Position numbers and translations under genes: made by a program | DNA from: Brevundimonas pondensis | GTDB taxonomy: Bacteria; Pseudomonadota; Alphaproteobacteria; Caulobacterales; Caulobacteraceae | NCBI RefSeq assembly: GCF_017487345.1 | Contig: NZ_CP062006.1 | Location: 3,086,001 to 3,150,000, forward strand | Reading direction: 5' to 3' | Length of the DNA: 64,000 bases | The notes under the pieces: model-generated | Told to the model about the DNA's origin: nothing | Databases searched by the model: none | The model's input: only the letters and a program-made list of their open reading frames with translations | Shown here: positions 1 through 64,000 of the stretch, piece after piece | Numbering within the stretch: the stretch's first letter is position 1 | How the letters are laid out: each line of letters begins with the position of its first letter

Positions 1-1150
1 TTGATCCGACCAGGCCTGCCAGCAGATTGCCGGCGAAGGCCGCCAGGAACCAGGCGGCGATCATGGTGGCCGTCATCTGCGCCGGCGCCAGCCGTCCGAA
101 CAGGCCCAGTCCGACCGGCAGGATGAACAGCTCGCCGCTGGTCAACAGGACGAAGAAGGCCACAAGCCATAACCAGTGGACGGGCCCCTGCCCCGTCAGC
201 ATCGCAATCAAGGCCAGGCCGAAGAAGGCGCTGGCGACCAAGGCGGCGCCCGTCGCCATCCGGGCCAGCGAGGACATTCCCCGCCCCTTGCGAGCCGAGC
301 GATCCCAGGCCGTGACCAGGATGGGCGTCAACAGGAAGACCAGCAGGGGATTCAGCGACTGGAACCAGGTCATGGGAATGGTCCAGCCGCCCAGCGAGCG
401 GTCCACGTCACTGCCGATCCACAGGGCCAGGGTGTTGCCCACCTGCTCATAGGCGACGCGGAACACCACCACCGCCAGGATCACCCCGCCGAACAGCAGC
501 AGGGACGAGCGCTCCATTCCCTCGCCCTTGACCTTCTCACTCCGCGCCATGCGCGGCGGATCGGCCGGCAGGTAGCGCCCACCCAGCAGATAGATGGTCA
601 GGCCCGCCGCCATGCCGACCCCGGCCAGGGCGAAGCCCCAGTGCCAACCATAGATCTCGCCCACCGCGCCGCAGACCAGGGGCGCCATGAAGGCCCCGAG
701 GTTCACGCCCATGTAATAGATATTGTAGGCGCTGCCACGGCGCGGATCGTCAGGCTTGTAGAGCCCCGCCACTTGACCCGGGAGGTTGGGCAGGAACAGG
801 CCGTTGCCGATCGCGATGACGGCCAGGGCCGGATAGAAGAGCGCCTCCGAGGCCATCATGAAATGGCCCAAGATCATGATCGACGCGCCCATGACCACCG
901 AGCGTCGCCGCCCCAGCCAGCGATCCGCCAACAGCCCGCCGAAGATGGGGGTCAGATAGATGACCGCCGTATAGACGCCATAGATGATCGAGGCCCGGCC
1001 CTGCTCGATCAGCAGGGTGGTGGTCATGTAATAGACCAGCAGGGTCCGCATGCCGAAGAAGGAGAACTTCTCCCACATCTCGGTCAGGAACAGGACGGTC
1101 AGCCCGCGCGGCTGGCCCAGGAAGCTCTTTTCACTGGCGGCGATGGTCAT
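1..1150 (-). CDS. POT-family proton-coupled peptide transporter, 3' end cut by the window
   Basis: Inner-membrane major-facilitator transporter that would import di- and tripeptides with protons. I translated the reverse strand from the ATG at 1150; 383 codons are open to the window edge, against a usual family length of about 450-500. Near the N-terminus is the POT signature TEMWEKFSFFGMR (family form ExxERFSYYGMR), and after about 145 residues comes IYYMGVNLGAFMAP, matching the second POT signature. Many hydrophobic segments follow. A purine-rich AGGGGGAAGG lies upstream of the start. It is the last gene of a minus-strand peptide-utilisation locus, 69 bases after the TonB receptor stop, so outer- and inner-membrane uptake are paired. 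The family is clear; the substrate (dipeptides or muropeptides) is inferred from neighbours. Confidence 0.88.
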   Translation of the reverse strand, partial: MTIAASEKSFLGQPRGLTVLFLTEMWEKFSFFGMRTLLVYYMTTTLLIEQGRASIIYGVYTAVIYLTPIFGGLLADRWLGRRRSVVMGASIMILGHFMMASEALFYPALAVIAIGNGLFLPNLPGQVAGLYKPDDPRRGSAYNIYYMGVNLGAFMAPLVCGAVGEIYGWHWGFALAGVGMAAGLTIYLLGGRYLPADPPRMARSEKVKGEGMERSSLLLFGGVILAVVVFRVAYEQVGNTLALWIGSDVDRSLGGWTIPMTWFQSLNPLLVFLLTPILVTAWDRSARKGRGMSSLARMATGAALVASAFFGLALIAMLTGQGPVHWLWLVAFFVLLTSGELFILPVGLGLFGRLAPAQMTATMIAAWFLAAFAGNLLAGLVGS

Positions 1151-1180
1151 GATGCTCGGCCTTCCCCCTGATGGCGATGC

Positions 1181-1209
1181 GCGGTCTCGTCCGTTCGCAA
1201 CGAGACCGC
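1181..1209. other. 10-bp perfect inverted repeat between the TonB receptor and POT genes
   Basis: GCGGTCTCGT and its exact complement ACGAGACCGC are separated by 9 bases. On the minus strand the hairpin sits between the receptor stop and the transporter start and lacks a following T-run. It is more likely an mRNA stabiliser or partial attenuator that sets lower transporter expression than a full terminator. Confidence 0.5.
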
Positions 1210-1219
1210 GTCTCCAGAC

Positions 1220-3448
1220 TTAGAAGTAGGCCTGGACGGTAAAGCCTATGGTGCGCGGTTGAACCGTGATCCAGCTTTCCGGCCCCGTGATGCTGACAGG
1301 GCTGGCCAGGACCCGGCCGTCGTCGTCGAACAGATTGCGCACGAAGATCGAGGCCTCAATCGGACGCCCCGGCAGGCGCACCCCGGCCGTCAGGTTGACC
1401 AGGTGATAGTCGCCGTACTCGCGGTTATTGGCGTTCCCGGTGTCGAAGCGCGTGTTCATCTTGCCGGTGTAGCTGTAGTCGACACGAGCGTAGGCGTCGC
1501 GCGCCTCGAACACGGTGAAGGCTTGGCGCAACCCCGCGCTGATCTGCTCGCGCGCCACCCCCGGCACATGATCCCCGTCCGACCAGGTCGTGAAGGGCAC
1601 GTCCTCGGTCAGGCTGGAATCGGTCAACCCCAGGGTTCCATAGACATCCAGCGCGTCGTTGATCGCGAAGCCGGCCTCGACCTCGGTCCCGATGCTGCGC
1701 GCCTTGCCCGCATTGGTGCGGAACGAGAAGGAGCAGGACGGCAGGCTCATGGTCGTCTGGATGTCGGTCCAGTCGATGTAGTAGGCGCTGGCGTTCAGGG
1801 TCAGGCGACGGTCCATGAACTGGTTCTTGGAGCCGATCTCATAGTTCCACACCGAGTCCGAGCCGAAGCTGCCGGGCGTTTCTGTCAGGCCCAGCTTGTC
1901 CAGATCCGCGCGACACAGATCGGCTGGAACGGTGGTGTTCACCCCGCCCAGCCGGAAGCCCTTGGACGCTTGGACATAGACCATGTTGTCACGCGTGGCG
2001 TCGAACGCCAGGTTGAACTTGGGCGTGACCCCGTCTTCCGAGAACTCGCCCGAGTAGCGCGAGACTCCGCCGTTCAGCAGACCGGACGAGAAGGTCTCGT
2101 ACTCCTCGCTGAAGTCGAAATAACGCAGGCCCGCCGTCGCCGTCAGGCGCGGCGTGATCTTGTAGGAGACCTCGCCGAACACCGCCTTCTGCTCCTGACG
2201 GATGTTCTGGAAGCCGTAGAAGACCTGATCCACGCCCGGCGCGCCGAAATCCGACGACGGGGCGCCGACATGGGCGTCCAGGCCCGGCACGACGCCGTCC
2301 TGCGTATAGTCGCGCTTGCGGTCCTGATAGAAGACGCCGGCGATATAGTTCAGCCGTCCCTCGCCACTGGAGGCGATCCGCAGTTCCTGCGAGAAATCCT
2401 CGATCTCGGTCGTGTCGACCAGGGGCGCCGGCGAATCCAGACCCAGCGCCGCCTCGGTCAGGAATTCCAGGCTGGTGCGGTTGGTGTTCTTCTTCTTCAG
2501 GAAGGAGGTCGAGGAATTGACCGAGGCCCAGCCCAGGTCATAGTCCAGCGCCGCGTTGAAGATGTTGATCCGGTCGGTCAGGCCGTCAAAGGCGCGGATA
2601 TTCCGCTCAAACGGCGCCGACTGGCTGGCGCGCGAACCCGTCTCCAGGTCGTGATACATATAGGTCAGGTTGGCGCGCAACTCGGGGCTGAGCTGAGCCC
2701 CCAACTGCAGGCGGGCGCCGGTCGTCGTGGCGTCGTTCTGATTGTCCTCGCCCGTCGCCGTATTGTCGATATAGCCGCCCTGATAGGTGCGATAGGCGAC
2801 CGCCCGCAGGGCCACAGCGTCTGTCACCAGCGGCAGGTTGACCATACCCTTGGCGCTGTAGTTGGTCTCGCCGTGGCGGGTGTGCGAGGCCGATCCTTCG
2901 GCCGAGGCCGAAAAGTCCGTCAGGTTCGGCTTGTTGGTGATGATGCGAATGGCGCCGCCCATGGCGCCCGAACCGTAGAGCGTCCCCTGCGGCCCGCGCA
3001 GGACCTCGACGCGCGACAGATCGTACAGGCCCAGGTCCGGGTTGAAGCCGTTCACCGAGATCGGCGTCTCGTCGATATAGACGCCGACCGTCTCCTTGTT
3101 CTGGGGCTCGTCGTTGCGGACGCCGCCGGTCGACACGCCGCGCAGGGCGATGGTCGATAGACCAGGCCCCTGGGACACCATGGACAGGCTGGGCACCGCC
3201 GACACCATGTCGGCCAGACCGTTCTTGCCCGTTTCCATGATCTCGGCGGCGGACAGGGCGGCGACCGAGTTGGCCACGTCCTGCAGATTCTGCGACCGCT
3301 TCTGCGCCGTGACGACGATGTCGTCGACCGTGGTGGCGGGGTCCGCCGCAGCCGCAGCGGAAGTCGATTGCGCCGCCGCCGGCGAAGCCGCCAGCGCCAG
3401 AACCACTGCCAGAGAACTCACGCCCAGGTACTGCTTCTTGCCGCTCAT
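1220..3448 (-). CDS. TonB-dependent outer-membrane receptor
   Basis: Outer-membrane 22-stranded-barrel receptor that imports a ligand using TonB energy. The chosen start (MSGKKQ) has GGGAGGGAG about 9 bases upstream; an in-frame ATG nine codons earlier lacks such a site. A signal peptide ends near AAQS. A TonB-box-like segment (DDIVVTAQKRSQNLQDV) begins the plug, which contains the conserved RVEVLRGPQGTLYGSGAMGGAIRIITNKP stretch in plug positions typical of the family. The protein ends in AYF, with the terminal aromatic residue expected of a BAM-inserted barrel. It sits 31 bases downstream of the dipeptide epimerase gene and just before the POT transporter, so a peptide or cell-wall fragment is the likely ligand. 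That ligand is inference. Confidence 0.92.
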   Translation of the reverse strand: MSGKKQYLGVSSLAVVLALAASPAAAQSTSAAAAADPATTVDDIVVTAQKRSQNLQDVANSVAALSAAEIMETGKNGLADMVSAVPSLSMVSQGPGLSTIALRGVSTGGVRNDEPQNKETVGVYIDETPISVNGFNPDLGLYDLSRVEVLRGPQGTLYGSGAMGGAIRIITNKPNLTDFSASAEGSASHTRHGETNYSAKGMVNLPLVTDAVALRAVAYRTYQGGYIDNTATGEDNQNDATTTGARLQLGAQLSPELRANLTYMYHDLETGSRASQSAPFERNIRAFDGLTDRINIFNAALDYDLGWASVNSSTSFLKKKNTNRTSLEFLTEAALGLDSPAPLVDTTEIEDFSQELRIASSGEGRLNYIAGVFYQDRKRDYTQDGVVPGLDAHVGAPSSDFGAPGVDQVFYGFQNIRQEQKAVFGEVSYKITPRLTATAGLRYFDFSEEYETFSSGLLNGGVSRYSGEFSEDGVTPKFNLAFDATRDNMVYVQASKGFRLGGVNTTVPADLCRADLDKLGLTETPGSFGSDSVWNYEIGSKNQFMDRRLTLNASAYYIDWTDIQTTMSLPSCSFSFRTNAGKARSIGTEVEAGFAINDALDVYGTLGLTDSSLTEDVPFTTWSDGDHVPGVAREQISAGLRQAFTVFEARDAYARVDYSYTGKMNTRFDTGNANNREYGDYHLVNLTAGVRLPGRPIEASIFVRNLFDDDGRVLASPVSITGPESWITVQPRTIGFTVQAYF

Positions 3449-3479
3449 CTTGGTTCTCCCTCCCAAAATCATCATGACC

Positions 3480-4460
3480 TCAGCCCCACACGGTCCGGTC
3501 GAACAGGCTCAGCCGGCGCCCATCGTGGCGCACGGCGGCGTCCGCCGGGTTCTTCAGCAGCAGGGACACGTCCAGATCGACGACCTCGCACAGCGTGCCG
3601 ACCAGATAGGCCGGCGCCATGGCCAGGCCCGATCCCATCATGCAGCCGACCATCAGACGCATCCCCCGCGCCTCGGCCTCGCGCGCCAGGGCCAGGGCCT
3701 CGGTCAGCCCGCCGGTCTTGTCGAGCTTGATGTTGACGAAGGCGTAGCGGCCTTCCAGCCGGTCCAGATCGGCGCGGTCCTGACAAGACTCGTCGGCGCA
3801 AAGGGGTACGGACCCGACATAGCCGTCCAGTTGTTCGTCCTCGCCGCGCGGCAGGGGCTGTTCGATCATGAAGACGTCCAGCGCGGCCAGTTCCGGCGCC
3901 AGGGCGTTCAGTTGCTCCAGAGTCCAGCCGCCGTTGACGTCCACGAACAGACGGACCGCTGGCAGAACCTGACGCACCGCCCGCACGCAAGCCATGTCGT
4001 CCGGCCCGCCCAGCTTCAGCTTGATCATGCCCGCATGGCGATGAGTGGCGGCCAGACGCTCGGTCTCTTCCGGCGTCTCGATGCCGATGGTGACGTCCGA
4101 CGCCAGATGATCCGGCGCGCTCAGCCCGGTCAGGTCCCAGATCGAGCGGCCCGCGGCCTTGGCCTCATGATCCCAGAAGGCGCAGTCCAGGGCGTTGCGG
4201 GCCGGGCCGGCCGGCAGGCGCGACTGCAGCCCGATGCGATCCACCAGACCCGCTTCAATATCGGGGGCGATGGCGGTGAGCGCGTTCAGCACGGCCTCGG
4301 CGGTATGGCCGAACATCGGCATGGGGCAGGCTTCGCCTCGCCCCACCACGCCGCCGCCCTCCAGAGCGACCGCGACCACATCCAGGCCCGAGATCTCGCC
4401 GAACGACACGCGGAACGGGGTCGTCAGGTCCAGGCGCCGTTTCAAGGCTGTGAGCTTCAC
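3480..4460 (-). CDS. Dipeptide epimerase (enolase superfamily)
   Basis: Cytoplasmic member of the muconate-lactonising/mandelate-racemase group that epimerises the second residue of dipeptides such as L-Ala-D-Glu. I start it at GTG 4460 (VKLTALKRRL), which has GGGAGGG just upstream; a longer in-frame extension to 4616 runs through AT-rich regulatory DNA and is rejected. From this start the protein is 326 aa. Visible active-site features are the acid-base KxK (IKLKLGG), metal ligands in DVNGGW and the following IEQP and ADES segments, and NIKLDKTGGLTEAL, a hallmark of the dipeptide-epimerase subgroup. MVGCMMGSGLAMAPA near the C-terminus also fits. Context suggests peptidoglycan-peptide catabolism. 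The exact dipeptide cannot be read from sequence. Confidence 0.88.
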   Translation of the reverse strand: MKLTALKRRLDLTTPFRVSFGEISGLDVVAVALEGGGVVGRGEACPMPMFGHTAEAVLNALTAIAPDIEAGLVDRIGLQSRLPAGPARNALDCAFWDHEAKAAGRSIWDLTGLSAPDHLASDVTIGIETPEETERLAATHRHAGMIKLKLGGPDDMACVRAVRQVLPAVRLFVDVNGGWTLEQLNALAPELAALDVFMIEQPLPRGEDEQLDGYVGSVPLCADESCQDRADLDRLEGRYAFVNIKLDKTGGLTEALALAREAEARGMRLMVGCMMGSGLAMAPAYLVGTLCEVVDLDVSLLLKNPADAAVRHDGRRLSLFDRTVWG

Positions 4461-4527
4461 GATCCCTCCCAGAATTCGTTTTGCACTCACAGCAATATTC
4501 GTGAAAATTTGCACATGGCAAGAACAG

Positions 4528-4554
4528 ATTTTGCAAAATCTGCATATCAATTTT
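4528..4554. promoter_or_regulatory. Putative operator upstream of the dipeptide epimerase
   Basis: ATTTTGCA, two bases, ATCTGCA, four bases, AATTTT. The same pattern with identical spacing lies upstream of the serine hydrolase at 6992-7018, in otherwise GC-rich DNA. It sits 68-94 bases upstream of the epimerase start and between that gene and the XRE-cupin regulator gene. Binding by that regulator is inference. Confidence 0.6.
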
Positions 4555-4652
4555 CGCCCAGCGCAAAACTGCACCCGCGTCCGGGCAGGACGCGGGCTCA
4601 AGCCTTTCAGGAACAAGGGAATTCAGTCAGCGCCCGTCGACTGGCGCATCGG

Positions 4653-5372
4653 CTATTCGTCGCTGACCAGAGGAAACGCCGCCCAGGCCTCGCGCGAAAA
4701 GGCGCGGCTTTCAAAGGCGTCATAGCCGCGTCCGCCGCCGTGGAAATAGGTCACGAGAACCTCGGCTGGCTGATTGACCGCGACGACGCTGTGCCAGGCC
4801 GAGGAGTCCATGTGCATGGCGTCGCCTTCCTCGAGCAGGACCGGCTCCTGCCCTTCGACATAGGCCACGGCCGTCCCCTTGATGACATAGACGACCTTTT
4901 CGCCCGGATGGCGCACGAACTCCGATTCCCAGACGCTGACAGGCTGGAAATGGAAGTGGCCGCAGTCGAGAGCGCGCCTCTCGTCCGACCCGAACAGATA
5001 GTGGACCATGGCGTCGCAGAAGCGTTCGGGACGCCGTTCGGGCGCCCGATCCACCGTTAGCCGCGCCGCCCCGCTGGCGGGCGGCGGTGGCCCTCCCCGG
5101 CCCGAACCAGCGGATGCGTCCTCCGCCTCGCCCGGCGCGTCACCCAGCAGGCGCTCGACCGGCACGTCCAGCGCCTTGGCCAGCAGATGCATCTTGTCGA
5201 CCGTCAGCCGCAGCCGCGTGTTCTCGATCCGCGACAGGGACGAGGTCGGAATGCCGGTCAGCTGTGACAGCTGATCCAGCGTCAGCTTGCGGCTCTTGCG
5301 GATACGGCGCAGCGCCGCCCCGCCTGTGGCGGCTTCATCGTCGCCGACCGGCGGGAGGTAGGGGCGCGTCAT
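4653..5372 (-). CDS. XRE-family transcriptional regulator with C-terminal cupin sensor
   Basis: DNA-binding regulator of 239 aa. An N-terminal helix-turn-helix occupies roughly residues 18-75 (LRRIRKSRKLTLDQLSQLTG, then SSLSRIENTRLRL). A proline/glycine-rich linker follows, then a cupin barrel at about 120-235 containing HPGEKVVYVIKG and MDSSAWHSVV, which look like the two cupin motifs. Such proteins sense a small ligand through the cupin and control adjacent catabolic genes. It lies 9 bases after the serine hydrolase stop on the same strand, and the paired motifs at 4528 and 6992 flank it on both sides, so it is the natural candidate for locus-specific and self regulation. The ligand is unknown; a dipeptide or muropeptide is plausible. 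Confidence 0.85.
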   Translation of the reverse strand: MTRPYLPPVGDDEAATGGAALRRIRKSRKLTLDQLSQLTGIPTSSLSRIENTRLRLTVDKMHLLAKALDVPVERLLGDAPGEAEDASAGSGRGGPPPPASGAARLTVDRAPERRPERFCDAMVHYLFGSDERRALDCGHFHFQPVSVWESEFVRHPGEKVVYVIKGTAVAYVEGQEPVLLEEGDAMHMDSSAWHSVVAVNQPAEVLVTYFHGGGRGYDAFESRAFSREAWAAFPLVSDE

Positions 5373-5381
5373 GCCCTTTTC

Positions 5382-6959
5382 CTAAGGTTGCTTCGCCGCC
5401 CTGACCAGACGCAGGTCTCTGAAATTGAACGAGGGGTCGGTGCGGGCCGAGACAGGGGCCATTTCGATGTCGCGAACCTGGCCGCGCGGATCGAGGCGGA
5501 AGTTGACATAGGCGTCGGCGTTCAGCGCCCGATCGCGCCAGGCGGCGATAAAGCGGTCGCCGTCCACGTGCCGCAACCGCCCGGTCATGGCCTCCGAGCC
5601 CAGGTCCATGATCAGGTCCTCGCCTTCCAGCCGCACCTCGACAGGCCCAAACCAGGCGTCGTCATAGCGGCCGGCATACTGGGCCAGCGGCAGGGCCGGA
5701 CGCGGCGCCTCGCCGGCTGCGGCGACCTCGGTCCCGGCGACGGCCGCGTCCGCCTGGGCGGCGCGAATGGCGGCCATCTCCGCCCGACCCTGATCAGCGA
5801 TGGCGCGGACCGGGTTGGGGCTGAACTTCAGCGCAGCCAGTTGCTGGGCGATGGCGCGGGCCGCGCCGCTGCTCTTGTTGGTCATGACCATGACGCCGAA
5901 GCCGTCGTCGGGATAGAGGCTCAGATAGCTGACCATGCCGGGCAGGCCGCCGCCGTGCTGAACCTCGCGACGACCGAAGCTGTCCTGCACCATCCACCCC
6001 AGGCCATAGGCGCTGAAGGTCGTGCCGGCCTGATAGGGCGAGGCCGCGCGCCGCACCGGCATCAATGTCACCGGACTAAACAGATCGGCGCGGCGCGCGG
6101 CGTCCAGTTCGGGTCCCTTGGCCGGGTCGAGGTTGTAGGCCATCCACTGGGCCATGCCGTGCGCGTTGCAGAAGATGCCGCCCGCCGCCAGGGTGATGTC
6201 CGGCAAGGGGAAGTCCACCGTGGTCAGCTGACCGTCGGCATAGTCGTGAGCCAGGGATTTCGGCGCGTTCGGCGCCAACTGCTTCTGATCCGGCACGCAG
6301 CCGTTCATGTCCAGACGGGTCAGGAAGCGGCTTTGGATCTCGTCCTGCCAGCTATGACCCGACACCCGTTCGATCAGGTCCCCGGCGACGATGTAGAGCA
6401 GGTTGTCATAGGCGAATTCGGTGCGGAAACTGGACTTGGGCTGCAGGTGAGCCAGGGCCTGATAGACTTGGGCGCGGTTGGCCTTGCCCTCGGTCAGCAT
6501 GACCAGATCGCCGGCATAGGGCGCCAGGCCCGAGCGGTGGCTGACCAGATCGCGAATGGTGAACTCACGCGTCACCCACGGATCCGACAGACGGAACTCC
6601 GGCACATAGTTGATGACCGGATCGTCCCAGTCCAACCGCCCTTCCTGCTCCAGCTGGGCGATCACCGTGGTGGTGAAGGCCTTGGAGATCGACCCGATGC
6701 CGAACAGGGTGTCGGCGTTGACTGGCGTCTGCGTCCGATAGTCCACGACGCCGTAGCCCTTCAGATAGGGGGCCTGCCCCGGCTGGATCACCGCAATGGC
6801 GACGCCTGGAATTTCGAAGGACGAAAGCGCCGTTTCCACGACCTGGTCGATCTGTCGCTCACTGAGCCGAACCGGATCGGCTGCGGTCGCCGCTCCCGCG
6901 CTGACCGCCAGGGCCGCCAGTCCAACCAGCGCACCGCAGTTGCAAAGCCGTGACATCAT
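5382..6959 (-). CDS. Secreted serine hydrolase of the beta-lactamase/D-aminopeptidase family
   Basis: Exported penicillin-binding-protein-fold hydrolase of 525 aa. The signal peptide is residues 1 to about 27 (ends GAATAA). Catalytic motifs are visible in order: SISK in GIGSISKAFTT (SxxK, about residue 92), YDN in FAYDNLLY (YxN) and HGGGLPG (HxG), followed by a C-terminal beta-rich domain common in D-aminopeptidase-like members. It could act on D-amino-acid peptides or cell-wall stem peptides in the periplasm; true beta-lactamase activity is less likely given the context. It is the first gene of the minus-strand peptide locus and carries the shared 27-bp motif 33-59 bases upstream of its start. 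The second Met (6956) is an equally good start. Confidence 0.85.
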   Translation of the reverse strand: MMSRLCNCGALVGLAALAVSAGAATAADPVRLSERQIDQVVETALSSFEIPGVAIAVIQPGQAPYLKGYGVVDYRTQTPVNADTLFGIGSISKAFTTTVIAQLEQEGRLDWDDPVINYVPEFRLSDPWVTREFTIRDLVSHRSGLAPYAGDLVMLTEGKANRAQVYQALAHLQPKSSFRTEFAYDNLLYIVAGDLIERVSGHSWQDEIQSRFLTRLDMNGCVPDQKQLAPNAPKSLAHDYADGQLTTVDFPLPDITLAAGGIFCNAHGMAQWMAYNLDPAKGPELDAARRADLFSPVTLMPVRRAASPYQAGTTFSAYGLGWMVQDSFGRREVQHGGGLPGMVSYLSLYPDDGFGVMVMTNKSSGAARAIAQQLAALKFSPNPVRAIADQGRAEMAAIRAAQADAAVAGTEVAAAGEAPRPALPLAQYAGRYDDAWFGPVEVRLEGEDLIMDLGSEAMTGRLRHVDGDRFIAAWRDRALNADAYVNFRLDPRGQVRDIEMAPVSARTDPSFNFRDLRLVRAAKQP

Positions 6960-6991
6960 GATCGCCTCTCCTTGCAGCGAACCCTGGGTTC

Positions 6992-7018
6992 ATTTTGCAT
7001 TATCTGCAAGAAAATTTT
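6992..7018. promoter_or_regulatory. Putative operator upstream of the serine hydrolase
   Basis: ATTTTGCA, two bases, ATCTGCA, four bases, AATTTT: the same as the motif at 4528-4554, with all differences inside the spacers. It lies in an AT-rich patch where the hydrolase promoter is expected. Likely bound by the XRE-cupin regulator encoded next door. Confidence 0.6.
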
Positions 7019-7075
7019 GGAAATGTGGGTTCCCTGCCAAAAGGCTGGCTGGTCAATTGTCCTCACCGTCGGCCA

Positions 7076-7278
7076 TGAGAAGCCCCTCGCCTATGTTCCG
7101 GCATCCCGGGATCGCCGAGCATTCTCGCCGCGTGGCGGGCGACCTCATCCACGCACTGGATCATAGCGACACGGCGGCCGAGACCCACGACCTTGGGAAG
7201 GTAGCGATGGGAGTACGCAGCGCTGGGCAGCAGGCGCTGAGCGGAGCGGCAGACGACAAAAAGCCCCGCAGCGATTAG
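7076..7278 (+). pseudogene. C-terminal remnant of a serine site-specific recombinase
   Basis: The plus strand encodes SPSPMFRHPGIAEHSRRVAGDL and LDHSDTAAETHDL. This aligns with PSPVALHPGIAEHYRRVVGDL and the following residues of the intact recombinase at 59490-61157. There is no start, resolvase domain or zinc ribbon upstream. The reading frame ends in QQALSGAADDKKPRSD, where it runs through a terminator hairpin. A near-identical tail occurs at 20007-20231. It is read as a scar of an old integration event. Confidence 0.75.
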
Positions 7279-7290
7279 CAGCGGGGCTCT
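7258..7290 (-). terminator. Rho-independent terminator, probably a displaced rRNA-operon terminator
   Basis: AGCCCCGC and GCGGGGCT form an 8-bp stem with a 11-base loop, preceded on the plus strand by five A residues that become a T-run on the minus strand. It lies next to a tRNA-fMet 3'-end fragment, in the order expected for the end of an rRNA operon. A second copy is at 20196-20229. Confidence 0.7.
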
Positions 7291-7298
7291 TGATGTTT

Positions 7299-7317
7299 GG
7301 GCGCGGGAGCAGGATTT
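7299..7317 (-). other. tRNA-fMet 3'-end fragment, attachment-site-like
   Basis: Nineteen bases match positions 61115-61133, the 3' end of tRNA-fMet, with one mismatch (18 of 19), then the match stops. Together with the adjoining terminator and recombinase remnant this looks like a leftover att site. Confidence 0.6.
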
Positions 7318-7413
7318 AGACGATACCTCACTCCCGCGATCAGTCTCATGACATAGCCGCATCAATAGCCATCTCAGACTGGCAGGGCCGACGCTGTCGC
7401 GCCGACCCTTGCC

Positions 7414-10400
7414 TCAGAACTTGCCGATCAGGTTCACGAACCAGCCGCGCTCGTCGTAGCTGAGGTCGCCCAGGTCGTCGGAGAAGTCGGTGAAGTTGTA
7501 GCCGACCCCCAGCTTCACGTGGTCGCCGAAGTGGCGATAGACGCCGACCAGAGCGCCCAGGCGGCTGTCGTGGGCCTCCTTGATCGACAGCTCGCGCACC
7601 TCGACCAGCACGTCCCAGCGGCGGACGATCTGATAGTCGGCGCGGACGGCCCAGAAGACCGCCTCGCTGTCGAACCAGGGCGCGCTCTCGTCGCGAGAGG
7701 CGCGCAGTTCGCCCAGACGCCAGGCGACCTTGGCCCCCAGCGCCAGACGCGGCGTGACCTGATAGGTCCCGTCGATCGCGGCGATGTGGCTGCGCTGGGC
7801 GTAGTCCAGGGACTGACCCAAAGCGTCCACCTGAGCCGGCGACGGCAGGTCGGCCAGATAGGTGTACTTGGTCAGCAGGTTCAGCCGGTCGTTATCGACC
7901 GGACGATAGGCCCCGGCCAGCGCCAGCTCGTAGTAGTCGGCGTTCATCGCCATCGCCTGATCCGAGTTGGACAGCGAAATGTTGGCCTGGGCGAACAGGC
8001 GCAGCGACGGCGTGGCCTTGTAGGTGACCTGGTTGCGGGTGGCGACCGTGGTGCGTTCGCCGACCGTGTCGCCCTCGTCCTTGCGGTATTCCAGCGCCGA
8101 GGCCCAGCGCAGGCGGTCGCCGCCATAGTCGGCGGTGGCGCCGATGGCCATACGGTCAATGGCCTGACCCAGGGCGTCGGACAGCGAGCCGGTCTCGTAG
8201 CGCGCGCCGAAGGTCCAGGCCTCGATGGGGCTGAAGTCCACGCCATAGGCCTGGGTCCAGCCGGTCGGGCCGTCGCCGTGGTCATAGCGTTGCTCGGCGA
8301 AGACGTTGGTCTTTTCGCCCAGCTGCTGACGCGCCCCGCCGGTCAGGCGGCCCAGACGACCGCCGGTCATGGCGTCGGGATTCTCGCCGGCCAGGGCGTA
8401 GCCCAGGTAGAGGGTCCCGCGATCCGTCATGGCGAAGTCGGCGCGCACGTCGGCGCCGAAGCCCATGTCGCCGTCCGAGACCTCGCCCTTGAACTTGAGG
8501 CGATCGTGGACCTGATACTCGCCGCCGAGGCCGAAGCGGTCGTTGGATTCACGACCGCCGTCGTGGTCCAGCGTCGCCTGGGCGAAGGTCCAGACGGCCC
8601 AGGGCGCGTCGCGCTGCTCGACGTTGGGGGTCTCAGGGTTCGGGGTGTGGCGATAGCCGACCGAGACAGCCGCATCGGTCCGCGTGCCCTCGCTGGGCGG
8701 CGGCACGTACAGCGGGCTGTAGGGGGTGCGCTGGCCCTGCTGCTTGTCCGAACGGACACCGACCGAGCCGAACCAGCCCGCCGCCGTCTCGCGGCGCAGA
8801 CCCACCTCGACCGCGTGACGCTCGGTCAGGCGGCCGTCGGTGACGTCGCCCTTGGCCTGCAGCCGCACCGTGTCGCTGAGCGCCAGGTCGAAGACGCCGC
8901 CGTACTGATCCAGGGTCTCGCCGAAGGTCAGCTCGCCGGGAGCCGAGAAGCCCGCCTCGCGCGTCTTCCAGTAGCCGCCGAAGCGCCCGTCGCGCTCCAG
9001 GCCCAGTTCGTCCAGCTGACCGGCGAAGGTCAGGCTGACGGCGTTGGCCTTGTCCGCCTCGGTCTGGACCCTGGTGAAGTCATAGCCGCCGGTGGACGAC
9101 AGGAAGGCGCCGTCGCCCGGACCATCGGCCTGGGCGAACTCCAGCTTCACGAAGCTGTTGGGCGCGTGCTGATACAGGACGTCGGCGCCGAACAGGTCCT
9201 GCGAGGCCTGATCCTCGCCCTGATGATAGGCGCTGCCTGCCACGCGCAGACGGTCGCTCAGCCAGTGCTGCGCCCGGCCGCCCGTGGTGAAGGCGTCGGG
9301 CCGGGTCAGGCCCGGCGAGTACTCATAGGTGGCCACGACCCAGACCGGATTCCCGGCCAGCGACGACTGGGAGACGAAGCTGTTGGCGTCCGCCGTCATC
9401 GGCGGCGGGTTGCGCATCACGACCCGGCCCTGAAGGTAGTTCACCTCATAGTCGCGGGCGGCGATCAGCTCCTGACGTTCCAGCACCAGGCCGGAATCCT
9501 TGTCGCGGACTTCCAGGAAGACCCGCTCCGACCCCGGCGCGATGTCGCGGTTGCGGAAGAAGTAGACCGAGCCCCCGGTCGAGGCGAAGTCCTCGCGGCT
9601 GGCGATGGTGCCGGGGTCGGCGGCGAAGGCGTTGATCTCGGTGCGGCGTTCCCCGCTTGCGGTCACGTCGTCGCTGCGCCAGTCCAGATTGGCGCCGTAG
9701 AGGGTCCGCTGGTGACGGATCAGTTCGTTGCCGCCCAGATGGCTCTGGAACACGCCCCACAGGGCGTCGGTGTTCTCGTTCTCGGCCCGCAGATAGAAAC
9801 GGCCATAGGTTGGAGCGTCCTCGACCGTGACCGAGTCGTCGCCATAGACCGGATAGTGCATTTCCGGGTCGATGCGGCGCAGCAGCGAGCGCGGGTCCTT
9901 CTCAAGGAAGCCGTCGAACAGGCTCTTCAACGGCTGCTCGCCGGTATCGGCCGAGGCCGTCAGACGCCAGTCGTTCTTCACCACGCCCTTGAAGTAGAAG
10001 GCCAGGCGGCCGTCCACGAAGTCGTCGCGGTGATCGCCCGCATCGCCCAGCAGCTCATGCTTGGCGGCGTCGAAGCTGCGGCTGCCCGCCGTGACGTCGG
10101 CGATGCCGACGAAGAAGCGGTCGGTGCGCGGCAGGACGATCTCGCGCACCAGATCGACCGGAGCCTGACCGGGCCGCGCGACCTGAACGGCGACGGCGGC
10201 GGTGTCGACGGGAACGATCTGCTGGACCAGGAAGCGGCCCGTGCGGTCGACCGGAACCGTGGTCCCGAAAGCGGTCACGCGCGTGGCGGGATCTTCGACC
10301 TCGCCGCTGAGGGTGACGGCGGCGCCCTTGACCGAGATGGCGTCGACGACGCGCATGTTCTCGAACAGGGGGCCAGCATGGATGTCCGGCTTGGTGACGT

Positions 10401-11064
10401 TGACCGCATGGGTCACGTCCAGCGTCAGCGCCGAGGTCTGGTCGTAGCGACCTTCGGCGTCATAGACGCGCAACACATAGCGATAGCGATGCTCGCCCGG
10501 CGCGTCGCGGTCGGTCGTCCACAAGACAGGCTCGCCGAAGCGCGCCGGGATGACCGTCAGGGGCGCTTCCTCGATGCTCTGGTCGGCGCGGAAGATGCGG
10601 ACCTCGGCGCGATCGATGTAGGCCGTGTAGTTGCTGAGCGTGAAGAAGCGCACGCTGTCGCCGGCGCGGATCACCGGCTGGTCGGCGACGATGCTGAGCA
10701 CCGGGCGCACGTCGAAGGCCGTGGCCTGAACCCGCACGTCGGCCCCGGCCAGGGCCAGGTCCTGACGCCGCTGGCGATCGGCGCGAAGGTCGTCATCCGC
10801 CCCTTCGCCAGCCCCTGCCCCGTCGACGCTGACGCGGAACGGACGGGCCGCCCCACGATCAGCAGCTTCCAAGTTGTTTCCGACGCCGCGGCGTTCGATC
10901 GCCGCGTCGTCCGCCACCGGACCGCAGGGGCGATCCGTGTCGCGACCGCAATGGACCGGATGGTCATTGGCGGCGGCGTCCTGGGCCTGAGCCCCGGTGG
11001 CGAGGGCGATGGCTGATCCGCCCATCAGCAGGGCGGTCAGCAGCTTGTTCGACGCGCGGATCAT
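7414..11064 (-). CDS. Large outer-membrane beta-barrel protein, partner of the DUF11/SdrD-B protein
   Basis: Predicted 1216-aa outer-membrane protein. A signal peptide covers residues 1 to about 27 (ends GAQAQ). A soluble part to about residue 330 has immunoglobulin-like stretches such as VKGAAVTLSGEVEDPATRV. From there to the end the sequence alternates in short amphipathic strands with aromatic girdles (LAFYFKG, RFYLRAE, WVVATYEY, LYLGYAL) and ends in VNLIGKF; a terminal Phe is the usual barrel-insertion signal. Its ATG overlaps the stop of the upstream 2817-aa gene by four bases (ATGA), so the two are translationally coupled and probably form one envelope complex. I do not recognise a named family. 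A display, anchoring or secretion role for the giant partner is inference. The reading frame for residues about 28-95 looks low-complexity and less conserved. Confidence 0.75.
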   Translation of the reverse strand: MIRASNKLLTALLMGGSAIALATGAQAQDAAANDHPVHCGRDTDRPCGPVADDAAIERRGVGNNLEAADRGAARPFRVSVDGAGAGEGADDDLRADRQRRQDLALAGADVRVQATAFDVRPVLSIVADQPVIRAGDSVRFFTLSNYTAYIDRAEVRIFRADQSIEEAPLTVIPARFGEPVLWTTDRDAPGEHRYRYVLRVYDAEGRYDQTSALTLDVTHAVNVTKPDIHAGPLFENMRVVDAISVKGAAVTLSGEVEDPATRVTAFGTTVPVDRTGRFLVQQIVPVDTAAVAVQVARPGQAPVDLVREIVLPRTDRFFVGIADVTAGSRSFDAAKHELLGDAGDHRDDFVDGRLAFYFKGVVKNDWRLTASADTGEQPLKSLFDGFLEKDPRSLLRRIDPEMHYPVYGDDSVTVEDAPTYGRFYLRAENENTDALWGVFQSHLGGNELIRHQRTLYGANLDWRSDDVTASGERRTEINAFAADPGTIASREDFASTGGSVYFFRNRDIAPGSERVFLEVRDKDSGLVLERQELIAARDYEVNYLQGRVVMRNPPPMTADANSFVSQSSLAGNPVWVVATYEYSPGLTRPDAFTTGGRAQHWLSDRLRVAGSAYHQGEDQASQDLFGADVLYQHAPNSFVKLEFAQADGPGDGAFLSSTGGYDFTRVQTEADKANAVSLTFAGQLDELGLERDGRFGGYWKTREAGFSAPGELTFGETLDQYGGVFDLALSDTVRLQAKGDVTDGRLTERHAVEVGLRRETAAGWFGSVGVRSDKQQGQRTPYSPLYVPPPSEGTRTDAAVSVGYRHTPNPETPNVEQRDAPWAVWTFAQATLDHDGGRESNDRFGLGGEYQVHDRLKFKGEVSDGDMGFGADVRADFAMTDRGTLYLGYALAGENPDAMTGGRLGRLTGGARQQLGEKTNVFAEQRYDHGDGPTGWTQAYGVDFSPIEAWTFGARYETGSLSDALGQAIDRMAIGATADYGGDRLRWASALEYRKDEGDTVGERTTVATRNQVTYKATPSLRLFAQANISLSNSDQAMAMNADYYELALAGAYRPVDNDRLNLLTKYTYLADLPSPAQVDALGQSLDYAQRSHIAAIDGTYQVTPRLALGAKVAWRLGELRASRDESAPWFDSEAVFWAVRADYQIVRRWDVLVEVRELSIKEAHDSRLGALVGVYRHFGDHVKLGVGYNFTDFSDDLGDLSYDERGWFVNLIGKF

Positions 11065-14000
11065 TGCACGCCTCCCTCATGAGGGGTGGACAGGACGACG
11101 GTCTCCTCTTCGACGACCAGTCGGTAGCGGCCGCGCTCATCGTTCCAGCGGTCCTGGAGACGACGACGGATCTGGGCGACGCGATCCTTGATCAGGTCCG
11201 CGCCTTCGCCTTGCGAGGCATAGGCCAGACGCAGGACCGAGGGACGCTCGGCCAGGGTCGCGATCAGGCCCTCGAACTGCTGTTCAAACTCCTCACGCAG
11301 AACCTCGCCGTCGAAGGCCGCGCCGTTCAGGTCCAGACGGACCACGCGGTGCAGGCCGGCGCCGAAGTTCAGGCGGGCGAACTTGCCGCGCGTCAGGCGC
11401 ACCGTTTCCGGGTTGCCCGAGGTGACGCGGTAGCCCGTCGGCAGGGTCCGGTCGTCCAGCTTCACGATGAAGTTGGAGCCGCGGTCCTCGTTCGGGATCA
11501 TCGGGCAGGTGATGTGATACCGGCCCTCGGCGTCCGTCGTGATCAGCAGACCCCGCGCGGTCGCCAGACGCACCCCGGGCAGGCCCGGTTCGCCGTCGTC
11601 CTGAACGCCGTTGCCGTTCCGGTCGTCGAACACCTTGCCCAGGATGTCGGTGCAGTCGAAGTCCGGGTCGGGGATCATCCGCACCGTGGCCTCGGCCAGG
11701 TTGGAGATGACCTGATCGACGATCGGGTTCACCGCAAAGGCGACGTTGGTGTGCTCGCCTTCGACCACGCCCGAACCGACCACCAGGATCAGTTCCACGC
11801 GCTTGGTCTCGCCCGCCGCGAAGGTCAGGTCGTTCCAGGTCAGTAGACGACCGTTCTGGATCGGCTCGACCGCCACGCCGTCGATGCGGGCGCTGCTCTC
11901 GCGATAGCGGAAGCCGGCGGGCAAGCGGTCCGTCAGGGTCAGGCCCGTCAGCGTCCCGGCCAGCGTATTGCGGGCCGTGATGACATAGGGGACCAGACCG
12001 CCGCGTACGACGTTGACCATCGGGGTCGTCTTGGTGACCTCGATCGCGCCCTCCAGGATCGGGTCCAGGGGGATGTTGTTGTTGACGACGTTGGCCGAGA
12101 CCCCCGGCGTCAGGTTGAAGTTCAGCACATAGCCGGTCGTCATCACGCCCGTCAGGCAACCGTCAGCCGTGCCCAGCGGCGGCGGGCCGTTGCTGGTCGA
12201 GACCAGCATCGGGTCCGGCGTCGCATTGACCGTCAGCGGTCCCGCGCAGGGCGGAATGATCGTCGACGGCTGGTTCGGGTTGTAGGCGCCGTTCGGCGGC
12301 GTCACCGACAGGCTGTAGGCGCCGGCCGGGGCCGAGGCCATCAGCTGGAACTGGTACAGGCCCAGGGCGTCGGTGATCTGACGCACGTTCCCGGCTCCAC
12401 CCAGCAGATGCAGGGCGGGATCGAAGCCGGCCGGTCCGGTGATCTGGACCGTCGCGCCCGGAACAGGCGTGCGGCGGACCGCATCATAGACGACGCCCCA
12501 GGGATCCAGCGGCAGGGATTGCTGCGGCACTGTCGCGCCGGGCTGCAGGGTGATGCCCGTCAGCTCACGGTTCTTCAGCGTCCCGCCGCCCGCGTTCGAC
12601 GCCGAAACGACGCCGTCGACGAAGGCTGCACCGGTCTCGTTCGGACGCGCCCCGCCATAGACCGCATTGTTCTGCGGATGACGGAAGCGAACCGCATAGC
12701 CCGAGCCGGGCGCCACGCCGGTGAAGGCGTAGCCGCCGTCGGCGCCGGTCCGGACGGTGTCCATCAGGACGTCATTCAGGAACAGTTCAACCGTCCAGTC
12801 TCCCTGCGGGGTCTCGCCCGCGCCGCGTGCACGGTCGTGATCCGCATCCATCCACACCGAGCCCGAGATGGCGGCGTCCGCGCCACGCTCGCCGAACAGG
12901 TAGCCGGTCGCCTCGGCTGCAGGAGCCAGAACGATGCCGGAGATGGAGTCGCCGCCGTCCGACGCGCCGCCAGACGTGCCAGGGGTGTCGAGACCGTCGT
13001 CGTAGCCGTCCGGCTGGGTTTCCATGACCTCATAGGTCCCGCCCGGCAGGTCGGTGAAGCGATAGCTTCCATCCGGACCCGAAACGACCGTGCGGGTGAC
13101 GGTTTCGCCGCGCGCGTCCGCACCCGTCAGCGTCAGGGCGACGCCGCCGATGACCGGCTCGTTCGCGTCATGGACGCCGTTGTTGTTGGTGTCGTTGTAG
13201 GTCAGGCCAGCCAGCGAGCCCGTCCGTTCGCCAAAATTGACGGTCGGAGGCGTCTGGTCGGGACGGATCGTCACCGGCACGCGGTTGGTCGGGTTTTCCG
13301 GTCCTTCGCCGTAACCCTCCGGCTGGATCTCCACGACGACATAGTCGCCGCCGCGGATGTCGCCGAAGCTGTAGGAGCCGTCCGGACCGGTCGTGGTCGT
13401 GGCCACCGGCTCGCCCGAGGGCTTGCGCAGTTCGACCACCACATTGGCCAGGGGACGATCCTCCGGCCCGTTCGAGCCGTCCAGGTTCACGTCCACATAG
13501 ACCTTGCCGCCCAGACCCTGACCGCGCTCGCCGAAGGCGTAGTCGATCGCATCCACTCCAGCCGGCAGGGCAATGCCGTGGATACGGTCAGCGTTCGCCT
13601 CGACCGTTCCGCCGACCGAGCCAGCGCTGTCCAGACCGTCGGCGTAGCCTTCGGGCTGGGTTTCGACCAGTTGATAGTCGCCCGACAGAAGATCGTCGAT
13701 GAACCACTCGCCCGTCGCATCCGTCGTCGCGGTGCGCGTGACCGGGTTTCCGGCCGCGTCCACGCCCGTCAGGGTGACGAGCACGCTTTCGATCCCGGCC
13801 TCGCCGGACTGGCGCACGCCGTCGTTGCTGGCGTCGACGAAGACGTGACCCGCCATGCTGCTGACCGTCTCGCCGAAGTCCACGACCTGGGCCACGCCCG
13901 GCGTCAGGTTGACCGTCACCTCATTGGGCGTCGAGGAGCCGTAGCCGTCCGGCTGGATCTCGCGGATCGTATAGTCGCCGCCGGGCAGGTCGACGAAGCT

Positions 14001-17000
14001 ATAGGAGCCGTCAGGACCCGTCGTGGTCGTTGCGATGACCACGCCGCCCCTGACCAGTTCGATCGTCACGCCGGGAACCGGCGGTTCGCCGCCGCCATTC
14101 ACGCCGTCGCGCTGCGGGTCCTTGTAAACCGTACCCGTGATAACCACGGCGCGTTCGCCGAAGACATAGTCCACGCCCTTCTGACCGGCGCCCAGATTGA
14201 TCCCGGTGATGGCGTTGGCCGCCTGCGAGGCGTCAAACACTGTGTTAGGCGCCACGCCGCCGATGCTGCCCACGCCTTCACGGCCGTCGGCGAACTGGGT
14301 CGGCTGGCTTTCCGTCAGGGCGTAGGTCCCCTTCGGCAGGTCGTCGAACCGATAGGAGCCGTCCACGCCCGTGGTCACAGTGCAGGTCTGGGCCGGATCG
14401 AGAGCCGCGCGCCAGGCGCAGATGTCCTGGCCGTCGGCCGTCACGCCCGACAAGGTGACAATCACACCCGCCACGGCGGTCTCGGTCGCCTGACGCACGC
14501 CGTCGTCGTTGGCGTCGATGAAGACGCCGCCCGCCAGCGAACCCGGCAACTCGCCGAAGGCGTAGTTGGCGCCCAGGGCGCCGGTCGGCAGGACGATCCC
14601 GCTGATGACGTCGTTGCCGGCCAGGCCGCCGACGCTGCCGACTCCTTCCTGACCGTCGAAGAAGTTCGACAGTGGCGCCGTGTTCTGGGCCTGTTCAGTC
14701 AGGGTGTAGCCCGCTGCGTCCGATCCGGGCACGCCCAGGAAGATGAAGCCTCCCGTCGCGTCAGTGACAGCCGTGCAGTTCGCCAGGTCACAGATGTTCT
14801 GGCCGTTGGCGGTGACGCCCGACAGGGCCATGGTCACGCCGGGAATGCCTGCCTCGCCTGCATCGCGAACGCCGCTGGCGTTGCGGTCGACGTAGACATA
14901 GCCGCTGAGGCCCTGGCCCGTGCCGCCGAAGTCATAGTTGGAGGCGGTCGAACCAGCGGCGACGATGATATCGCTGATGCTGACGGCCGTCAGGCCGGGC
15001 GACGCCGCATTCGGCCCCGTCACCCCGTTCGACGCTCCGCCCAGCGCACCGACATAGGCGCCCGTGTGGGTCAGACCGGGCGCGGGCGTGATCGCCAGTT
15101 GATAGTCGCCGGGACGCAGCACCTGACAGACCGGCGAGGCGTCGGCTGCTTTCGGGAAGCTGTAGAGGCCCGTCGCCGTGGTGGTGACGGCGCAATCCAC
15201 CACCTGGCCCAGGTCGTTGGTCCCGGTCAGGCGAACGATCGCCCCGGCCAGGCCGGTCGTTTCCGTCGGCGCGCGCGTCGCATCGGCGTTCGGATCCAGG
15301 AAGACCATCCCGCCCAGCGTCGAGGTCGGCAGCTCGCCGAAATTGCGCTCGGTCAGGTCAGCAGCCGGGGCGACCAGGCCGATGCCGAAGCCTTCCGGCG
15401 CCGGACGACCGCGCGAACCGGCGACGACAGCGCCGGCGCCGTTGGCGTCCAGACCGTCGGACGCGCCGTTCGGCTGAACCAGCTGGGTGACTGTATACTC
15501 CACCGCGCCCGAAGGCGGGATCGTATTGAAGACATAGCGGCCGCTGGCGTCGACCGCAGCGGTCAGGTTCAGCGCGCCGCCGGCATAGTCCGCGCCCGTC
15601 AGGCGGACGTGTGGCGTCGAGGCGAAGTCGGCAGGCGCAAAACCCGTCTCGCCCGTTTCGCGCGCGCCGTTGTTGTTCAGGTCACGATAGATGTAACCCG
15701 ACACCCGCGCCGCGCCGATCTCCTGGAACAGATAGCCGGTCGCCGCCGTGACAGCCGGCAGGTTGATGTTCGAGATGGTGTTGGCTGCAGCCGCGCTGCC
15801 ATAGGCGGCGTTGTTCACGTCGCCGCCGGCCGTGCCTGCGGTTTCATTGCGATCGAACACGCTGGCAGGCTGGGTCTCGACGACCTGATAGACGCCGGCA
15901 GGCAGACGATCGAAGACGAAGGCGCCGCCCGCGACCGTATCCGTGGTTCGAGCCGTGATCGCATTCCCGAACGCGTCCGTTCCGGTCAGGGTGAGGCGAA
16001 CACCGGCCATGCCTTCGCCGCTGTCGATCACATCGTTCAGATTGTCGTCGCGATAGACCGTGCCGGCGATCGACGACTGGGCGACGCGGGTCGTCTCGGT
16101 CTTCGAGTTGTTGGCCGGGTTCGTGTCACGGCTGATCTCGACGCCGTCACCGTCACGTCCAGGCGCGATGCTGGCCGTATTGGTCAGGTCGGCGTTCAGC
16201 GCGCCAGCGTACGGGTAGGCCGCTTTGGCGAACAGGGTCAGGGTCACAGCATCGCCGTTGCCGGGGAAGACGCCGTCCAGCACGCACAGGATGGCGCCGG
16301 TTCCCGAGCAGTTCATCGCCGAGACGGAGGCGCCGCCGCTCACGGTGAAGGTCTCACCGCCCACACGGGCCCAGCCGGTCGGCAGTTGGTCGGTGACGCG
16401 CACCTGGGTCGTCGGCGAGACGCCGTTGTTGCGCACCACGATCCGGTACTCGACAGGCTGGTTGATCTGCACCGGCGAAGGGGTGACGCGGGTCTTGCTG
16501 ACCACCTCCAGGTCCGTCGCCGGCAAGACGGTGGTCGTCTGGACCGCCGTATTGTTGGCCAGCTGGCTGTCAGCCTGACTGACCGTGGTGTTGTCCTGTT
16601 CCAGCGACACGATCTCGGCGCCGTTGGAGAAGGTCATCGATCCAGTCGGCGCCGGCCCCGTCACCGCCATATACAGACGGAAGATCACCTGACGACGGTC
16701 GTCCAGATAGTTCAGGGCGGGATCGCTCCCGTGCAAACGGCATTCGATATTGGCGCCGACCGTCACGCAGGTCGGAGCCGGGGGCGTGTAGAGGGTCAGG
16801 CCGCTGTTGGCGCCGACCGGGTTCACCTCGAACCGCGAAAGGCTCATCGTATAGCCGGCGGGCGGAGCGGGAATGTCGGTAATGACGATATTGCCGGCGC
16901 GCGACGGGCCGAAGTTGGACGCGCGCAGATCATAGACCAGCTCCGAACCAAACGGCATCGGGTCGAAGGCGGCGCTGGGCTCCTGCTTGGTGATCGCCAG

Positions 17001-19514
17001 ATCCATGACGGGCGCTGACACGTCGTGCGTCAGAACCACGCTGTTGTTGCCGGCGTTCGACTCGGTCGTCGTCGTCGTCACCGAGGCTGTGTTGACGTGG
17101 CTGATCGGGAAGCCCGACGTGGCCCCGCCGAACGGGAATCGCGCCCTCACCTGCTGGCTGATCTGATAGGTCTGACCGCGGTTGATCGTCCCCATGTTGC
17201 AGACGATCTCGCCGGTCGTGTCGGTCTTGACGCAGGACGCGCCGCTCTTGGTCGTCGTCGGCGCACCGACCAGTTCAAACCGGGCCGGATCAATGACGTC
17301 CGTCACCACCACGCCGGCGGCCGGGTTCGGTCCCAGGCCGCGTACGCTGATGTTGTAGGTTGCGACCACCCCGACCTGCGCCGGGTTCGGCGCGATGGAC
17401 TTGGCGTTCAGCGTGATGTCGGTGATCGGCGCGATGTCATAGCTGGCCGTCGACTGGTTGTTCGCCAGATTGATCTCGGTCGTGTCAGGCGAGGCGACGC
17501 GGGCGACGTTGTTGAACAGGCCGCTCTCAACCGGCCGGCTGATGCGAACCACGGCGGTTTCGCTATCGCCCGCGGCCAGGTCGGTCACAGTCCAGCTGAT
17601 GCGGCCGTTCGACGCCGTATAGGCGGGCGCGCCCTGCGTGGCGGACTCCACGCCGAAACCGGTGACGAAGCCGCCGCCGTTGATGAAGTTGGGCAGGTCG
17701 TCGGTCACGACCACAGTGCGGGCTGGGTCGCCGCTCAGGTTGCGAACCGTAAAGCGGACATAGAAGGCGCCGTCGCCGACAGCGACCGGCAGGGCCGGCG
17801 TCTGCACCCAGGGTCCGGCGACGTTGAGGCTGACTTCCTTGACGATCTCCAGGTCAGCGGCGTTCGGCGTCGAGCGCGTGCCGGCCGTGGCGCAGTCGTT
17901 GCCGGCGTTGATGTCGGCAGGCGTGGCCGCCGAACCCCCGGTCACGCCCGTGCAGGCGCGATTGGTCAGGTCCAGGTCAATGCCGGTTCCAGCCAGGGTC
18001 TTCAGCGACAGCACGGCGCTCGCGCCGACCACCAGCGAACCTGGCCCGGACAGCTCACAGGTGATCTGCAGCCCGGACTGCGAACAGCTCCAGGGCGCGC
18101 CTGCGGAGACATAGGTCTCATCCGTCGTCACCGTGTCCACGATCCGCAGCGGATGAGCGGCATCATAGTTGAGGATGGACGGTCCGTTGTTGCGGACCGT
18201 AATGGTGCTGGTCATGACCTCGCCGGCGGCGACGGGGTTCGGCGCCTTGGTCTTGCCGATGCTCAGGTCCGAGCTCGGCACGGCGATGCGATAGCTGGCG
18301 CTGGCCGTGTCATTGCTCGGCGTGGGGTCCGTGACGCCGGCCGGCGGCGTGACCTTGGCCGTATTGACGACAGACCCGCTGGTCGCGGCGATAGCCGTTA
18401 CGGGAATGACAAAATTCTGGCTCTGTCCGACAGACAGGCTGCCCGCGGCGCACGTGACCGTCTGGCCCACGGCCGAACACCCGGCCGGCAGGACGCCGAT
18501 CGTGAACTCGGGCGCGATCTCATCAACAATGAGCGCACCGGACACGGTCAAAGGTCCAGTGTTGAGAATGGTCAGGGTGATGTTGGCGCTGTCGCCCTGG
18601 ATGATGGTCGGCGGCATGGATTTCTGCGCCGCCAGATCCGCCCCCGGCTCGATCGTCGTCACCACGGGCGCAGCGGTGTTGTTATCCGGGTCCGGATCGA
18701 GAACCATCGGACTGGTCAGGCCGACAAAGGCGTTGTTGGTGATGGTGCCGCCGCTGGCGAGAACCCGCCCCGCCACCGTGACCGGCGGCAAGGCGCCGAC
18801 CACGCTCGGCCCATTATAGTTACAAACCACCACCCCGCCGGAATGGGCGCAGCTCCACTGGCTGCCGCTGGCCGAGGCGAATTGGAAATCGCTCGCCGCA
18901 GGCAGATTGTCGGTCAGACGAATGGCGCCGGTCGCGTCGGGACCGGCGTTCATGACGTTCAGCGTATAGGTCAGGAGCCCGCCGCCGGGGATGGAGTTGT
19001 CTGGCTCCCCGTCATCCTTGATCACCGACAAGTCGGCGCCGGCCTGAACAGCAGGAGCGACCTGCAGAGCGTTATTGGCCGGGTTGCTGTCGACATTGGT
19101 CGGACTGGAAATCGTCGCCGTCGTGTTGCGCGATCCCGTCGCCACGGCGTCGGCGGTGTAGCCGAAGCTGAAGTCGCCGGCCGTCAGGGCCGGCAGGGCG
19201 CACGTCAGCGCCTGGCTGCCCGCCGCTCCTGACAGGGTGCAATAGGCAGGGAAGGCGCCCGGCTGAACTGAAAAGTGCGAGGGAACCGCGACGGTCACCA
19301 CGGCGTCATTGACCGAACCCGGACCGTTGTTGGTCACACGAATGGTGAAGCTCGTCTGCGCCCCGTTCGCCACCGGGTCAGGCGACCAGGTGTAGTCCGA
19401 GACCTGCAGGTCGGCCGCCGCCGCGACGCCCGCCGCGCCGACGATCGCCAGGGGCGCCATGATCTGCGCCATGCGCAGCGCCACGCGCTTGAATGAGTTC
19501 AGCAGTTTCAACAC
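11061..19514 (-). CDS. Giant DUF11 / SdrD B-like repeat surface protein
   Basis: Exported 2817-aa repeat protein. It starts at GTG 19514 with GGGAGG eight bases upstream and has a signal peptide ending AGVAAAA (about residue 34). Residues about 35-1140 hold eight DUF11-type beta-sandwich repeats, each opening with a form of DLxxxK and containing NNGP or NAGP. Residues about 1145-2290 hold ten SdrD B-like domains with VYxDxNxDGxRxxGE calcium loops and GSYxFxxLPxGxYxxxETQP ends. A ninth DUF11-type repeat is near 2500, another SdrD-B-like module near 2620 (VFDDRNGNGVQDDGE), and the C-terminus is helical and charged with no LPxTG. SdrD-B and DUF11 modules are known as stalks of adhesins. In this Gram-negative setting the coupled barrel gene downstream suggests outer-membrane anchoring. 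It could instead be a structural envelope fibre. Confidence 0.85.
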   Translation of the reverse strand: MLKLLNSFKRVALRMAQIMAPLAIVGAAGVAAAADLQVSDYTWSPDPVANGAQTSFTIRVTNNGPGSVNDAVVTVAVPSHFSVQPGAFPAYCTLSGAAGSQALTCALPALTAGDFSFGYTADAVATGSRNTTATISSPTNVDSNPANNALQVAPAVQAGADLSVIKDDGEPDNSIPGGGLLTYTLNVMNAGPDATGAIRLTDNLPAASDFQFASASGSQWSCAHSGGVVVCNYNGPSVVGALPPVTVAGRVLASGGTITNNAFVGLTSPMVLDPDPDNNTAAPVVTTIEPGADLAAQKSMPPTIIQGDSANITLTILNTGPLTVSGALIVDEIAPEFTIGVLPAGCSAVGQTVTCAAGSLSVGQSQNFVIPVTAIAATSGSVVNTAKVTPPAGVTDPTPSNDTASASYRIAVPSSDLSIGKTKAPNPVAAGEVMTSTITVRNNGPSILNYDAAHPLRIVDTVTTDETYVSAGAPWSCSQSGLQITCELSGPGSLVVGASAVLSLKTLAGTGIDLDLTNRACTGVTGGSAATPADINAGNDCATAGTRSTPNAADLEIVKEVSLNVAGPWVQTPALPVAVGDGAFYVRFTVRNLSGDPARTVVVTDDLPNFINGGGFVTGFGVESATQGAPAYTASNGRISWTVTDLAAGDSETAVVRISRPVESGLFNNVARVASPDTTEINLANNQSTASYDIAPITDITLNAKSIAPNPAQVGVVATYNISVRGLGPNPAAGVVVTDVIDPARFELVGAPTTTKSGASCVKTDTTGEIVCNMGTINRGQTYQISQQVRARFPFGGATSGFPISHVNTASVTTTTTESNAGNNSVVLTHDVSAPVMDLAITKQEPSAAFDPMPFGSELVYDLRASNFGPSRAGNIVITDIPAPPAGYTMSLSRFEVNPVGANSGLTLYTPPAPTCVTVGANIECRLHGSDPALNYLDDRRQVIFRLYMAVTGPAPTGSMTFSNGAEIVSLEQDNTTVSQADSQLANNTAVQTTTVLPATDLEVVSKTRVTPSPVQINQPVEYRIVVRNNGVSPTTQVRVTDQLPTGWARVGGETFTVSGGASVSAMNCSGTGAILCVLDGVFPGNGDAVTLTLFAKAAYPYAGALNADLTNTASIAPGRDGDGVEISRDTNPANNSKTETTRVAQSSIAGTVYRDDNLNDVIDSGEGMAGVRLTLTGTDAFGNAITARTTDTVAGGAFVFDRLPAGVYQVVETQPASVFDRNETAGTAGGDVNNAAYGSAAAANTISNINLPAVTAATGYLFQEIGAARVSGYIYRDLNNNGARETGETGFAPADFASTPHVRLTGADYAGGALNLTAAVDASGRYVFNTIPPSGAVEYTVTQLVQPNGASDGLDANGAGAVVAGSRGRPAPEGFGIGLVAPAADLTERNFGELPTSTLGGMVFLDPNADATRAPTETTGLAGAIVRLTGTNDLGQVVDCAVTTTATGLYSFPKAADASPVCQVLRPGDYQLAITPAPGLTHTGAYVGALGGASNGVTGPNAASPGLTAVSISDIIVAAGSTASNYDFGGTGQGLSGYVYVDRNASGVRDAGEAGIPGVTMALSGVTANGQNICDLANCTAVTDATGGFIFLGVPGSDAAGYTLTEQAQNTAPLSNFFDGQEGVGSVGGLAGNDVISGIVLPTGALGANYAFGELPGSLAGGVFIDANDDGVRQATETAVAGVIVTLSGVTADGQDICAWRAALDPAQTCTVTTGVDGSYRFDDLPKGTYALTESQPTQFADGREGVGSIGGVAPNTVFDASQAANAITGINLGAGQKGVDYVFGERAVVITGTVYKDPQRDGVNGGGEPPVPGVTIELVRGGVVIATTTTGPDGSYSFVDLPGGDYTIREIQPDGYGSSTPNEVTVNLTPGVAQVVDFGETVSSMAGHVFVDASNDGVRQSGEAGIESVLVTLTGVDAAGNPVTRTATTDATGEWFIDDLLSGDYQLVETQPEGYADGLDSAGSVGGTVEANADRIHGIALPAGVDAIDYAFGERGQGLGGKVYVDVNLDGSNGPEDRPLANVVVELRKPSGEPVATTTTGPDGSYSFGDIRGGDYVVVEIQPEGYGEGPENPTNRVPVTIRPDQTPPTVNFGERTGSLAGLTYNDTNNNGVHDANEPVIGGVALTLTGADARGETVTRTVVSGPDGSYRFTDLPGGTYEVMETQPDGYDDGLDTPGTSGGASDGGDSISGIVLAPAAEATGYLFGERGADAAISGSVWMDADHDRARGAGETPQGDWTVELFLNDVLMDTVRTGADGGYAFTGVAPGSGYAVRFRHPQNNAVYGGARPNETGAAFVDGVVSASNAGGGTLKNRELTGITLQPGATVPQQSLPLDPWGVVYDAVRRTPVPGATVQITGPAGFDPALHLLGGAGNVRQITDALGLYQFQLMASAPAGAYSLSVTPPNGAYNPNQPSTIIPPCAGPLTVNATPDPMLVSTSNGPPPLGTADGCLTGVMTTGYVLNFNLTPGVSANVVNNNIPLDPILEGAIEVTKTTPMVNVVRGGLVPYVITARNTLAGTLTGLTLTDRLPAGFRYRESSARIDGVAVEPIQNGRLLTWNDLTFAAGETKRVELILVVGSGVVEGEHTNVAFAVNPIVDQVISNLAEATVRMIPDPDFDCTDILGKVFDDRNGNGVQDDGEPGLPGVRLATARGLLITTDAEGRYHITCPMIPNEDRGSNFIVKLDDRTLPTGYRVTSGNPETVRLTRGKFARLNFGAGLHRVVRLDLNGAAFDGEVLREEFEQQFEGLIATLAERPSVLRLAYASQGEGADLIKDRVAQIRRRLQDRWNDERGRYRLVVEEETVVLSTPHEGGVQ

Positions 19515-20006
19515 GTCTCGAGCCTCCCTTTCGACGAAGGTCCGGGAGCACTCAGACGTCCTGCAGGTTCACGCGGGCCCCATGGGAACCCGGCTTGCGG
19601 ACAGGCTTTCGCTTGCCCCGCCTTGCTGACGCACATCGCCCCCGACAGGTCGAATGAAGGCGTCCATTAGCCGCGAGGGAAGCTTATAGCTACGCTCAGA
19701 TTGTAACTAAGTATATGATTTTACTCGTATTTACATTCAAAAATCAATGACGCTTCACTATTGGCGACGCCTCGTCGCATCGCTCATTCTGCCAGTCCCG
19801 AGAAGAGCCCATGATCATGGCCGCCCCCGCCATCGCGGCGCTGAAGCCCTGGCCCCTGATCAGGTCGAAAGGCAGGAAGGCGGCTATCTGAGCGCCGCCT
19901 ATACGGAACAGCGCAGCGAATACGGCCTGCCCGGCCACAGCCACGGATACGAGTCCTGCCAGCCGCACGCCTCGAGCCTGCACTGCGCCGGCCACGACCA
20001 GCCGGG
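19515..20006. other. Promoter-bearing intergenic region upstream of the giant surface protein
   Basis: About 490 bases without a convincing gene. Positions 19680-19745 are strongly AT-rich for this genome (stretches such as attgtaactaagtatatg) and probably hold the minus-strand promoter of the surface-protein operon. An 83-aa minus-strand reading frame across 19744-19995 has hydrophobic runs but no recognisable family and is not called. Confidence 0.5.
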
Positions 20007-20231
20007 GCCTATTGGCGGCTGGCGAGCGACCTGCAGCAAGCCCTGGAGGGCGACACTGGCGAAGATCTACGCGCCGAACTGCACCAGTTGATCGACAGTG
20101 TGGACTTGATCCCGTTGGAACGCCTGGGCAAGTTCCAGCTGGAGGTTCACGGCAGCCTGGCGGCGCAGCAGGCGCTGGGTGGAGCGGCAGACGACAAAAA
20201 GCCCCGCGGCGAGTGGCAGCGGGGCTTTTGA
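20007..20231 (+). pseudogene. C-terminal remnant of a second serine recombinase
   Basis: The plus strand reads AYWRLASDLQQALEGDTGED, then LRAELHQLIDSVDLIPLE, then GKFQLEVHGSLAA. This is the typical end of a large serine recombinase (YRRLxxDLxxAL, then a RxLIxxVxLxP segment). It continues into QQALGGAADDKKPR, the tail also seen at 7278, and stops inside the terminator. The N-terminal four fifths of the gene are missing. Confidence 0.8.
20196..20229 (-). terminator. Strong bidirectional rho-independent terminator
   Basis: AAAAGCCCCGC pairs perfectly with GCGGGGCTTTT (11-bp stem, 11-base loop) and has A/T tracts on both sides, so it can stop transcription in both directions. On the minus strand it directly follows a tRNA-fMet 3'-end fragment, as an rRNA-operon terminator would. 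Homologous to 7258-7290. Confidence 0.8.
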
Positions 20232-20236
20232 TGTTT

Positions 20237-20248
20237 GGGTGCGGGAGC
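20237..20248 (-). other. Short tRNA-fMet 3'-end fragment, attachment-site-like
   Basis: Twelve bases (gggtgcgggagc) equal 61115-61126 at the 3' end of tRNA-fMet. The six bases before it (gatgtt plus tt overlap) are also shared with the site at 7299. On its own 12 bp is weak; its position beside the terminator and recombinase remnant supports it. Confidence 0.5.
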
Positions 20249-20333
20249 CCGCACCGCTCACCATAGCATCATCGGCACGATGGATATTCCCGCCTAGTCG
20301 CGACGCACAACTGAGACATTACATTCGCCACAC

Positions 20334-20420
20334 CTAGGCGTCACATCGCGGGCCGTCCTCCGTGGTCGTGAAGCTGATGCTCAACTTGTGAACATCGAGT
20401 CCGACAAAGACCGTGCCCAT
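20334..20420 (-). pseudogene. N-terminal fragment of an IS110-family transposase
   Basis: From ATG 20420 the minus strand encodes MGTVFVGLDVHKLSISF and stops after 28 residues. VFVGLDVHK is the conserved start of IS110-type DEDD transposases, including the first catalytic Asp. Nothing of the remaining protein (about 300 aa) is present. The rest of 20249-20614 shows no other feature. Confidence 0.7.
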
Positions 20421-20614
20421 CCCTTTCTCCTCGACGCTGCTGAAGGCTGCAGCACCCAGCGCCAGACCGGACGAGTGAAAGGACATACGGACTTAGGCGT
20501 CGAGCTCATAGATTAACGGCACAGAAAATAAATCTGCTTCGTACGAGTCCGCTCGCCAGCCTCAGAGCTGACGAGCGGTAGCCTAATTCAAACGATCATT
20601 CTTACAAAATCACC

Positions 20615-23600
20615 CTAGGCTAACAAATAATCACTCCACGGCGCTTCTAGACGATCAATTGAAGTCGGCACTTGGAAACCATCCATTGCGGATACCGCCT
20701 CTGGATTCCCGAACATCATATTGGCAACGCTGCCGCTAGGATTTGAAAGCGCCAGCGCATCCTCAACCGTCATCCAGATTTCGTCTTCGACAAAATACAG
20801 AGCCTCCACACCCATCAGGGTATCTACCCCCTCGCCACCCGCCAAATCAGAAATCCGGATTGAACCATCTTCGTTCAGCGAGAAACTGAAATTCGAGGAC
20901 AGGCCATAATAGTTGGCTTGATCATAGCCCTCGCCGCCATAGAGGAAATCATCACCACCTCTGCCAATCAGCGTATCATCTCCCCCCAACCCGTAGAGAT
21001 GGTCCGAGTTGGATGTCCCCCCGATCCATGCATCGGCCCCGCCGGTCCCGTAATCGCCCACCAGCGATGACAGAGCGCGCCATTGCTGGCTTCCCGAGAA
21101 GTACACGGCCTCCATGTCAACCAGCGTATCGGTTCCCTCAACACCGGTCGTATCTGTGACGATCACAGCCCCGTCTGAACGTCGAACGAAGGTAAAATCG
21201 CTGAGATTGCCCTGATAGTTCGCCTGATCTGTACCCAGTCCGCCATCCAGAAGGTCATCGCCAGCGCTGCTAACCAAAGTGTCATTGCCCGCCAAGCCGA
21301 AGATCGAGTCAGCCCCGCCAGTGCCTGTAAGCCAAGCGTCAGCCCCCTCGGTTCCATACGCAGCAACGAGGGAGGACATGTTACGCCACGCCTGGCTGCC
21401 CGAAAAATAGGCAGCTTCAACGCTGAAGAGCGTATCGACACCTTCGGCGCCAGTACTGTCCGTCACGATCACCGCACCGTCTGACCGACGCGCGAACACA
21501 AAATTCTCGATGTTCCCGGCGTAGTTCGCCTGATCAAATCCTGCCCCGCCATCAAGAACATCATTTCCAGCGCGGCCAACCATGACATCATCGCCCGCAA
21601 GGCCGTAAATTCGATCATTGCCGCCGCCCCCCACGAGGCTGGCGTCGTCAGCCTCGGTTCCAAATAGCCCAACAAGCTCAGAGAGACTGACGAGCCTCTG
21701 TTCGCCATTAAAGTAGAGCGCCTCTACGTTGACCAGCGTGTCGACCCCTTCCGATCCGCTGACCGATGCAACGGTTACGGAGCCATCAGAATTACGAGTG
21801 GCGGTATAGTCACCGGAACTTCCCGAGTAGACGGCGACATCTGTCCCCTCCCCTCCATCGATGAAGTCATCCCCAGCGCCCCCACCAAGGCTGTCGTTGC
21901 CAGCAAGGCCGTAGAGGAAATCATTCCTGGCAGTGCCTTCCAACCAGGCGTCCGACAGGTTCGAGCCGTAGTCGGCAACGAGGTCGTGAAGATTGTAGAC
22001 ATCGCTGGCGCCCGAAAATTGAACCTTCTCAATATCAGACACGGTCATTGTGCCTGACGTGACAAGGTTCCGAATGACTACGCCGCCATCCGCCATACGA
22101 CGAAACTCATAGTCCGCCGACCCGCCTGCAAGAATAATGAGATCCGAGCCAGCTCGACCATCCAGCCAGTCATGACCGCCGGATTCAACAAAGACTTGAT
22201 CGCCTTCATCCCCCATGAGCCAGTCGTCAGCTTCTGAACCCGTCATAGGTTCGTCGGCAGCATCGCGCTCCGCCTCGTCCTCAAGGATCCTGTCTTCCAT
22301 CTGTTCCCAGGTCCAGACGGTTCCGTCAGCGAAGCGAAGCTCCTCAATGCCATCGCCAGCAAACTGCCGGCGAATGGTAAGGACAAGCCCGCCCTCTCCC
22401 TCCACCTGCACGATGATATCTTCTGGGTCGTCCGGGCCTCTCTCTAAGATGACGTTGTTCGGCAAAATCCGTGCGCCGAACTCAACAACGTCGAAGCCTC
22501 CTGCATCGGAAATGACGTCATTCCCATCACCAAGGTTGACACGATAGACATCATTGCCCGCCCCACCGGAAAGCAGGTCGTCTCCAACTCCGCCCTCCAG
22601 GACGCCGCCGCCGTCATCAGTACCAACCTCATCATCACCGCTGGTGTCTCGGACAACATCGCTAAGGGCCTCCCTCAGCAGCACAGCCCCGTCGGCAAAC
22701 ACAAACCTGTCTACGCCATATAGCGGAGGCTCGCCGTCCTCGGTGAGCGATACGTAGAATCCACGAACAAGGACACTGCTGCCGTCGCTTGTTGTGACTA
22801 GCAGATCGTCCCCATGATTGACCCGCAGGAATGTGACATCCGAACGGAGATGGTGCTCAAAGCGGACGGTATCCATTTCGAACTCAGGAGCGAGATCAAT
22901 CCCCGCTCTGCCCCCCCGCTCGATGACCACATCGTTCCCGAAGTCGGCACCGAAGACGTAATTATCCTCGCCAAACTCCCCAGCAAGCACATCGTCGCCG
23001 AGGCCGCCGACCAGGTTCTCATCGTTGTAGCCGGCACCGACAATGACATCGTTCCCAGACGAACTCTCGAGAAAACGATCAGAAAGCGAAATGGCCGTGT
23101 AAACAACGCCCCCGATATCGAATTTCAGATCGAAGGCACCAAGATCAATATCGATCCTGTCCCGCGTCCCTTTGATCATGACTTGATAAATTACCTTATC
23201 CTCGCCCTCAACAAATTGCCGCCGGAACAGCAGATCATCGAGCTCCAGACCATCCTGGATGGAAACAACAAGCGACTGAATGCCGTTCCCCTCTACAAAT
23301 TTATCTACCCCGTACCCTCGACCAAAGACGACTGTGTCATTCCCGCCTTGACCATAAATAAGGTCATCACCGGCCCCGGGATCAAAGCTGTTGTCAAACG
23401 CATCGCCTCCCAGGAAGTCATTGCCGGACGTACCTCCAGATTCCATCGCTCGCGCGTTGAGATCATCCTTGCCCCAAACAATGCCGTCAGCAAAAGTTAC
23501 CTGTACCCTATCCGCCTCATAAGAATAACCCCAATCAGAACTATCACCCCAGTTCGCAAGTGTCAGCGATCCGAAATTACTAGAAATAATCAGACTTACG

Positions 23601-26600
23601 GTACCGTCGCTCGACAGCTCCTGACGCACCGCTACATGTGATGGGTTAAGATCATCAAGATAAATATGATAATCACCCCCAGAAGAGGATATCATATCAT
23701 CGCCGAATTCACCCTCAAAGCGCGCCACAACTAGGGAGCCGCCACGGAACTCATCGTTACCGGAACTAGAATTTACGACGACATCGACGTTAGGTAAATC
23801 AACGATATCGTCCCCTGACGTCAACTGAGACGCTAAAATCAGGCTCGCAATTTCGGACGATGAATACGAACGATCACCGAACACAAAGTTCTCGACTTGA
23901 GAAATATCCTCCACCTCAAGGACATCCTCGGAGCCATTCAGCGCGAACCGTACCTTTCGGGCCCAAACCAGTTCCATGCTGAAATCAGCAATACCGAGCC
24001 CGTCACCGAAGCGGATCGTATCCGCGTCTCTCGTCCAATCTTCTTCAACGACAACGACACCATCGCCGCGGCCAAACAAATAGGTGTCGCTTCCACTCCC
24101 ACCTGACAATACGTCGCGCCCACCACCACCAGACAGCGTGTCCGAGCCAGCGCCGCCAAAGACAACGTCGTCGCCCGAGGCGCCAGAAAGCACGTCGGCG
24201 CCCCCACCCCCAACAACGATTCCGCCAGTCTCAGGCGCTACGCGAAGTTTCTGGGAAATATAGTCCCAAGTCCACGTCCCGCCCTCTGCAAAACTGACAC
24301 CGTCAAAGGATCTATAATACGGCCTTTGACCCCAAGAATTAGAAATCGATCCAAAGAAGTCTTCCAGGACTATACGATCAGCCCCATGAACGAAGACGAT
24401 ATTCCGACCTTCAACCATAACACTAGTCGCCGCAGCCATAACGCCTTGACCGAACTCAATGGTCCGCCCATCGCCATAGAAATCGCGCACAGTGTCATGG
24501 CCATCGCCACTAGCGAACTGGACGGCCACCGACTCTCCTCGCGCGGCAACGAGGACGTCGTTACCTAGACCGCCGCGCAGATCATTATGTCCATAACCTA
24601 TTGAAGAGATAAAATCCGCACCATCTGTTCCAGCCTGTTCAAGAACAGCGGAAACAACGAACCTGTCATCAACGGACGATCCATCGGCGAACTTCAGCAC
24701 GAGGGGCGAAGCGCCGGACCAGTGGTTGAAATACCCCTCAAATGTTAGCGAATCTGACGTATTGGCTATAGAAATTACTAGATCAGATCCGTCACGGACG
24801 TAGGAAAGATCGGATTTGGAAATCGCCCCCTTGAACTGAACGGTCTCGGCTCCGACTAAGACGTCATTTCCTGATCCAACACCAAACCCATAGATGTTAT
24901 CCCGCGCAGCGTAGAACTTGTCGTTGCCGCTCCCAAGATCAAATTCCCGTCGGACAAACCCAACGCCATATCGAACATCATCACCAGATGTGCCAACCAA
25001 CAATGAATTGAGAATTTGATCCTGAGTTAATACCAATCCATCAGCAAATTTGTAGCTTTCCACACGACTTGAATATTGAAAATTTCGCTCAGCTGTAAAC
25101 GCTTCGTAGATCTGCAGTTCATCTCCCGTCGCGCTCAACCTCACCCGCAGCGAGGGACTGCCGTCCGCTATCCACTCAACATCGGCAAGGGACACCCCTG
25201 CGCCAAACTCAATCGTATCCTGGCCGCCCAGGTCGCTAACAATGTCCTTCCCTGAGCCTATACCGAAAACATAGACGTCGTCGCCAGCTCCGCCTTCAAG
25301 AACGTCCGCGCCGGCGCCGCCATCCAACCTGTCGTTTCCGTTCGTCCCGTACAGAATATCATCCCCGGGTGTTCCTCCAGCTGGAACAATTAGACCCTCG
25401 AACTGCAGCGCTCCGAGCTCCGTCCCGTCAGAGAATACGAATTTTTCGACGCGGGCATTAACGCTAGAGAAATGACCATGGACGGTCAGCGTATCTGATG
25501 TGCCCTTGATTTGTATAATTAGGTCTTGCCCGCTCCAACCGCCGACACTCACATGAAGATCGTCAACGCTGACACCTTCCCCAAACCGAACAACGTCAAC
25601 ACCGGAACTCTCTACGACAACGTCTTTCCCGTACCCCCTGGCAAACACATAAGTATCGTCGCCCTCTTCGCCCATGAGGCGATCATTTCCGGCGCCGCCA
25701 TCCAAAATATCGTCAAGCTCTGTTCCCGACAAAGCGTCATCGCCAGCCGATGCACGCCGCAACAGCGCGTCAATCCCGGCAGAATCCAAAACGACCCCAT
25801 CGGCGAATTTGAACGTCTCAATACGTCCATCGTTGAAGAAATTTTTGATGCTGAGCTTGTCGCTTGTCCCCGTGAGGCGAACAATCAAATCTGCCCCTTC
25901 ACGACTAAGCCGCAGGGCATCCGGTGTCACACCGGACTTGAATATGACGGTGTCCATACCGCCAGTATCCTGAATGCGATCCTGACCTGACCCGACGCCA
26001 AACTGATAGGCGTGGCCGGCGCCATCCCCCCAGATCTCATCGTTTCCGCCAAGACCATCGATGCCGGCGGGACTATCGTTAGCAATCAGGAAGTCACGAC
26101 CCGTCGTCGGCGTGAGGCGTCCGATAATATCTTTGGCCGTCATCAATGACCCGTCAGAGAAACGAATTTCTGCAAGCCCAGACTGGGGATTGAGGAAATA
26201 GTCTCTCAAGATGATATTGCTACCCGAACCGTTCGGATCGATCACTCGGACGCGAAGATCGCTGCTTCCTACCTTTGAAAAAGCAAGATCCCCAGCCCTT
26301 ACGTCATCGAGGAAGACAAATATGCTGGCCTCAGTGTTAGGTTGGACAAAATTGTTGTTAGTTTCGGTAGCACCGGACCCACGATCAACCACGACGTCCG
26401 AACCGCTAGAACGCGTAAACAAGTAGACATCTCGGCCCGCCTTGCCTTCCAGGAGATCGTTTCCTGCGCCACCAAAAAGAACATCAACGCCATTAGAGCT
26501 TGGGTTGGACTGGCGGCCCACCAGAGTATCGCTCCCCGCGCCTCCAATCAGAAGGAGTTCTCGAATTTCGGCCCCATCGTAGCTAAAGAGGGTCGAGTAG

Positions 26601-29600
26601 AGGACGCCAAGCTCTTGGCGCCCGAAGGCGCCGTCCAGCGCGACGGAAAGCGTCGCGGGATCGATTCCAAGCGCTGGTTTCAGATGGTCAAGAAACTGCG
26701 CAGCCGTTAGCCAGTAGGCGTATTTTTCACCTTCAGCCTGCGGCGCCTTCGCTTCGAGGGACGATATCCAGGAAGCCAGGTTAGACTCCGGGGATACTGA
26801 CAGCGAGGTCCCCGCCAGCAAGAGTAGGTCCGGCAACAGGGCCTGCCCCGTCGACGTCTGGGCGAGGAGCTTCAGCCCCATTTCCTTCATCATGCCGGCC
26901 CATGCGTCGGCCAGCAGCCCCCCGGCCATAGGGGCAGGGCTAGTGCGATTGCCCCCCTGAAGGAAGTCTTGGCCATAATAGTTTTCTAGGGCCTTTAGGA
27001 TGCGAGCGTCGACGTACTGCCCTCGACTGTCCACTTTCACGTCGGCGGCGCCGAGCCATTCAAATGCAATGGCCTGAACACGCGGCATCACCTCTCCCAA
27101 ACGCTCAGGCGGCAGGGAGGCGAGTTCCGCCAGCAAAGCCGCCAGCTTTGGATTCAGTGCGGAAGACGAATGCAGATCAAGTACCCGACCTGACCCAGAC
27201 AGATTGGGCAAAATCTGAATATCTTCAGGCACCGCCACCTCTTCCAGTGGACGGGTCGCGGATGGATCATACCGGAACCAGACATCGGCTACGGTGCCGA
27301 CTTCGCCGCTCGTCCAGGTAAATGTGCCTCGATCTGTAATACGGTTTCCAGCGAGGACCTCGTCTACCCCCTCTCCAGTGACCGAAATATTGGCTATTCC
27401 AATCTCAGCGAGCCCGAAAAACTCGCCCTCGGAGCTTTGGCCGTCACCATTGAAATCACGCCAGACGCGAAGTTCAGAATATACAGCATCTGAAGCATCA
27501 ATACGGCCGTCTCCATTGTCGTCATGAAGAGCGAGTTCGGCGAATCCGCTCTGCCCCTCAATACTCTCTAACCCTTCGGCCGGGACAGTCTGGTTATAGC
27601 CAAACAACTCGTTGGCTCCATCAACGCGCCCATTGCCATTGCGATCAAGAGCAAGAATGCCGTCATCACTGGAGACCCAAGCCGTCCACTCGGCCATGCC
27701 CGCGCGGTCAACATCGAAATAGGCCCCCGAGTTCTCCAACGCGATGAGTTCTATCCCGTCCCCATCCAGATCGAGCACAAGAGGGTCCCCATAGCGGCCC
27801 GCCTCATCAAGAGGAGATCCTCCACCTGGACCGGTCGGCGGCGGGCCCTCCGGCTTTTTACGCTCGCGCAACGTGATGCCGAGGTCGCCATCCTCGAAGT
27901 TTTGTACCGTGAATTTGCGGGTGCCTGAGGTAATGATCAGGGTGTCGCCCTGCAATTCGAAGGTTCTTCCGCCAGCCCCCTCATAGGGGCCGTCGCTCCC
28001 TTCGTCACGCGTAGCCCTGCCTGAAATATAGGTGTCCTTAGACGTCGCAAGTCTGTCGATCTTGGTGGCGTCAGTAATGATATCTCCGTGGCCGACGATA
28101 AAGAGGTCCGCACCATCGCCCCCCGTAAGAGTATCGACCTCGCCATCGTCACCGCCAACGAGCGTCTGGTTACCGCTGCCGCCCGTGATGAAGTCGGCGC
28201 CTGTACCACCGTAGACGGTCGAGCCGGCTGCCGCGGAATGAAGGAGGTCGTCTCCGCCGCCGAGATGGATCTCTGCGTTTTTCACGTCATGGATGACGTC
28301 GTCGTCCCCATCCCCAAGCCTGATGATCTCGAAGTTCTTGAACCGAATTTCAGAGCCGACGAGGAGACCATTTAGTAGGTCTACGCCATCGCCCAAGCTC
28401 CTCAGATCGAGCGTATCCTTTGGTCCCACGCCATCGTTCTTTGCATCGATGGTAAGGCTTTCTCCGGTCCCGAGAACGGCACCGGCTAGGACTAGCGTGT
28501 CCGCACCCTCGGAGAGTTCCACGCCTTCGACATCAAAAAGAAAATCAGTATCGTTCGTGCTGCTGTTGGAGATCACAAACCCTGGCGAGGGGGTGTTGAA
28601 GAAGGAAAGGCCCAGAAAATTCGTGCCGCTGAGATAGGAGTAGTAGGCAAAGTCTTCCCCATCGCCGCCGTAGAATGTATCGGTACCGCTTCCACCGATG
28701 AAAATGTCGTCTCCGTCCTGCCCCCAAAAAGCATTGTCACCTGTACTGCCAATGAACTTATCTTGATGCTGTGAACCGTAGACACGTTCAATGCTGTAAA
28801 GAAGGTCGCCTTGGGCATCACCGAACTTCCCTTCCCCTGTCACGAGGTTGACGGTCACGCCTTCTTCTGAATCGTCGTAGCGAGCTACGTCAGTACCCTC
28901 ATCACCGAAGAGAAAGTCTGCGCCTTTCCCTCCGGACAGTTGGTCGTCGCCGTCCCCGCCGTACAGAAAATCGTCGAGGTCGCCCGCCTTGATCGTATCG
29001 GCTCCTTCACCACCGATCAGAAGATCGCGTGAGGCATTCTCGCCATGACGGTTGCTGGTATCTATTTCGTCAGGCGATGACGTTCCCACGATCGCGATGT
29101 CGATCGTCTCGCCGGAAGTGTAGGAGTAGCCGACAGACTCGATACGGGTATCGCTGCCGAGGGTCGCTGCGTGGTAGGAAACTCGCTGCTTATCTGCCAT
29201 CCCTAGCTGAACAGCGACAGCGTTGGTAACTCGGACCGTTTGTCCCATATAGTCGAAGTCGTGGGCTTCTGGGCCGAAAAGACCTGGAGTATTGTCATCC
29301 AGCGGATTATTGTTGTGACTTGGATCTAACCACAGGGTGTTGCCCCATCCGACCATGTGGACAATCTCGTGCATAATCACCAAGCTGAGGTCGTCTGCGA
29401 ACACGTCCCCATTTTTGTTGATCCCCCTCACCGTTGCGATCAGATCGAGATTGAGGGCGATGTACCGATCTGCGGAGTGGGGGCTCATCTGCCCCGGCTT
29501 GTCAGCACTTTCCCCAAACCTAAGAAGTCCCCCGCCCTGGACCCAACTTTCTAGCATTGATCGCGCTATAGACGAGCCGTTGTAGAGGGTGGTGATCGCG

Positions 29601-29722
29601 TCCCAGATCGCATCGACATCTTCGAGGTTGTCGAACTCGGAGATTGGCGCGCCTGAGTGAAGCGCCCAAGTGCTGCCCGGCCCATAGAAACGCACGGCAT
29701 TCAACACGGTTTGCAGAGACAT
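20615..29722 (-). CDS. Giant RTX (haemolysin-type calcium-binding) secreted protein with an N-terminal HExxH motif
   Basis: Predicted type I-secreted protein of 3035 aa without an N-terminal signal peptide. At about residue 117 is MHEIVHMVGW, an HExxH zinc-peptidase motif that would form a small metalloprotease domain. RTX nonapeptides (GGxGxDxLxGG) begin near residue 233. Residues about 642-770 carry EF-hand-like loops (DLDGDGIE, DRNGNGRVDG, DDNGDGRIDA, DFNGDGQSSEGE). From about 1100 to 2450, RTX blocks alternate with haemolysin-related segments of the form VRLTGTSDKLSIKNFF. Five repeats of about 102 aa follow, then a C-terminal end DYLLA that fits a type I secretion signal. The divergent ABC/HlyD genes are the obvious exporter. 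The middle of the gene is clearly richer in A+T than the flanks, a sign of transfer. Toxin, adhesin or protease roles all remain possible. Confidence 0.88.
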   Translation of the reverse strand: MSLQTVLNAVRFYGPGSTWALHSGAPISEFDNLEDVDAIWDAITTLYNGSSIARSMLESWVQGGGLLRFGESADKPGQMSPHSADRYIALNLDLIATVRGINKNGDVFADDLSLVIMHEIVHMVGWGNTLWLDPSHNNNPLDDNTPGLFGPEAHDFDYMGQTVRVTNAVAVQLGMADKQRVSYHAATLGSDTRIESVGYSYTSGETIDIAIVGTSSPDEIDTSNRHGENASRDLLIGGEGADTIKAGDLDDFLYGGDGDDQLSGGKGADFLFGDEGTDVARYDDSEEGVTVNLVTGEGKFGDAQGDLLYSIERVYGSQHQDKFIGSTGDNAFWGQDGDDIFIGGSGTDTFYGGDGEDFAYYSYLSGTNFLGLSFFNTPSPGFVISNSSTNDTDFLFDVEGVELSEGADTLVLAGAVLGTGESLTIDAKNDGVGPKDTLDLRSLGDGVDLLNGLLVGSEIRFKNFEIIRLGDGDDDVIHDVKNAEIHLGGGDDLLHSAAAGSTVYGGTGADFITGGSGNQTLVGGDDGEVDTLTGGDGADLFIVGHGDIITDATKIDRLATSKDTYISGRATRDEGSDGPYEGAGGRTFELQGDTLIITSGTRKFTVQNFEDGDLGITLRERKKPEGPPPTGPGGGSPLDEAGRYGDPLVLDLDGDGIELIALENSGAYFDVDRAGMAEWTAWVSSDDGILALDRNGNGRVDGANELFGYNQTVPAEGLESIEGQSGFAELALHDDNGDGRIDASDAVYSELRVWRDFNGDGQSSEGEFFGLAEIGIANISVTGEGVDEVLAGNRITDRGTFTWTSGEVGTVADVWFRYDPSATRPLEEVAVPEDIQILPNLSGSGRVLDLHSSSALNPKLAALLAELASLPPERLGEVMPRVQAIAFEWLGAADVKVDSRGQYVDARILKALENYYGQDFLQGGNRTSPAPMAGGLLADAWAGMMKEMGLKLLAQTSTGQALLPDLLLLAGTSLSVSPESNLASWISSLEAKAPQAEGEKYAYWLTAAQFLDHLKPALGIDPATLSVALDGAFGRQELGVLYSTLFSYDGAEIRELLLIGGAGSDTLVGRQSNPSSNGVDVLFGGAGNDLLEGKAGRDVYLFTRSSGSDVVVDRGSGATETNNNFVQPNTEASIFVFLDDVRAGDLAFSKVGSSDLRVRVIDPNGSGSNIILRDYFLNPQSGLAEIRFSDGSLMTAKDIIGRLTPTTGRDFLIANDSPAGIDGLGGNDEIWGDGAGHAYQFGVGSGQDRIQDTGGMDTVIFKSGVTPDALRLSREGADLIVRLTGTSDKLSIKNFFNDGRIETFKFADGVVLDSAGIDALLRRASAGDDALSGTELDDILDGGAGNDRLMGEEGDDTYVFARGYGKDVVVESSGVDVVRFGEGVSVDDLHVSVGGWSGQDLIIQIKGTSDTLTVHGHFSSVNARVEKFVFSDGTELGALQFEGLIVPAGGTPGDDILYGTNGNDRLDGGAGADVLEGGAGDDVYVFGIGSGKDIVSDLGGQDTIEFGAGVSLADVEWIADGSPSLRVRLSATGDELQIYEAFTAERNFQYSSRVESYKFADGLVLTQDQILNSLLVGTSGDDVRYGVGFVRREFDLGSGNDKFYAARDNIYGFGVGSGNDVLVGAETVQFKGAISKSDLSYVRDGSDLVISIANTSDSLTFEGYFNHWSGASPLVLKFADGSSVDDRFVVSAVLEQAGTDGADFISSIGYGHNDLRGGLGNDVLVAARGESVAVQFASGDGHDTVRDFYGDGRTIEFGQGVMAAATSVMVEGRNIVFVHGADRIVLEDFFGSISNSWGQRPYYRSFDGVSFAEGGTWTWDYISQKLRVAPETGGIVVGGGGADVLSGASGDDVVFGGAGSDTLSGGGGRDVLSGGSGSDTYLFGRGDGVVVVEEDWTRDADTIRFGDGLGIADFSMELVWARKVRFALNGSEDVLEVEDISQVENFVFGDRSYSSSEIASLILASQLTSGDDIVDLPNVDVVVNSSSGNDEFRGGSLVVARFEGEFGDDMISSSGGDYHIYLDDLNPSHVAVRQELSSDGTVSLIISSNFGSLTLANWGDSSDWGYSYEADRVQVTFADGIVWGKDDLNARAMESGGTSGNDFLGGDAFDNSFDPGAGDDLIYGQGGNDTVVFGRGYGVDKFVEGNGIQSLVVSIQDGLELDDLLFRRQFVEGEDKVIYQVMIKGTRDRIDIDLGAFDLKFDIGGVVYTAISLSDRFLESSSGNDVIVGAGYNDENLVGGLGDDVLAGEFGEDNYVFGADFGNDVVIERGGRAGIDLAPEFEMDTVRFEHHLRSDVTFLRVNHGDDLLVTTSDGSSVLVRGFYVSLTEDGEPPLYGVDRFVFADGAVLLREALSDVVRDTSGDDEVGTDDGGGVLEGGVGDDLLSGGAGNDVYRVNLGDGNDVISDAGGFDVVEFGARILPNNVILERGPDDPEDIIVQVEGEGGLVLTIRRQFAGDGIEELRFADGTVWTWEQMEDRILEDEAERDAADEPMTGSEADDWLMGDEGDQVFVESGGHDWLDGRAGSDLIILAGGSADYEFRRMADGGVVIRNLVTSGTMTVSDIEKVQFSGASDVYNLHDLVADYGSNLSDAWLEGTARNDFLYGLAGNDSLGGGAGDDFIDGGEGTDVAVYSGSSGDYTATRNSDGSVTVASVSGSEGVDTLVNVEALYFNGEQRLVSLSELVGLFGTEADDASLVGGGGNDRIYGLAGDDVMVGRAGNDVLDGGAGFDQANYAGNIENFVFARRSDGAVIVTDSTGAEGVDTLFSVEAAYFSGSQAWRNMSSLVAAYGTEGADAWLTGTGGADSIFGLAGNDTLVSSAGDDLLDGGLGTDQANYQGNLSDFTFVRRSDGAVIVTDTTGVEGTDTLVDMEAVYFSGSQQWRALSSLVGDYGTGGADAWIGGTSNSDHLYGLGGDDTLIGRGGDDFLYGGEGYDQANYYGLSSNFSFSLNEDGSIRISDLAGGEGVDTLMGVEALYFVEDEIWMTVEDALALSNPSGSVANMMFGNPEAVSAMDGFQVPTSIDRLEAPWSDYLLA
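20780..22170 (-). repeat. Tandem array of about 306-bp units inside the RTX gene
   Basis: Five units of about 102 aa, the last partial. Each has an RTX core (DGGxGxDQANYxG), a beta segment (FVRRSDGAVIVTD), a GxDTLxxxEAxYFSGSQ block and then YGTxGADAWxxGT. Units 3 and 4 are the most alike, suggesting recent unequal crossing-over or concerted evolution. Confidence 0.8.
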
Positions 29723-29749
29723 CGCACCATCCTAAGTAGATCTGGGTAA

Positions 29750-30136
29750 TTATTTAGCCAACGCGCTCGCTACATCAACGACGATAGGTCCCGTTTTAGT
29801 GATGTTGATGGCCCGACAATATGCATCGGGATCATCTTTTTCGACCGACATGCAAAATACATTGCCGTCCACAGTGTAATGCCCCTCGACTGTTGCATAG
29901 CCGACTTGGACATACCGCCCCGTCGGATAAAAGACTGGTCGCCGTGCATCCACCGCGCCCTCGAGTTCCCGAAGGTTGCCGTCAATCAGGAGGCGGGTAA
30001 CTTCATCCTCGGTAGCCCCGCGAACGGCGTCCGAAATCGGCCAGAACTGCGGCGAACGCGTTTCCTCCGCCTCTCCGCATCCCGCGCTGCCAGAGACCGA
30101 AAGACATGCGATGGCGACCGCCTGAGATAGTTTCAT
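29750..30136 (-). CDS. Small exported, possibly lipid-anchored protein upstream of the RTX gene
   Basis: A 128-aa protein of unrecognised family. The N-terminus MKLSQAVAIACLSVSGSAGC is a signal peptide with a cysteine at residue 20; SAGC is only a loose lipobox because -3 is Ser rather than Leu or Val. The mature part has no metal or catalytic motif I can name. It is 27 bases upstream of the RTX gene on the same strand and almost certainly co-transcribed, so a chaperone, inhibitor or immunity role for the RTX metallopeptidase is conceivable. That is inference. Confidence 0.65.
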   Translation of the reverse strand: MKLSQAVAIACLSVSGSAGCGEAEETRSPQFWPISDAVRGATEDEVTRLLIDGNLRELEGAVDARRPVFYPTGRYVQVGYATVEGHYTVDGNVFCMSVEKDDPDAYCRAINITKTGPIVVDVASALAK

Positions 30137-30784
30137 ATTCTTCGCTCGGTGAATTCGGTCGCTGACAAATGACGACCAAGGTCGCTGTTAGCCACGCACG
30201 CAGACGCCAAAGGCGATGCATCGAGGGCTCCATTATGGACGCTGTGCGCACCACTCCCCTCAACCCATTTCGCGATGATTTCAACATCACTAACTATCAT
30301 CACGTCCCTCACTCAAACACAGGTTCGTTGGTTGAGCACGACGCGCACTCTCGCAAGACGGACGCTGGCGACGCCTATCAATCCGACGGTTCGAAAGACG
30401 TTCATCGCGCACCTCGGAATCCTATGGCATCACGCCAACAGGAACCCGCATCATCCAGATCGCCCGCCCCTTGATACTCACGCGCCTCTCAGGCAACCAC
30501 GAGAACGCAAAGTTGTAAAACGATGATTTCTCTTTTATCGGCGCACTACGCGCGAGCGCGACTCTTCCTCGAGCATTATTTCCTTAAAAATCATGACAGT
30601 TACCTCTCTCCTCCGCAGTCAGAGAGTTCGACTGCCTCAATGTGGCTTGAAATCGGCCGACCTCAGTCAGTCGCACGACAAATGGAGTCGCGCACCTCTA
30701 GTTGTGACTGTAGCTTAGCCGGACTATCGTCGCCACGAACGCCGCCGATATGCGGCGCGCACCTTCAGATGCGGGCCCGACCTT
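30137..30784. other. Divergent intergenic region between the RTX operon and its secretion genes
   Basis: About 650 bases with no convincing gene; the short reading frames here have no family features and overlap one another. It must carry both the minus-strand RTX promoter and the plus-strand secretion promoter. Positions about 30560-30610 are AT-rich (for example ttatttccttaaaaatcatgac). Confidence 0.5.
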
Positions 30785-32536
30785 TTGTTAAATCGTCTGC
30801 TTCCGGATCAACCCGGTGCCAAACCTCTTGCTGAAGCCTTGCGCTCGTGCCGCACGCATTTCCTCTGGGCGGGGGGGTTCAGCGCCGCCGTCAACATCCT
30901 CTACCTGACACCTACGATCTACATGATGCAGGTCTATGATCGGGTTGTTCCTACCGGCGGGCTGATGACTCTGGCGCTTGTCAGCGCTGCGGCGGTGCTG
31001 GCGCTCGGGACCCTGGCCCTGCTCGATTGGTTGCGAGGCCGCATGCTCATACGAGCCGGCCTGCGCCTTGATCGACTGTTGTCCGGACCGATACTTACGA
31101 GGGTGATCGACATCCAATCGCGCGGGCCGAACACCCAGGCGATGCGCGAGTTCGACAATGTCCGCGCCGCCGTAGCTGGACAGGGAGCGCTCGCTCTATT
31201 CGACGCTCCCTGGACCCCGCTCTATCTTGCCTGTTGCTTCCTTCTGCACCCTGCGCTCGGCATCCTGACCCTGATCGGGGGCGTCTTGCTGATTGTTCTA
31301 GCCTGGCTCAACGAACGCGACAGCCGCCCGCAGCTCGCCAAATCCATGCAATCCAACAATGCCGCCTATGCGGCCCAGGCCGCCGTAGCGGAGCAGGCCG
31401 AGGTCGTGCGCGCACTCGGCATGCGCGACGCAAGCGTCGCCCGGCAATTGCAGCAGCGCCAATCCGCAACCCGCCAGCAGGCTGACGCCCAGCTAACCGG
31501 CGGGAAATATTCCGGCGCCATCAAGTTCGTCCGCTTACTGCTTCAATCGGCCGCCCTTGGCACAGCGGCCTTCCTGGTCGTCCGTGGTCAGATATCGCCC
31601 GGCTCGATCATCGCCTCTTCAGTTCTCCTGAGTCGGGCCGTGGCGCCGGTCGAACTTCTCGTTGGAGTCTGGCCCAGCCTTGTCCAGGCGCGCGCCAGCT
31701 GGAAGGCCCTGACGGAGCTCTTCGTCCAGTCTGCCGATCATGACGTGGTCCGCACAACGCTTCCGGATCCGGCCGGGAAGGTGCGTCTCGAGAACGTCTC
31801 CGTCCGGCTAGCAGGTAGCGAAGGCGCCCAGCTCAAGAGCGTGAACCTGACTATCGAGCCAGGTCAGACGCTCGGCGTGATCGGTGCGAGCGGATCAGGC
31901 AAAACGACCCTGGCGCGCGTCATCGCGGGGGCGCTGACGCCGACACTCGGCGTGATCCGCCTCGACGGGGCTGAATACAACGCCCGGGATGATGACGAGC
32001 GAGCGCGACACATTGGCTATCTGCCTCAGGCGCCGAGTCTCTTCGCAGGTTCGATCAAGGACAATATCTCGCGGTTCTCAAGGGAAGCTGGCACGATTTC
32101 ATCCGAAGTAGATCGCGCCGCCGTAGCCGCCGCCAAAGCCGCCGGCGCCCACGACCTGATCCAGAGCTTTCCCCAAGGGTACGATACTATCCTTGGGCCT
32201 TATGGGTCGGGCGTTTCAGCCGGACAGGCTCAGCGTATCGCTTTGGCGCGCGCGCTCTATGGCTCGCCGGCACTCCTCATTCTGGATGAGCCCAATTCCA
32301 ACCTCGACCAGGATGGAGAAGCGGCCTTGATGGTTGCCGTGACCGAGGCGTGCCGGCGCGGCGCCGCGGTCGTGATCGTGGCGCATCGCGCTGGCGTCCT
32401 GGCACGGGTCGACCGGCTCGTGGTGATGCGTGACGGAGTCATCCAGATGGAGGGCCCCCGAGAGGACATCCTTGCGCGCATGCGTGGCGCCCCTGCGGGA
32501 CGTCCGCTTGTCGCAGCGGGAGGGCTGACGCAATGA
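30785..32536 (+). CDS. Type I secretion ABC transporter (PrtD-type permease/ATPase)
   Basis: Inner-membrane exporter subunit of 583 aa. The N-terminal membrane domain begins YLTPTIYMMQVYDRVVPTGG, typical of PrtD/AprD-type proteins without a C39 peptidase domain. The ATPase domain has Walker A GASGSGKTT (about residue 368), a Q-loop PQAPSLFAG, signature SAGQAQRIALARAL, Walker B LLILDEPNSNLD and a His switch IVAHRAG. The start is uncertain: TTG 30785 fits the family N-terminus but has no good ribosome site; no in-frame ATG lies just upstream. It overlaps the HlyD-type gene by four bases. No TolC-type outer-membrane gene is in the window, so an unlinked TolC is assumed. Cargo is inferred to be the RTX protein. 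Confidence 0.9.
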   Translation: MLNRLLPDQPGAKPLAEALRSCRTHFLWAGGFSAAVNILYLTPTIYMMQVYDRVVPTGGLMTLALVSAAAVLALGTLALLDWLRGRMLIRAGLRLDRLLSGPILTRVIDIQSRGPNTQAMREFDNVRAAVAGQGALALFDAPWTPLYLACCFLLHPALGILTLIGGVLLIVLAWLNERDSRPQLAKSMQSNNAAYAAQAAVAEQAEVVRALGMRDASVARQLQQRQSATRQQADAQLTGGKYSGAIKFVRLLLQSAALGTAAFLVVRGQISPGSIIASSVLLSRAVAPVELLVGVWPSLVQARASWKALTELFVQSADHDVVRTTLPDPAGKVRLENVSVRLAGSEGAQLKSVNLTIEPGQTLGVIGASGSGKTTLARVIAGALTPTLGVIRLDGAEYNARDDDERARHIGYLPQAPSLFAGSIKDNISRFSREAGTISSEVDRAAVAAAKAAGAHDLIQSFPQGYDTILGPYGSGVSAGQAQRIALARALYGSPALLILDEPNSNLDQDGEAALMVAVTEACRRGAAVVIVAHRAGVLARVDRLVVMRDGVIQMEGPREDILARMRGAPAGRPLVAAGGLTQ

Positions 32537-33879
32537 TCAATATTCAAACTCCCGACGTCCTGGATGGAAATTCAGAGGCGGAAACGGATTCGCCACGCCG
32601 CGATGCAGTCATCGGCGGCGTCGCCTTGTTCATATTTTTCATTTTCTTTCTCGGATGGGCGGCTTTCGCACCGCTTGATGCCGGCGCCTTTGCCACAGGA
32701 CAGGTGGCGGTGACCGGCAATCGCCAAGCGGTGCAACATAAGGAAGGTGGTGTCGTCAGCACGCTCGACGTGGCGGAAGGCGATCGGGTGCAGGCTGGCC
32801 AAGTTCTTCTTTCCCTGAGCGCTGGCGAACTACGAGCCAGCGAGAGAGGCGCCGCAGGTCAGGTCTTCGCCCTGTTGGCCATACGCTCCCGTCTCATCGC
32901 CGAAAGAGATCGCCTTTCCGACCTGCCAATCCCGCCGGAATTCCTTCACATGTCCGCCGAAGACCGTCGGATCGCGGACGAGGCCATGAGGTTGCAGCGC
33001 CTTCAGTTCTCCGCGCGCGGCGCTGGGCGGAGCACCGAAGTTGGCGTCCTCACCCAACGCATCAGCCAACTCGAGGACCAGAAGGAAGGATACGAACGCC
33101 AGATCGAGGCCAATGTCGAAGAGCAGGCTTTGATTGTGGAGGAGTTAGAAGGCATCCGCTCGCTCGCGGCCCAGGGCTACGCCCCTCAAACCCGGGTGCG
33201 GGCGTTGGAGCGCACCGCCGCAAACCTGCGAGGTTCTCTAGGAGCGATGCGGGCCCAGGTCGCTGGTACCGAGGAGCAGATCGGCCAGACCAGGCTGCAG
33301 ATGCTGGGCGTTTCCACTACGCTCAACGAGGATGTCGCCGAACAACTGCGACAAACCGAAATCCAGCTCAATGAGTTGCAGCCGCGGCTGCATGAACTGC
33401 AAGCTCAGATTGGCCGGACCGAGGTGCGAAGCCCCGTCGCCGGCCAAGTGGTCGGCCTAACGGTCTTTACTAAAGGCGGTGTGATCCAGCCCGGTCAGAC
33501 GATAATGGAAATCGTTCCGGACCAAGCGTCCCAAGTGATCGTCGCCGAGGTCGATCCAGCGGACATAGACAACCTTCTTGTCGGGCTGAAAACCGAAGTG
33601 AAGTTTCCCGGTCTGCGTGAGCGCAACCCACCGATCGTGCGTGGCCGCGTATCCCGGCTTTCGGCTGACAGCTTCACAGAGGAAGCAACAGGGCGACGTT
33701 ACTATCGAACCGAGGTGGTCGTGCCAGCCGGAGAATTACGCCGACTTGGCGATGCGGCTGAAAGCATCCGCTCGGGAATGCCGGTCGAAGTCGTGATCCT
33801 CACACGCAAACGGACTGCTCTCGCCTACCTGTTTGAGCCTCTGCTTACTGCGCTCTGGAGATCCGGCAGAGAGCAGTAA
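32533..33879 (+). CDS. HlyD-family type I secretion periplasmic adaptor
   Basis: A 448-aa membrane-fusion protein linking the ABC exporter to an outer-membrane channel. A single transmembrane helix lies at about residues 25-50 (IGGVALFIFFIFFLGWAAFAPL). A lipoyl-like segment (VVSTLDVAEGDRVQAGQVLL) precedes a long coiled coil (about residues 95-290), and then the second lipoyl half (VRSPVAGQVVGL) and beta-barrel (VEVVILTRKRTALAYLFEPL) follow. ATG overlaps the ABC gene stop as ATGA, indicating coupled translation. Length and order match PrtE/HlyD proteins. Confidence 0.92.
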   Translation: MINIQTPDVLDGNSEAETDSPRRDAVIGGVALFIFFIFFLGWAAFAPLDAGAFATGQVAVTGNRQAVQHKEGGVVSTLDVAEGDRVQAGQVLLSLSAGELRASERGAAGQVFALLAIRSRLIAERDRLSDLPIPPEFLHMSAEDRRIADEAMRLQRLQFSARGAGRSTEVGVLTQRISQLEDQKEGYERQIEANVEEQALIVEELEGIRSLAAQGYAPQTRVRALERTAANLRGSLGAMRAQVAGTEEQIGQTRLQMLGVSTTLNEDVAEQLRQTEIQLNELQPRLHELQAQIGRTEVRSPVAGQVVGLTVFTKGGVIQPGQTIMEIVPDQASQVIVAEVDPADIDNLLVGLKTEVKFPGLRERNPPIVRGRVSRLSADSFTEEATGRRYYRTEVVVPAGELRRLGDAAESIRSGMPVEVVILTRKRTALAYLFEPLLTALWRSGREQ

Positions 33880-34669
33880 GGATGCCGAACGGCCCTTGAA
33901 AACAACAGCCGAGAGAATGTTCGGCGGAGGTCGGCTGAACCTTAGCCTGAACGTCTCTCATCCCGAAACGAATGGGAATTCGACGTTTTCATACTGCACG
34001 GATCCACCTTAGATAGATATCTGCTTGGTGACGTCACAAGAGAGGGAGGAGCGTTGAAGGATCGTCGAAATACTGTGCTGCGTCGATGCTCGTCAAATGT
34101 CTGTCTCGGCATGGTGATAAGAGCGGGAAAACGCCGATGGACTAGCACGGGAGGCCATTGAGCCAAGGTCGGCTGCAAGCATCGGCAGAGAAGCGCCAAT
34201 AGCATTGGCACGAGCCGCCATGCTCGCATTCACTCGTCCCATGCGTCGGCGAGGGGCGAACCTGCTCAACCGTCGTCTGGCAGGGCATATCCCTCGATAC
34301 TCCGTCCGAGCCAGCCAATTCGGCATGCAGCCGAACCTGCCGAAACCCGTTGCCGAATTTCTCATAATCGGCGTTTTTCAAGCAAAGATATTGGGGCAAG
34401 GTCGTACGCAACACCTCCCCATGGAGACGTTGAGGGCATGTCCTGGCTGAGATGAGATTATTGCGTGTGGCGCGCGCTATCTTCTTCTCAAGCAAGAAGG
34501 CTTGAACATACCGGCGCGGGACATCGTCGGCGAGCGCCTTCACTCCATCGGTTCTTCGGGGGGCTCATCCGCCTGATCGGCGACGGCGACAATCGCCACG
34601 CCATCCACCGCACCGGCATCCACGCGACGTACGCATCCTGCCGGGATCGCGGGATTTCCACTGAGCGCC
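33880..34669. other. Gene-poor region between the secretion genes and the IS element
   Basis: About 790 bases with no supported gene. A 133-aa minus-strand frame (34142-34543) and several shorter ones show no family features and odd Cys/Trp-rich composition. Near 34560-34650 the minus strand can read VAIVAVADQADEPPEEPME before a stop, possibly the tail of a gene interrupted by the IS. I cannot identify it. Confidence 0.4.
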
Positions 34670-36195
34670 GATTTCGTTGAAAAAGGCGGCTGCTGAGATC
34701 GCCGCCAGTAACGGACGCTGCGGCTTGCTCCCGCCTCACGCGGTCGCCGGCGTCGGCGGCGGGATCAGTTTGGCGAGTTTGCGCAGGTTCTGGGCGGTGG
34801 CGGCGAGGAGGAACTCGTCTTTGGCGCCGTTGGGGCCTCTCAGGCGCAGTCGATCCAGCTTGAGAATGCGCTTGAGGTGGGCGAACAGCATCTCGACCTT
34901 CTTCCGTTCGCGCCGGGAGACGACGTAGGCGTCGGTCCTGGCGATGTCGCGGGCGAAGTCCCGGGCGCCTTCGTGGATGGAGCGCGTGACCTTGCGCATC
35001 GGCGTGTTGGGGCAGCACCGGGGCTTGAGGGCGCAGGCCCGGCAGTCGGCCGTACTGGCGCGATAGCGCAGGGTGTCATCAGGCGGCGCTTGGGTCCGGG
35101 GCGTCGAGAAGACGCGCCGACCGTGGACCAGCGTCTTGCCCGCCGGGCAGCGGTAGAGGTCCTGAGCGTGGTCATAGGCGAAGTCGCTGCGCGAGAAGGT
35201 CCCGTCGATCCGCTGGGCCTTATCGATGACGGGGATGTGCGGCTCGATGCCCTGGTCGTGGACCAGCCAGTCCAGCATCTCGGCCGAGCCATAGGCGGTG
35301 TCCGCCGCCAGCCGGGCGGGCCACAGATCATGATGCTCGCGCGCACGCTCGATCATGGTGCGGGCCGCCGTCACCTCGGCCTGGCGCACCGCCGTGGACG
35401 GCTCGACATCGACGATGATCGCGTGATCCAGATCGATCAGATAGTTGGTCGCGTAGGCGAAGAAGGCCAGGCCCTTGTTGGCGCCGGTCCAGCGCGAGGC
35501 CGGATCGGCCGGTGAGATGAACTTGGGCGTCACCGGGGTCGCGCCGCCGAAGGCCGCGTCGTCCAGCACGGCCAGATACTCGTCGATGGCGCGGCTGGCG
35601 GCCTCGGGCGGCAAGCCTTGGTCGCCGGGCACGCAGCGCTGTCGGTTGGCGTCGGCCTTGATCAGGCTGGCGTCGACCGCGAAGCCTTCGCCGCCGACCA
35701 GACCCTCGGCCATGCAGCGCCGTAGCACCGTCTCGAAAAGCTCCCGCAACAGATCGCTGTCGCGGAAACGCCCATGGCGGTTCTTCGAAAAGGTCGAGTG
35801 GTCCGGCACGTCGCCGTCCAGGCCCAGCCGGCAGAACCAGCGATAGGCCAGGTTCAGGTGGACCTCCTCACACAGCCGCCGCTCCGAGCGGATGCCGAAG
35901 CAGTAGCCGACCAGCAGCATGCGGATCAGCAGTTCTGGATCGACCGAAGGCCGACCGATGGCGCTATAGAAGGGCGCCAGATGCGCCCGCAGCCCGTCCA
36001 GTTCCACGAAACGATCAATCGCCCGCAGCATGTGATCCGCCGGCACATGCCGCTCCAGCGAGAACGCGTAGAACAGGGCCGACTGATCGACCCGCCGCTC
36101 GCCCATCATCGCTGCACCTCCCGTCTCAACGACCAGAGTGAATCAGCGCTGCGCCCTCATGCCAATTGCCGAAGGCCGCCTTTTTCAACGAAATC
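34670..36195 (-). mobile_element. Intact IS1182-type insertion sequence
   Basis: The ends are perfect 21-bp inverted repeats (34670-34690 and 36175-36195, outer ends GATTTCGTTG / CAACGAAATC). The element is flanked by a 4-bp direct repeat CGCC at 34666-34669 and 36196-36199, consistent with a target duplication, and encloses one transposase gene. Perfect ends suggest a recent insertion. Confidence 0.9.
34736..36109 (-). CDS. IS1182-family transposase
   Basis: A DDE transposase of 457 aa filling the insertion sequence. Family features are an N-terminal DUF772-like domain (MLLVGYCFGIRSERRLCEEVHLNLAYRWFCRL), the catalytic-region VDASLIKADAN, DTAYGSAEMLDWL (second Asp), a cysteine cluster (CRACALKPRC) and a C-terminal EMLFAHLKRILKLDRLRLRG with the last acidic residue. 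The reading frame is complete, so the element may still be active. Confidence 0.92.
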   Translation of the reverse strand: MMGERRVDQSALFYAFSLERHVPADHMLRAIDRFVELDGLRAHLAPFYSAIGRPSVDPELLIRMLLVGYCFGIRSERRLCEEVHLNLAYRWFCRLGLDGDVPDHSTFSKNRHGRFRDSDLLRELFETVLRRCMAEGLVGGEGFAVDASLIKADANRQRCVPGDQGLPPEAASRAIDEYLAVLDDAAFGGATPVTPKFISPADPASRWTGANKGLAFFAYATNYLIDLDHAIIVDVEPSTAVRQAEVTAARTMIERAREHHDLWPARLAADTAYGSAEMLDWLVHDQGIEPHIPVIDKAQRIDGTFSRSDFAYDHAQDLYRCPAGKTLVHGRRVFSTPRTQAPPDDTLRYRASTADCRACALKPRCCPNTPMRKVTRSIHEGARDFARDIARTDAYVVSRRERKKVEMLFAHLKRILKLDRLRLRGPNGAKDEFLLAATAQNLRKLAKLIPPPTPATA

Positions 36196-36368
36196 CGCCA
36201 GCAGCGGACATCCGTACCTCGCCACAAACACGACGTACCGCGCGTATGCCGGAGGTCCTGCCTAAGCTGGTGCCTGCACAAGATGACAAGGGTCACCCTG
36301 TACCAGGGCAGCTTCGGCCTCGATATCAGGAGCTGATAGCCAAGGGTGGATTGGTATTTGAAGAGAGG

Positions 36369-36399
36369 AGCGACGATCGAAGATTAATCGATCGTCGCT
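36369..36399. terminator. 11-bp inverted repeat after the flotillin gene
   Basis: AGCGACGATCG and its exact complement flank a 9-base AT-rich loop just beyond the stop of the minus-strand flotillin gene. There is no clean T-run, so it is a likely but unproven terminator. Confidence 0.55.
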
Positions 36400-36409
36400 T
36401 GGGCGTGGG

Positions 36410-38191
36410 TCAGTCCGCCTGAGGGGCGTCACCGCTCGCGTTCGTTACCGGTTGCGAAGGTGACTGGGCTTGAGGAGCGGGTGTGCGCAACGCCCCTGTG
36501 AGCCCGTTCAGATCGGCGCCCGACAGGCCCACTTCCGCCATCAGTTGATCCACCAGGGGCGCCTGGGCGCGATAGCGCAGGGCGCTGCTGACAACCTGAT
36601 CCGACAGGTTGCCGTCCTGTGAGCCCGCGCCCGCCGAGGCGGCGCCGCCGTTCAGGCCCTCGACCTGAACGATCTTGATAGAGTCGATGTTCTCCATCGG
36701 CTTGACGGACTCGGCGATGATCCGGTCCAGGTTCTCGATCAGCTTGAGGCGGATCTGCATGGCGACCTGCTCGGGCGACAGCAGGTTGGCCGCTGCGTTC
36801 AGGGCCTTCTGACCGGCGGCCTCGACCTCATAGTGGACGCGCGACGCTTCAGCCGCGACGCGCACGGCCTGGGCCTGAGCCTCGGCTTCGATGGTGGTCT
36901 TGTCGGCCTGACCGCGCGCCTGTTCGCGCAGGGCTTCGGCCTGGTCGGCGGCGGCGACCTTCTCGGCCTCGGCGGCGACGCGGATGGCGATGGCGTCGCG
37001 TTCAGCTTCCTTGGACGCCTCGATCAGTTCGATGATCTTCTGACGGTCGGCGGCTTCGCGGTCGCGCACGGTCTTGACCTGTTCCTCGGCCTGAACGGCC
37101 AGGGCCAGAGCCTTGTCAGCTTCCGCTTTGGCTTCAGACTGAGCGCGAGACTTCTCGGCGACGGCGATGTCGCGGTCCTGTTCGGACAGTTCGATGGCCT
37201 TGGCCTTCTCGATGTCCTGGGTCTCGACGGCGCGGGCCTTGGAGATTTCGCGCTCGGCGACTTCCTGCTCCATGGCGATGCGCTGCTGGGCGACCAGACG
37301 TTCGGCCTCGATGCGGGCCTGATCGATCTGCTGCTGCGAGGTAATCTTGGCACCTTCGGCCTCGCGCGCCTTCTCGGCTTCCTGACGCGCCACGTCGGCA
37401 GACTGCTCGGCCCGGCGGTTTGCGATCTCGCGCTCCTGCTCCAGTTGGGCGTATTCCTCGTCGCGCGAAATTTCGAGCGTGCGGCGCTGGGCCTCCAGGT
37501 TCTTGGTGCGGATCTGGACCTGGGTGTCCTGTTCGATGTCGTTGCGCAGCTTCTTGCGCAGCTCGATCTCCTGCGTCAGCCGCGTCAGACCCTCGGCGTC
37601 AAAGGCGTTCAGCGGGTTGAAATGCTCCATCGCCGTCTGATCGAGTCCCGTCAGCGAGACGGTTTCGAGTTCAAGACCATTCTTCAGCAGGTCTTCCGAC
37701 GACACCTGCTGCACCTTCTGAACGAAGTGCGTCCGCTGCTCGTGCAGTTCGGTCATGGTCAGTTCGGCCGCGACCGAACGCAGAGCATCGACGAACTTGC
37801 CTTCGACCAGCTCCTTCAGCTCCACCGGGTTCATGGTGCGCAAGCCCAGGGTCTGGGCCGCCGAGGCGATGGCGTCAGCGCTCGGCTGAACCCGCACATA
37901 GAACTCGGCCAGCACGTCGACGCGCATCCGGTCCTTGGTGATCAGCGCCTGCTCGTTCGAGCGCTGAACCGCGAGACGCAGGGTGTTCATATTGACCGAA
38001 ATCGTCTCGTGCAGGACCGGCAGGACCAGGGCGCCGCCGTTCATGACGACCTTCTCGCCGCCAAAGCCGGTGCGGACAAAGGCCGTCTCCTTGGAGGCAC
38101 GCTTGTACAGACGCGCGAAGATCAGCCCCAGGATCAACAGGGCGACAAGCCCCACGCCCGAAATGATGGCGATCTCGATGATCGAGTTCAT
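36410..38191 (-). CDS. Flotillin-like SPFH protein (YqiK type)
   Basis: Membrane-scaffold protein of 593 aa. One N-terminal transmembrane helix (IIEIAIISGVGLVALLILGLIF) is followed by an SPFH domain at about residues 35-210 (FVRTGFGGEKVVMNGGALVLPVLHE). A long Ala/Glu/Gln-rich coiled coil of about 220-470 and a glycine/proline-rich tail complete the protein. Bacterial flotillins organise membrane microdomains and respond to envelope stress. It is the last gene of a four-gene operon with a YqiJ-type protein 28 bases upstream, the same pairing known from yqiJ-yqiK of enterobacteria. Confidence 0.9.
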   Translation of the reverse strand: MNSIIEIAIISGVGLVALLILGLIFARLYKRASKETAFVRTGFGGEKVVMNGGALVLPVLHETISVNMNTLRLAVQRSNEQALITKDRMRVDVLAEFYVRVQPSADAIASAAQTLGLRTMNPVELKELVEGKFVDALRSVAAELTMTELHEQRTHFVQKVQQVSSEDLLKNGLELETVSLTGLDQTAMEHFNPLNAFDAEGLTRLTQEIELRKKLRNDIEQDTQVQIRTKNLEAQRRTLEISRDEEYAQLEQEREIANRRAEQSADVARQEAEKAREAEGAKITSQQQIDQARIEAERLVAQQRIAMEQEVAEREISKARAVETQDIEKAKAIELSEQDRDIAVAEKSRAQSEAKAEADKALALAVQAEEQVKTVRDREAADRQKIIELIEASKEAERDAIAIRVAAEAEKVAAADQAEALREQARGQADKTTIEAEAQAQAVRVAAEASRVHYEVEAAGQKALNAAANLLSPEQVAMQIRLKLIENLDRIIAESVKPMENIDSIKIVQVEGLNGGAASAGAGSQDGNLSDQVVSSALRYRAQAPLVDQLMAEVGLSGADLNGLTGALRTPAPQAQSPSQPVTNASGDAPQAD

Positions 38192-38219
38192 TTAAACAGC
38201 CCCTAATCTGTAAAAGTCG

Positions 38220-38855
38220 TCAGACCGCCGCGTCGCGCAGCGACACGCTGGTATTGTGAATGGCGAAGTATTTGGCGCCCGCATGCCGAACCAGCAGCAC
38301 GCTGCTGCCCTGCGTGAAGACGTCCGCTGCGTTGTCGGGCTCGACCATGACGTAGTGAACCTGGCCGTGCTCGTCGCGAACGCGGGCCTGGGCGGCGCTG
38401 GCCTGCGCTGCCTCGCCCGTGACGATCACCGCCACACGGCCGACCAGACTGTCGCGCGATACAGCCGAGGTCTCGTCGCGGGGCATGATCCGGGCCACAC
38501 CCCGACCAAAGACGCGCGTCACCGGCAGGGCGACCGCAAAGGCCAGCGGCGCCGCCAGGAACCACGGCCCCGGCTGGCCGATGACCGCCGCGACCAACCT
38601 CTGGCCGAACAGCCCCGTCATGCCGAAGGCGAACAGGAAGACGACGACCAGCATCAGCAGCGGCAACCGCCCGACGTTGATCCAGGACAGCAGCGACGGC
38701 GTCTCGACATTGACGTCGCCGTCCAGCCCCTCGACCCCTTCGCCCACCGCCAGCCCGCCGCCCAGGCCCAGGGCCTCAACCACGCCGATCAGCAGCATCA
38801 GCACCAGGGCCGCAACAAACGGCACATTGTCCGGCGAGAGAAGGAAGACCCACAT
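38220..38855 (-). CDS. YqiJ-type membrane protein with OB-fold tail
   Basis: A 211-aa inner-membrane protein with about three hydrophobic helices (VPFVAALVLMLLIGVVEALGLG; LPLLMLVVVFLFAFGMTGLF; WFLAAPLAFAVALPVTRVFG). A cytoplasmic or periplasmic OB-like tail follows (SLVGRVAVIVTGEAAQASAAQARVRD, then VHYVMVEP). The architecture and the adjacency to the flotillin match YqiJ, a partner of YqiK. It is 8 bases downstream of the PspA-like gene, so the operon is tight. Confidence 0.8.
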   Translation of the reverse strand: MWVFLLSPDNVPFVAALVLMLLIGVVEALGLGGGLAVGEGVEGLDGDVNVETPSLLSWINVGRLPLLMLVVVFLFAFGMTGLFGQRLVAAVIGQPGPWFLAAPLAFAVALPVTRVFGRGVARIMPRDETSAVSRDSLVGRVAVIVTGEAAQASAAQARVRDEHGQVHYVMVEPDNAADVFTQGSSVLLVRHAGAKYFAIHNTSVSLRDAAV

Positions 38856-38863
38856 CGGCGGCG

Positions 38864-39556
38864 TCAGCCCTTGTCGCCAGCGCGCGCCTTGATGGCGGCC
38901 AAGCGTTCCTCGACCCGGTTGCGACGCGCCAGACCGTCCAGTTCCGCCAGCTTGGCGCCCTGTTCGCGCTCGACCCCACCCAGAGCCGGCGCGCCCTCGC
39001 GCGCCATCAGGCGATCAAAGGCACCCGTGGCGTTCTCGACACGGCGGGCCACGCTCGGCTGGTCGTCCGAACCGACGCCGCCCGTTGCAGCCCCAGCTTC
39101 GTCGGCGCCGCGCGCTCGCGCCAGCAGCATGGACTGGAAGGCCTCTTCCATCTCGCGGCGCTTGGCCATGAGCGCGGCGACATAGCCTTCCAACTCGACT
39201 TCGCGCTTGCCCGCCTCGGCCACGGTCGCTTCCAGAACGGGGACCTGGGCCTCGACGTCCAGTTGGTGTTCGACCGCCGCACGGGCTAGGTCTTCACGAC
39301 CTTCACGCAGCGCCAGCTCAATCTGACCGGCCAGTTCTTCGTGGCGGCTGCTCTGCTCGGTCAACCGCTTGTTGGCCAGATGTTTGCTGGCGATGGTTCG
39401 GCCCAGTTCGGTGCGGACATCGTCCACCGCCTTGTCAATCTCGCGCAGGGTCTGCTGTACGACTGCGTCCGGCATTGCGCCTTCGATCGCGTCGATCAGC
39501 GCATGGGCGCTGCCCGAGACGATGCGGCCGACGCGCGCGCCCAATGTATCCGCCAT
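38864..39556 (-). CDS. PspA/IM30-like coiled-coil protein
   Basis: A 230-aa protein from the start MADTLGARVG (39556), which has AAGGATCAGG upstream; the 15-codon extension to 39601 is not favoured. Residues about 10-170 are continuous heptad-like helices (DAVVQQTLREIDKAVDDVRTELGR, KRREMEEAFQSMLLAR), as in PspA/Vipp1 membrane-remodelling proteins. It probably helps maintain the inner membrane under stress together with the flotillin pair. Family assignment rests on helical pattern and operon context rather than a sharp motif. Confidence 0.7.
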   Translation of the reverse strand: MADTLGARVGRIVSGSAHALIDAIEGAMPDAVVQQTLREIDKAVDDVRTELGRTIASKHLANKRLTEQSSRHEELAGQIELALREGREDLARAAVEHQLDVEAQVPVLEATVAEAGKREVELEGYVAALMAKRREMEEAFQSMLLARARGADEAGAATGGVGSDDQPSVARRVENATGAFDRLMAREGAPALGGVEREQGAKLAELDGLARRNRVEERLAAIKARAGDKG

Positions 39557-39572
39557 GATCCTGATCCTTCCG

Positions 39573-40082
39573 TTAGCGCGCGGCCGGAGCCGCAGAGACA
39601 AGTCGCATCAAATCCGCCAGATCGGCTAGCCGACGCGAGATGACAGCAGGGTCGTAGGCCGGGGCCGTGGGCGTCACGGCCCAGCGCAACAACTGCTCGG
39701 TCATCCGGGCACCGCAATCGACCAGCCGGGCTTCATGCCGCACCAGGTCGTCCGCCGCGCCCGCCGAACCGGGGCGGGGCGCGGTCAGGGCCAAGGCCAG
39801 AAATTCCTCGGCGGCGGTCATCAGACCCATGGCTACGTCGGAGTGACGATTCAGGTCCTGTTCGATGATCCGCACAGCGCGCACCGCCGCCGCAAGTTGC
39901 TCATGACTGATGACCAGGGCCACCGGGAAGGAATCGACCGGCTCGGCCCTCTGCCGCGCCTGCCGAATCAGGCCCCGAATTTTGTCGCTGGCCGTAACCG
40001 CGCCATCCACTTCCAGCTTCGTGAGAAAGCTGGTGTCCTCATCGGAGAGCCTGACGCTCAATGGTGTGTTGAGAGAAGCCAT
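39573..40082 (-). CDS. Small protein heading the PspA/flotillin operon, possibly RHH-type
   Basis: About 169 aa from ATG 40082 (MASLNTPLSVRLSDEDTSFLTKLE). PLSVRLSDEDTSFL followed by VTASDKIRGLIRQARQ resembles a ribbon-helix-helix DNA-binding fold, and the rest is helical with no known motif. AAGGAGG lies only one base before this ATG, too close for ideal spacing, so the GTG at 40121 (13 codons earlier) is an alternative. It is the first gene of the operon and may autoregulate it; function otherwise unknown. Confidence 0.6.
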   Translation of the reverse strand: MASLNTPLSVRLSDEDTSFLTKLEVDGAVTASDKIRGLIRQARQRAEPVDSFPVALVISHEQLAAAVRAVRIIEQDLNRHSDVAMGLMTAAEEFLALALTAPRPGSAGAADDLVRHEARLVDCGARMTEQLLRWAVTPTAPAYDPAVISRRLADLADLMRLVSAAPAAR

Positions 40083-40427
40083 GCCTCCTTGTATGACAAT
40101 GTAGCGCACATGTAAACGCACATCGTTCTCTAGGCGAAAAACAGGCGGCGTTTAAGCCTCGGCCCGATGTGGAAATTAGCGCGCCTTGGGTGTCCCGAGC
40201 GTAGGCGCTCCGCCATGGACGATTCTCCGGACTAATTTCGCCATGGTCGGCTGAGGTCAGAAACGCGCCAACAGCGGTCATAGGGACCATGCCATAAACG
40301 CGATATTCGTTGCGCAGAAGTCGGTCCGCTTTGCGATGCGGTGCTAACTTCACTGACGTGAGCGGACACACGCGATGGTAGCGAAAAGACGCGCGCCTCA
40401 CTAAAGTGGTTAGAGGGGAGCAAAAAC
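40083..40427. other. Divergent intergenic region before the helicase-nuclease operon
   Basis: About 345 bases separating the stress operon (minus) from the AddB-like gene (plus). CGCCATGG occurs twice about 30 bases apart near 40210-40250. GAGGGGAG, eight bases before 40428, is a strong ribosome site for the nuclease gene. No gene or RNA is recognised. Confidence 0.5.
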
Positions 40428-43094
40428 ATGAAACTGGTGTTCGGGCTCGGGGCTGACGGTCGCATCTGGCCGGAAACGGCGGAAGCCGCAGGCGATCTGG
40501 ATGACGCCGTCGTCGGGCCGCACGGCCTGGTCGGCCTGATCGAATCTCAGCTCGGCCTCGGGGGACCGATCATCTCCCACCCCTCGCGCGTCGCCGCCTG
40601 GCTCAGCAAGGTGCGGGCCGCCGGCTCCGGCCGCTTCTGGGCCCAGTCCTTCGACAAGGACCCCTGGTCCACCGCCGAGACCCTGCTGGACTGGCGCGAC
40701 GCCCTCGTGGACGGGGGCTGGACGGGTCAGCGCGTCGGCGCGGCCCGGATCGACGACCTGGCCGACGCCGGTCATGCCGGCGCGCCGTTGCCGCCCGGCC
40801 TGGCGGACCGGCTCGCGCTCGCCGCCCTCAGCATCGCCGACCGCCCCGGCCTGCGCATCGCCTCGCTCGCTCTGATCGAGCCTCGCGATCTGGCGCCTCC
40901 GGCCATCGCGCGTCTGCTCGATGCGTTGGAGGCGGCCGGGGTGGAGATCATTCCGCCCTCCGCCCCGACGCTCGCCGCCGCGGGATCGGACCTGCGCCGC
41001 GTTCAGGACGCCTTGGCAGGGGGTGGACGGGACGCGCTCACCGGCGACGGCTCGCTTGTCGTGATCCAGTCAGACACCGCCGTCATGGCCGCCGAGACCG
41101 TGGCGGACTGGCTGGCGTCGGGGCCCGCCGACGCCGTGATCCTTGCGCCCGACGGCGACACCGCTCTGCTGGACCGGGCGCTCAAGGCCCGGGGTCTTCC
41201 GGCGCTCGGTCTGTCCGGAGCCTCGCCCTGGCGGGGCGCCTTGCAGGTCCTGCCCTTGGCGTTCGCGACGGCATGGCAGCCCTTCGACGCCCGCGCCCTC
41301 CTCGACCTGATGATGCTTCCGCGTCCGCCCATCTCACGTTGGGCCGCCCGCCGCCTCGCGAGGACCCTGGCGGAACACCCCGGCACGGGCGGCGCCGCCT
41401 GGCTCGAGACCTGGGCGGGTCTCGAATCGCGGCTTCTCGAGCTGAATGCGGCGGAGGAAGACCCCGAGGGGAAGACCGGCCTGACACTAGCGCAGTGGCG
41501 CGCCTGGACACAGGTCGGCCAGCACGACCGGGCCGTCGGTATGCCGCTTGACGCCGTGCGCGAGATCGCAGGGCGCGTGGCCGCCTGGGCCATCCGGATC
41601 GACGGCGGCGGACAAGACCCCTTGTTGCTCGGCGTCGCCTCGGCGGCGGGAGCCCTCGTCGACGCCGCCACGCGCCTGGAGTCGCCGGTCATCCCCGCCC
41701 TGCTTCTGGAGCGTATGATCGGTCAGGTCCTGGCGGACGGCGTTTCCAACCCCGCCCACATCGCCGAGGCCGGCGCCCTGCGCGCCGTTCGGGCGCCCGG
41801 AGCGCTGTGGAGATCCGCGCCTCGGGTGATCTGGTGGGGTTTCGCCGGACCGGGCGAGAGGGTCGCGCCCGAGCGATGGGACCGGGCGGAGCGGGCCGCG
41901 CTCGCGACTGCCGGCGTGACCCTGGAAACGCCTGCGGCCGCCTCGGCGCGGATCGGCGCCGGCTACGCCCGCGTCGTGATGAACGCGGCTGAGCAGATGT
42001 TGCTGGTGCGGCCGGCCCTCGCGGGCGGCGAGCCCACGACCGCGCACCCGCTCGCCCACCAGCTTCGCCCACTTCTGCAGGACGCGGCGGACAGCGTGTT
42101 CTTCCGGGCCGAACGTCTGTTGGCGGAGCCCGTGGCGGATCTGGCGCGGCGGTCCATCTCCCGCACCCCCGTCGATACGGTCGATCCGCCCGCAGGCGCG
42201 CCGCGATGGACGGTCGCCGCCGATTTGTCGGCCGCGCTCGACAGCCGCGTAGAAAGCGCAACCTCCCTGGACCGGCTGTTCAACTGCCAGATGGGATGGT
42301 TCGCCCAGGACGTCCTCGGCCTGCGTCGCGGTCGCCATGCTCAATTGCCGGAGACGAGCCAATTGTTCGGGGCTCTGGCCCACGAGATCGCACGCCGGCT
42401 GCTGCCTGCCGGTCCGCCGCCGCCCTGGGCCGAGGTTCGCGCCAGCGCCCTGGCCCTGTTCGACGAACTCCTGCCCGCCATGGCCGCGCCATTGGCGCGG
42501 CCCGAACACGCCGGCGAGCTCGCCGCCGCGCGGGAACAGGTGCCCGCGGCGATGGAGGCGCTGGTGCGACTGCTGCACGAGCGAGGACTCGAGGTGGTGG
42601 GCGCGGAGTTGCCGCGCGAGGGCCGTTTTGGCGATCTGCCGCTCACCGGACGCATCGATCTGATGGTCCGCCGCGGCGCCGAGGTCGCCGTGCTCGACCT
42701 GAAGTGGACACGGTCCGACCGCCGCTACGTCTCGATGGTCGCAGATGGCGTCGCGGTGCAGCTCGCCGTCTATCACGCTCTCGCCCGGGCCGACGGCGTT
42801 GTGGCACCGGGCGGCTATTTCCTGCTGCGGCAGCGGCGTGTCGTCGCCAGCGCGGGATCCTTCCTGACCGGCGACCCGGTCGAGGCTGTTCGTCCCGACG
42901 ACGACACCCTGCGGATCGTGTCGCAGGATTGGGCGGCCTGGACGGCGCTCGCCCGCGATGGTGTTCTGGTCGCCGCCGGCCTGCAGGGTTCCGCGGCGGA
43001 CCGGCCCGACGACCTCGGTTTCGCGGCACCGGCGGAGCCTTGCCGCTACTGCGACCTCACCGGCCTGTGCCGCATCAATGTGGAGGCGCTGTGA
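40428..43094 (+). CDS. AddB-like Fe-S PD-(D/E)XK nuclease
   Basis: An 888-aa protein whose C-terminal third is a RecB/AddB-type nuclease: LFGALAHEIARRLL (about residue 648), GRIDLMV, then VAVLDLKWTRSDRRY (catalytic D...DxK, about 741-761) and VQLAVYHALAR. One cysteine in LFNCQMGWF (about 619) and three in CRYCDLTGLC (about 871) give the C...CxxCx5C pattern that binds a 4Fe-4S cluster in AddB and Cas4. The N-terminal two thirds look like an inactivated helicase-like scaffold without Walker motifs, also as in AddB. It overlaps the next gene at TGATG, so the two subunits are probably made together. It differs enough from housekeeping AddB, and sits in an accessory context, that I treat it as a specialised paralogue. 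Confidence 0.75.
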   Translation: MKLVFGLGADGRIWPETAEAAGDLDDAVVGPHGLVGLIESQLGLGGPIISHPSRVAAWLSKVRAAGSGRFWAQSFDKDPWSTAETLLDWRDALVDGGWTGQRVGAARIDDLADAGHAGAPLPPGLADRLALAALSIADRPGLRIASLALIEPRDLAPPAIARLLDALEAAGVEIIPPSAPTLAAAGSDLRRVQDALAGGGRDALTGDGSLVVIQSDTAVMAAETVADWLASGPADAVILAPDGDTALLDRALKARGLPALGLSGASPWRGALQVLPLAFATAWQPFDARALLDLMMLPRPPISRWAARRLARTLAEHPGTGGAAWLETWAGLESRLLELNAAEEDPEGKTGLTLAQWRAWTQVGQHDRAVGMPLDAVREIAGRVAAWAIRIDGGGQDPLLLGVASAAGALVDAATRLESPVIPALLLERMIGQVLADGVSNPAHIAEAGALRAVRAPGALWRSAPRVIWWGFAGPGERVAPERWDRAERAALATAGVTLETPAAASARIGAGYARVVMNAAEQMLLVRPALAGGEPTTAHPLAHQLRPLLQDAADSVFFRAERLLAEPVADLARRSISRTPVDTVDPPAGAPRWTVAADLSAALDSRVESATSLDRLFNCQMGWFAQDVLGLRRGRHAQLPETSQLFGALAHEIARRLLPAGPPPPWAEVRASALALFDELLPAMAAPLARPEHAGELAAAREQVPAAMEALVRLLHERGLEVVGAELPREGRFGDLPLTGRIDLMVRRGAEVAVLDLKWTRSDRRYVSMVADGVAVQLAVYHALARADGVVAPGGYFLLRQRRVVASAGSFLTGDPVEAVRPDDDTLRIVSQDWAAWTALARDGVLVAAGLQGSAADRPDDLGFAAPAEPCRYCDLTGLCRINVEAL

Positions 43095-46000
43095 TGGCCC
43101 GACTCACCGCCGTCACGGCCTCCGCCGGCGCGGGAAAGACCACGCGCATCGTCGGCGACATCGCCGCCGAGGTGGCCATCCGGCCGCCCGAGGAGATCGT
43201 CGCCACGACCTTCACCATCAAAGCGGCGGATGAACTCGTCGAGCGAGCGCGGGCGCGTCTGTTCGGCGACGGGCGGACGGACGCGGCCGCCCGGCTGCTC
43301 GGCGCCCGGTTTGGGACGGTCAACGCCGTCTGCGGCGAGATCGTTTCGGAGTTCGCGCTCGATCTCGGACGGTCTCCCTCCACCGCCGTCATCGGCGCCG
43401 AGAACGAGTCCCTGATCTTCTCGATGGCGGCGGATCGCGCCATCGCCGCCCATGCAGCGGTCCTCAACGACCTGGCCGATCGCTTCGGCTACAATGACCC
43501 GCGACCGCCGACGGGCGGAGAAGGACCGGACTGGCGCCGGACGGTTCGCCGGATCGTCGATCTGGCGCGCGCCAACGGTCTGGACGCGGACGGCGTCCGC
43601 GTCTCGGCCGACCGCTCGATCGCTTCCTGTCGATCGCTTCCGCCGGCTGCGGCGTCGGACGGCGATGCGCTCGACACAGCCCTGAGCGACGCCCTCTCGG
43701 CCGTCATGGCGGCGCGACCCTCCGAGCTGAGCGCGAAGGCGAAAAGGCCGATGGAGGTCGTCCGGGCGGCGCATCAGCGTCTCGCCCGCGGCGAGAGCCT
43801 GTCGTGGCCTACCTGGGCCAGGCTGGCCAAGGCGGAATGCGCGCCCACCAAGGACGGACCCGCCTTCGCTTCGGCCATGACGGCTCTGGCCGCCGCGGCT
43901 GGACGGCATGCGGATCATCCCCGTCTTCGCGTGGACATCGAAGCCTTCATCCGCGCCACCTTCGACTGCGCGGCGGAAGCGCTCACCGCCTACCAGGACT
44001 GGAAGGCCCAGCGGGGCCTGCTGGACTTCACCGATCAGGAGGCGCTGGCGCTCGAGGTTCTGCGTGATCCGGCGATGGCCGCCCGGCTGAGAGAGCGGAT
44101 CAGCCGGGTGTTCGTCGACGAGTTCCAGGATTCCAGCCCGCTTCAGCTGGCGGTGTTCACAGCGCTCGCGGGTCTGGTCGAGGAAAGCACCTGGGTTGGC
44201 GATCCCAAACAGGCCATCTACGGCTTCCGAGGCGCCGACACGGATCTGACGCAGGCCGCGTTCGCCGGCGCCGCCTCGCAGGGAGAGTCGGCGGACGTGC
44301 TGGCCACCTCCTGGCGCAGCCGTCAGGGCATCATCGACCTGTCGAACGCCCTGTTCACGCCGGCCTTCGACCGCATGGGATTGCCGGCGGCCAATCACGC
44401 CTTCGCCAGGACAAACCGCTCCGAGACCGGTTTTGACCGGGCCGCTTTGGGCTGGTGGACCCTGACCGGCAAGGTCGATGAGCAGGCTCAGGCGCTCGCC
44501 GCGCAGGTCGTGGCCTGCCTCGATGACGGCGGTGAATGGTTGGTGGAGGACCGGTCGGGTGAGCACCGCCCGCTCTCGATCGGCGACATCGCCGTGCTCT
44601 GCCGCACCAACACCGACGTGGCCCGCTACGCGCGGGCGCTCAGCCAGGCCGGCCTGCCGGTGGCGGTGGAGCGTGGGGGGCTCGCGCGAACGCCCCATGT
44701 CGAACTGGTTCTCGCGGCCTGCCGATGGGTGGCCGACGCCTCTGATCGTCTCGCCCTGGCGGAGCTGGCCCGGTTCTTTTCGGACGATCCGGAATCGGAC
44801 GCCTGGCTCGGCGCCGCGGCGGAGGCTGACGCCGAATCCGCCCTGTCCGACCTCGTGCCGGTCGCCGAGGCGCTCGCCGTGCTGCGTACGGACATCCTCG
44901 CCCTCACGCCTGCGGAACTGGTCGACGCGGTGACCGCCCTTCCGGAGGTTATGGCGCGCATCGAGCGTTGGGGCGACACCGCGATCCGGTTCGACGACCT
45001 CGAAGCCCTGCGGGGGTTCGCCCGAACCTATGAGACCGAGTGCGTCTCGTCCGGCGCGCCCGCGACGCTTCCCGGCCTGATCCTGGCGCTCGACGGCGCC
45101 GATCCCAAGCGCCCGCCAAGCCTCGCGGCCGAAGCCGTCCAGGTGATGACCTATCACGGCGCCAAGGGGCTCGAGTGGCCGATGACGGTTCTCGTCGGAC
45201 TCGGCTGGGAGCCCAAGGCTCGCCTGTTCGAGCCCGCGGCGGAAGTTGATGGCGACATGGATTGGCGGGACCCGCTGGCCAATCGCTGGATCCGGTTCTG
45301 GCCATGGCCTTATGATTCCGCGGGCGGGGGCAGCGCCCTGGAGGCGGCGGTGGCCGAGTCCGCGTTCGGCCAGGCCGCCTGGCGACGGGCCGTGCAGGAA
45401 GACACCCGCCTGCTCTACGTCGGCGTCACGCGAGCCAGGGACTACCTGATCTTCGCCGCGCCGCCGAAACGCCCTGCGTGGCTGGCGGTGCTGGACGCAG
45501 CCGACGCGCCGCCCCACGTCACACCGCCGGCCGTAGACGACAATCTGATCGGCGTCGGCGACGCGACCTTCCTAGCCGATGTGCGTGTGCTGGCGGCGGA
45601 CGAGGGCGCAGCGCCCCGGTATCCCCAGGCGCCTCACGTGACCGCGCGCGTGGCTGCGGCGCCGCCTGCGTCTCCTCTCTTCGTCAAGCCCAGCGGCGCG
45701 ACCGGCGGCGGCTGGCGCGTGGTCGAACGGGTGGATCTCGGACCAAGGCTCGGGATCGACGGGGTGAGCGACATGGCGGCCTTAGGCGAAGCGCTGCACG
45801 CCATCCTGGCTTACGACGATCCGACGCGGGACGGCGCCCGGCGTCTCGCTGATGCGGACGCCATCCTGCGGCGCTGGTCGGTGGCCGGGCTGTCCGCGAC
45901 AGATGCCGTGGAGGCGTCCACCCGTCTTCGCGCCTGGCTGGCGGACCGTTGGCCCGACGGCGCGATCCTCAGCGAAAGCCCGATCCGCGCCCGCGTCGGC

Positions 46001-46249
46001 GATCAGATCGTGCAAGGGCGGATCGATCTGCTTGTCCGGCACGCTTCGGGCGTCGCCCTCGTGGACCACAAGAGCTTCCCAGGGGCGTTCGATCGGTGGG
46101 ATGAACACGCGCTGAGACACGCCCCCCAGTTGGGACTTTACGCCGACGCGGTGACCGCGGCCTCGTCGGACGCCTGCGACGCCCTGTTCATCCATATGCC
46201 CGTGGTCGGCGCGATCCTGAGGCTGGAAAAGGACAGCGAAGCGACGTGA
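43094..46249 (+). CDS. AddA-like UvrD helicase-nuclease
   Basis: About 1051 aa from ATG 43094; the open frame extends further upstream but that part lies inside the nuclease gene. SF1A helicase motifs are: Walker A SAGAGKTT (residue about 10), TFTIKAADELVERAR (Ia), VFVDEFQDSS (II, about 338), WVGDPKQAIYGFRGAD (III), TSWRS (IV), MTYHGAKGLEW (V, about 687) and LLYVGVTRARDYL (VI). The C-terminus has a RecB-type nuclease: GEALHAIL, GRIDLLV, ALVDHKSF (D...DxK) and QLGLYADAV. It would form a two-subunit helicase-nuclease with the preceding protein for end processing or defence. GC-rich codon use is like the flanking genes. Confidence 0.85.
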   Translation: MARLTAVTASAGAGKTTRIVGDIAAEVAIRPPEEIVATTFTIKAADELVERARARLFGDGRTDAAARLLGARFGTVNAVCGEIVSEFALDLGRSPSTAVIGAENESLIFSMAADRAIAAHAAVLNDLADRFGYNDPRPPTGGEGPDWRRTVRRIVDLARANGLDADGVRVSADRSIASCRSLPPAAASDGDALDTALSDALSAVMAARPSELSAKAKRPMEVVRAAHQRLARGESLSWPTWARLAKAECAPTKDGPAFASAMTALAAAAGRHADHPRLRVDIEAFIRATFDCAAEALTAYQDWKAQRGLLDFTDQEALALEVLRDPAMAARLRERISRVFVDEFQDSSPLQLAVFTALAGLVEESTWVGDPKQAIYGFRGADTDLTQAAFAGAASQGESADVLATSWRSRQGIIDLSNALFTPAFDRMGLPAANHAFARTNRSETGFDRAALGWWTLTGKVDEQAQALAAQVVACLDDGGEWLVEDRSGEHRPLSIGDIAVLCRTNTDVARYARALSQAGLPVAVERGGLARTPHVELVLAACRWVADASDRLALAELARFFSDDPESDAWLGAAAEADAESALSDLVPVAEALAVLRTDILALTPAELVDAVTALPEVMARIERWGDTAIRFDDLEALRGFARTYETECVSSGAPATLPGLILALDGADPKRPPSLAAEAVQVMTYHGAKGLEWPMTVLVGLGWEPKARLFEPAAEVDGDMDWRDPLANRWIRFWPWPYDSAGGGSALEAAVAESAFGQAAWRRAVQEDTRLLYVGVTRARDYLIFAAPPKRPAWLAVLDAADAPPHVTPPAVDDNLIGVGDATFLADVRVLAADEGAAPRYPQAPHVTARVAAAPPASPLFVKPSGATGGGWRVVERVDLGPRLGIDGVSDMAALGEALHAILAYDDPTRDGARRLADADAILRRWSVAGLSATDAVEASTRLRAWLADRWPDGAILSESPIRARVGDQIVQGRIDLLVRHASGVALVDHKSFPGAFDRWDEHALRHAPQLGLYADAVTAASSDACDALFIHMPVVGAILRLEKDSEAT

Positions 46250-46268
46250 AGGCGCAGGGGCGACGCGC

Positions 46269-47279
46269 ATGATCACAGTCGATCCCGCATGGTGGGAACA
46301 TCTCACGCCGCCCGACATGCATCCACATCGGGCGACCTTCGACGCCATGATGCATCGGTTCCTCGGCACGGCGCGCGGCGTGAGCTGGCTACGGTCGGCC
46401 ATGACGCCTGACGGCCTCATCCGGGTCCGTCTAGGCCAGCCGATTCCGGTCTTGCACGTCGCCCTTCTGGGCGGCGCGCTTCCTATCCTGATCCCGCCCC
46501 GGATCATCGAACCCGAGCATCGCGCGCTGGGCCCGACCGCCATGCGGTCCGGCCGCCCCTTGGCCCCGGGCGAGCTGGCGCTCTGTCCCGAGATCCGGTT
46601 CGAGCTGGTGACCGATCCGGTCATGCTCGACGCCTTGCGGGTCGGCGCGTTCGATCAGCCCTTCGTCGGCGTGACCCGGCCAGCCCAGATCTTTTCAACG
46701 CCGGCGCACCATCTCCTTAGGCCCACGTCCAAGCCGGATGGGGCCTTCGTCCTCTATCAGCACATCTTCGGCCACGCCGCGTCCTACCCCGACGACGGCT
46801 GGTTCTATGTCGGAGTCACGACCCGGCGTTGGCAGACCCGGTGGGCGGAGCATCGCCGCGCCATCGGCAGCGGGAGCCGACTCCGGTTCCATCAGCGGTA
46901 TCGCGACGAGACTGCCGCCGACCGCGTATCCTACGTCCATCATAAGGTCATGGCCGTAACCGACGACATCGAGCGCCTCTACAATACCGAAACATGGCTG
47001 CTGGAAGGCCACCGGCAGGACGCGCGCCTTCTCAACATGAGCGCTGGAGGCCGGGCGGGCCGCCGCCGGACGCCGGGTGCCTCCTCATTGAGCGCCGACG
47101 CCAGCTGTGCGCCGCCGCCGCGCCGCCGCGCCCCGCGCCTCACCCTGGACCAGCTCAACGCCATCCGGGGACTGGAAGCGCTCGCGACAGCCTCCGAGAT
47201 CGCGAGACGGGTCGCGGCCGCCAGCCCTCGGCAGGTGCGAGACGTGGTCGCAGGCCGCACCTACCGCAACGCGCGCTGA
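46269..47279 (+). CDS. GIY-YIG-like nuclease-domain protein
   Basis: A 336-aa protein, 19 bases after the helicase gene and likely in its operon. Around residues 178-260 are GWFYVGVTTRRWQTRWAEHRRA, then ETWLLEGHRQDARLLNMSAGG. These resemble the GIY-YIG elements YxGxTxxxxxRxxEH, the catalytic Glu and the terminal LNxxxGG. The first tyrosine pair is not perfect, so activity is uncertain. The N-terminal about 170 residues are of unknown family. The C-terminus is basic with a helix-turn-helix-like LDQLNAIRGLEALATASEIARRVAAASP that could bind DNA. A strand-nicking accessory to the helicase pair is a reasonable guess. Confidence 0.6.
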   Translation: MITVDPAWWEHLTPPDMHPHRATFDAMMHRFLGTARGVSWLRSAMTPDGLIRVRLGQPIPVLHVALLGGALPILIPPRIIEPEHRALGPTAMRSGRPLAPGELALCPEIRFELVTDPVMLDALRVGAFDQPFVGVTRPAQIFSTPAHHLLRPTSKPDGAFVLYQHIFGHAASYPDDGWFYVGVTTRRWQTRWAEHRRAIGSGSRLRFHQRYRDETAADRVSYVHHKVMAVTDDIERLYNTETWLLEGHRQDARLLNMSAGGRAGRRRTPGASSLSADASCAPPPRRRAPRLTLDQLNAIRGLEALATASEIARRVAAASPRQVRDVVAGRTYRNAR

Positions 47280-47487
47280 GGCTCGGGAGCTCGCAACGAA
47301 CCTGAAGCCCGACCGGGGCGCTGGCGATGGGAGCCGCCCCGCAGCTCGCGCGCCACCGGCCCGGCGTTCACGCGCGCCGCGCGCTGGATGTCCCATGCAC
47401 GCTGGACGGCCGCCTTTCCGATTCGCCATAGACCAGCCGGCGGTCCAGCAGCGGCAGGCAACCACGAGCAGAGGCCGAGCCGGGTCA

Positions 47488-48783
47488 TCAGGCCGCGGGC
47501 CGGGCCTGATGTTCCGTTCGACCCGACGCCTCGCAGCCGACCGGGCAGCCGGGATGGGCCGACAGGCCGAGCCGGGCATATTCCCAACCCTCGGGACGCA
47601 GCGGGCTGAACCAGGTTTGATCCCCGGACAGGTGGCGATCGCGTTCACGAAACAGAAGCCGTAAGGCGAGGAGCAGCCCGGCCCAGAAGGAGACGAACGC
47701 CACCGTCGGGATCGGACCATCGGTCATGCCGGCCTGCGGATGAAGACAGCCGACGCAAGGGGTCGTCGCGTCGTGCGAAGACACCTGGACGGCGAAACCG
47801 ACCGTGGCGCCGACGCCCATCCAGTCGGGCCGCCGCCGTTGCGCCGACCAGCGCGAGGGAATGTCGTCGACGCCCAACAGGACAACGGCGGCAAGGGCCT
47901 GGCCGTCGCGATAGCGCTCGACAAGCGGCTCGATCTGCAGGTCGCAGCCGTGACGGGACAGGTCCGTCACCTTGGCCGTGCCCAGGCCTGACCGCAGCAG
48001 CAGTGCGTTGCGGTTCAGGTTGCTGAGAGCGGACTCGTCATCGTCGATCACGCGGCAACGTCCGCGAATGTCCGGCGTCCTCAGCAAGGCGAACAGGGCC
48101 GCGTTTGCGATCGCCCCGCCGCTCACTAAGTCGAACGCGCCGAGCGCCGGTTCGGGCCTTGCCCCGCCGGGCGCGAGGTCGAGAACGACGTCCGTCGCCG
48201 GGCCGAACATCCGGTCGTAGGCCTGAGGGCTCCGCGCGAATGTCGACAGGCGGCGCATCGAGACCTTGAAGGCCTCGCTGGCGGCCAGGGCCCCCGCTGC
48301 CATCGCGCCGAACGGCTGATCGGTGGCCGTCCACGCCTGCGGCGCAGCCGTGGACAGGCTGGCGGACCAGTCAGACGCGCCGATGTAAAGAACACGCCCC
48401 GCCGCCGCGGGCCCCCGGTCGCCGAAGGCGACGACGAGATCGGCCGTCGCCGGAGGGATGCCGATCTCGATCGTGCGGTCCGGCAGGAGGTCCACTCCCA
48501 CGTCACGAAGGGCGTCGTGGAGTCGATCTCCTGCCAGGGGCGGCTGGGGCTCCGGCATCGCCGCATCCGGGCAGTCGATCCAGACCCGGTGGCCGGACCG
48601 GGCCATCAGCAGGGCGGCCGTGACCACCGCCGTGCGTCCCGGCGCCGTCCCTACCAGACGGGCGTCGGCCGAGATGACCACCGACAAATCCGACAAGGCG
48701 TCGACCAGAGCGGACTCCGGGACATCGTCCCGAAGTTCGGCGCGCATCAACAGGGTGGTGCGGCTAAGAGCCTGGGCCAGCAT
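47488..48783 (-). CDS. ThiF/E1-like adenylyltransferase
   Basis: Predicted to adenylate the C-terminal glycine of a ubiquitin-like protein. Of 431 aa, residues about 35-200 form a degenerate Rossmann-like first half. Residues about 215-380 are the active-type half: SGGAIANAAL (nucleotide loop, 221-230), RVIDDDESALSNLNR (244-258, Asp, Asn and Arg of the ThiF signature), KV at 271, and GVDDIPSRW (D306, R311). Cysteine pairs C343/C346 and C413/C417 could bind zinc, though the second pair is CxxxC. The start overlaps the JAMM gene stop (TGATG). A two-half layout recalls E1 rather than simple ThiF. I cannot point to the catalytic cysteine. Confidence 0.8.
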   Translation of the reverse strand: MLAQALSRTTLLMRAELRDDVPESALVDALSDLSVVISADARLVGTAPGRTAVVTAALLMARSGHRVWIDCPDAAMPEPQPPLAGDRLHDALRDVGVDLLPDRTIEIGIPPATADLVVAFGDRGPAAAGRVLYIGASDWSASLSTAAPQAWTATDQPFGAMAAGALAASEAFKVSMRRLSTFARSPQAYDRMFGPATDVVLDLAPGGARPEPALGAFDLVSGGAIANAALFALLRTPDIRGRCRVIDDDESALSNLNRNALLLRSGLGTAKVTDLSRHGCDLQIEPLVERYRDGQALAAVVLLGVDDIPSRWSAQRRRPDWMGVGATVGFAVQVSSHDATTPCVGCLHPQAGMTDGPIPTVAFVSFWAGLLLALRLLFRERDRHLSGDQTWFSPLRPEGWEYARLGLSAHPGCPVGCEASGRTEHQARPAA

Positions 48784-49223
48784 CAGACGATCTCCAGAAT
48801 GTCGGCGATCCTCACCTCGTGGAAACGGCCGTCAGGCTCGATCCGAGCGAGAAAGGCATCGGTGAAATCCGCCGGCCCTTGGGCGAACTGCGGGATGACC
48901 AGGCTCAGGAAGCCCGGCGTGTGGATCAGCGGGAAAGCGTCGTCCGTCGCCGAATGGTAGGCGGTGCCCGGATGGGTGTGGACCTGCACGCGCACGCCGG
49001 AGCCGCTGTCAGCCAGGTCCAGCCAGAAGTCGGTCAGCCAGTCGTGATCGACCTGGAAGCCGACCGCGCTGGCGGTGTGGCGGGGATGCCGGACCTCGCT
49101 GACGAGCGAGGGGTGGGCCCAAGGGCCCACCCACAATGCCTGGCATTCCCGGCGGCCGCCGCCGCAGGACCGGAGGTGGTGGAACGTCTGCGCGAGGACC
49201 GCCGACGGAATCTGCAGCTTCAT
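48783..49223 (-). CDS. JAB/JAMM-family (MPN+) metallopeptidase
   Basis: A 146-aa zinc peptidase expected to mature or remove ubiquitin-like proteins. JAMM residues are visible: E26 in GGRRECQALWVG, H82 and H84 in VHTHPG, S91 and D94 in HSATDD; the spacing after HTHP is one shorter than in AMSH-type enzymes. It is one base after the ubiquitin-like gene and overlaps the E1 gene by one base, so all three are translated as a unit. Its role would parallel Cap3 of type II CBASS or the deconjugase of Bil systems, but neither operon type is fully matched here. Confidence 0.85.
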   Translation of the reverse strand: MKLQIPSAVLAQTFHHLRSCGGGRRECQALWVGPWAHPSLVSEVRHPRHTASAVGFQVDHDWLTDFWLDLADSGSGVRVQVHTHPGTAYHSATDDAFPLIHTPGFLSLVIPQFAQGPADFTDAFLARIEPDGRFHEVRIADILEIV

Positions 49224-49224
49224 C

Positions 49225-49941
49225 TCAGCCCCCTTGGACGACGCGGGGACGCAGGATCAGACGCGCGCCGTCGGACAGACCGGCCTGGGCGACCGTCTGA
49301 CCGAGCCCCAGCTCAGCCCCGCCCTCGCTGAACAGAACCGGGCCGCCGGCCGGGTGGCCGAAATCGGCCAGGGCGCGCTCCAGCACCGCCTGCAGCGTCA
49401 CTTCGGGACGCACCCGCTGCGGAGCGGGCGCGCCATTGTACAGGACCACGATGCCGAAGCCGGGCGTCTCGCGGGGCGCCAGGAAAAAGCGCTCGATGCC
49501 GGGTTCGTCCAGCTTGACGACGTCGTTGGGCCGAATGCGGCGGTTCTCGGCGCCGCGGGCCTGCAGGTACAGGTCCGTCGTCTCGGGATCGGCTTCGGCG
49601 AGGCCGTACAGGATGCGGCCGCTGATGAGCGGCTTGCCCCAGCGCATCTCGCTGGACTCGATGACGAACTTGTAGTCCCGGTCGGTTTCGAAGCCGATGA
49701 ACCGCTCCTCGCCGCGCGGGCGGACGTCGATGGTCTCGTCCAGCCGGATATCCTCGAACTCGCCGTCCGACAGGATCACAAACAGGCTGTAGGATTCCGC
49801 CGTGCGCCCGACGGCGGTGTTGAGGATCTGGCGGCCGGTCGGGACGGGGTCCGACAGGCTGATCGGGCGGAAGTTCAGGTCGCCGTCGGCGAACTGGATC
49901 ACATGGGCGCCGGCGGGCCGGCTGTCGTTGGGGGAGGTCAC
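49225..49941 (-). CDS. Multi-ubiquitin-like protein with a Gly-Gly terminus
   Basis: A 238-aa protein from GTG 49941 (TSPNDSRPAGAHVIQF), with GGAG ten bases upstream. The frame continues upstream only as a shadow of the helicase gene. Three beta-grasp modules can be seen: about 13-85; 89-157 (YKFVIESSEMRWGKPLISG, then LYLQARGAENRRIRPND, VKLDEPGIERFFL), typical of bacterial multiubiquitin domains; and 162-236 (GIVVLYNGAPAPQRVRPEV). The protein ends exactly in VVQGG, a free Gly-Gly C-terminus ready for E1 activation without trimming. It is followed by the JAMM and E1 genes. Targets are unknown. Confidence 0.85.
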   Translation of the reverse strand: MTSPNDSRPAGAHVIQFADGDLNFRPISLSDPVPTGRQILNTAVGRTAESYSLFVILSDGEFEDIRLDETIDVRPRGEERFIGFETDRDYKFVIESSEMRWGKPLISGRILYGLAEADPETTDLYLQARGAENRRIRPNDVVKLDEPGIERFFLAPRETPGFGIVVLYNGAPAPQRVRPEVTLQAVLERALADFGHPAGGPVLFSEGGAELGLGQTVAQAGLSDGARLILRPRVVQGG

Positions 49942-50027
49942 TGGTCTTTTACTCCATGGCCGAGGGCGAAAGTGCCCGGCTCTGAAGTTCAAACCGCCGC
50001 CAATTGGGGGAACGGGTAATTCCGTCG

Positions 50028-53000
50028 TCAGATTTTCAGCGCCCCCGCGGCGATCGGGCCGCAAACGAAGAATGCGGGGCAGTTCGGGCAGGTGAAGGCG
50101 GATTCTCTGGTCGGAAAACGGCCGTCCAGGATGTCCGCCACGAAAGCGTTGATCGCGTCGCGGCGCTTGCCGACGTCCTTGGGCGCAAGGCCGCTCACCG
50201 TCTCGACGCGGCCATCGCCCAGATAGACGACTTCCATCGCCGCGCCCGGCGACACGGCGTCGATCACCAAGGGGAAGACGGCTTCCGCCTTCGCGGTCGC
50301 GCTGGTTTTTGAATAATGCCCCGTCCGCACCCGGCGGAATACCGGACCCCCAGCACCGTCCAGGACCTCGTCGGGCTGGACATGGATGTCGGCCCGGTCG
50401 AGCGCCGCGACCAGACGTTCGCCAGACCGACCGGAGCGACCCTGGCGGCTCTCGACGAAGGCCTCGACCAGTTCGGCCGCGATCTGCCGGAAGTCGGACC
50501 CGTAGTCGTCCCCGGCGAGACCGCTGGCCTCCAGCGCGGCGTCCAGAAGCCTGTCGGCCCGGCCCGGACCGCCATCCCGGATCACGTTGGAGAGCACGTC
50601 CCGGACCACATCGTGCATGGTCAGGAAGGCCGGTCGCGTCCCGCCGTTTCCACCGATCGCCAGAAGGACGCTGTAGAGGAACTGGCGAGGGCATTTTTCG
50701 TAAAGCGCAAGCTCGTGCAAGGCGAAGGCGGGCCGCTCGCTGGAGACGACGGCGACGGGCAGGTCTTCCGGCCGCCGATCTGGCGCGGCCGGATCCGTGA
50801 GCCAGCGCTCAGGACTCCGGGTCGCCCGGCCCACGAAGGCCGACACCGCGCGCTCGGCCGCCTTCCGACCCGCCGACGCCTTGTTCTGGCGGGCCGAGTA
50901 GATGAAAAGGCGGTCACGGGCCCGGGACAGGGCCACATAGAAGAGACATTCCTGTTCGTCGTCGTGGGCGGACCGGAGCAAGGGACCGGCCGGCGTGTCG
51001 AGGCGCCCGATCAGGCCGTCAGGCGGCGGGCAGGGCTTGGTGCGGAACGATCGGGGCAGCGCCTCGTGGTTCAGGCCCGGCAGGTGGACGACGGAAAACT
51101 CCAGCCCCTTGCTGCCGTGCATCGTCATCAGCCGCACGGCGTCGATGACCTGGGCCGCCGCAGGCAGTTGCCGCAGATCCCGATCGTCCGCCAAAGCCAC
51201 GAGCCGCCGAATGCGGTCCAGCAGACGCCGCACTGGACCTCGAGCCCCGCCGCCCGGCTGGACGCGGACGAAGTTCAGGAACTGCCAGATCGCCACGCCC
51301 CGCGCCTTCGCTTCGGGCGCGACCGATGACGCGATGTCGGCGACCACACGGGTGCGGTCAAGCAGCACAGACGCCAGGACCGTCCAAGGATGGTCCTCGG
51401 CGCTGAACCCGTTCAGAGCCGCGCGAAGACGCTCCAGCGCGGCGCGCCCCTCGGGCGACACCACCGCCAGGGCGTCCGTCCAATCCAATGGATCCCGGTT
51501 CCGGGTTCGCAGGGCCGTCATGGCGGCTTGGACGTCCGCCAGCGACAAGCCGGCGGACAGCGGCGTCTCCCGGACCAGACCCATGGCCCGCGGATCGGTG
51601 AGCAGGGTCAGCCAAGACAGCAGATCCTGGATTTCGGGTCGTTCAAACAGGCTTCCGAGGTAGAGGACCGGAACTCCGCGCCGCTCCAGCTCGGATCCGA
51701 GGCGGGCGAGGCGGTCGTTTCCCGAGCACAGGATGGCCTGATCCCGCAACGCGAAGCCCGCCGCCTTCAGTTCGCCGATCGCATCCGCCAAGGCCGCGGC
51801 CTCACCGTCATTGTCCAGAAACCGGCGATGCTCCACCGGATGACCCGAGGGACCGCGCTCAGCCTTCAGAGCCGCCGGCCGTCCTGCGCCGGCCGACATG
51901 CCCGTCGCGAAGGTCGAGAAGGCCTGAACGATCTCCTCGCTCGACCGATAGTTCACCGCCAAGGGCAGGCGCGTCCCCGCGCCGAAGTCGGCTGACCCGA
52001 AGCGGTCGACGTTGAACGGCGAGGCTCCGCGGAAACGGTAGATCGACTGGCGCACGTCGCCGACGACCCACAGATTGCGCCCCGTCGGATTGAGCCGCTT
52101 CAGCAGTTCGACGCTCGCGTGGTTCACGTCCTGATATTCGTCAACGAGGATGTGGCGATAGAGCGCCCGCAGTCCGATCTCAGCCTCGGGGTCCTCGCGC
52201 AACAGCGCCACGGGCAAGGTGATGAGGTCGCCGAAATCGATCGCCCGTCTGTCGCGCTTGATCTGCTGATAGCGCGCATAGACCCGGGCGACCTCGACGG
52301 CCTTCTCGGCGGCGATTCGCGCCGTGGCGTCCTCGCCGGCGGCGCCTTCCATCGCCTGGGCGAGGGCGAGATACTCGGCCGGGTCGACGAGTTCGTCCTG
52401 CGCCCGCGAGATCGCGGCTAGGATGTCGGAGAGCTTGGAGGCGGGATTGCGGATGTCCTTATAGTGCCGCAGGCCCAGTCGGGCGGATTCCGGCTCAAGC
52501 AGTTCGATGGCCTCGACGCGATCCATCAACCGGGGCTCCCGGTCGAAACCCAGCCTTCCGAAATGCCGTTGAACCAGATCTCGTCCGAAGGCGTGGAAGG
52601 TTCCGATCCACATGGCCGCCGCAGCCTCGGGGTCCCGGGCGGCGATCCGGTCCGCGAGCTCGCCCGCGGCCTTGTTCGAGAAGGTCAGGACCAGAAACCC
52701 TCTGGGATCCGCCCCCTCGTTCAGCAGGTCCACGATCCGCTTCACGAGGGTCTGCGTCTTACCGGTCCCGGGTCCGGCCTCCACCAGGGCCGGGCCGCCC
52801 CGATGCCCGGCCGCGGCGATCTGGGACGCATCGGGCTTCGCCGGCGAGCGGGCCGGCCCTTCGGGCTCGGGTTGGATCGGCGGCAACAGGAGGGCGTCGA
52901 GGAGCTGCTGAGCCGCCACCGCGAAGGGCGCCGCGAACATCCCGGCGATCTCTGTGGCGGTCCTGCCCTCGTCGATGTGCAGCCTGCGGACGACCGGCCG

Positions 53001-53417
53001 AGGCAGGATGAGCTCCCGCGCGAACAAGTCCATCTGGACCTCGCGTCGCTGACGCCGGCCGTAGTCGATCACGCGCTCCTCGCCGACCGGGGCGGCCTCG
53101 GCCGGACGGAAGGGGTCGATCTCGCAGGCGCCGGCCGGCGCGGCGTCGCCGAGGAGGGCGTGGCCGAGTTCGTGCGCCACGTAGATGGCCTGCTCGAACT
53201 CGGACCCTGAACGGGTGTGAATGATGCAGCTGGCGTCCGCATCCAGACGGGCGAGGGCGCCGTCCAGCATCGAGTCCGGCACGGGGCACACGGTGAGGCC
53301 GTGCCTTTCCGCCTGCGCCACGACGAAGGCGTAGGGCGCAGTCGGATCGTCCCCCTTCTCGACGCCCTGTTGGTGAACGCTCGCCGCCTTCTGGCGGGCG
53401 AGCTCGATCGCATCCAT
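50028..53417 (-). CDS. Fusion of M78 (ImmA/IrrE-like) peptidase, UvrD helicase and Fe-S nuclease
   Basis: An 1129-aa three-part protein. Residues about 1-160 are an ImmA/IrrE-type zinc peptidase: AIYVAHELGHALLG (H82, E83, H86) and DLFARELILPRPVVRR. Residues about 205-870 are a UvrD helicase: EAGPGTGKTQTL (Walker A), TFSNKAAGELADRI, ILVDEYQDVNHA (II), VVGDVRQSIYRFRGA (III), MTMHGSKGLEF (V) and LFYVALSRARDRLF (VI). The C-terminus has YEKCPRQFLYS (Cys near 909) and TCPNCPAFFVC (near 1115), a C...CxxCx5C iron-sulphur pattern of AddB/Cas4-type nucleases. M78 peptidases usually cleave repressors, so the peptidase may gate the helicase-nuclease or its own regulators. The ATG directly follows the TAG of the preceding gene. 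Confidence 0.85.
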   Translation of the reverse strand: MDAIELARQKAASVHQQGVEKGDDPTAPYAFVVAQAERHGLTVCPVPDSMLDGALARLDADASCIIHTRSGSEFEQAIYVAHELGHALLGDAAPAGACEIDPFRPAEAAPVGEERVIDYGRRQRREVQMDLFARELILPRPVVRRLHIDEGRTATEIAGMFAAPFAVAAQQLLDALLLPPIQPEPEGPARSPAKPDASQIAAAGHRGGPALVEAGPGTGKTQTLVKRIVDLLNEGADPRGFLVLTFSNKAAGELADRIAARDPEAAAAMWIGTFHAFGRDLVQRHFGRLGFDREPRLMDRVEAIELLEPESARLGLRHYKDIRNPASKLSDILAAISRAQDELVDPAEYLALAQAMEGAAGEDATARIAAEKAVEVARVYARYQQIKRDRRAIDFGDLITLPVALLREDPEAEIGLRALYRHILVDEYQDVNHASVELLKRLNPTGRNLWVVGDVRQSIYRFRGASPFNVDRFGSADFGAGTRLPLAVNYRSSEEIVQAFSTFATGMSAGAGRPAALKAERGPSGHPVEHRRFLDNDGEAAALADAIGELKAAGFALRDQAILCSGNDRLARLGSELERRGVPVLYLGSLFERPEIQDLLSWLTLLTDPRAMGLVRETPLSAGLSLADVQAAMTALRTRNRDPLDWTDALAVVSPEGRAALERLRAALNGFSAEDHPWTVLASVLLDRTRVVADIASSVAPEAKARGVAIWQFLNFVRVQPGGGARGPVRRLLDRIRRLVALADDRDLRQLPAAAQVIDAVRLMTMHGSKGLEFSVVHLPGLNHEALPRSFRTKPCPPPDGLIGRLDTPAGPLLRSAHDDEQECLFYVALSRARDRLFIYSARQNKASAGRKAAERAVSAFVGRATRSPERWLTDPAAPDRRPEDLPVAVVSSERPAFALHELALYEKCPRQFLYSVLLAIGGNGGTRPAFLTMHDVVRDVLSNVIRDGGPGRADRLLDAALEASGLAGDDYGSDFRQIAAELVEAFVESRQGRSGRSGERLVAALDRADIHVQPDEVLDGAGGPVFRRVRTGHYSKTSATAKAEAVFPLVIDAVSPGAAMEVVYLGDGRVETVSGLAPKDVGKRRDAINAFVADILDGRFPTRESAFTCPNCPAFFVCGPIAAGALKI

Positions 53418-53990
53418 CTAGGCTGGCCCGTCGAGCAGGCGACGCCGTTCTTCCTCCGGCAGGCCCAGATCGCGCAGAAAGTCGGCGTAATCGAGTTTTT
53501 CGGCGGCGACCTGCGGCGCCTGACTAGCCTTGTACGCGGCCGCCTTGGCCAGACCGGCCGGCTGCTCAAGGTACTCGGCCACCGCCTCCTTCGTGCGCTC
53601 CAGACATTGCGAAAGGACGTCGAGCAGATGGGGCGGCAGGGAGTCCCTTTTGAACCGTCGGTCACGCAGATTCATGACGACGGGCATGGGCGCGCCCACT
53701 GCGGCCTGGACTTTGCCCATCATGGCGCCCGTCCAGTCGGCCGCCGTCACCGCCGTGCGCTCGGCCGACTGGATCGTGGCCCAGCCCATAGCGATGAGGT
53801 CGTCTTCGTCCGACGACGGCAGTGCGTGTCGGCTAACCTCGGTGAACGCAATGTCGTGGGCGAGATCGAGCAGGGCCTCGGCGTGGTCCGGATAGCGTTC
53901 CAGATAGAGGGATAGTGTCCGGCTGTCCGTGGCGTCCTCGAGCAGGAAGGCCTCGATGACCTGGTCTTCGCTAAGTGCGGGTCGGGTCAT
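53418..53990 (-). CDS. Unknown 190-aa protein between the sigma-like and peptidase-helicase genes
   Basis: Soluble, acidic and largely helical protein with no motif I recognise. It begins MTRPALSEDQVIEAFLLED and ends EEERRRLLDGPA. Its ATG overlaps the stop of the sigma-like gene (ATGA) and its stop abuts the next ATG, so it is an integral member of the operon. Given its partner, an anti-sigma or adaptor role, and possibly a substrate of the M78 peptidase, is conceivable. This is inference from position only. Confidence 0.7.
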   Translation of the reverse strand: MTRPALSEDQVIEAFLLEDATDSRTLSLYLERYPDHAEALLDLAHDIAFTEVSRHALPSSDEDDLIAMGWATIQSAERTAVTAADWTGAMMGKVQAAVGAPMPVVMNLRDRRFKRDSLPPHLLDVLSQCLERTKEAVAEYLEQPAGLAKAAAYKASQAPQVAAEKLDYADFLRDLGLPEEERRRLLDGPA

Positions 53991-54889
53991 GTCGAGTCTC
54001 CGAGACCCAAGGCGAGTTGAATGAGTTCGACGGCTCGGTCTCGTCGCGCCCGCGCGGTCTTCGGCGTGCAGCCTAAAAGGCCGCTGATCGACGGCGTGTT
54101 GGCGTCCTTCGCCTCGATAGGAATGTTGTTCAACGTCATGGTCGCTACTCTGCGATATTTTTCAGGCAGAGTGTCAATCGCCACCAGAACCCGTTTCAGG
54201 TCATCCGATACGTCATTTTTGGTCGCATCACTCAGTTCAGACAGCCGCGCGGCGGCCGCCTCGACCTCCGCGGACGCCTCTCGGCCATCCTCGAGAGGGT
54301 TAAGAGCCTCCTCGCGGTCCACCAGACGGTACACGGCCTTGCGAGCCGAAGACCTGTCCTTGGCGGCCGCGAGCCCGAACCGGATTTCGTAAATATCGAG
54401 CCGGTCATCGCCCTCGGCGCGGTCCTTGTGGATTTTCTCGACAAAACGATCGACGGCGTGCCGCCGGAGGTCTTCCAGAGCCCCGTCCGTGCGGATCACC
54501 CCTTCGCCTTGGCGGTCAGGGGATCGGAAGAACGACAGATAGTGCTTCATCACCGCCGTGTAGAGACGGTTGAAGCGGCTCTCATGGTTGGCGCGCCGCT
54601 CTTCGCGCATAAAGTAGACAAGAACTTCGGGACTCACAGGCGTCGCGTGCGAGGGCGCGGTCGGGCACAGCCGCGCCATGCGCTCATCTATGTCGAGCGA
54701 CAGCAGGGCCCTAATCTCGGCCTCTACCGCCTCTGGCCGATAGTACGGTGTCCCCGCCGTGGTGCGTGTAAGCGGTCGGATCAGAATCGCCTCCCCTAGA
54801 CACGGCGACCTTAGCAGCAATTGGTCACTTACCAACGGTTGCATAACTACTCGACATGCGCGGCACGGATGGCGGGCTATTTCGGACAT
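53987..54889 (-). CDS. Sigma-70-family-like (ECF-type) regulator
   Basis: About 300 aa, or 285 from an alternative ATG at 54844. FNRLYTAVMKHYLSFFR (about residues 100-116) fits a region-2-like helix. VLVAIDTLPEKYRRVATMTL (LPxxxRxV), then SISGLLGCTPKTARARRDRAVELIQLAL, is a clear sigma region-4-type helix-turn-helix. The protein is longer than a standard ECF factor and region 2 is weak, so it may be a divergent sigma factor or a sigma-derived activator. It heads the minus-strand operon and could control it in response to its partner proteins. Confidence 0.6.
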   Translation of the reverse strand: MSEIARHPCRACRVVMQPLVSDQLLLRSPCLGEAILIRPLTRTTAGTPYYRPEAVEAEIRALLSLDIDERMARLCPTAPSHATPVSPEVLVYFMREERRANHESRFNRLYTAVMKHYLSFFRSPDRQGEGVIRTDGALEDLRRHAVDRFVEKIHKDRAEGDDRLDIYEIRFGLAAAKDRSSARKAVYRLVDREEALNPLEDGREASAEVEAAAARLSELSDATKNDVSDDLKRVLVAIDTLPEKYRRVATMTLNNIPIEAKDANTPSISGLLGCTPKTARARRDRAVELIQLALGLGDST

Positions 54890-55340
54890 CTTCCGGGCCC
54901 GTGTTCGCGCGTTTATCCCTCGCCAATAACGGCCTTCCCCAAGGTCGCCTTAGAGTCAAAAGCGGCTTTCCAACATCTGGTCGCTTCCTTGATCACCTCG
55001 CGGAGCACGTCTCCTCTTGAACCGCCGCCCGTGTCGCTTCATAGGTTGAATACGGTTTCGGCCGTTGGGCTATGTCCCCCGCCCCTTCGGGGGCCAACCA
55101 CGCCGATAAAGACCTTCTGGGTCCTCGCTCTGGGATAGACGTGTCACAGCATCCATAAGCGTCGCTTGGACGGGCCCATTGGCGCCCGGCTTTCCTTCCA
55201 GCTGCCTCAGAGATCCCTGCGCCTTTATCGCCCGACGAGTTCACGGGCCCTAACTTCAGCTCAACACAGGTCCATGACTTGATCCGTCGGTCGGTGCAGT
55301 GGGGGATCCTCGCTCGAGACCCCGCCAATGACGCGCTCGC
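54890..55340. other. Intergenic region upstream of the sigma-like gene
   Basis: About 450 bases without a supported gene. A 111-aa minus-strand frame (54993-55328) has no family features and is not called. GCCCC, three bases, GGGGC near 55081-55093 may form a small hairpin. The minus-strand promoter of the ubiquitin-like/helicase operon should lie near 54895-54990. Confidence 0.4.
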
Positions 55341-55721
55341 TCACCGATCATCATCGGCCAGGAAGGCCATGGATATGGTCGCCAGTCTCTCATCATCAGG
55401 AAGACCGACTGGGATATCGAACGGCCGCTCCCCGAGAGGGCCGAACACGTGAAGAGCGGCCTGGGCTGCAAGGTCACGGACCTGCGCGAACTGATCATTG
55501 CCCAACTGCTTTCTGGCCAGCGCCGTAAGGAGCGCCACAGTCAGCATGGTCTGGTAGCCGGCCTGCTGGGCTACCCAGTCTTTTCGATCGACAGATAGGT
55601 TCTCGATAGCCACGTCGAGAATCTGCCCAATCGGCCTGCCGGTTGTGCGCGACATCTCGCGAAGTCGAGCTTTTGTCTTCGGCTGAACATAGCCGGCGAT
55701 CCTGGGCAGTTTCGTCGCCAT
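55341..55721 (-). CDS. Small RHH-like DNA-binding protein
   Basis: A 126-aa protein from the start MATKLPRIAGYVQ (55721). KLPRIAGYVQPKTKARLREMSR followed by RPIGQILDVAIENL has the strand-helix-helix pattern of ribbon-helix-helix regulators. The remaining helical part (about 60-126) is unknown. A 24-bp perfect palindrome lies 20 bases upstream of the start, ideally placed for autorepression. A frame upstream to 55814 would run through that palindrome and is rejected. Confidence 0.6.
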   Translation of the reverse strand: MATKLPRIAGYVQPKTKARLREMSRTTGRPIGQILDVAIENLSVDRKDWVAQQAGYQTMLTVALLTALARKQLGNDQFAQVRDLAAQAALHVFGPLGERPFDIPVGLPDDERLATISMAFLADDDR

Positions 55722-55740
55722 ACAAATCCGGGACTCGGGA

Positions 55741-55764
55741 GGTGTGCACGTCGACGTGCACACC
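55741..55764. promoter_or_regulatory. 24-bp perfect palindrome, probable operator
   Basis: GGTGTGCACGTC followed directly by its exact reverse complement. Related but imperfect GTCGACGTG and GTGTGCACC words recur near 55812 and 55880-55902, suggesting several binding sites. It lies just upstream of the RHH-like gene. Confidence 0.65.
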
Positions 55765-56120
55765 CTAAGATGCTGGTTCCATGGCATAAACGGCGATTTC
55801 GCCCCCTGTGACACCGTCGACGTGCCTACCCATTCGTAATTAATTTATCCAATAATTTCAGACCATTACACGAACCGCAGGTGTGCGTAATGTGTGCACC
55901 TCCCGCGGGAGGTTTCTGAACGCGTCCCCTTCAGGGCGATCGCTGCGAAAATCCACGGGGTCACGGACCTGCCGAAAGGCAGCACGAACCTCTAGGCCAT
56001 GAGGGCATAAACCAAGCCTGACGCCCCTGGCGAGACGCCCTTCCACAGAGCCCCATCCTGCGTTTCGGCGCAGAAATTCGGCCCTCGCCCCGAGATGGAA
56101 TCTTGGGCGTCGACGACCAT
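55765..56120. other. AT-rich regulatory intergenic region
   Basis: About 355 bases with no supported gene. Positions 55835-55865 are AT-rich (attaatttatccaataattt) and are followed by a second imperfect repeat of the palindrome word. A 62-aa frame (55858-56046) lacks coding features. Confidence 0.4.
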
Positions 56121-56357
56121 TCAGACCGGGCTTACGCGCATCTCCAAACCGGCCCCATGCAGGAGGCCGACGAAGGCCTCCAGAGGGAGGCGCTGGCCGC
56201 CCTTCGATCGGAGGATGTCGCCCAAGGTGCTTGCCAATTCCTCAGGCCCCTCCCCCTCCGCCACAGCGAGCTTGAGATAGGCCGCGACATCGGCTGGCGT
56301 CTCGATGTAGTTCGCGACGTCGAACTCTCTGGTCTCCAGCAGGCTCGATGGGATCAT
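56121..56357 (-). CDS. Antidote-type small protein, paralogue of its neighbour
   Basis: A 78-aa protein from the third Met (56357), which has GGAG six bases upstream. FDVANYIETPADVAAYLKLAVAE, then LASTLGDILRSKGG and LEAFVGLLHGAGLEMRV, match the pattern of probable addiction-module antidotes (COG3636-like): an N-terminal helix, an ALGDVxRxxG block and a terminal helix. It lies 17 bases after the 98-aa relative, in one operon. No RelE/HigB-like toxin gene is adjacent, so it may act only as a DNA-binding regulator. Confidence 0.6.
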   Translation of the reverse strand: MIPSSLLETREFDVANYIETPADVAAYLKLAVAEGEGPEELASTLGDILRSKGGQRLPLEAFVGLLHGAGLEMRVSPV

Positions 56358-56374
56358 GATCATCTCCGGAATGC

Positions 56375-56671
56375 TCAGTTCGTGGACTGGAAACTCACCC
56401 GCACACCGACCGCACGGGCGATGTTCAGAACAGTTGCGAACGACGGATCGGCGCCATCCGCCAGGGCCTCGTGAAGGGCCAGCTCGGACAGGCCAGCGTC
56501 GGCCGCGACGATCGACGCCCCGCGCGCTCGCACCGCGACGCGAAACGCCCGAATGATTTCTCCAGCGTCATTGTCCGTGTCATCGGCGACGACCTGAATG
56601 TAGGCGACGATGCGCTCAGCGCTCGTGAGCACCTCGGCGGGATCAAACTCGCGAATACCCAGGTCAGCCAT
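56375..56671 (-). CDS. Probable addiction-module antidote (COG3636-like)
   Basis: A 98-aa helix-turn-helix protein. FDPAEVLTSAERIVAYIQVVADD, IIRAFRVAVRARGASIVAADAGLSELALHEALADGADPSF in consecutive helices, and ATVLNIARAVGVRVSF follow the family layout, in which the toxin is usually encoded just upstream. GGAGG lies seven bases before the ATG. Here the upstream gene is a 274-aa protein of unknown type instead of a RelE-like toxin, so either this is an orphan or the upstream gene is an unrecognised partner. Confidence 0.7.
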   Translation of the reverse strand: MADLGIREFDPAEVLTSAERIVAYIQVVADDTDNDAGEIIRAFRVAVRARGASIVAADAGLSELALHEALADGADPSFATVLNIARAVGVRVSFQSTN

Positions 56672-56740
56672 GCAGAACCTCCATGCCTATCGAGAGCAGC
56701 ATCCAGACGACACCGCTCGCGGTCTCGAGACGTGTGGCCG

Positions 56741-57565
56741 TCACTTGATGACCACCAACCTATCACGCCCCTTGATCACAGGCCGCATCGTGACGTGTGG
56801 ACGAGCACGCATTGCCTGAAGACGAGACCCGGTCGAGACCGGGTGACGTTCGGCGAACAGGACCGGATATTCGCACGTTCGACCCAGCAGTCCAGTCAGG
56901 CCGTCATGGATCGCCTCCAGTTCGGCGACCTCGAGTTCGAACGCCGACAGATGATCGACAACCTCATGGGCATTGAACGGCGCCTTAAAGCGCCGGTTCT
57001 CTTCGAACCTGCGCCATCGCGCCTGCAGCATGGCCAACCATTCGCGTCCAGCCAGCGGAACCCTTGCTTCAGCCTGTGAGAGATAGGTGTCGATCGCCTC
57101 GTCGGCTTCCACCATGGCCTCCAACCGACGACGGACGTGGGACACACGCCAAAACCTGTCCAAACGCGCACCGAGGTCGCCATCGCCTCCACTGAGAAGC
57201 GGCTCGAGACTCAGCTCGACATCCCCGCTCAGGTAGAGATTCAGATCGTCCACCCTGACGAAGCCGATGAGCTGACGCAGCCCCTCATGAACGCGCACCG
57301 TATCGAGACCTGTCAGGTCTTCGAGATGAGCATCCAGGGTCGCGACGATGTAGGGCGCCTGAGACCGTCGGCTGACCGGACGCTGCTGCCAGAGCATGAG
57401 GAGCACCTGCAGGACCTGGGCGCCTTCGACACCCAGACCCAGCGCTACAGCCCGGCGCATGGCGTCCAGAGAGGCGAGTTGCAGCAACGTCTGCAGGTCG
57501 GCATCAGCCAGATGGGTATCCTCACCGATCACGCTGTCCAACAGATTGCCGGCCGTATTCGTCAT
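56741..57565 (-). CDS. Unknown 274-aa protein of the recombinase-adjacent region
   Basis: Start at MTNTAGNLLDSVIGED (57565), with GAGG eight bases upstream; a longer frame to 57592 is less likely. The middle (LWQQRPVSRRSQAPYIVATLDAHLEDLTGLDTVRVHEGLRQLIGF) has the look of a winged-helix or DnaD-like replication-associated domain, and a long helical stretch (RRRLEAMVEADEAIDTYL) follows. I do not recognise a family. It is divergent from an XRE gene 74 bases away, a common mobile-element arrangement. Confidence 0.65.
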   Translation of the reverse strand: MTNTAGNLLDSVIGEDTHLADADLQTLLQLASLDAMRRAVALGLGVEGAQVLQVLLMLWQQRPVSRRSQAPYIVATLDAHLEDLTGLDTVRVHEGLRQLIGFVRVDDLNLYLSGDVELSLEPLLSGGDGDLGARLDRFWRVSHVRRRLEAMVEADEAIDTYLSQAEARVPLAGREWLAMLQARWRRFEENRRFKAPFNAHEVVDHLSAFELEVAELEAIHDGLTGLLGRTCEYPVLFAERHPVSTGSRLQAMRARPHVTMRPVIKGRDRLVVIK

Positions 57566-57639
57566 GGTCTTTGCCTCGGAACTCAAAATCACACTGATAG
57601 TGTGTAGATGAGAGCAAAGCTCGGCCGCAAGTCGAGGGG

Positions 57640-57855
57640 GTGGAAAGTGATCCTGACCTTCTCGCCTTCGGCCAGGCTGTCCGGCAGCTGCGGCTGGCGC
57701 GCGACCTCAGCCAGGAAGAACTGGCCCACCGCTCAGGCCTGCACCGGAACTACATCGGCGGCATCGAACGCGGTGAGCGCAATGTCGGCGTGAAAGCCAT
57801 CTTCGCCCTGGCCCGCGGCCTGGGTTGTGCGCCGCGTGATTTTTTCGGCGCCTGA
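57640..57855 (+). CDS. Small XRE-family helix-turn-helix regulator
   Basis: A 71-aa protein starting at GTG 57640. VRQLRLARDLSQEELAHRSGLHRNYIGGIERGERNVGVKAIFALARGL is an almost complete XRE/Cro helix-turn-helix. There is no effector domain. It is divergent from the 274-aa gene and precedes the duplicated small genes and recombinases, so it likely controls element functions. Confidence 0.85.
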   Translation: MESDPDLLAFGQAVRQLRLARDLSQEELAHRSGLHRNYIGGIERGERNVGVKAIFALARGLGCAPRDFFGA

Positions 57856-57901
57856 CGAGGGTTTCCACGTAAAACAGCACCAACCACTCATTAACCCAGC
57901 C

Positions 57902-58770
57902 GCGACCAGCCTAGGCGGGCAGTAAGACCGATCCCTGCATCCCCTTACCCAAAGGATGCAGGAAAATGAGTATTGATAAGACTGCTCCGTCTGGAGCTTC
58001 GACCACCCCTACCCGCCTCGCGCAGGAGCAGACCCCAGCCCCTGCAACGCTGGCGGTATCAAGCCCTGCGACCGGCTCGCCGGATCCGTCAGGCACCGCC
58101 CGCCGCCGTCATCTTTGACCAGGTCCAGACGATCGCTCTGGGCGCCTCCGCGCCGCCGGAGGTGCGCGCAGCCTTGGCCGAAAGCCTGCTGGCCGAACTC
58201 GCCCGCGCCCTGGCGCGTGTGGTGATCGACCTGCAAACCTGCTCGCCCCCTTCCCAGGGGAAGGTCGGCTGATGCGCGCCCCCAATATCGAGCACGAACA
58301 ACGCAATGTCAGGGCGCAATCCGTCGCCGCCCCGGCCTGCGGCGCATCGTGTGGATCCGTCGATCCCCAAGGAGTGTTTTCACCTACAGCGGCGTTAACG
58401 CCCGGTTTACCGATCTGCGACCAGCCTAGACGCGCTGTCAGACCGATCCCTGCATCCCAATTACCCAAAGGATGCAGGAACATGAATATTGATAAGACCG
58501 CTCCGTCTGGAGCTTCGACCACCTCTACCCGCCTCGTGCAGGAGCAGACCCCAGCTCCCGCAATGACGACGGGATCTAGCCCTGCGACCGGCTCGCCGGA
58601 TCCGTCAGGCACAGGCACACACGATGCTCAGGCATCGATGCGTGCGGCTGCCGTCATCTTCGTGCAAGCCCAGACACTTGCTCTGGGCGCCTCCGCGCGG
58701 CCGGAGGTGCGGATTGCCCTAGCAGAAGGCCTCCTGGCCGAGCTCGCCCGCGCCTTGATGCGCGTGGCGC
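57902..58770 (+). repeat. Tandem duplication of about 515 bp
   Basis: Copies begin at 57902 and 58417 (gcgaccagcctag). They share a leader with inverted tgcatcc/ggatgca words, the ribosome site, the ATG and most of the following small gene. Copy 1 has lost about 30 bases and carries a frameshift. Confidence 0.85.
57966..58272 (+). pseudogene. Decayed first copy of the duplicated small gene
   Basis: The frame starts MSIDKTAPSGASTTPTRLAQ and stops after 50 codons at 58118, in a region where copy 2 has extra bases. The conserved C-terminal part (VIFDQVQTIALGASAPPEV) continues in another frame to 58272. It is read as a deletion/frameshift pseudogene of the gene at 58482. Confidence 0.75.
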
Positions 58771-58820
58771 TGGGCTCTCAGACCTGCGCGCCCTCGGCGC
58801 TGCCGGAACCTGACCCTTGA
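58482..58820 (+). CDS. Small unknown protein, intact copy of a tandem duplicate
   Basis: A 112-aa protein, MNIDKTAPSGASTTSTRLVQ at the start, with AGGA about nine bases upstream. The first half is Ser/Thr/Pro-rich and probably disordered. The second half (AAAVIFVQAQTLALGASARP, then LAEGLLAELARALMRVAL) forms amphipathic helices. There is no family I recognise. Being duplicated next to recombinase genes suggests a role in element maintenance or excision control, but there is no direct evidence. Confidence 0.6.
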   Translation: MNIDKTAPSGASTTSTRLVQEQTPAPAMTTGSSPATGSPDPSGTGTHDAQASMRAAAVIFVQAQTLALGASARPEVRIALAEGLLAELARALMRVALGSQTCAPSALPEPDP

Positions 58821-59034
58821 CGCCTCGCTGTGCAGGCGAAGCCTCGTCGGCAGTCGGCGGGGCGCTCCCTTTCCCCACGTTCAGGCCATCGCCTGGACGC
58901 CGCCCTGTCACCCTCAGCCCGAGCCATCGTGGCTGGCCGCCTTTTCGCTGATCTGCGCCGTCGCCCTAGCGCGTGCGGCGCCCGATCAGCGACCCTGCCC
59001 TTGTTCTTTTTTTCCTACCGGAGCCAGACCTCTC

Positions 59035-59489
59035 ATGCGTGCCGCCCTCTACACCCGCAGCGCCAGCGTTCCCCAACAATCCGCCGGGATCCATGACCCG
59101 TTCATGGCGTGCCGCACCTTCGCCGAGCGCGAAGGCATCGACGTCGTCGCCGCCTTCGAAGATGCAGGAGCATCCGGCGTTTCCAGCGTCGATCGTCCTG
59201 GTTTCCTTGACCTGATGCAGGCCGCCAAAATCGGCGTGTTCGACGTCGTCATCTGCGAGGGACTGGATCGCCTGTCTCGATCCCAGGCGGACATCCTCGA
59301 CATCTTCGAAGCCCTGCGCGTCCTTGACGTCTCAGTCATCACGCTGGCGGACGACCGCGTCGACGGGATGCAGGTCTGCGAAAGCGGAGCTTCGGACATC
59401 CCTCGGCTCAAGGCGATGCAGCGCAAGGCTATGACCGAACACCAGGGCGATGAGACCAGCCCGTCCGCACCCGAGCTCGAGGCCGCGTA

Positions 59490-59490
<1 letters not shown>
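59035..59490 (+). CDS. Mini serine recombinase lacking the catalytic serine
   Basis: A 151-aa protein resembling only the resolvase domain of the next gene: MRAALYTRSAS aligns to MRAALYARFSS, and VAAFEDAGASGVSSVDRPGFLDLMQAA and CEGLDRLSRSQADI also match. At the YxRxS catalytic position it has Ala10 in place of Ser. DNA-binding recombinase, zinc-ribbon and coiled-coil domains are absent. Its TAA overlaps the ATG of the full recombinase (TAATG), so it is co-translated. It could be an inactive partner that tunes the active enzyme by forming mixed dimers, or simply a decaying duplicate; the clean coupled frame favours the first. Confidence 0.75.
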
Positions 59491-61190
<1,700 letters not shown>

Positions 61191-61242
61191 GCAAGGCGGT
61201 GTGCGAAGGAAGAATGGGTTCGAGTTCTTATGTATCTGGTAG

Positions 61243-61358
61243 ACCCCGCGGCGACCTACTCTCCCGCGCCTTGAGACGAAGTACCATTGGCTCTGGAGGG
61301 CTTAACGACCGAGTTCGGAATGGGATCGGGTGTGGAACCTCCGACATAGCCACGGGGT
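61243..61358 (-). rRNA. 5S rRNA
   Basis: The minus strand starts CCCCGTGGCTATGTCGGAGG and ends near AGTAGGTCGCCGCGGGG, with the conserved ACACCCGATCCCATTCCGAA core. The terminal stem pairs. It lies between 23S and tRNA-fMet, as in alphaproteobacterial rRNA operons. Confidence 0.93.
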
Positions 61359-61441
61359 CAACCAGACACATAAGAAGAAGAAGACATCGTCGCGTTTTAT
61401 TATCGGCAAGTAGAACCGAATGAGTTTTGCTGAGAAACGAT

Positions 61442-64000
<2,559 letters not shown>

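Follow-up and report, generated by a model that had tools for sequence, protein, structure and literature searches.

A putative DNA-damage-induced ubiquitin-like system in Brevundimonas pondensis, with an M78-UvrD fusion in its operon and an AddBA-like pair alongside

Among the described bacterial operons closest to the one reported here are Bil and Bub, and the gene set of the latter was reportedly defined by Ye in 2026 and by Gong in 2025. Bil operons encode a ubiquitin-like protein (Ubl) with a Gly-Gly end, a JAMM peptidase, an E2 (BilB, CEHH motif) and an E1 (BilD) with an inactive and an active adenylation domain and a Cys domain, whose catalytic residue is given as Cys417 in PMC11354881. 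Bub operons are described in PMC13373217 as a family of presumed immune operons for which control by DNA-damage regulators is common, and it is by this description that we liken the present locus to them. According to PMC13373217 and PMC10904395, of 544 Bub operons 219 have either CapW or the CapH+CapP pair, and CapH+CapP and PprI-DdrO are ssDNA-activated M78/HTH pairs; protection against phage by Bub operons had not been shown as of PMC13373217.

The locus lies in a 64,000-nucleotide stretch of the B. pondensis genome (contig NZ_CP062006.1, positions 3,086,001 to 3,150,000), here referred to as the window. An ORF check of the window confirmed all nine open reading frames in the layout proposed by the first-pass annotation, two convergent operons with ends at 47279 and 47488, spaced by 208 bases. 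The features, in window coordinates, are as follows.

40428..43094, plus strand: AddB-like PD-(D/E)XK nuclease of 888 aa; motifs GRID...LDLK and CxxC-x5-C (Pfam PDDEXK_1, 79 bits)
43094..46249, plus strand: AddA-like UvrD helicase-nuclease, 1051 aa (Pfam UvrD-helicase, 124.6 bits; PDDEXK_1, 34.8 bits)
46269..47279, plus strand: 336-aa protein, possible GIY-YIG nuclease (weak), conserved in G077/L129
47488..48783, minus strand: E1-like enzyme, 431 aa, BilD-like, without Cys domain (PADLOC BilD, 40.8 bits)
48783..49223, minus strand: JAMM peptidase, 146 aa, motif HTHPGTAYHSATD (PADLOC BilC, 47.6 bits)
49225..49941, minus strand: triple ubiquitin-like protein of 238 aa, ending in Gly-Gly (Pfam Multi_ubiq, 115 bits; BilA 8u38, E=3.2e-28)
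50028..53417, minus strand: fusion of M78 metallopeptidase, UvrD helicase and Fe-S domain, 1129 aa, with a degenerate nuclease motif (Pfam M78, 40.1 bits; UvrD, 206.5 bits)
53418..53990, minus strand: 190-aa protein with XRE-type HTH at residues ~80-145
53987..54889, minus strand: ECF-like sigma factor, listed at 300 aa, of which residues 35-300 were modelled
54931..54946, minus strand: candidate operator GACCTTGGGGAAGGCC, located upstream of the sigma gene (a lead only)
59035..61157, plus strand: two serine recombinase genes beside tRNA-Met 61114-61190 (Pfam Resolvase, 68.5 and 92 bits; Recombinase, 70.7 bits)

The ECF-like sigma factor, the XRE-HTH protein and M78-UvrD are together called the triad below. 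The triple Ubl, JAMM peptidase and E1 recognized in the first-pass annotation were borne out by the Multi_ubiq, BilC and BilD matches listed above, the JAMM and E1 scoring under the Pfam cut-offs while matching the PADLOC models. The Multi_ubiq match covers two stretches of the Ubl, and residues 164-230 gave weak matches to other ubiquitin-like families. Its start is most likely GTG 49941, which gives a protein of 238 aa ending in ...VVQGG, and not position 50694 of the longest ORF. The Gly-Gly end is already mature in all five distinct triad+JAMM/E1 loci (window, L129, L016, L054=L128 and L153); the Ubl of a distant locus, L090, ends in AGV. Among solved structures, the window Ubl is closest to the Methylobacterium brachiatum multi-ubiquitin and Ubl-BilA (9d5b, 8u38), yet no PADLOC BilA match was found. 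The L090 Ubl is practically the same protein as 9d5b (8u38 scores alike) and is encoded directly after the M78-UvrD gene, but L090 differs from the window in an extra, unassigned gene between Ubl and JAMM and in a more distant E1 (57 bits).

The module shares the Gly-Gly Ubl, the JAMM and a BilD-like E1 with Bil, and differs from it in three ubiquitin domains, in the triad in front and in two missing parts. When aligned with two homologues (alignment A3) against solved BilD (8tyz, E=1.9e-21), profile positions 353 and 361 of the E1 flank BilD 349-436, so that about 8 residues remain where BilD has its Cys domain; the only invariant cysteines among the three homologues are four in a ThiF-like CxxC...CxxxC arrangement. 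No BilB-type E2 is encoded among the nine genes, and the BilB model had no match in the window genome (G000) at E<=1e-10. A further kind of BilD, that of L069, had no solved-structure match at E<=0.001. As regards type II CBASS and Gabija, there was no CD-NTase among the Pfam/PADLOC matches listed for the nine proteins (the best 25 for the two UvrD proteins) and no GajA OLD-family nuclease among the PADLOC matches listed, which held only generic GajB/UvrD similarity. In the open literature searched, a set that leaves out key Bub/Bil papers, no description of the block was found.

The protein called an M78-UvrD-Fe-S nuclease fusion in the first-pass annotation keeps the residues of the protease, the helicase and the Fe-S domain. 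Across 83 aligned M78-UvrD proteins, the HExxH residues are conserved in 80-82 and the third ligand Glu in 81, Walker A is intact in all 83 full-length helicases, and each of the four Fe-S cysteines is kept in 82. However, [DE]xK was present in the aligned stretch of none of the 83, and the PDDEXK_1 match of the window protein is weak (19.7 bits, below the Pfam cut-off of 22). An active nuclease in M78-UvrD is thus rejected by its residues, and the idea of two Fe-S nuclease helicases in one block is not supported.

The sigma-like protein is weak by sequence (Pfam E=0.012), but its predicted structure supports a sigma fold: the fold of region 4 is present, while for a correctly arranged region 2 the whole-length alignments to sigma factors gave rmsd ~9-23, the best Foldseek E being 0.009. 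The HTH of the 190-aa protein aligns with CapH (7t5u) and DdrO (6rnz), in one model with modest Z. A Pfam HTH was not seen in 8 of 9 family members, and the best solved relatives by sequence (E 0.014) were unrelated proteins; the family profile (P190) matched in 65 of 68 loci. As in CapH+CapP and PprI-DdrO, an HExxH M78 thus adjoins an HTH protein, which may by analogy be cleaved, but here the M78 protease is part of a larger protein with UvrD helicase and Fe-S domains, and the set includes a sigma-like gene as well. The inverted repeat GACCTT-N3-AAGGTC is exact in L054/L128 (one locus) and L151; with one mismatch allowed it occurs at two places in the window, the candidate operator (54931..54946) and 23350. 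An operator common to the sigma and AddB promoters was sought and not found.

To place the triad, we used the best 80 of 584 confirmed GTDB stretches, of which 69 belong to the M78-UvrD family, the other 11 being generic UvrD loci (L099, L100, L102-L110); 7 were cut by contig ends (L055, L067, L070, L079, L088, L092, L101), leaving 62 evaluable, with the frame-broken copy in L061 scored as found. A Ub-like module lay within 6 kb of M78-UvrD in 57 of these 62 loci. Module labels come from our own profiles and are weakly scored in L036, L048, L065 and L066 (ThiF, 46-76 bits), L072 (51) and L090 (E1, 57). Likewise, among 390 genomes of the window's family, all 15 with M78-UvrD (E<=1e-150) had an adjoining Ub-like module. 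The modules beside the triad are of ThiF/DUF6527, E2/ThiF, BilABCD and Ub-JAMM-E1 kinds, with complete BilABCD in L059 (BilA 183, BilB 199, BilC 205, BilD 558 bits). All eight strong BilB loci (201-215 bits) in the family genomes follow an M78-UvrD helicase, which in one of the eight is represented by no more than a C-terminal fragment (38 bits) where the contig starts. Of three related JAMM-E1 loci that lack the triad, two (G052, G152) had a standalone M78 gene close by. The core unit is therefore triad plus Ub module, with AddBA a dispensable partner. Since very different Ub modules follow M78-UvrD, including complete BilABCD, this protein with its sigma and HTH partners is more likely a sensor-regulator.

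The AddBA-like pair has the AddB-AddA order and domains of housekeeping alphaproteobacterial AddAB, but its AddA scores 152 bits against addA_alphas (cut-off 860.75). The addB_alphas model matched the housekeeping locus only (E<=0.001), and a separate, complete AddAB is encoded at G000:C1:23083-29518. The pair is thus not the organism's sole housekeeping AddAB, the case in which the first-pass interpretation would have been refuted. The third gene scores 11.7 bits for GIY-YIG (Pfam cut-off 22.6, E=0.32), with no match for the G077 copy; kinship with the L017 nuclease was rejected for want of a real alignment.

Whether the two operons are neighbours in other genomes received a divided answer. 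In loci of the window's kind (triad + Ub-JAMM-E1), AddBA is a neighbour in 4 of 5, or 4 of 6 counting distant L090: the window, G077, Brevundimonas variabilis (G170/L054) and Rhizobium beringeri (L016). In G214 the triad and JAMM/E1 occur with no AddBA in the stretches seen, and of the 62 evaluable loci (best 80 of 584) only L054 had a strong AddB match near the triad, with a weaker AddB/UvrD pair (220 bits) in L071, whose sigma gene lies about 0.8 kb away. The block could be a defence island holding two modules that work independently, one the triad with its Ub module and the other AddBA with its own control, the adjacency reflecting hitch-hiking on mobile elements, a reading we consider unlikely. 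AddBA does occur without Ub genes, frequently with a WYL regulator or another defence gene as neighbour (L017, L021, L183, L184, L188), and 15 of 20 AddB-like family genomes had no BilB or Multi_ubiq match within 10 kb, a figure that includes several short contigs and in which single-Ub modules would escape. However, the other five (G000, G077, G170, G040, G048) have a Ub module within 10 kb in four gene orders, and adjacency recurs with different partners: convergent in the window, G077 and L016, on the same strand after E1 in L054/L128 or after DUF6527 in L026, L027 and G040, and convergent with a ThiF-type module in G048. AddB is also found in 3 of 4 triad+JAMM/E1 genomes versus 17 of 386 others (Fisher p=4.5e-4, phylogeny ignored), and it lay within ~2.2 kb in 11 of 14 plasmid records, mostly related rhizobial plasmids, whose ThiF is >=85% identical to that of L025 (a manual count among 60 of 115 ThiF records). 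This recurring link suggests a DNA effector.

As for mobility, the serine recombinases and tRNA-Met likely mark a mobile-element end. In a genome-wide search for a repeat of tRNA-Met that could serve as an attachment site, the sole other match was at 751930-752006; it is 77 bases long, duplicates the tRNA stretch itself and is presumably another tRNA gene. The window ceases to resemble G103 at 40121 and G057 at 40103; what was left of the stretches retrieved had no match to the window, and hence neither gave a clean empty site.

A further reading, quite improbable in our judgement and close to the single system proposed in the first-pass annotation, takes M78-UvrD and AddBA as nucleic-acid effectors whose activity is controlled by conjugation of the Ubl to them or to a protein of the invader. 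The several arrangements in which AddBA adjoins Ub modules and the intact helicase of M78-UvrD would fit, but the lost nuclease motif and the absence of AddBA near most triads argue against it; taken as a whole, the first-pass interpretation is supported in part. Finally, since E2 and Cys domain are missing, the Ub-JAMM-E1 trio might be a sulfur-carrier pathway of the MoaD/ThiS or QbsE/CysO kind, with which the mature Gly-Gly end and ThiF-like cysteines agree, but this is very improbable given three fused ubiquitin domains, best solved matches to BilA (8u38) and BilD, the same triad that precedes BilABCD in relatives and no biosynthetic gene among the nine.

We put at about an even chance that the block is a Bil/Bub-type Ubl system induced by DNA damage or invasion, with M78-UvrD as its sensor-switch, which an AddBA-like helicase-nuclease joins in some lineages. 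Domains, residues, predicted folds and linkage are computed, and from these we infer every biochemical step. The helicase/Fe-S part of M78-UvrD would engage abnormal or single-stranded DNA and so activate the fused M78 protease, which would cleave the 190-aa XRE-HTH protein; cleavage would free or derepress the ECF-like sigma factor and so start expression of the operon, whose products include the triple Ubl with its exposed Gly-Gly, the E1 and the JAMM de-conjugase. The BilD-like, Cys-less E1 would adenylate the Ubl, and because this E1 has no Cys domain and the genome no BilB-type E2, transfer would be direct or via another enzyme. Where linked, the AddBA-like pair would act as an effector by processing that DNA too, whether or not it is itself a target of the Ubl.

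A wider proposal, which we regard as doubtful, is that M78-UvrD reads DNA state and activates Ub operons of Bil, multi-ubiquitin and E2-less type in different phyla, and that in one alphaproteobacterial branch the E2-less kind with Cys-less E1 forms with AddBA a single ubiquitin-regulated DNA-destruction system, the Ubl being transferred directly from the adenylate. The E1 without Cys domain or E2 bears on the minimum machinery for Ubl transfer. Recurring beside Ub-like operons in distant bacteria, M78-UvrD looks like a DNA-damage-triggered on-switch, and its place beside a Ub module in nearly all evaluable loci, and ahead of every strong Bil locus in the 390 family genomes (once as a fragment), makes it a concrete candidate trigger for bacterial ubiquitin-like systems.

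The nine genes of the first-pass annotation were all found in place, as two convergent operons with 208 bases between their ends, in the window (G000:C1:3086001-3150000) of a genome that consists of one contig of 3.55 Mb:

From 40428 upwards: AddB-like, AddA-like, 336-aa protein
From 54889 downwards, minus side: ECF-like sigma, 190-aa protein, M78-UvrD, triple ubiquitin-like protein, JAMM peptidase, E1-like enzyme

The 336-aa gene had been called GIY-YIG-like; the gene is present, though its GIY-YIG match is very weak. The annotation of M78-UvrD as a metallopeptidase, helicase and Fe-S nuclease fusion was retained in part. In an alignment of 83 M78-UvrD proteins, including the window's copy, the metallopeptidase HExxH residues were conserved in 80 to 82 proteins, the third ligand Glu in 81, Walker A in all 83, and the four Fe-S-type Cys in 82 each. 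However, [DE]xK was absent from the aligned nuclease stretch in all 83, with Arg the commonest residue at two nuclease-motif places (57/83 and 54/83). The D-x-K motif was retained by all seven linked AddB-like proteins aligned. By this pattern of conservation, the fusion is a protease-helicase with an Fe-S domain, in which nuclease activity is unlikely.

M78-UvrD was repeatedly found beside ubiquitin-like (Ub) modules. The genome scan used an M78-UvrD alignment with all eight seeds taken from Ub-linked loci, and the best 80 of at least 584 confirmed stretches were analyzed: 69 belonged to the M78-UvrD family and 11 were generic UvrD. Seven of the 69 loci were cut by contig ends and set aside. 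Among the 62 evaluable loci of these best 80, 57 had a Ub module within 6 kb of M78-UvrD, by profile labels ThiF (30), E2/ThiF (7), BilABCD (18) or JAMM/E1, the window's kind (2); their record titles include Proteobacteria, Myxococcus, Gemmataceae, Opitutaceae, Chloroflexota, Candidatus Manganitrophus and Acidobacteria. No Ub module was recognised within that distance in L064, L075, L078, L095 and L098. A gene-by-gene check of the BilABCD sets in L059 and L069 gave 173 to 558 bits against PADLOC BilA-D. The solved ubiquitin-like protein (Ubl) of Methylobacterium brachiatum (9d5b; 8u38 named BilA) is nearly identical to the protein encoded directly 3' of M78-UvrD in L090; L064 and L090 belong to one M. 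brachiatum B0021 genome.

Within the window's family, M78-UvrD (E<=1e-150) was present in 15 of 390 genomes and adjoined a Ub module in every one (BilABCD 7, JAMM/E1 4, ThiF 2, E2/ThiF 2). BilB was likewise present in 15 of the 390, as 8 strong and 7 weaker matches (128-158 bits). All strong matches come after M78-UvrD, although in G300 a contig begins within the helicase gene and its C-terminal part is all that is seen; no M78-UvrD was found beside any of the weaker ones. An AbiEii/DUF6088 toxin-antitoxin-like pair, upstream of the sigma gene, is a recurrent neighbour of the triad (sigma, 190-aa protein and M78-UvrD) in eight fetched loci (L024, L026, L027, L028, L046, L052, L061, L101). Distant bacteria also carry the ThiF/DUF6527 module on plasmids: it was seen in Leptolyngbya L023 and Klebsiella L022, both with the triad, and on Acinetobacter plasmids. 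Its spread looks plasmid-borne.

The closest match of the window's E1 is BilD (8tyz, E=1.9e-21). PMC11354881 describes a Cys domain with Cys417 in BilD, whereas a counterpart to BilD residues 349-436 is absent from the window's E1, and BilB has no match anywhere in the window's genome. Since two of the defining features of BilABCD tested, BilB (E2) and the Cys domain of E1, are missing, the module is Bil-like, yet not to be classed as Bil. The Ubls end in Gly-Gly in all five distinct triad-JAMM/E1 loci and in none of 40 Ubl ORFs of ThiF-type loci (a count in which a single broken gene supplies three ORFs). We infer a direct route of Ubl transfer.

The AddAB-like pair is additional, not the organism's only housekeeping AddAB, because the genome carries a separate pair of its own at 23083-29518, with AddA scoring 1165 bits and AddB 815 plus 62 bits. 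An AddB-like match (E<=1e-30) was found in 20 of the 390 family genomes, in five of them no more than 10 kb from a Ub module and in four gene orders:

G000 (the window's genome) and G077: AddBA convergent to the Ub operon, one shared order, 336-aa gene included
G170 (Brevundimonas variabilis): AddBA after E1, same strand
G040: multi-Ub, ThiF, DUF6527, AddB, AddA all on the same strand, preceded by a divergently oriented WYL-like regulator (by eye)
G048: AddBA convergent with multi-Ub, ThiF, DUF6527

The G040 and G048 loci are without the triad. Outside the family, AddBA lies beside a Ub module in R. beringeri plasmid pRlX1, pTiL-11 and Mesorhizobium L-2-11. Among the matches listed, 11 of the 14 plasmid records with a close ThiF had AddB nearby by position, mostly related rhizobial plasmids with the last two counted among them. 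On pRlX1, a second, divergent multi-Ub/ThiF/DUF6527 operon (L016:5778-8126) adjoins both the window-type operon and YhaN/exonuclease genes. With phylogeny ignored, triad and AddB co-occurred in 4 of the 390 family genomes against 0.77 expected (p=0.005), and AddB was present in 3 of 4 triad-JAMM/E1 genomes (p=4.5e-4). Speaking against the link, G214 carries the triad, JAMM and E1 but no AddBA in the ~19 kb that precede and the 9 kb that follow them, a stretch crossing an inferred contig break, and AddB near the 62 triad loci (best 80 of at least 584) gave one strong and one weaker match (L071). Many AddBA pairs accompany WYL or other defence genes, and the S. terangae plasmid AddB (61%, closest plasmid relative of the window's) had no annotated Ub gene in the 30-kb region inspected. 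The partnership of AddBA with Ub modules is recurrent but dispensable.

Two serine recombinase genes whose ends adjoin tRNA-Met, a break in similarity to two congeners at 40121 and 40103, and the many relatives on conjugative plasmids would suit, and do not prove, a mobile element spanning ~40.1 to 61.1 kb. Near the recombinases, 57857-58793 holds a direct duplication (75-91% identical, spacing ~515-545 bases) in which a simple gene call found no gene. Immediately left of the block, flotillin, YqiJ and PspA genes stand in a row (36410-39601); a search of 40 other genomes of the genus gave long matches to the PspA stretch in 4. At 20615-33879, an ABC exporter and an HlyD-like gene come after a low-GC ORF of 3035 aa; together they may encode a giant secreted protein and its exporter.

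No report of M78-UvrD with ubiquitin-like operons was found among open-licence PMC titles and abstract openings; Chambers 2024, Ye 2026 and Gong 2025 may report it. The proposed regulatory mechanism, in which M78-UvrD would act as a DNA-damage or invasion switch for the Ub-like operon, could about equally well prove right or wrong. Multi_ubiq occurs in 42 of the 390 family genomes and is adjoined by the triad in seven (G000, G077, G170, G214, G150, G128, G286), so most multi-ubiquitin systems in the family use something else.
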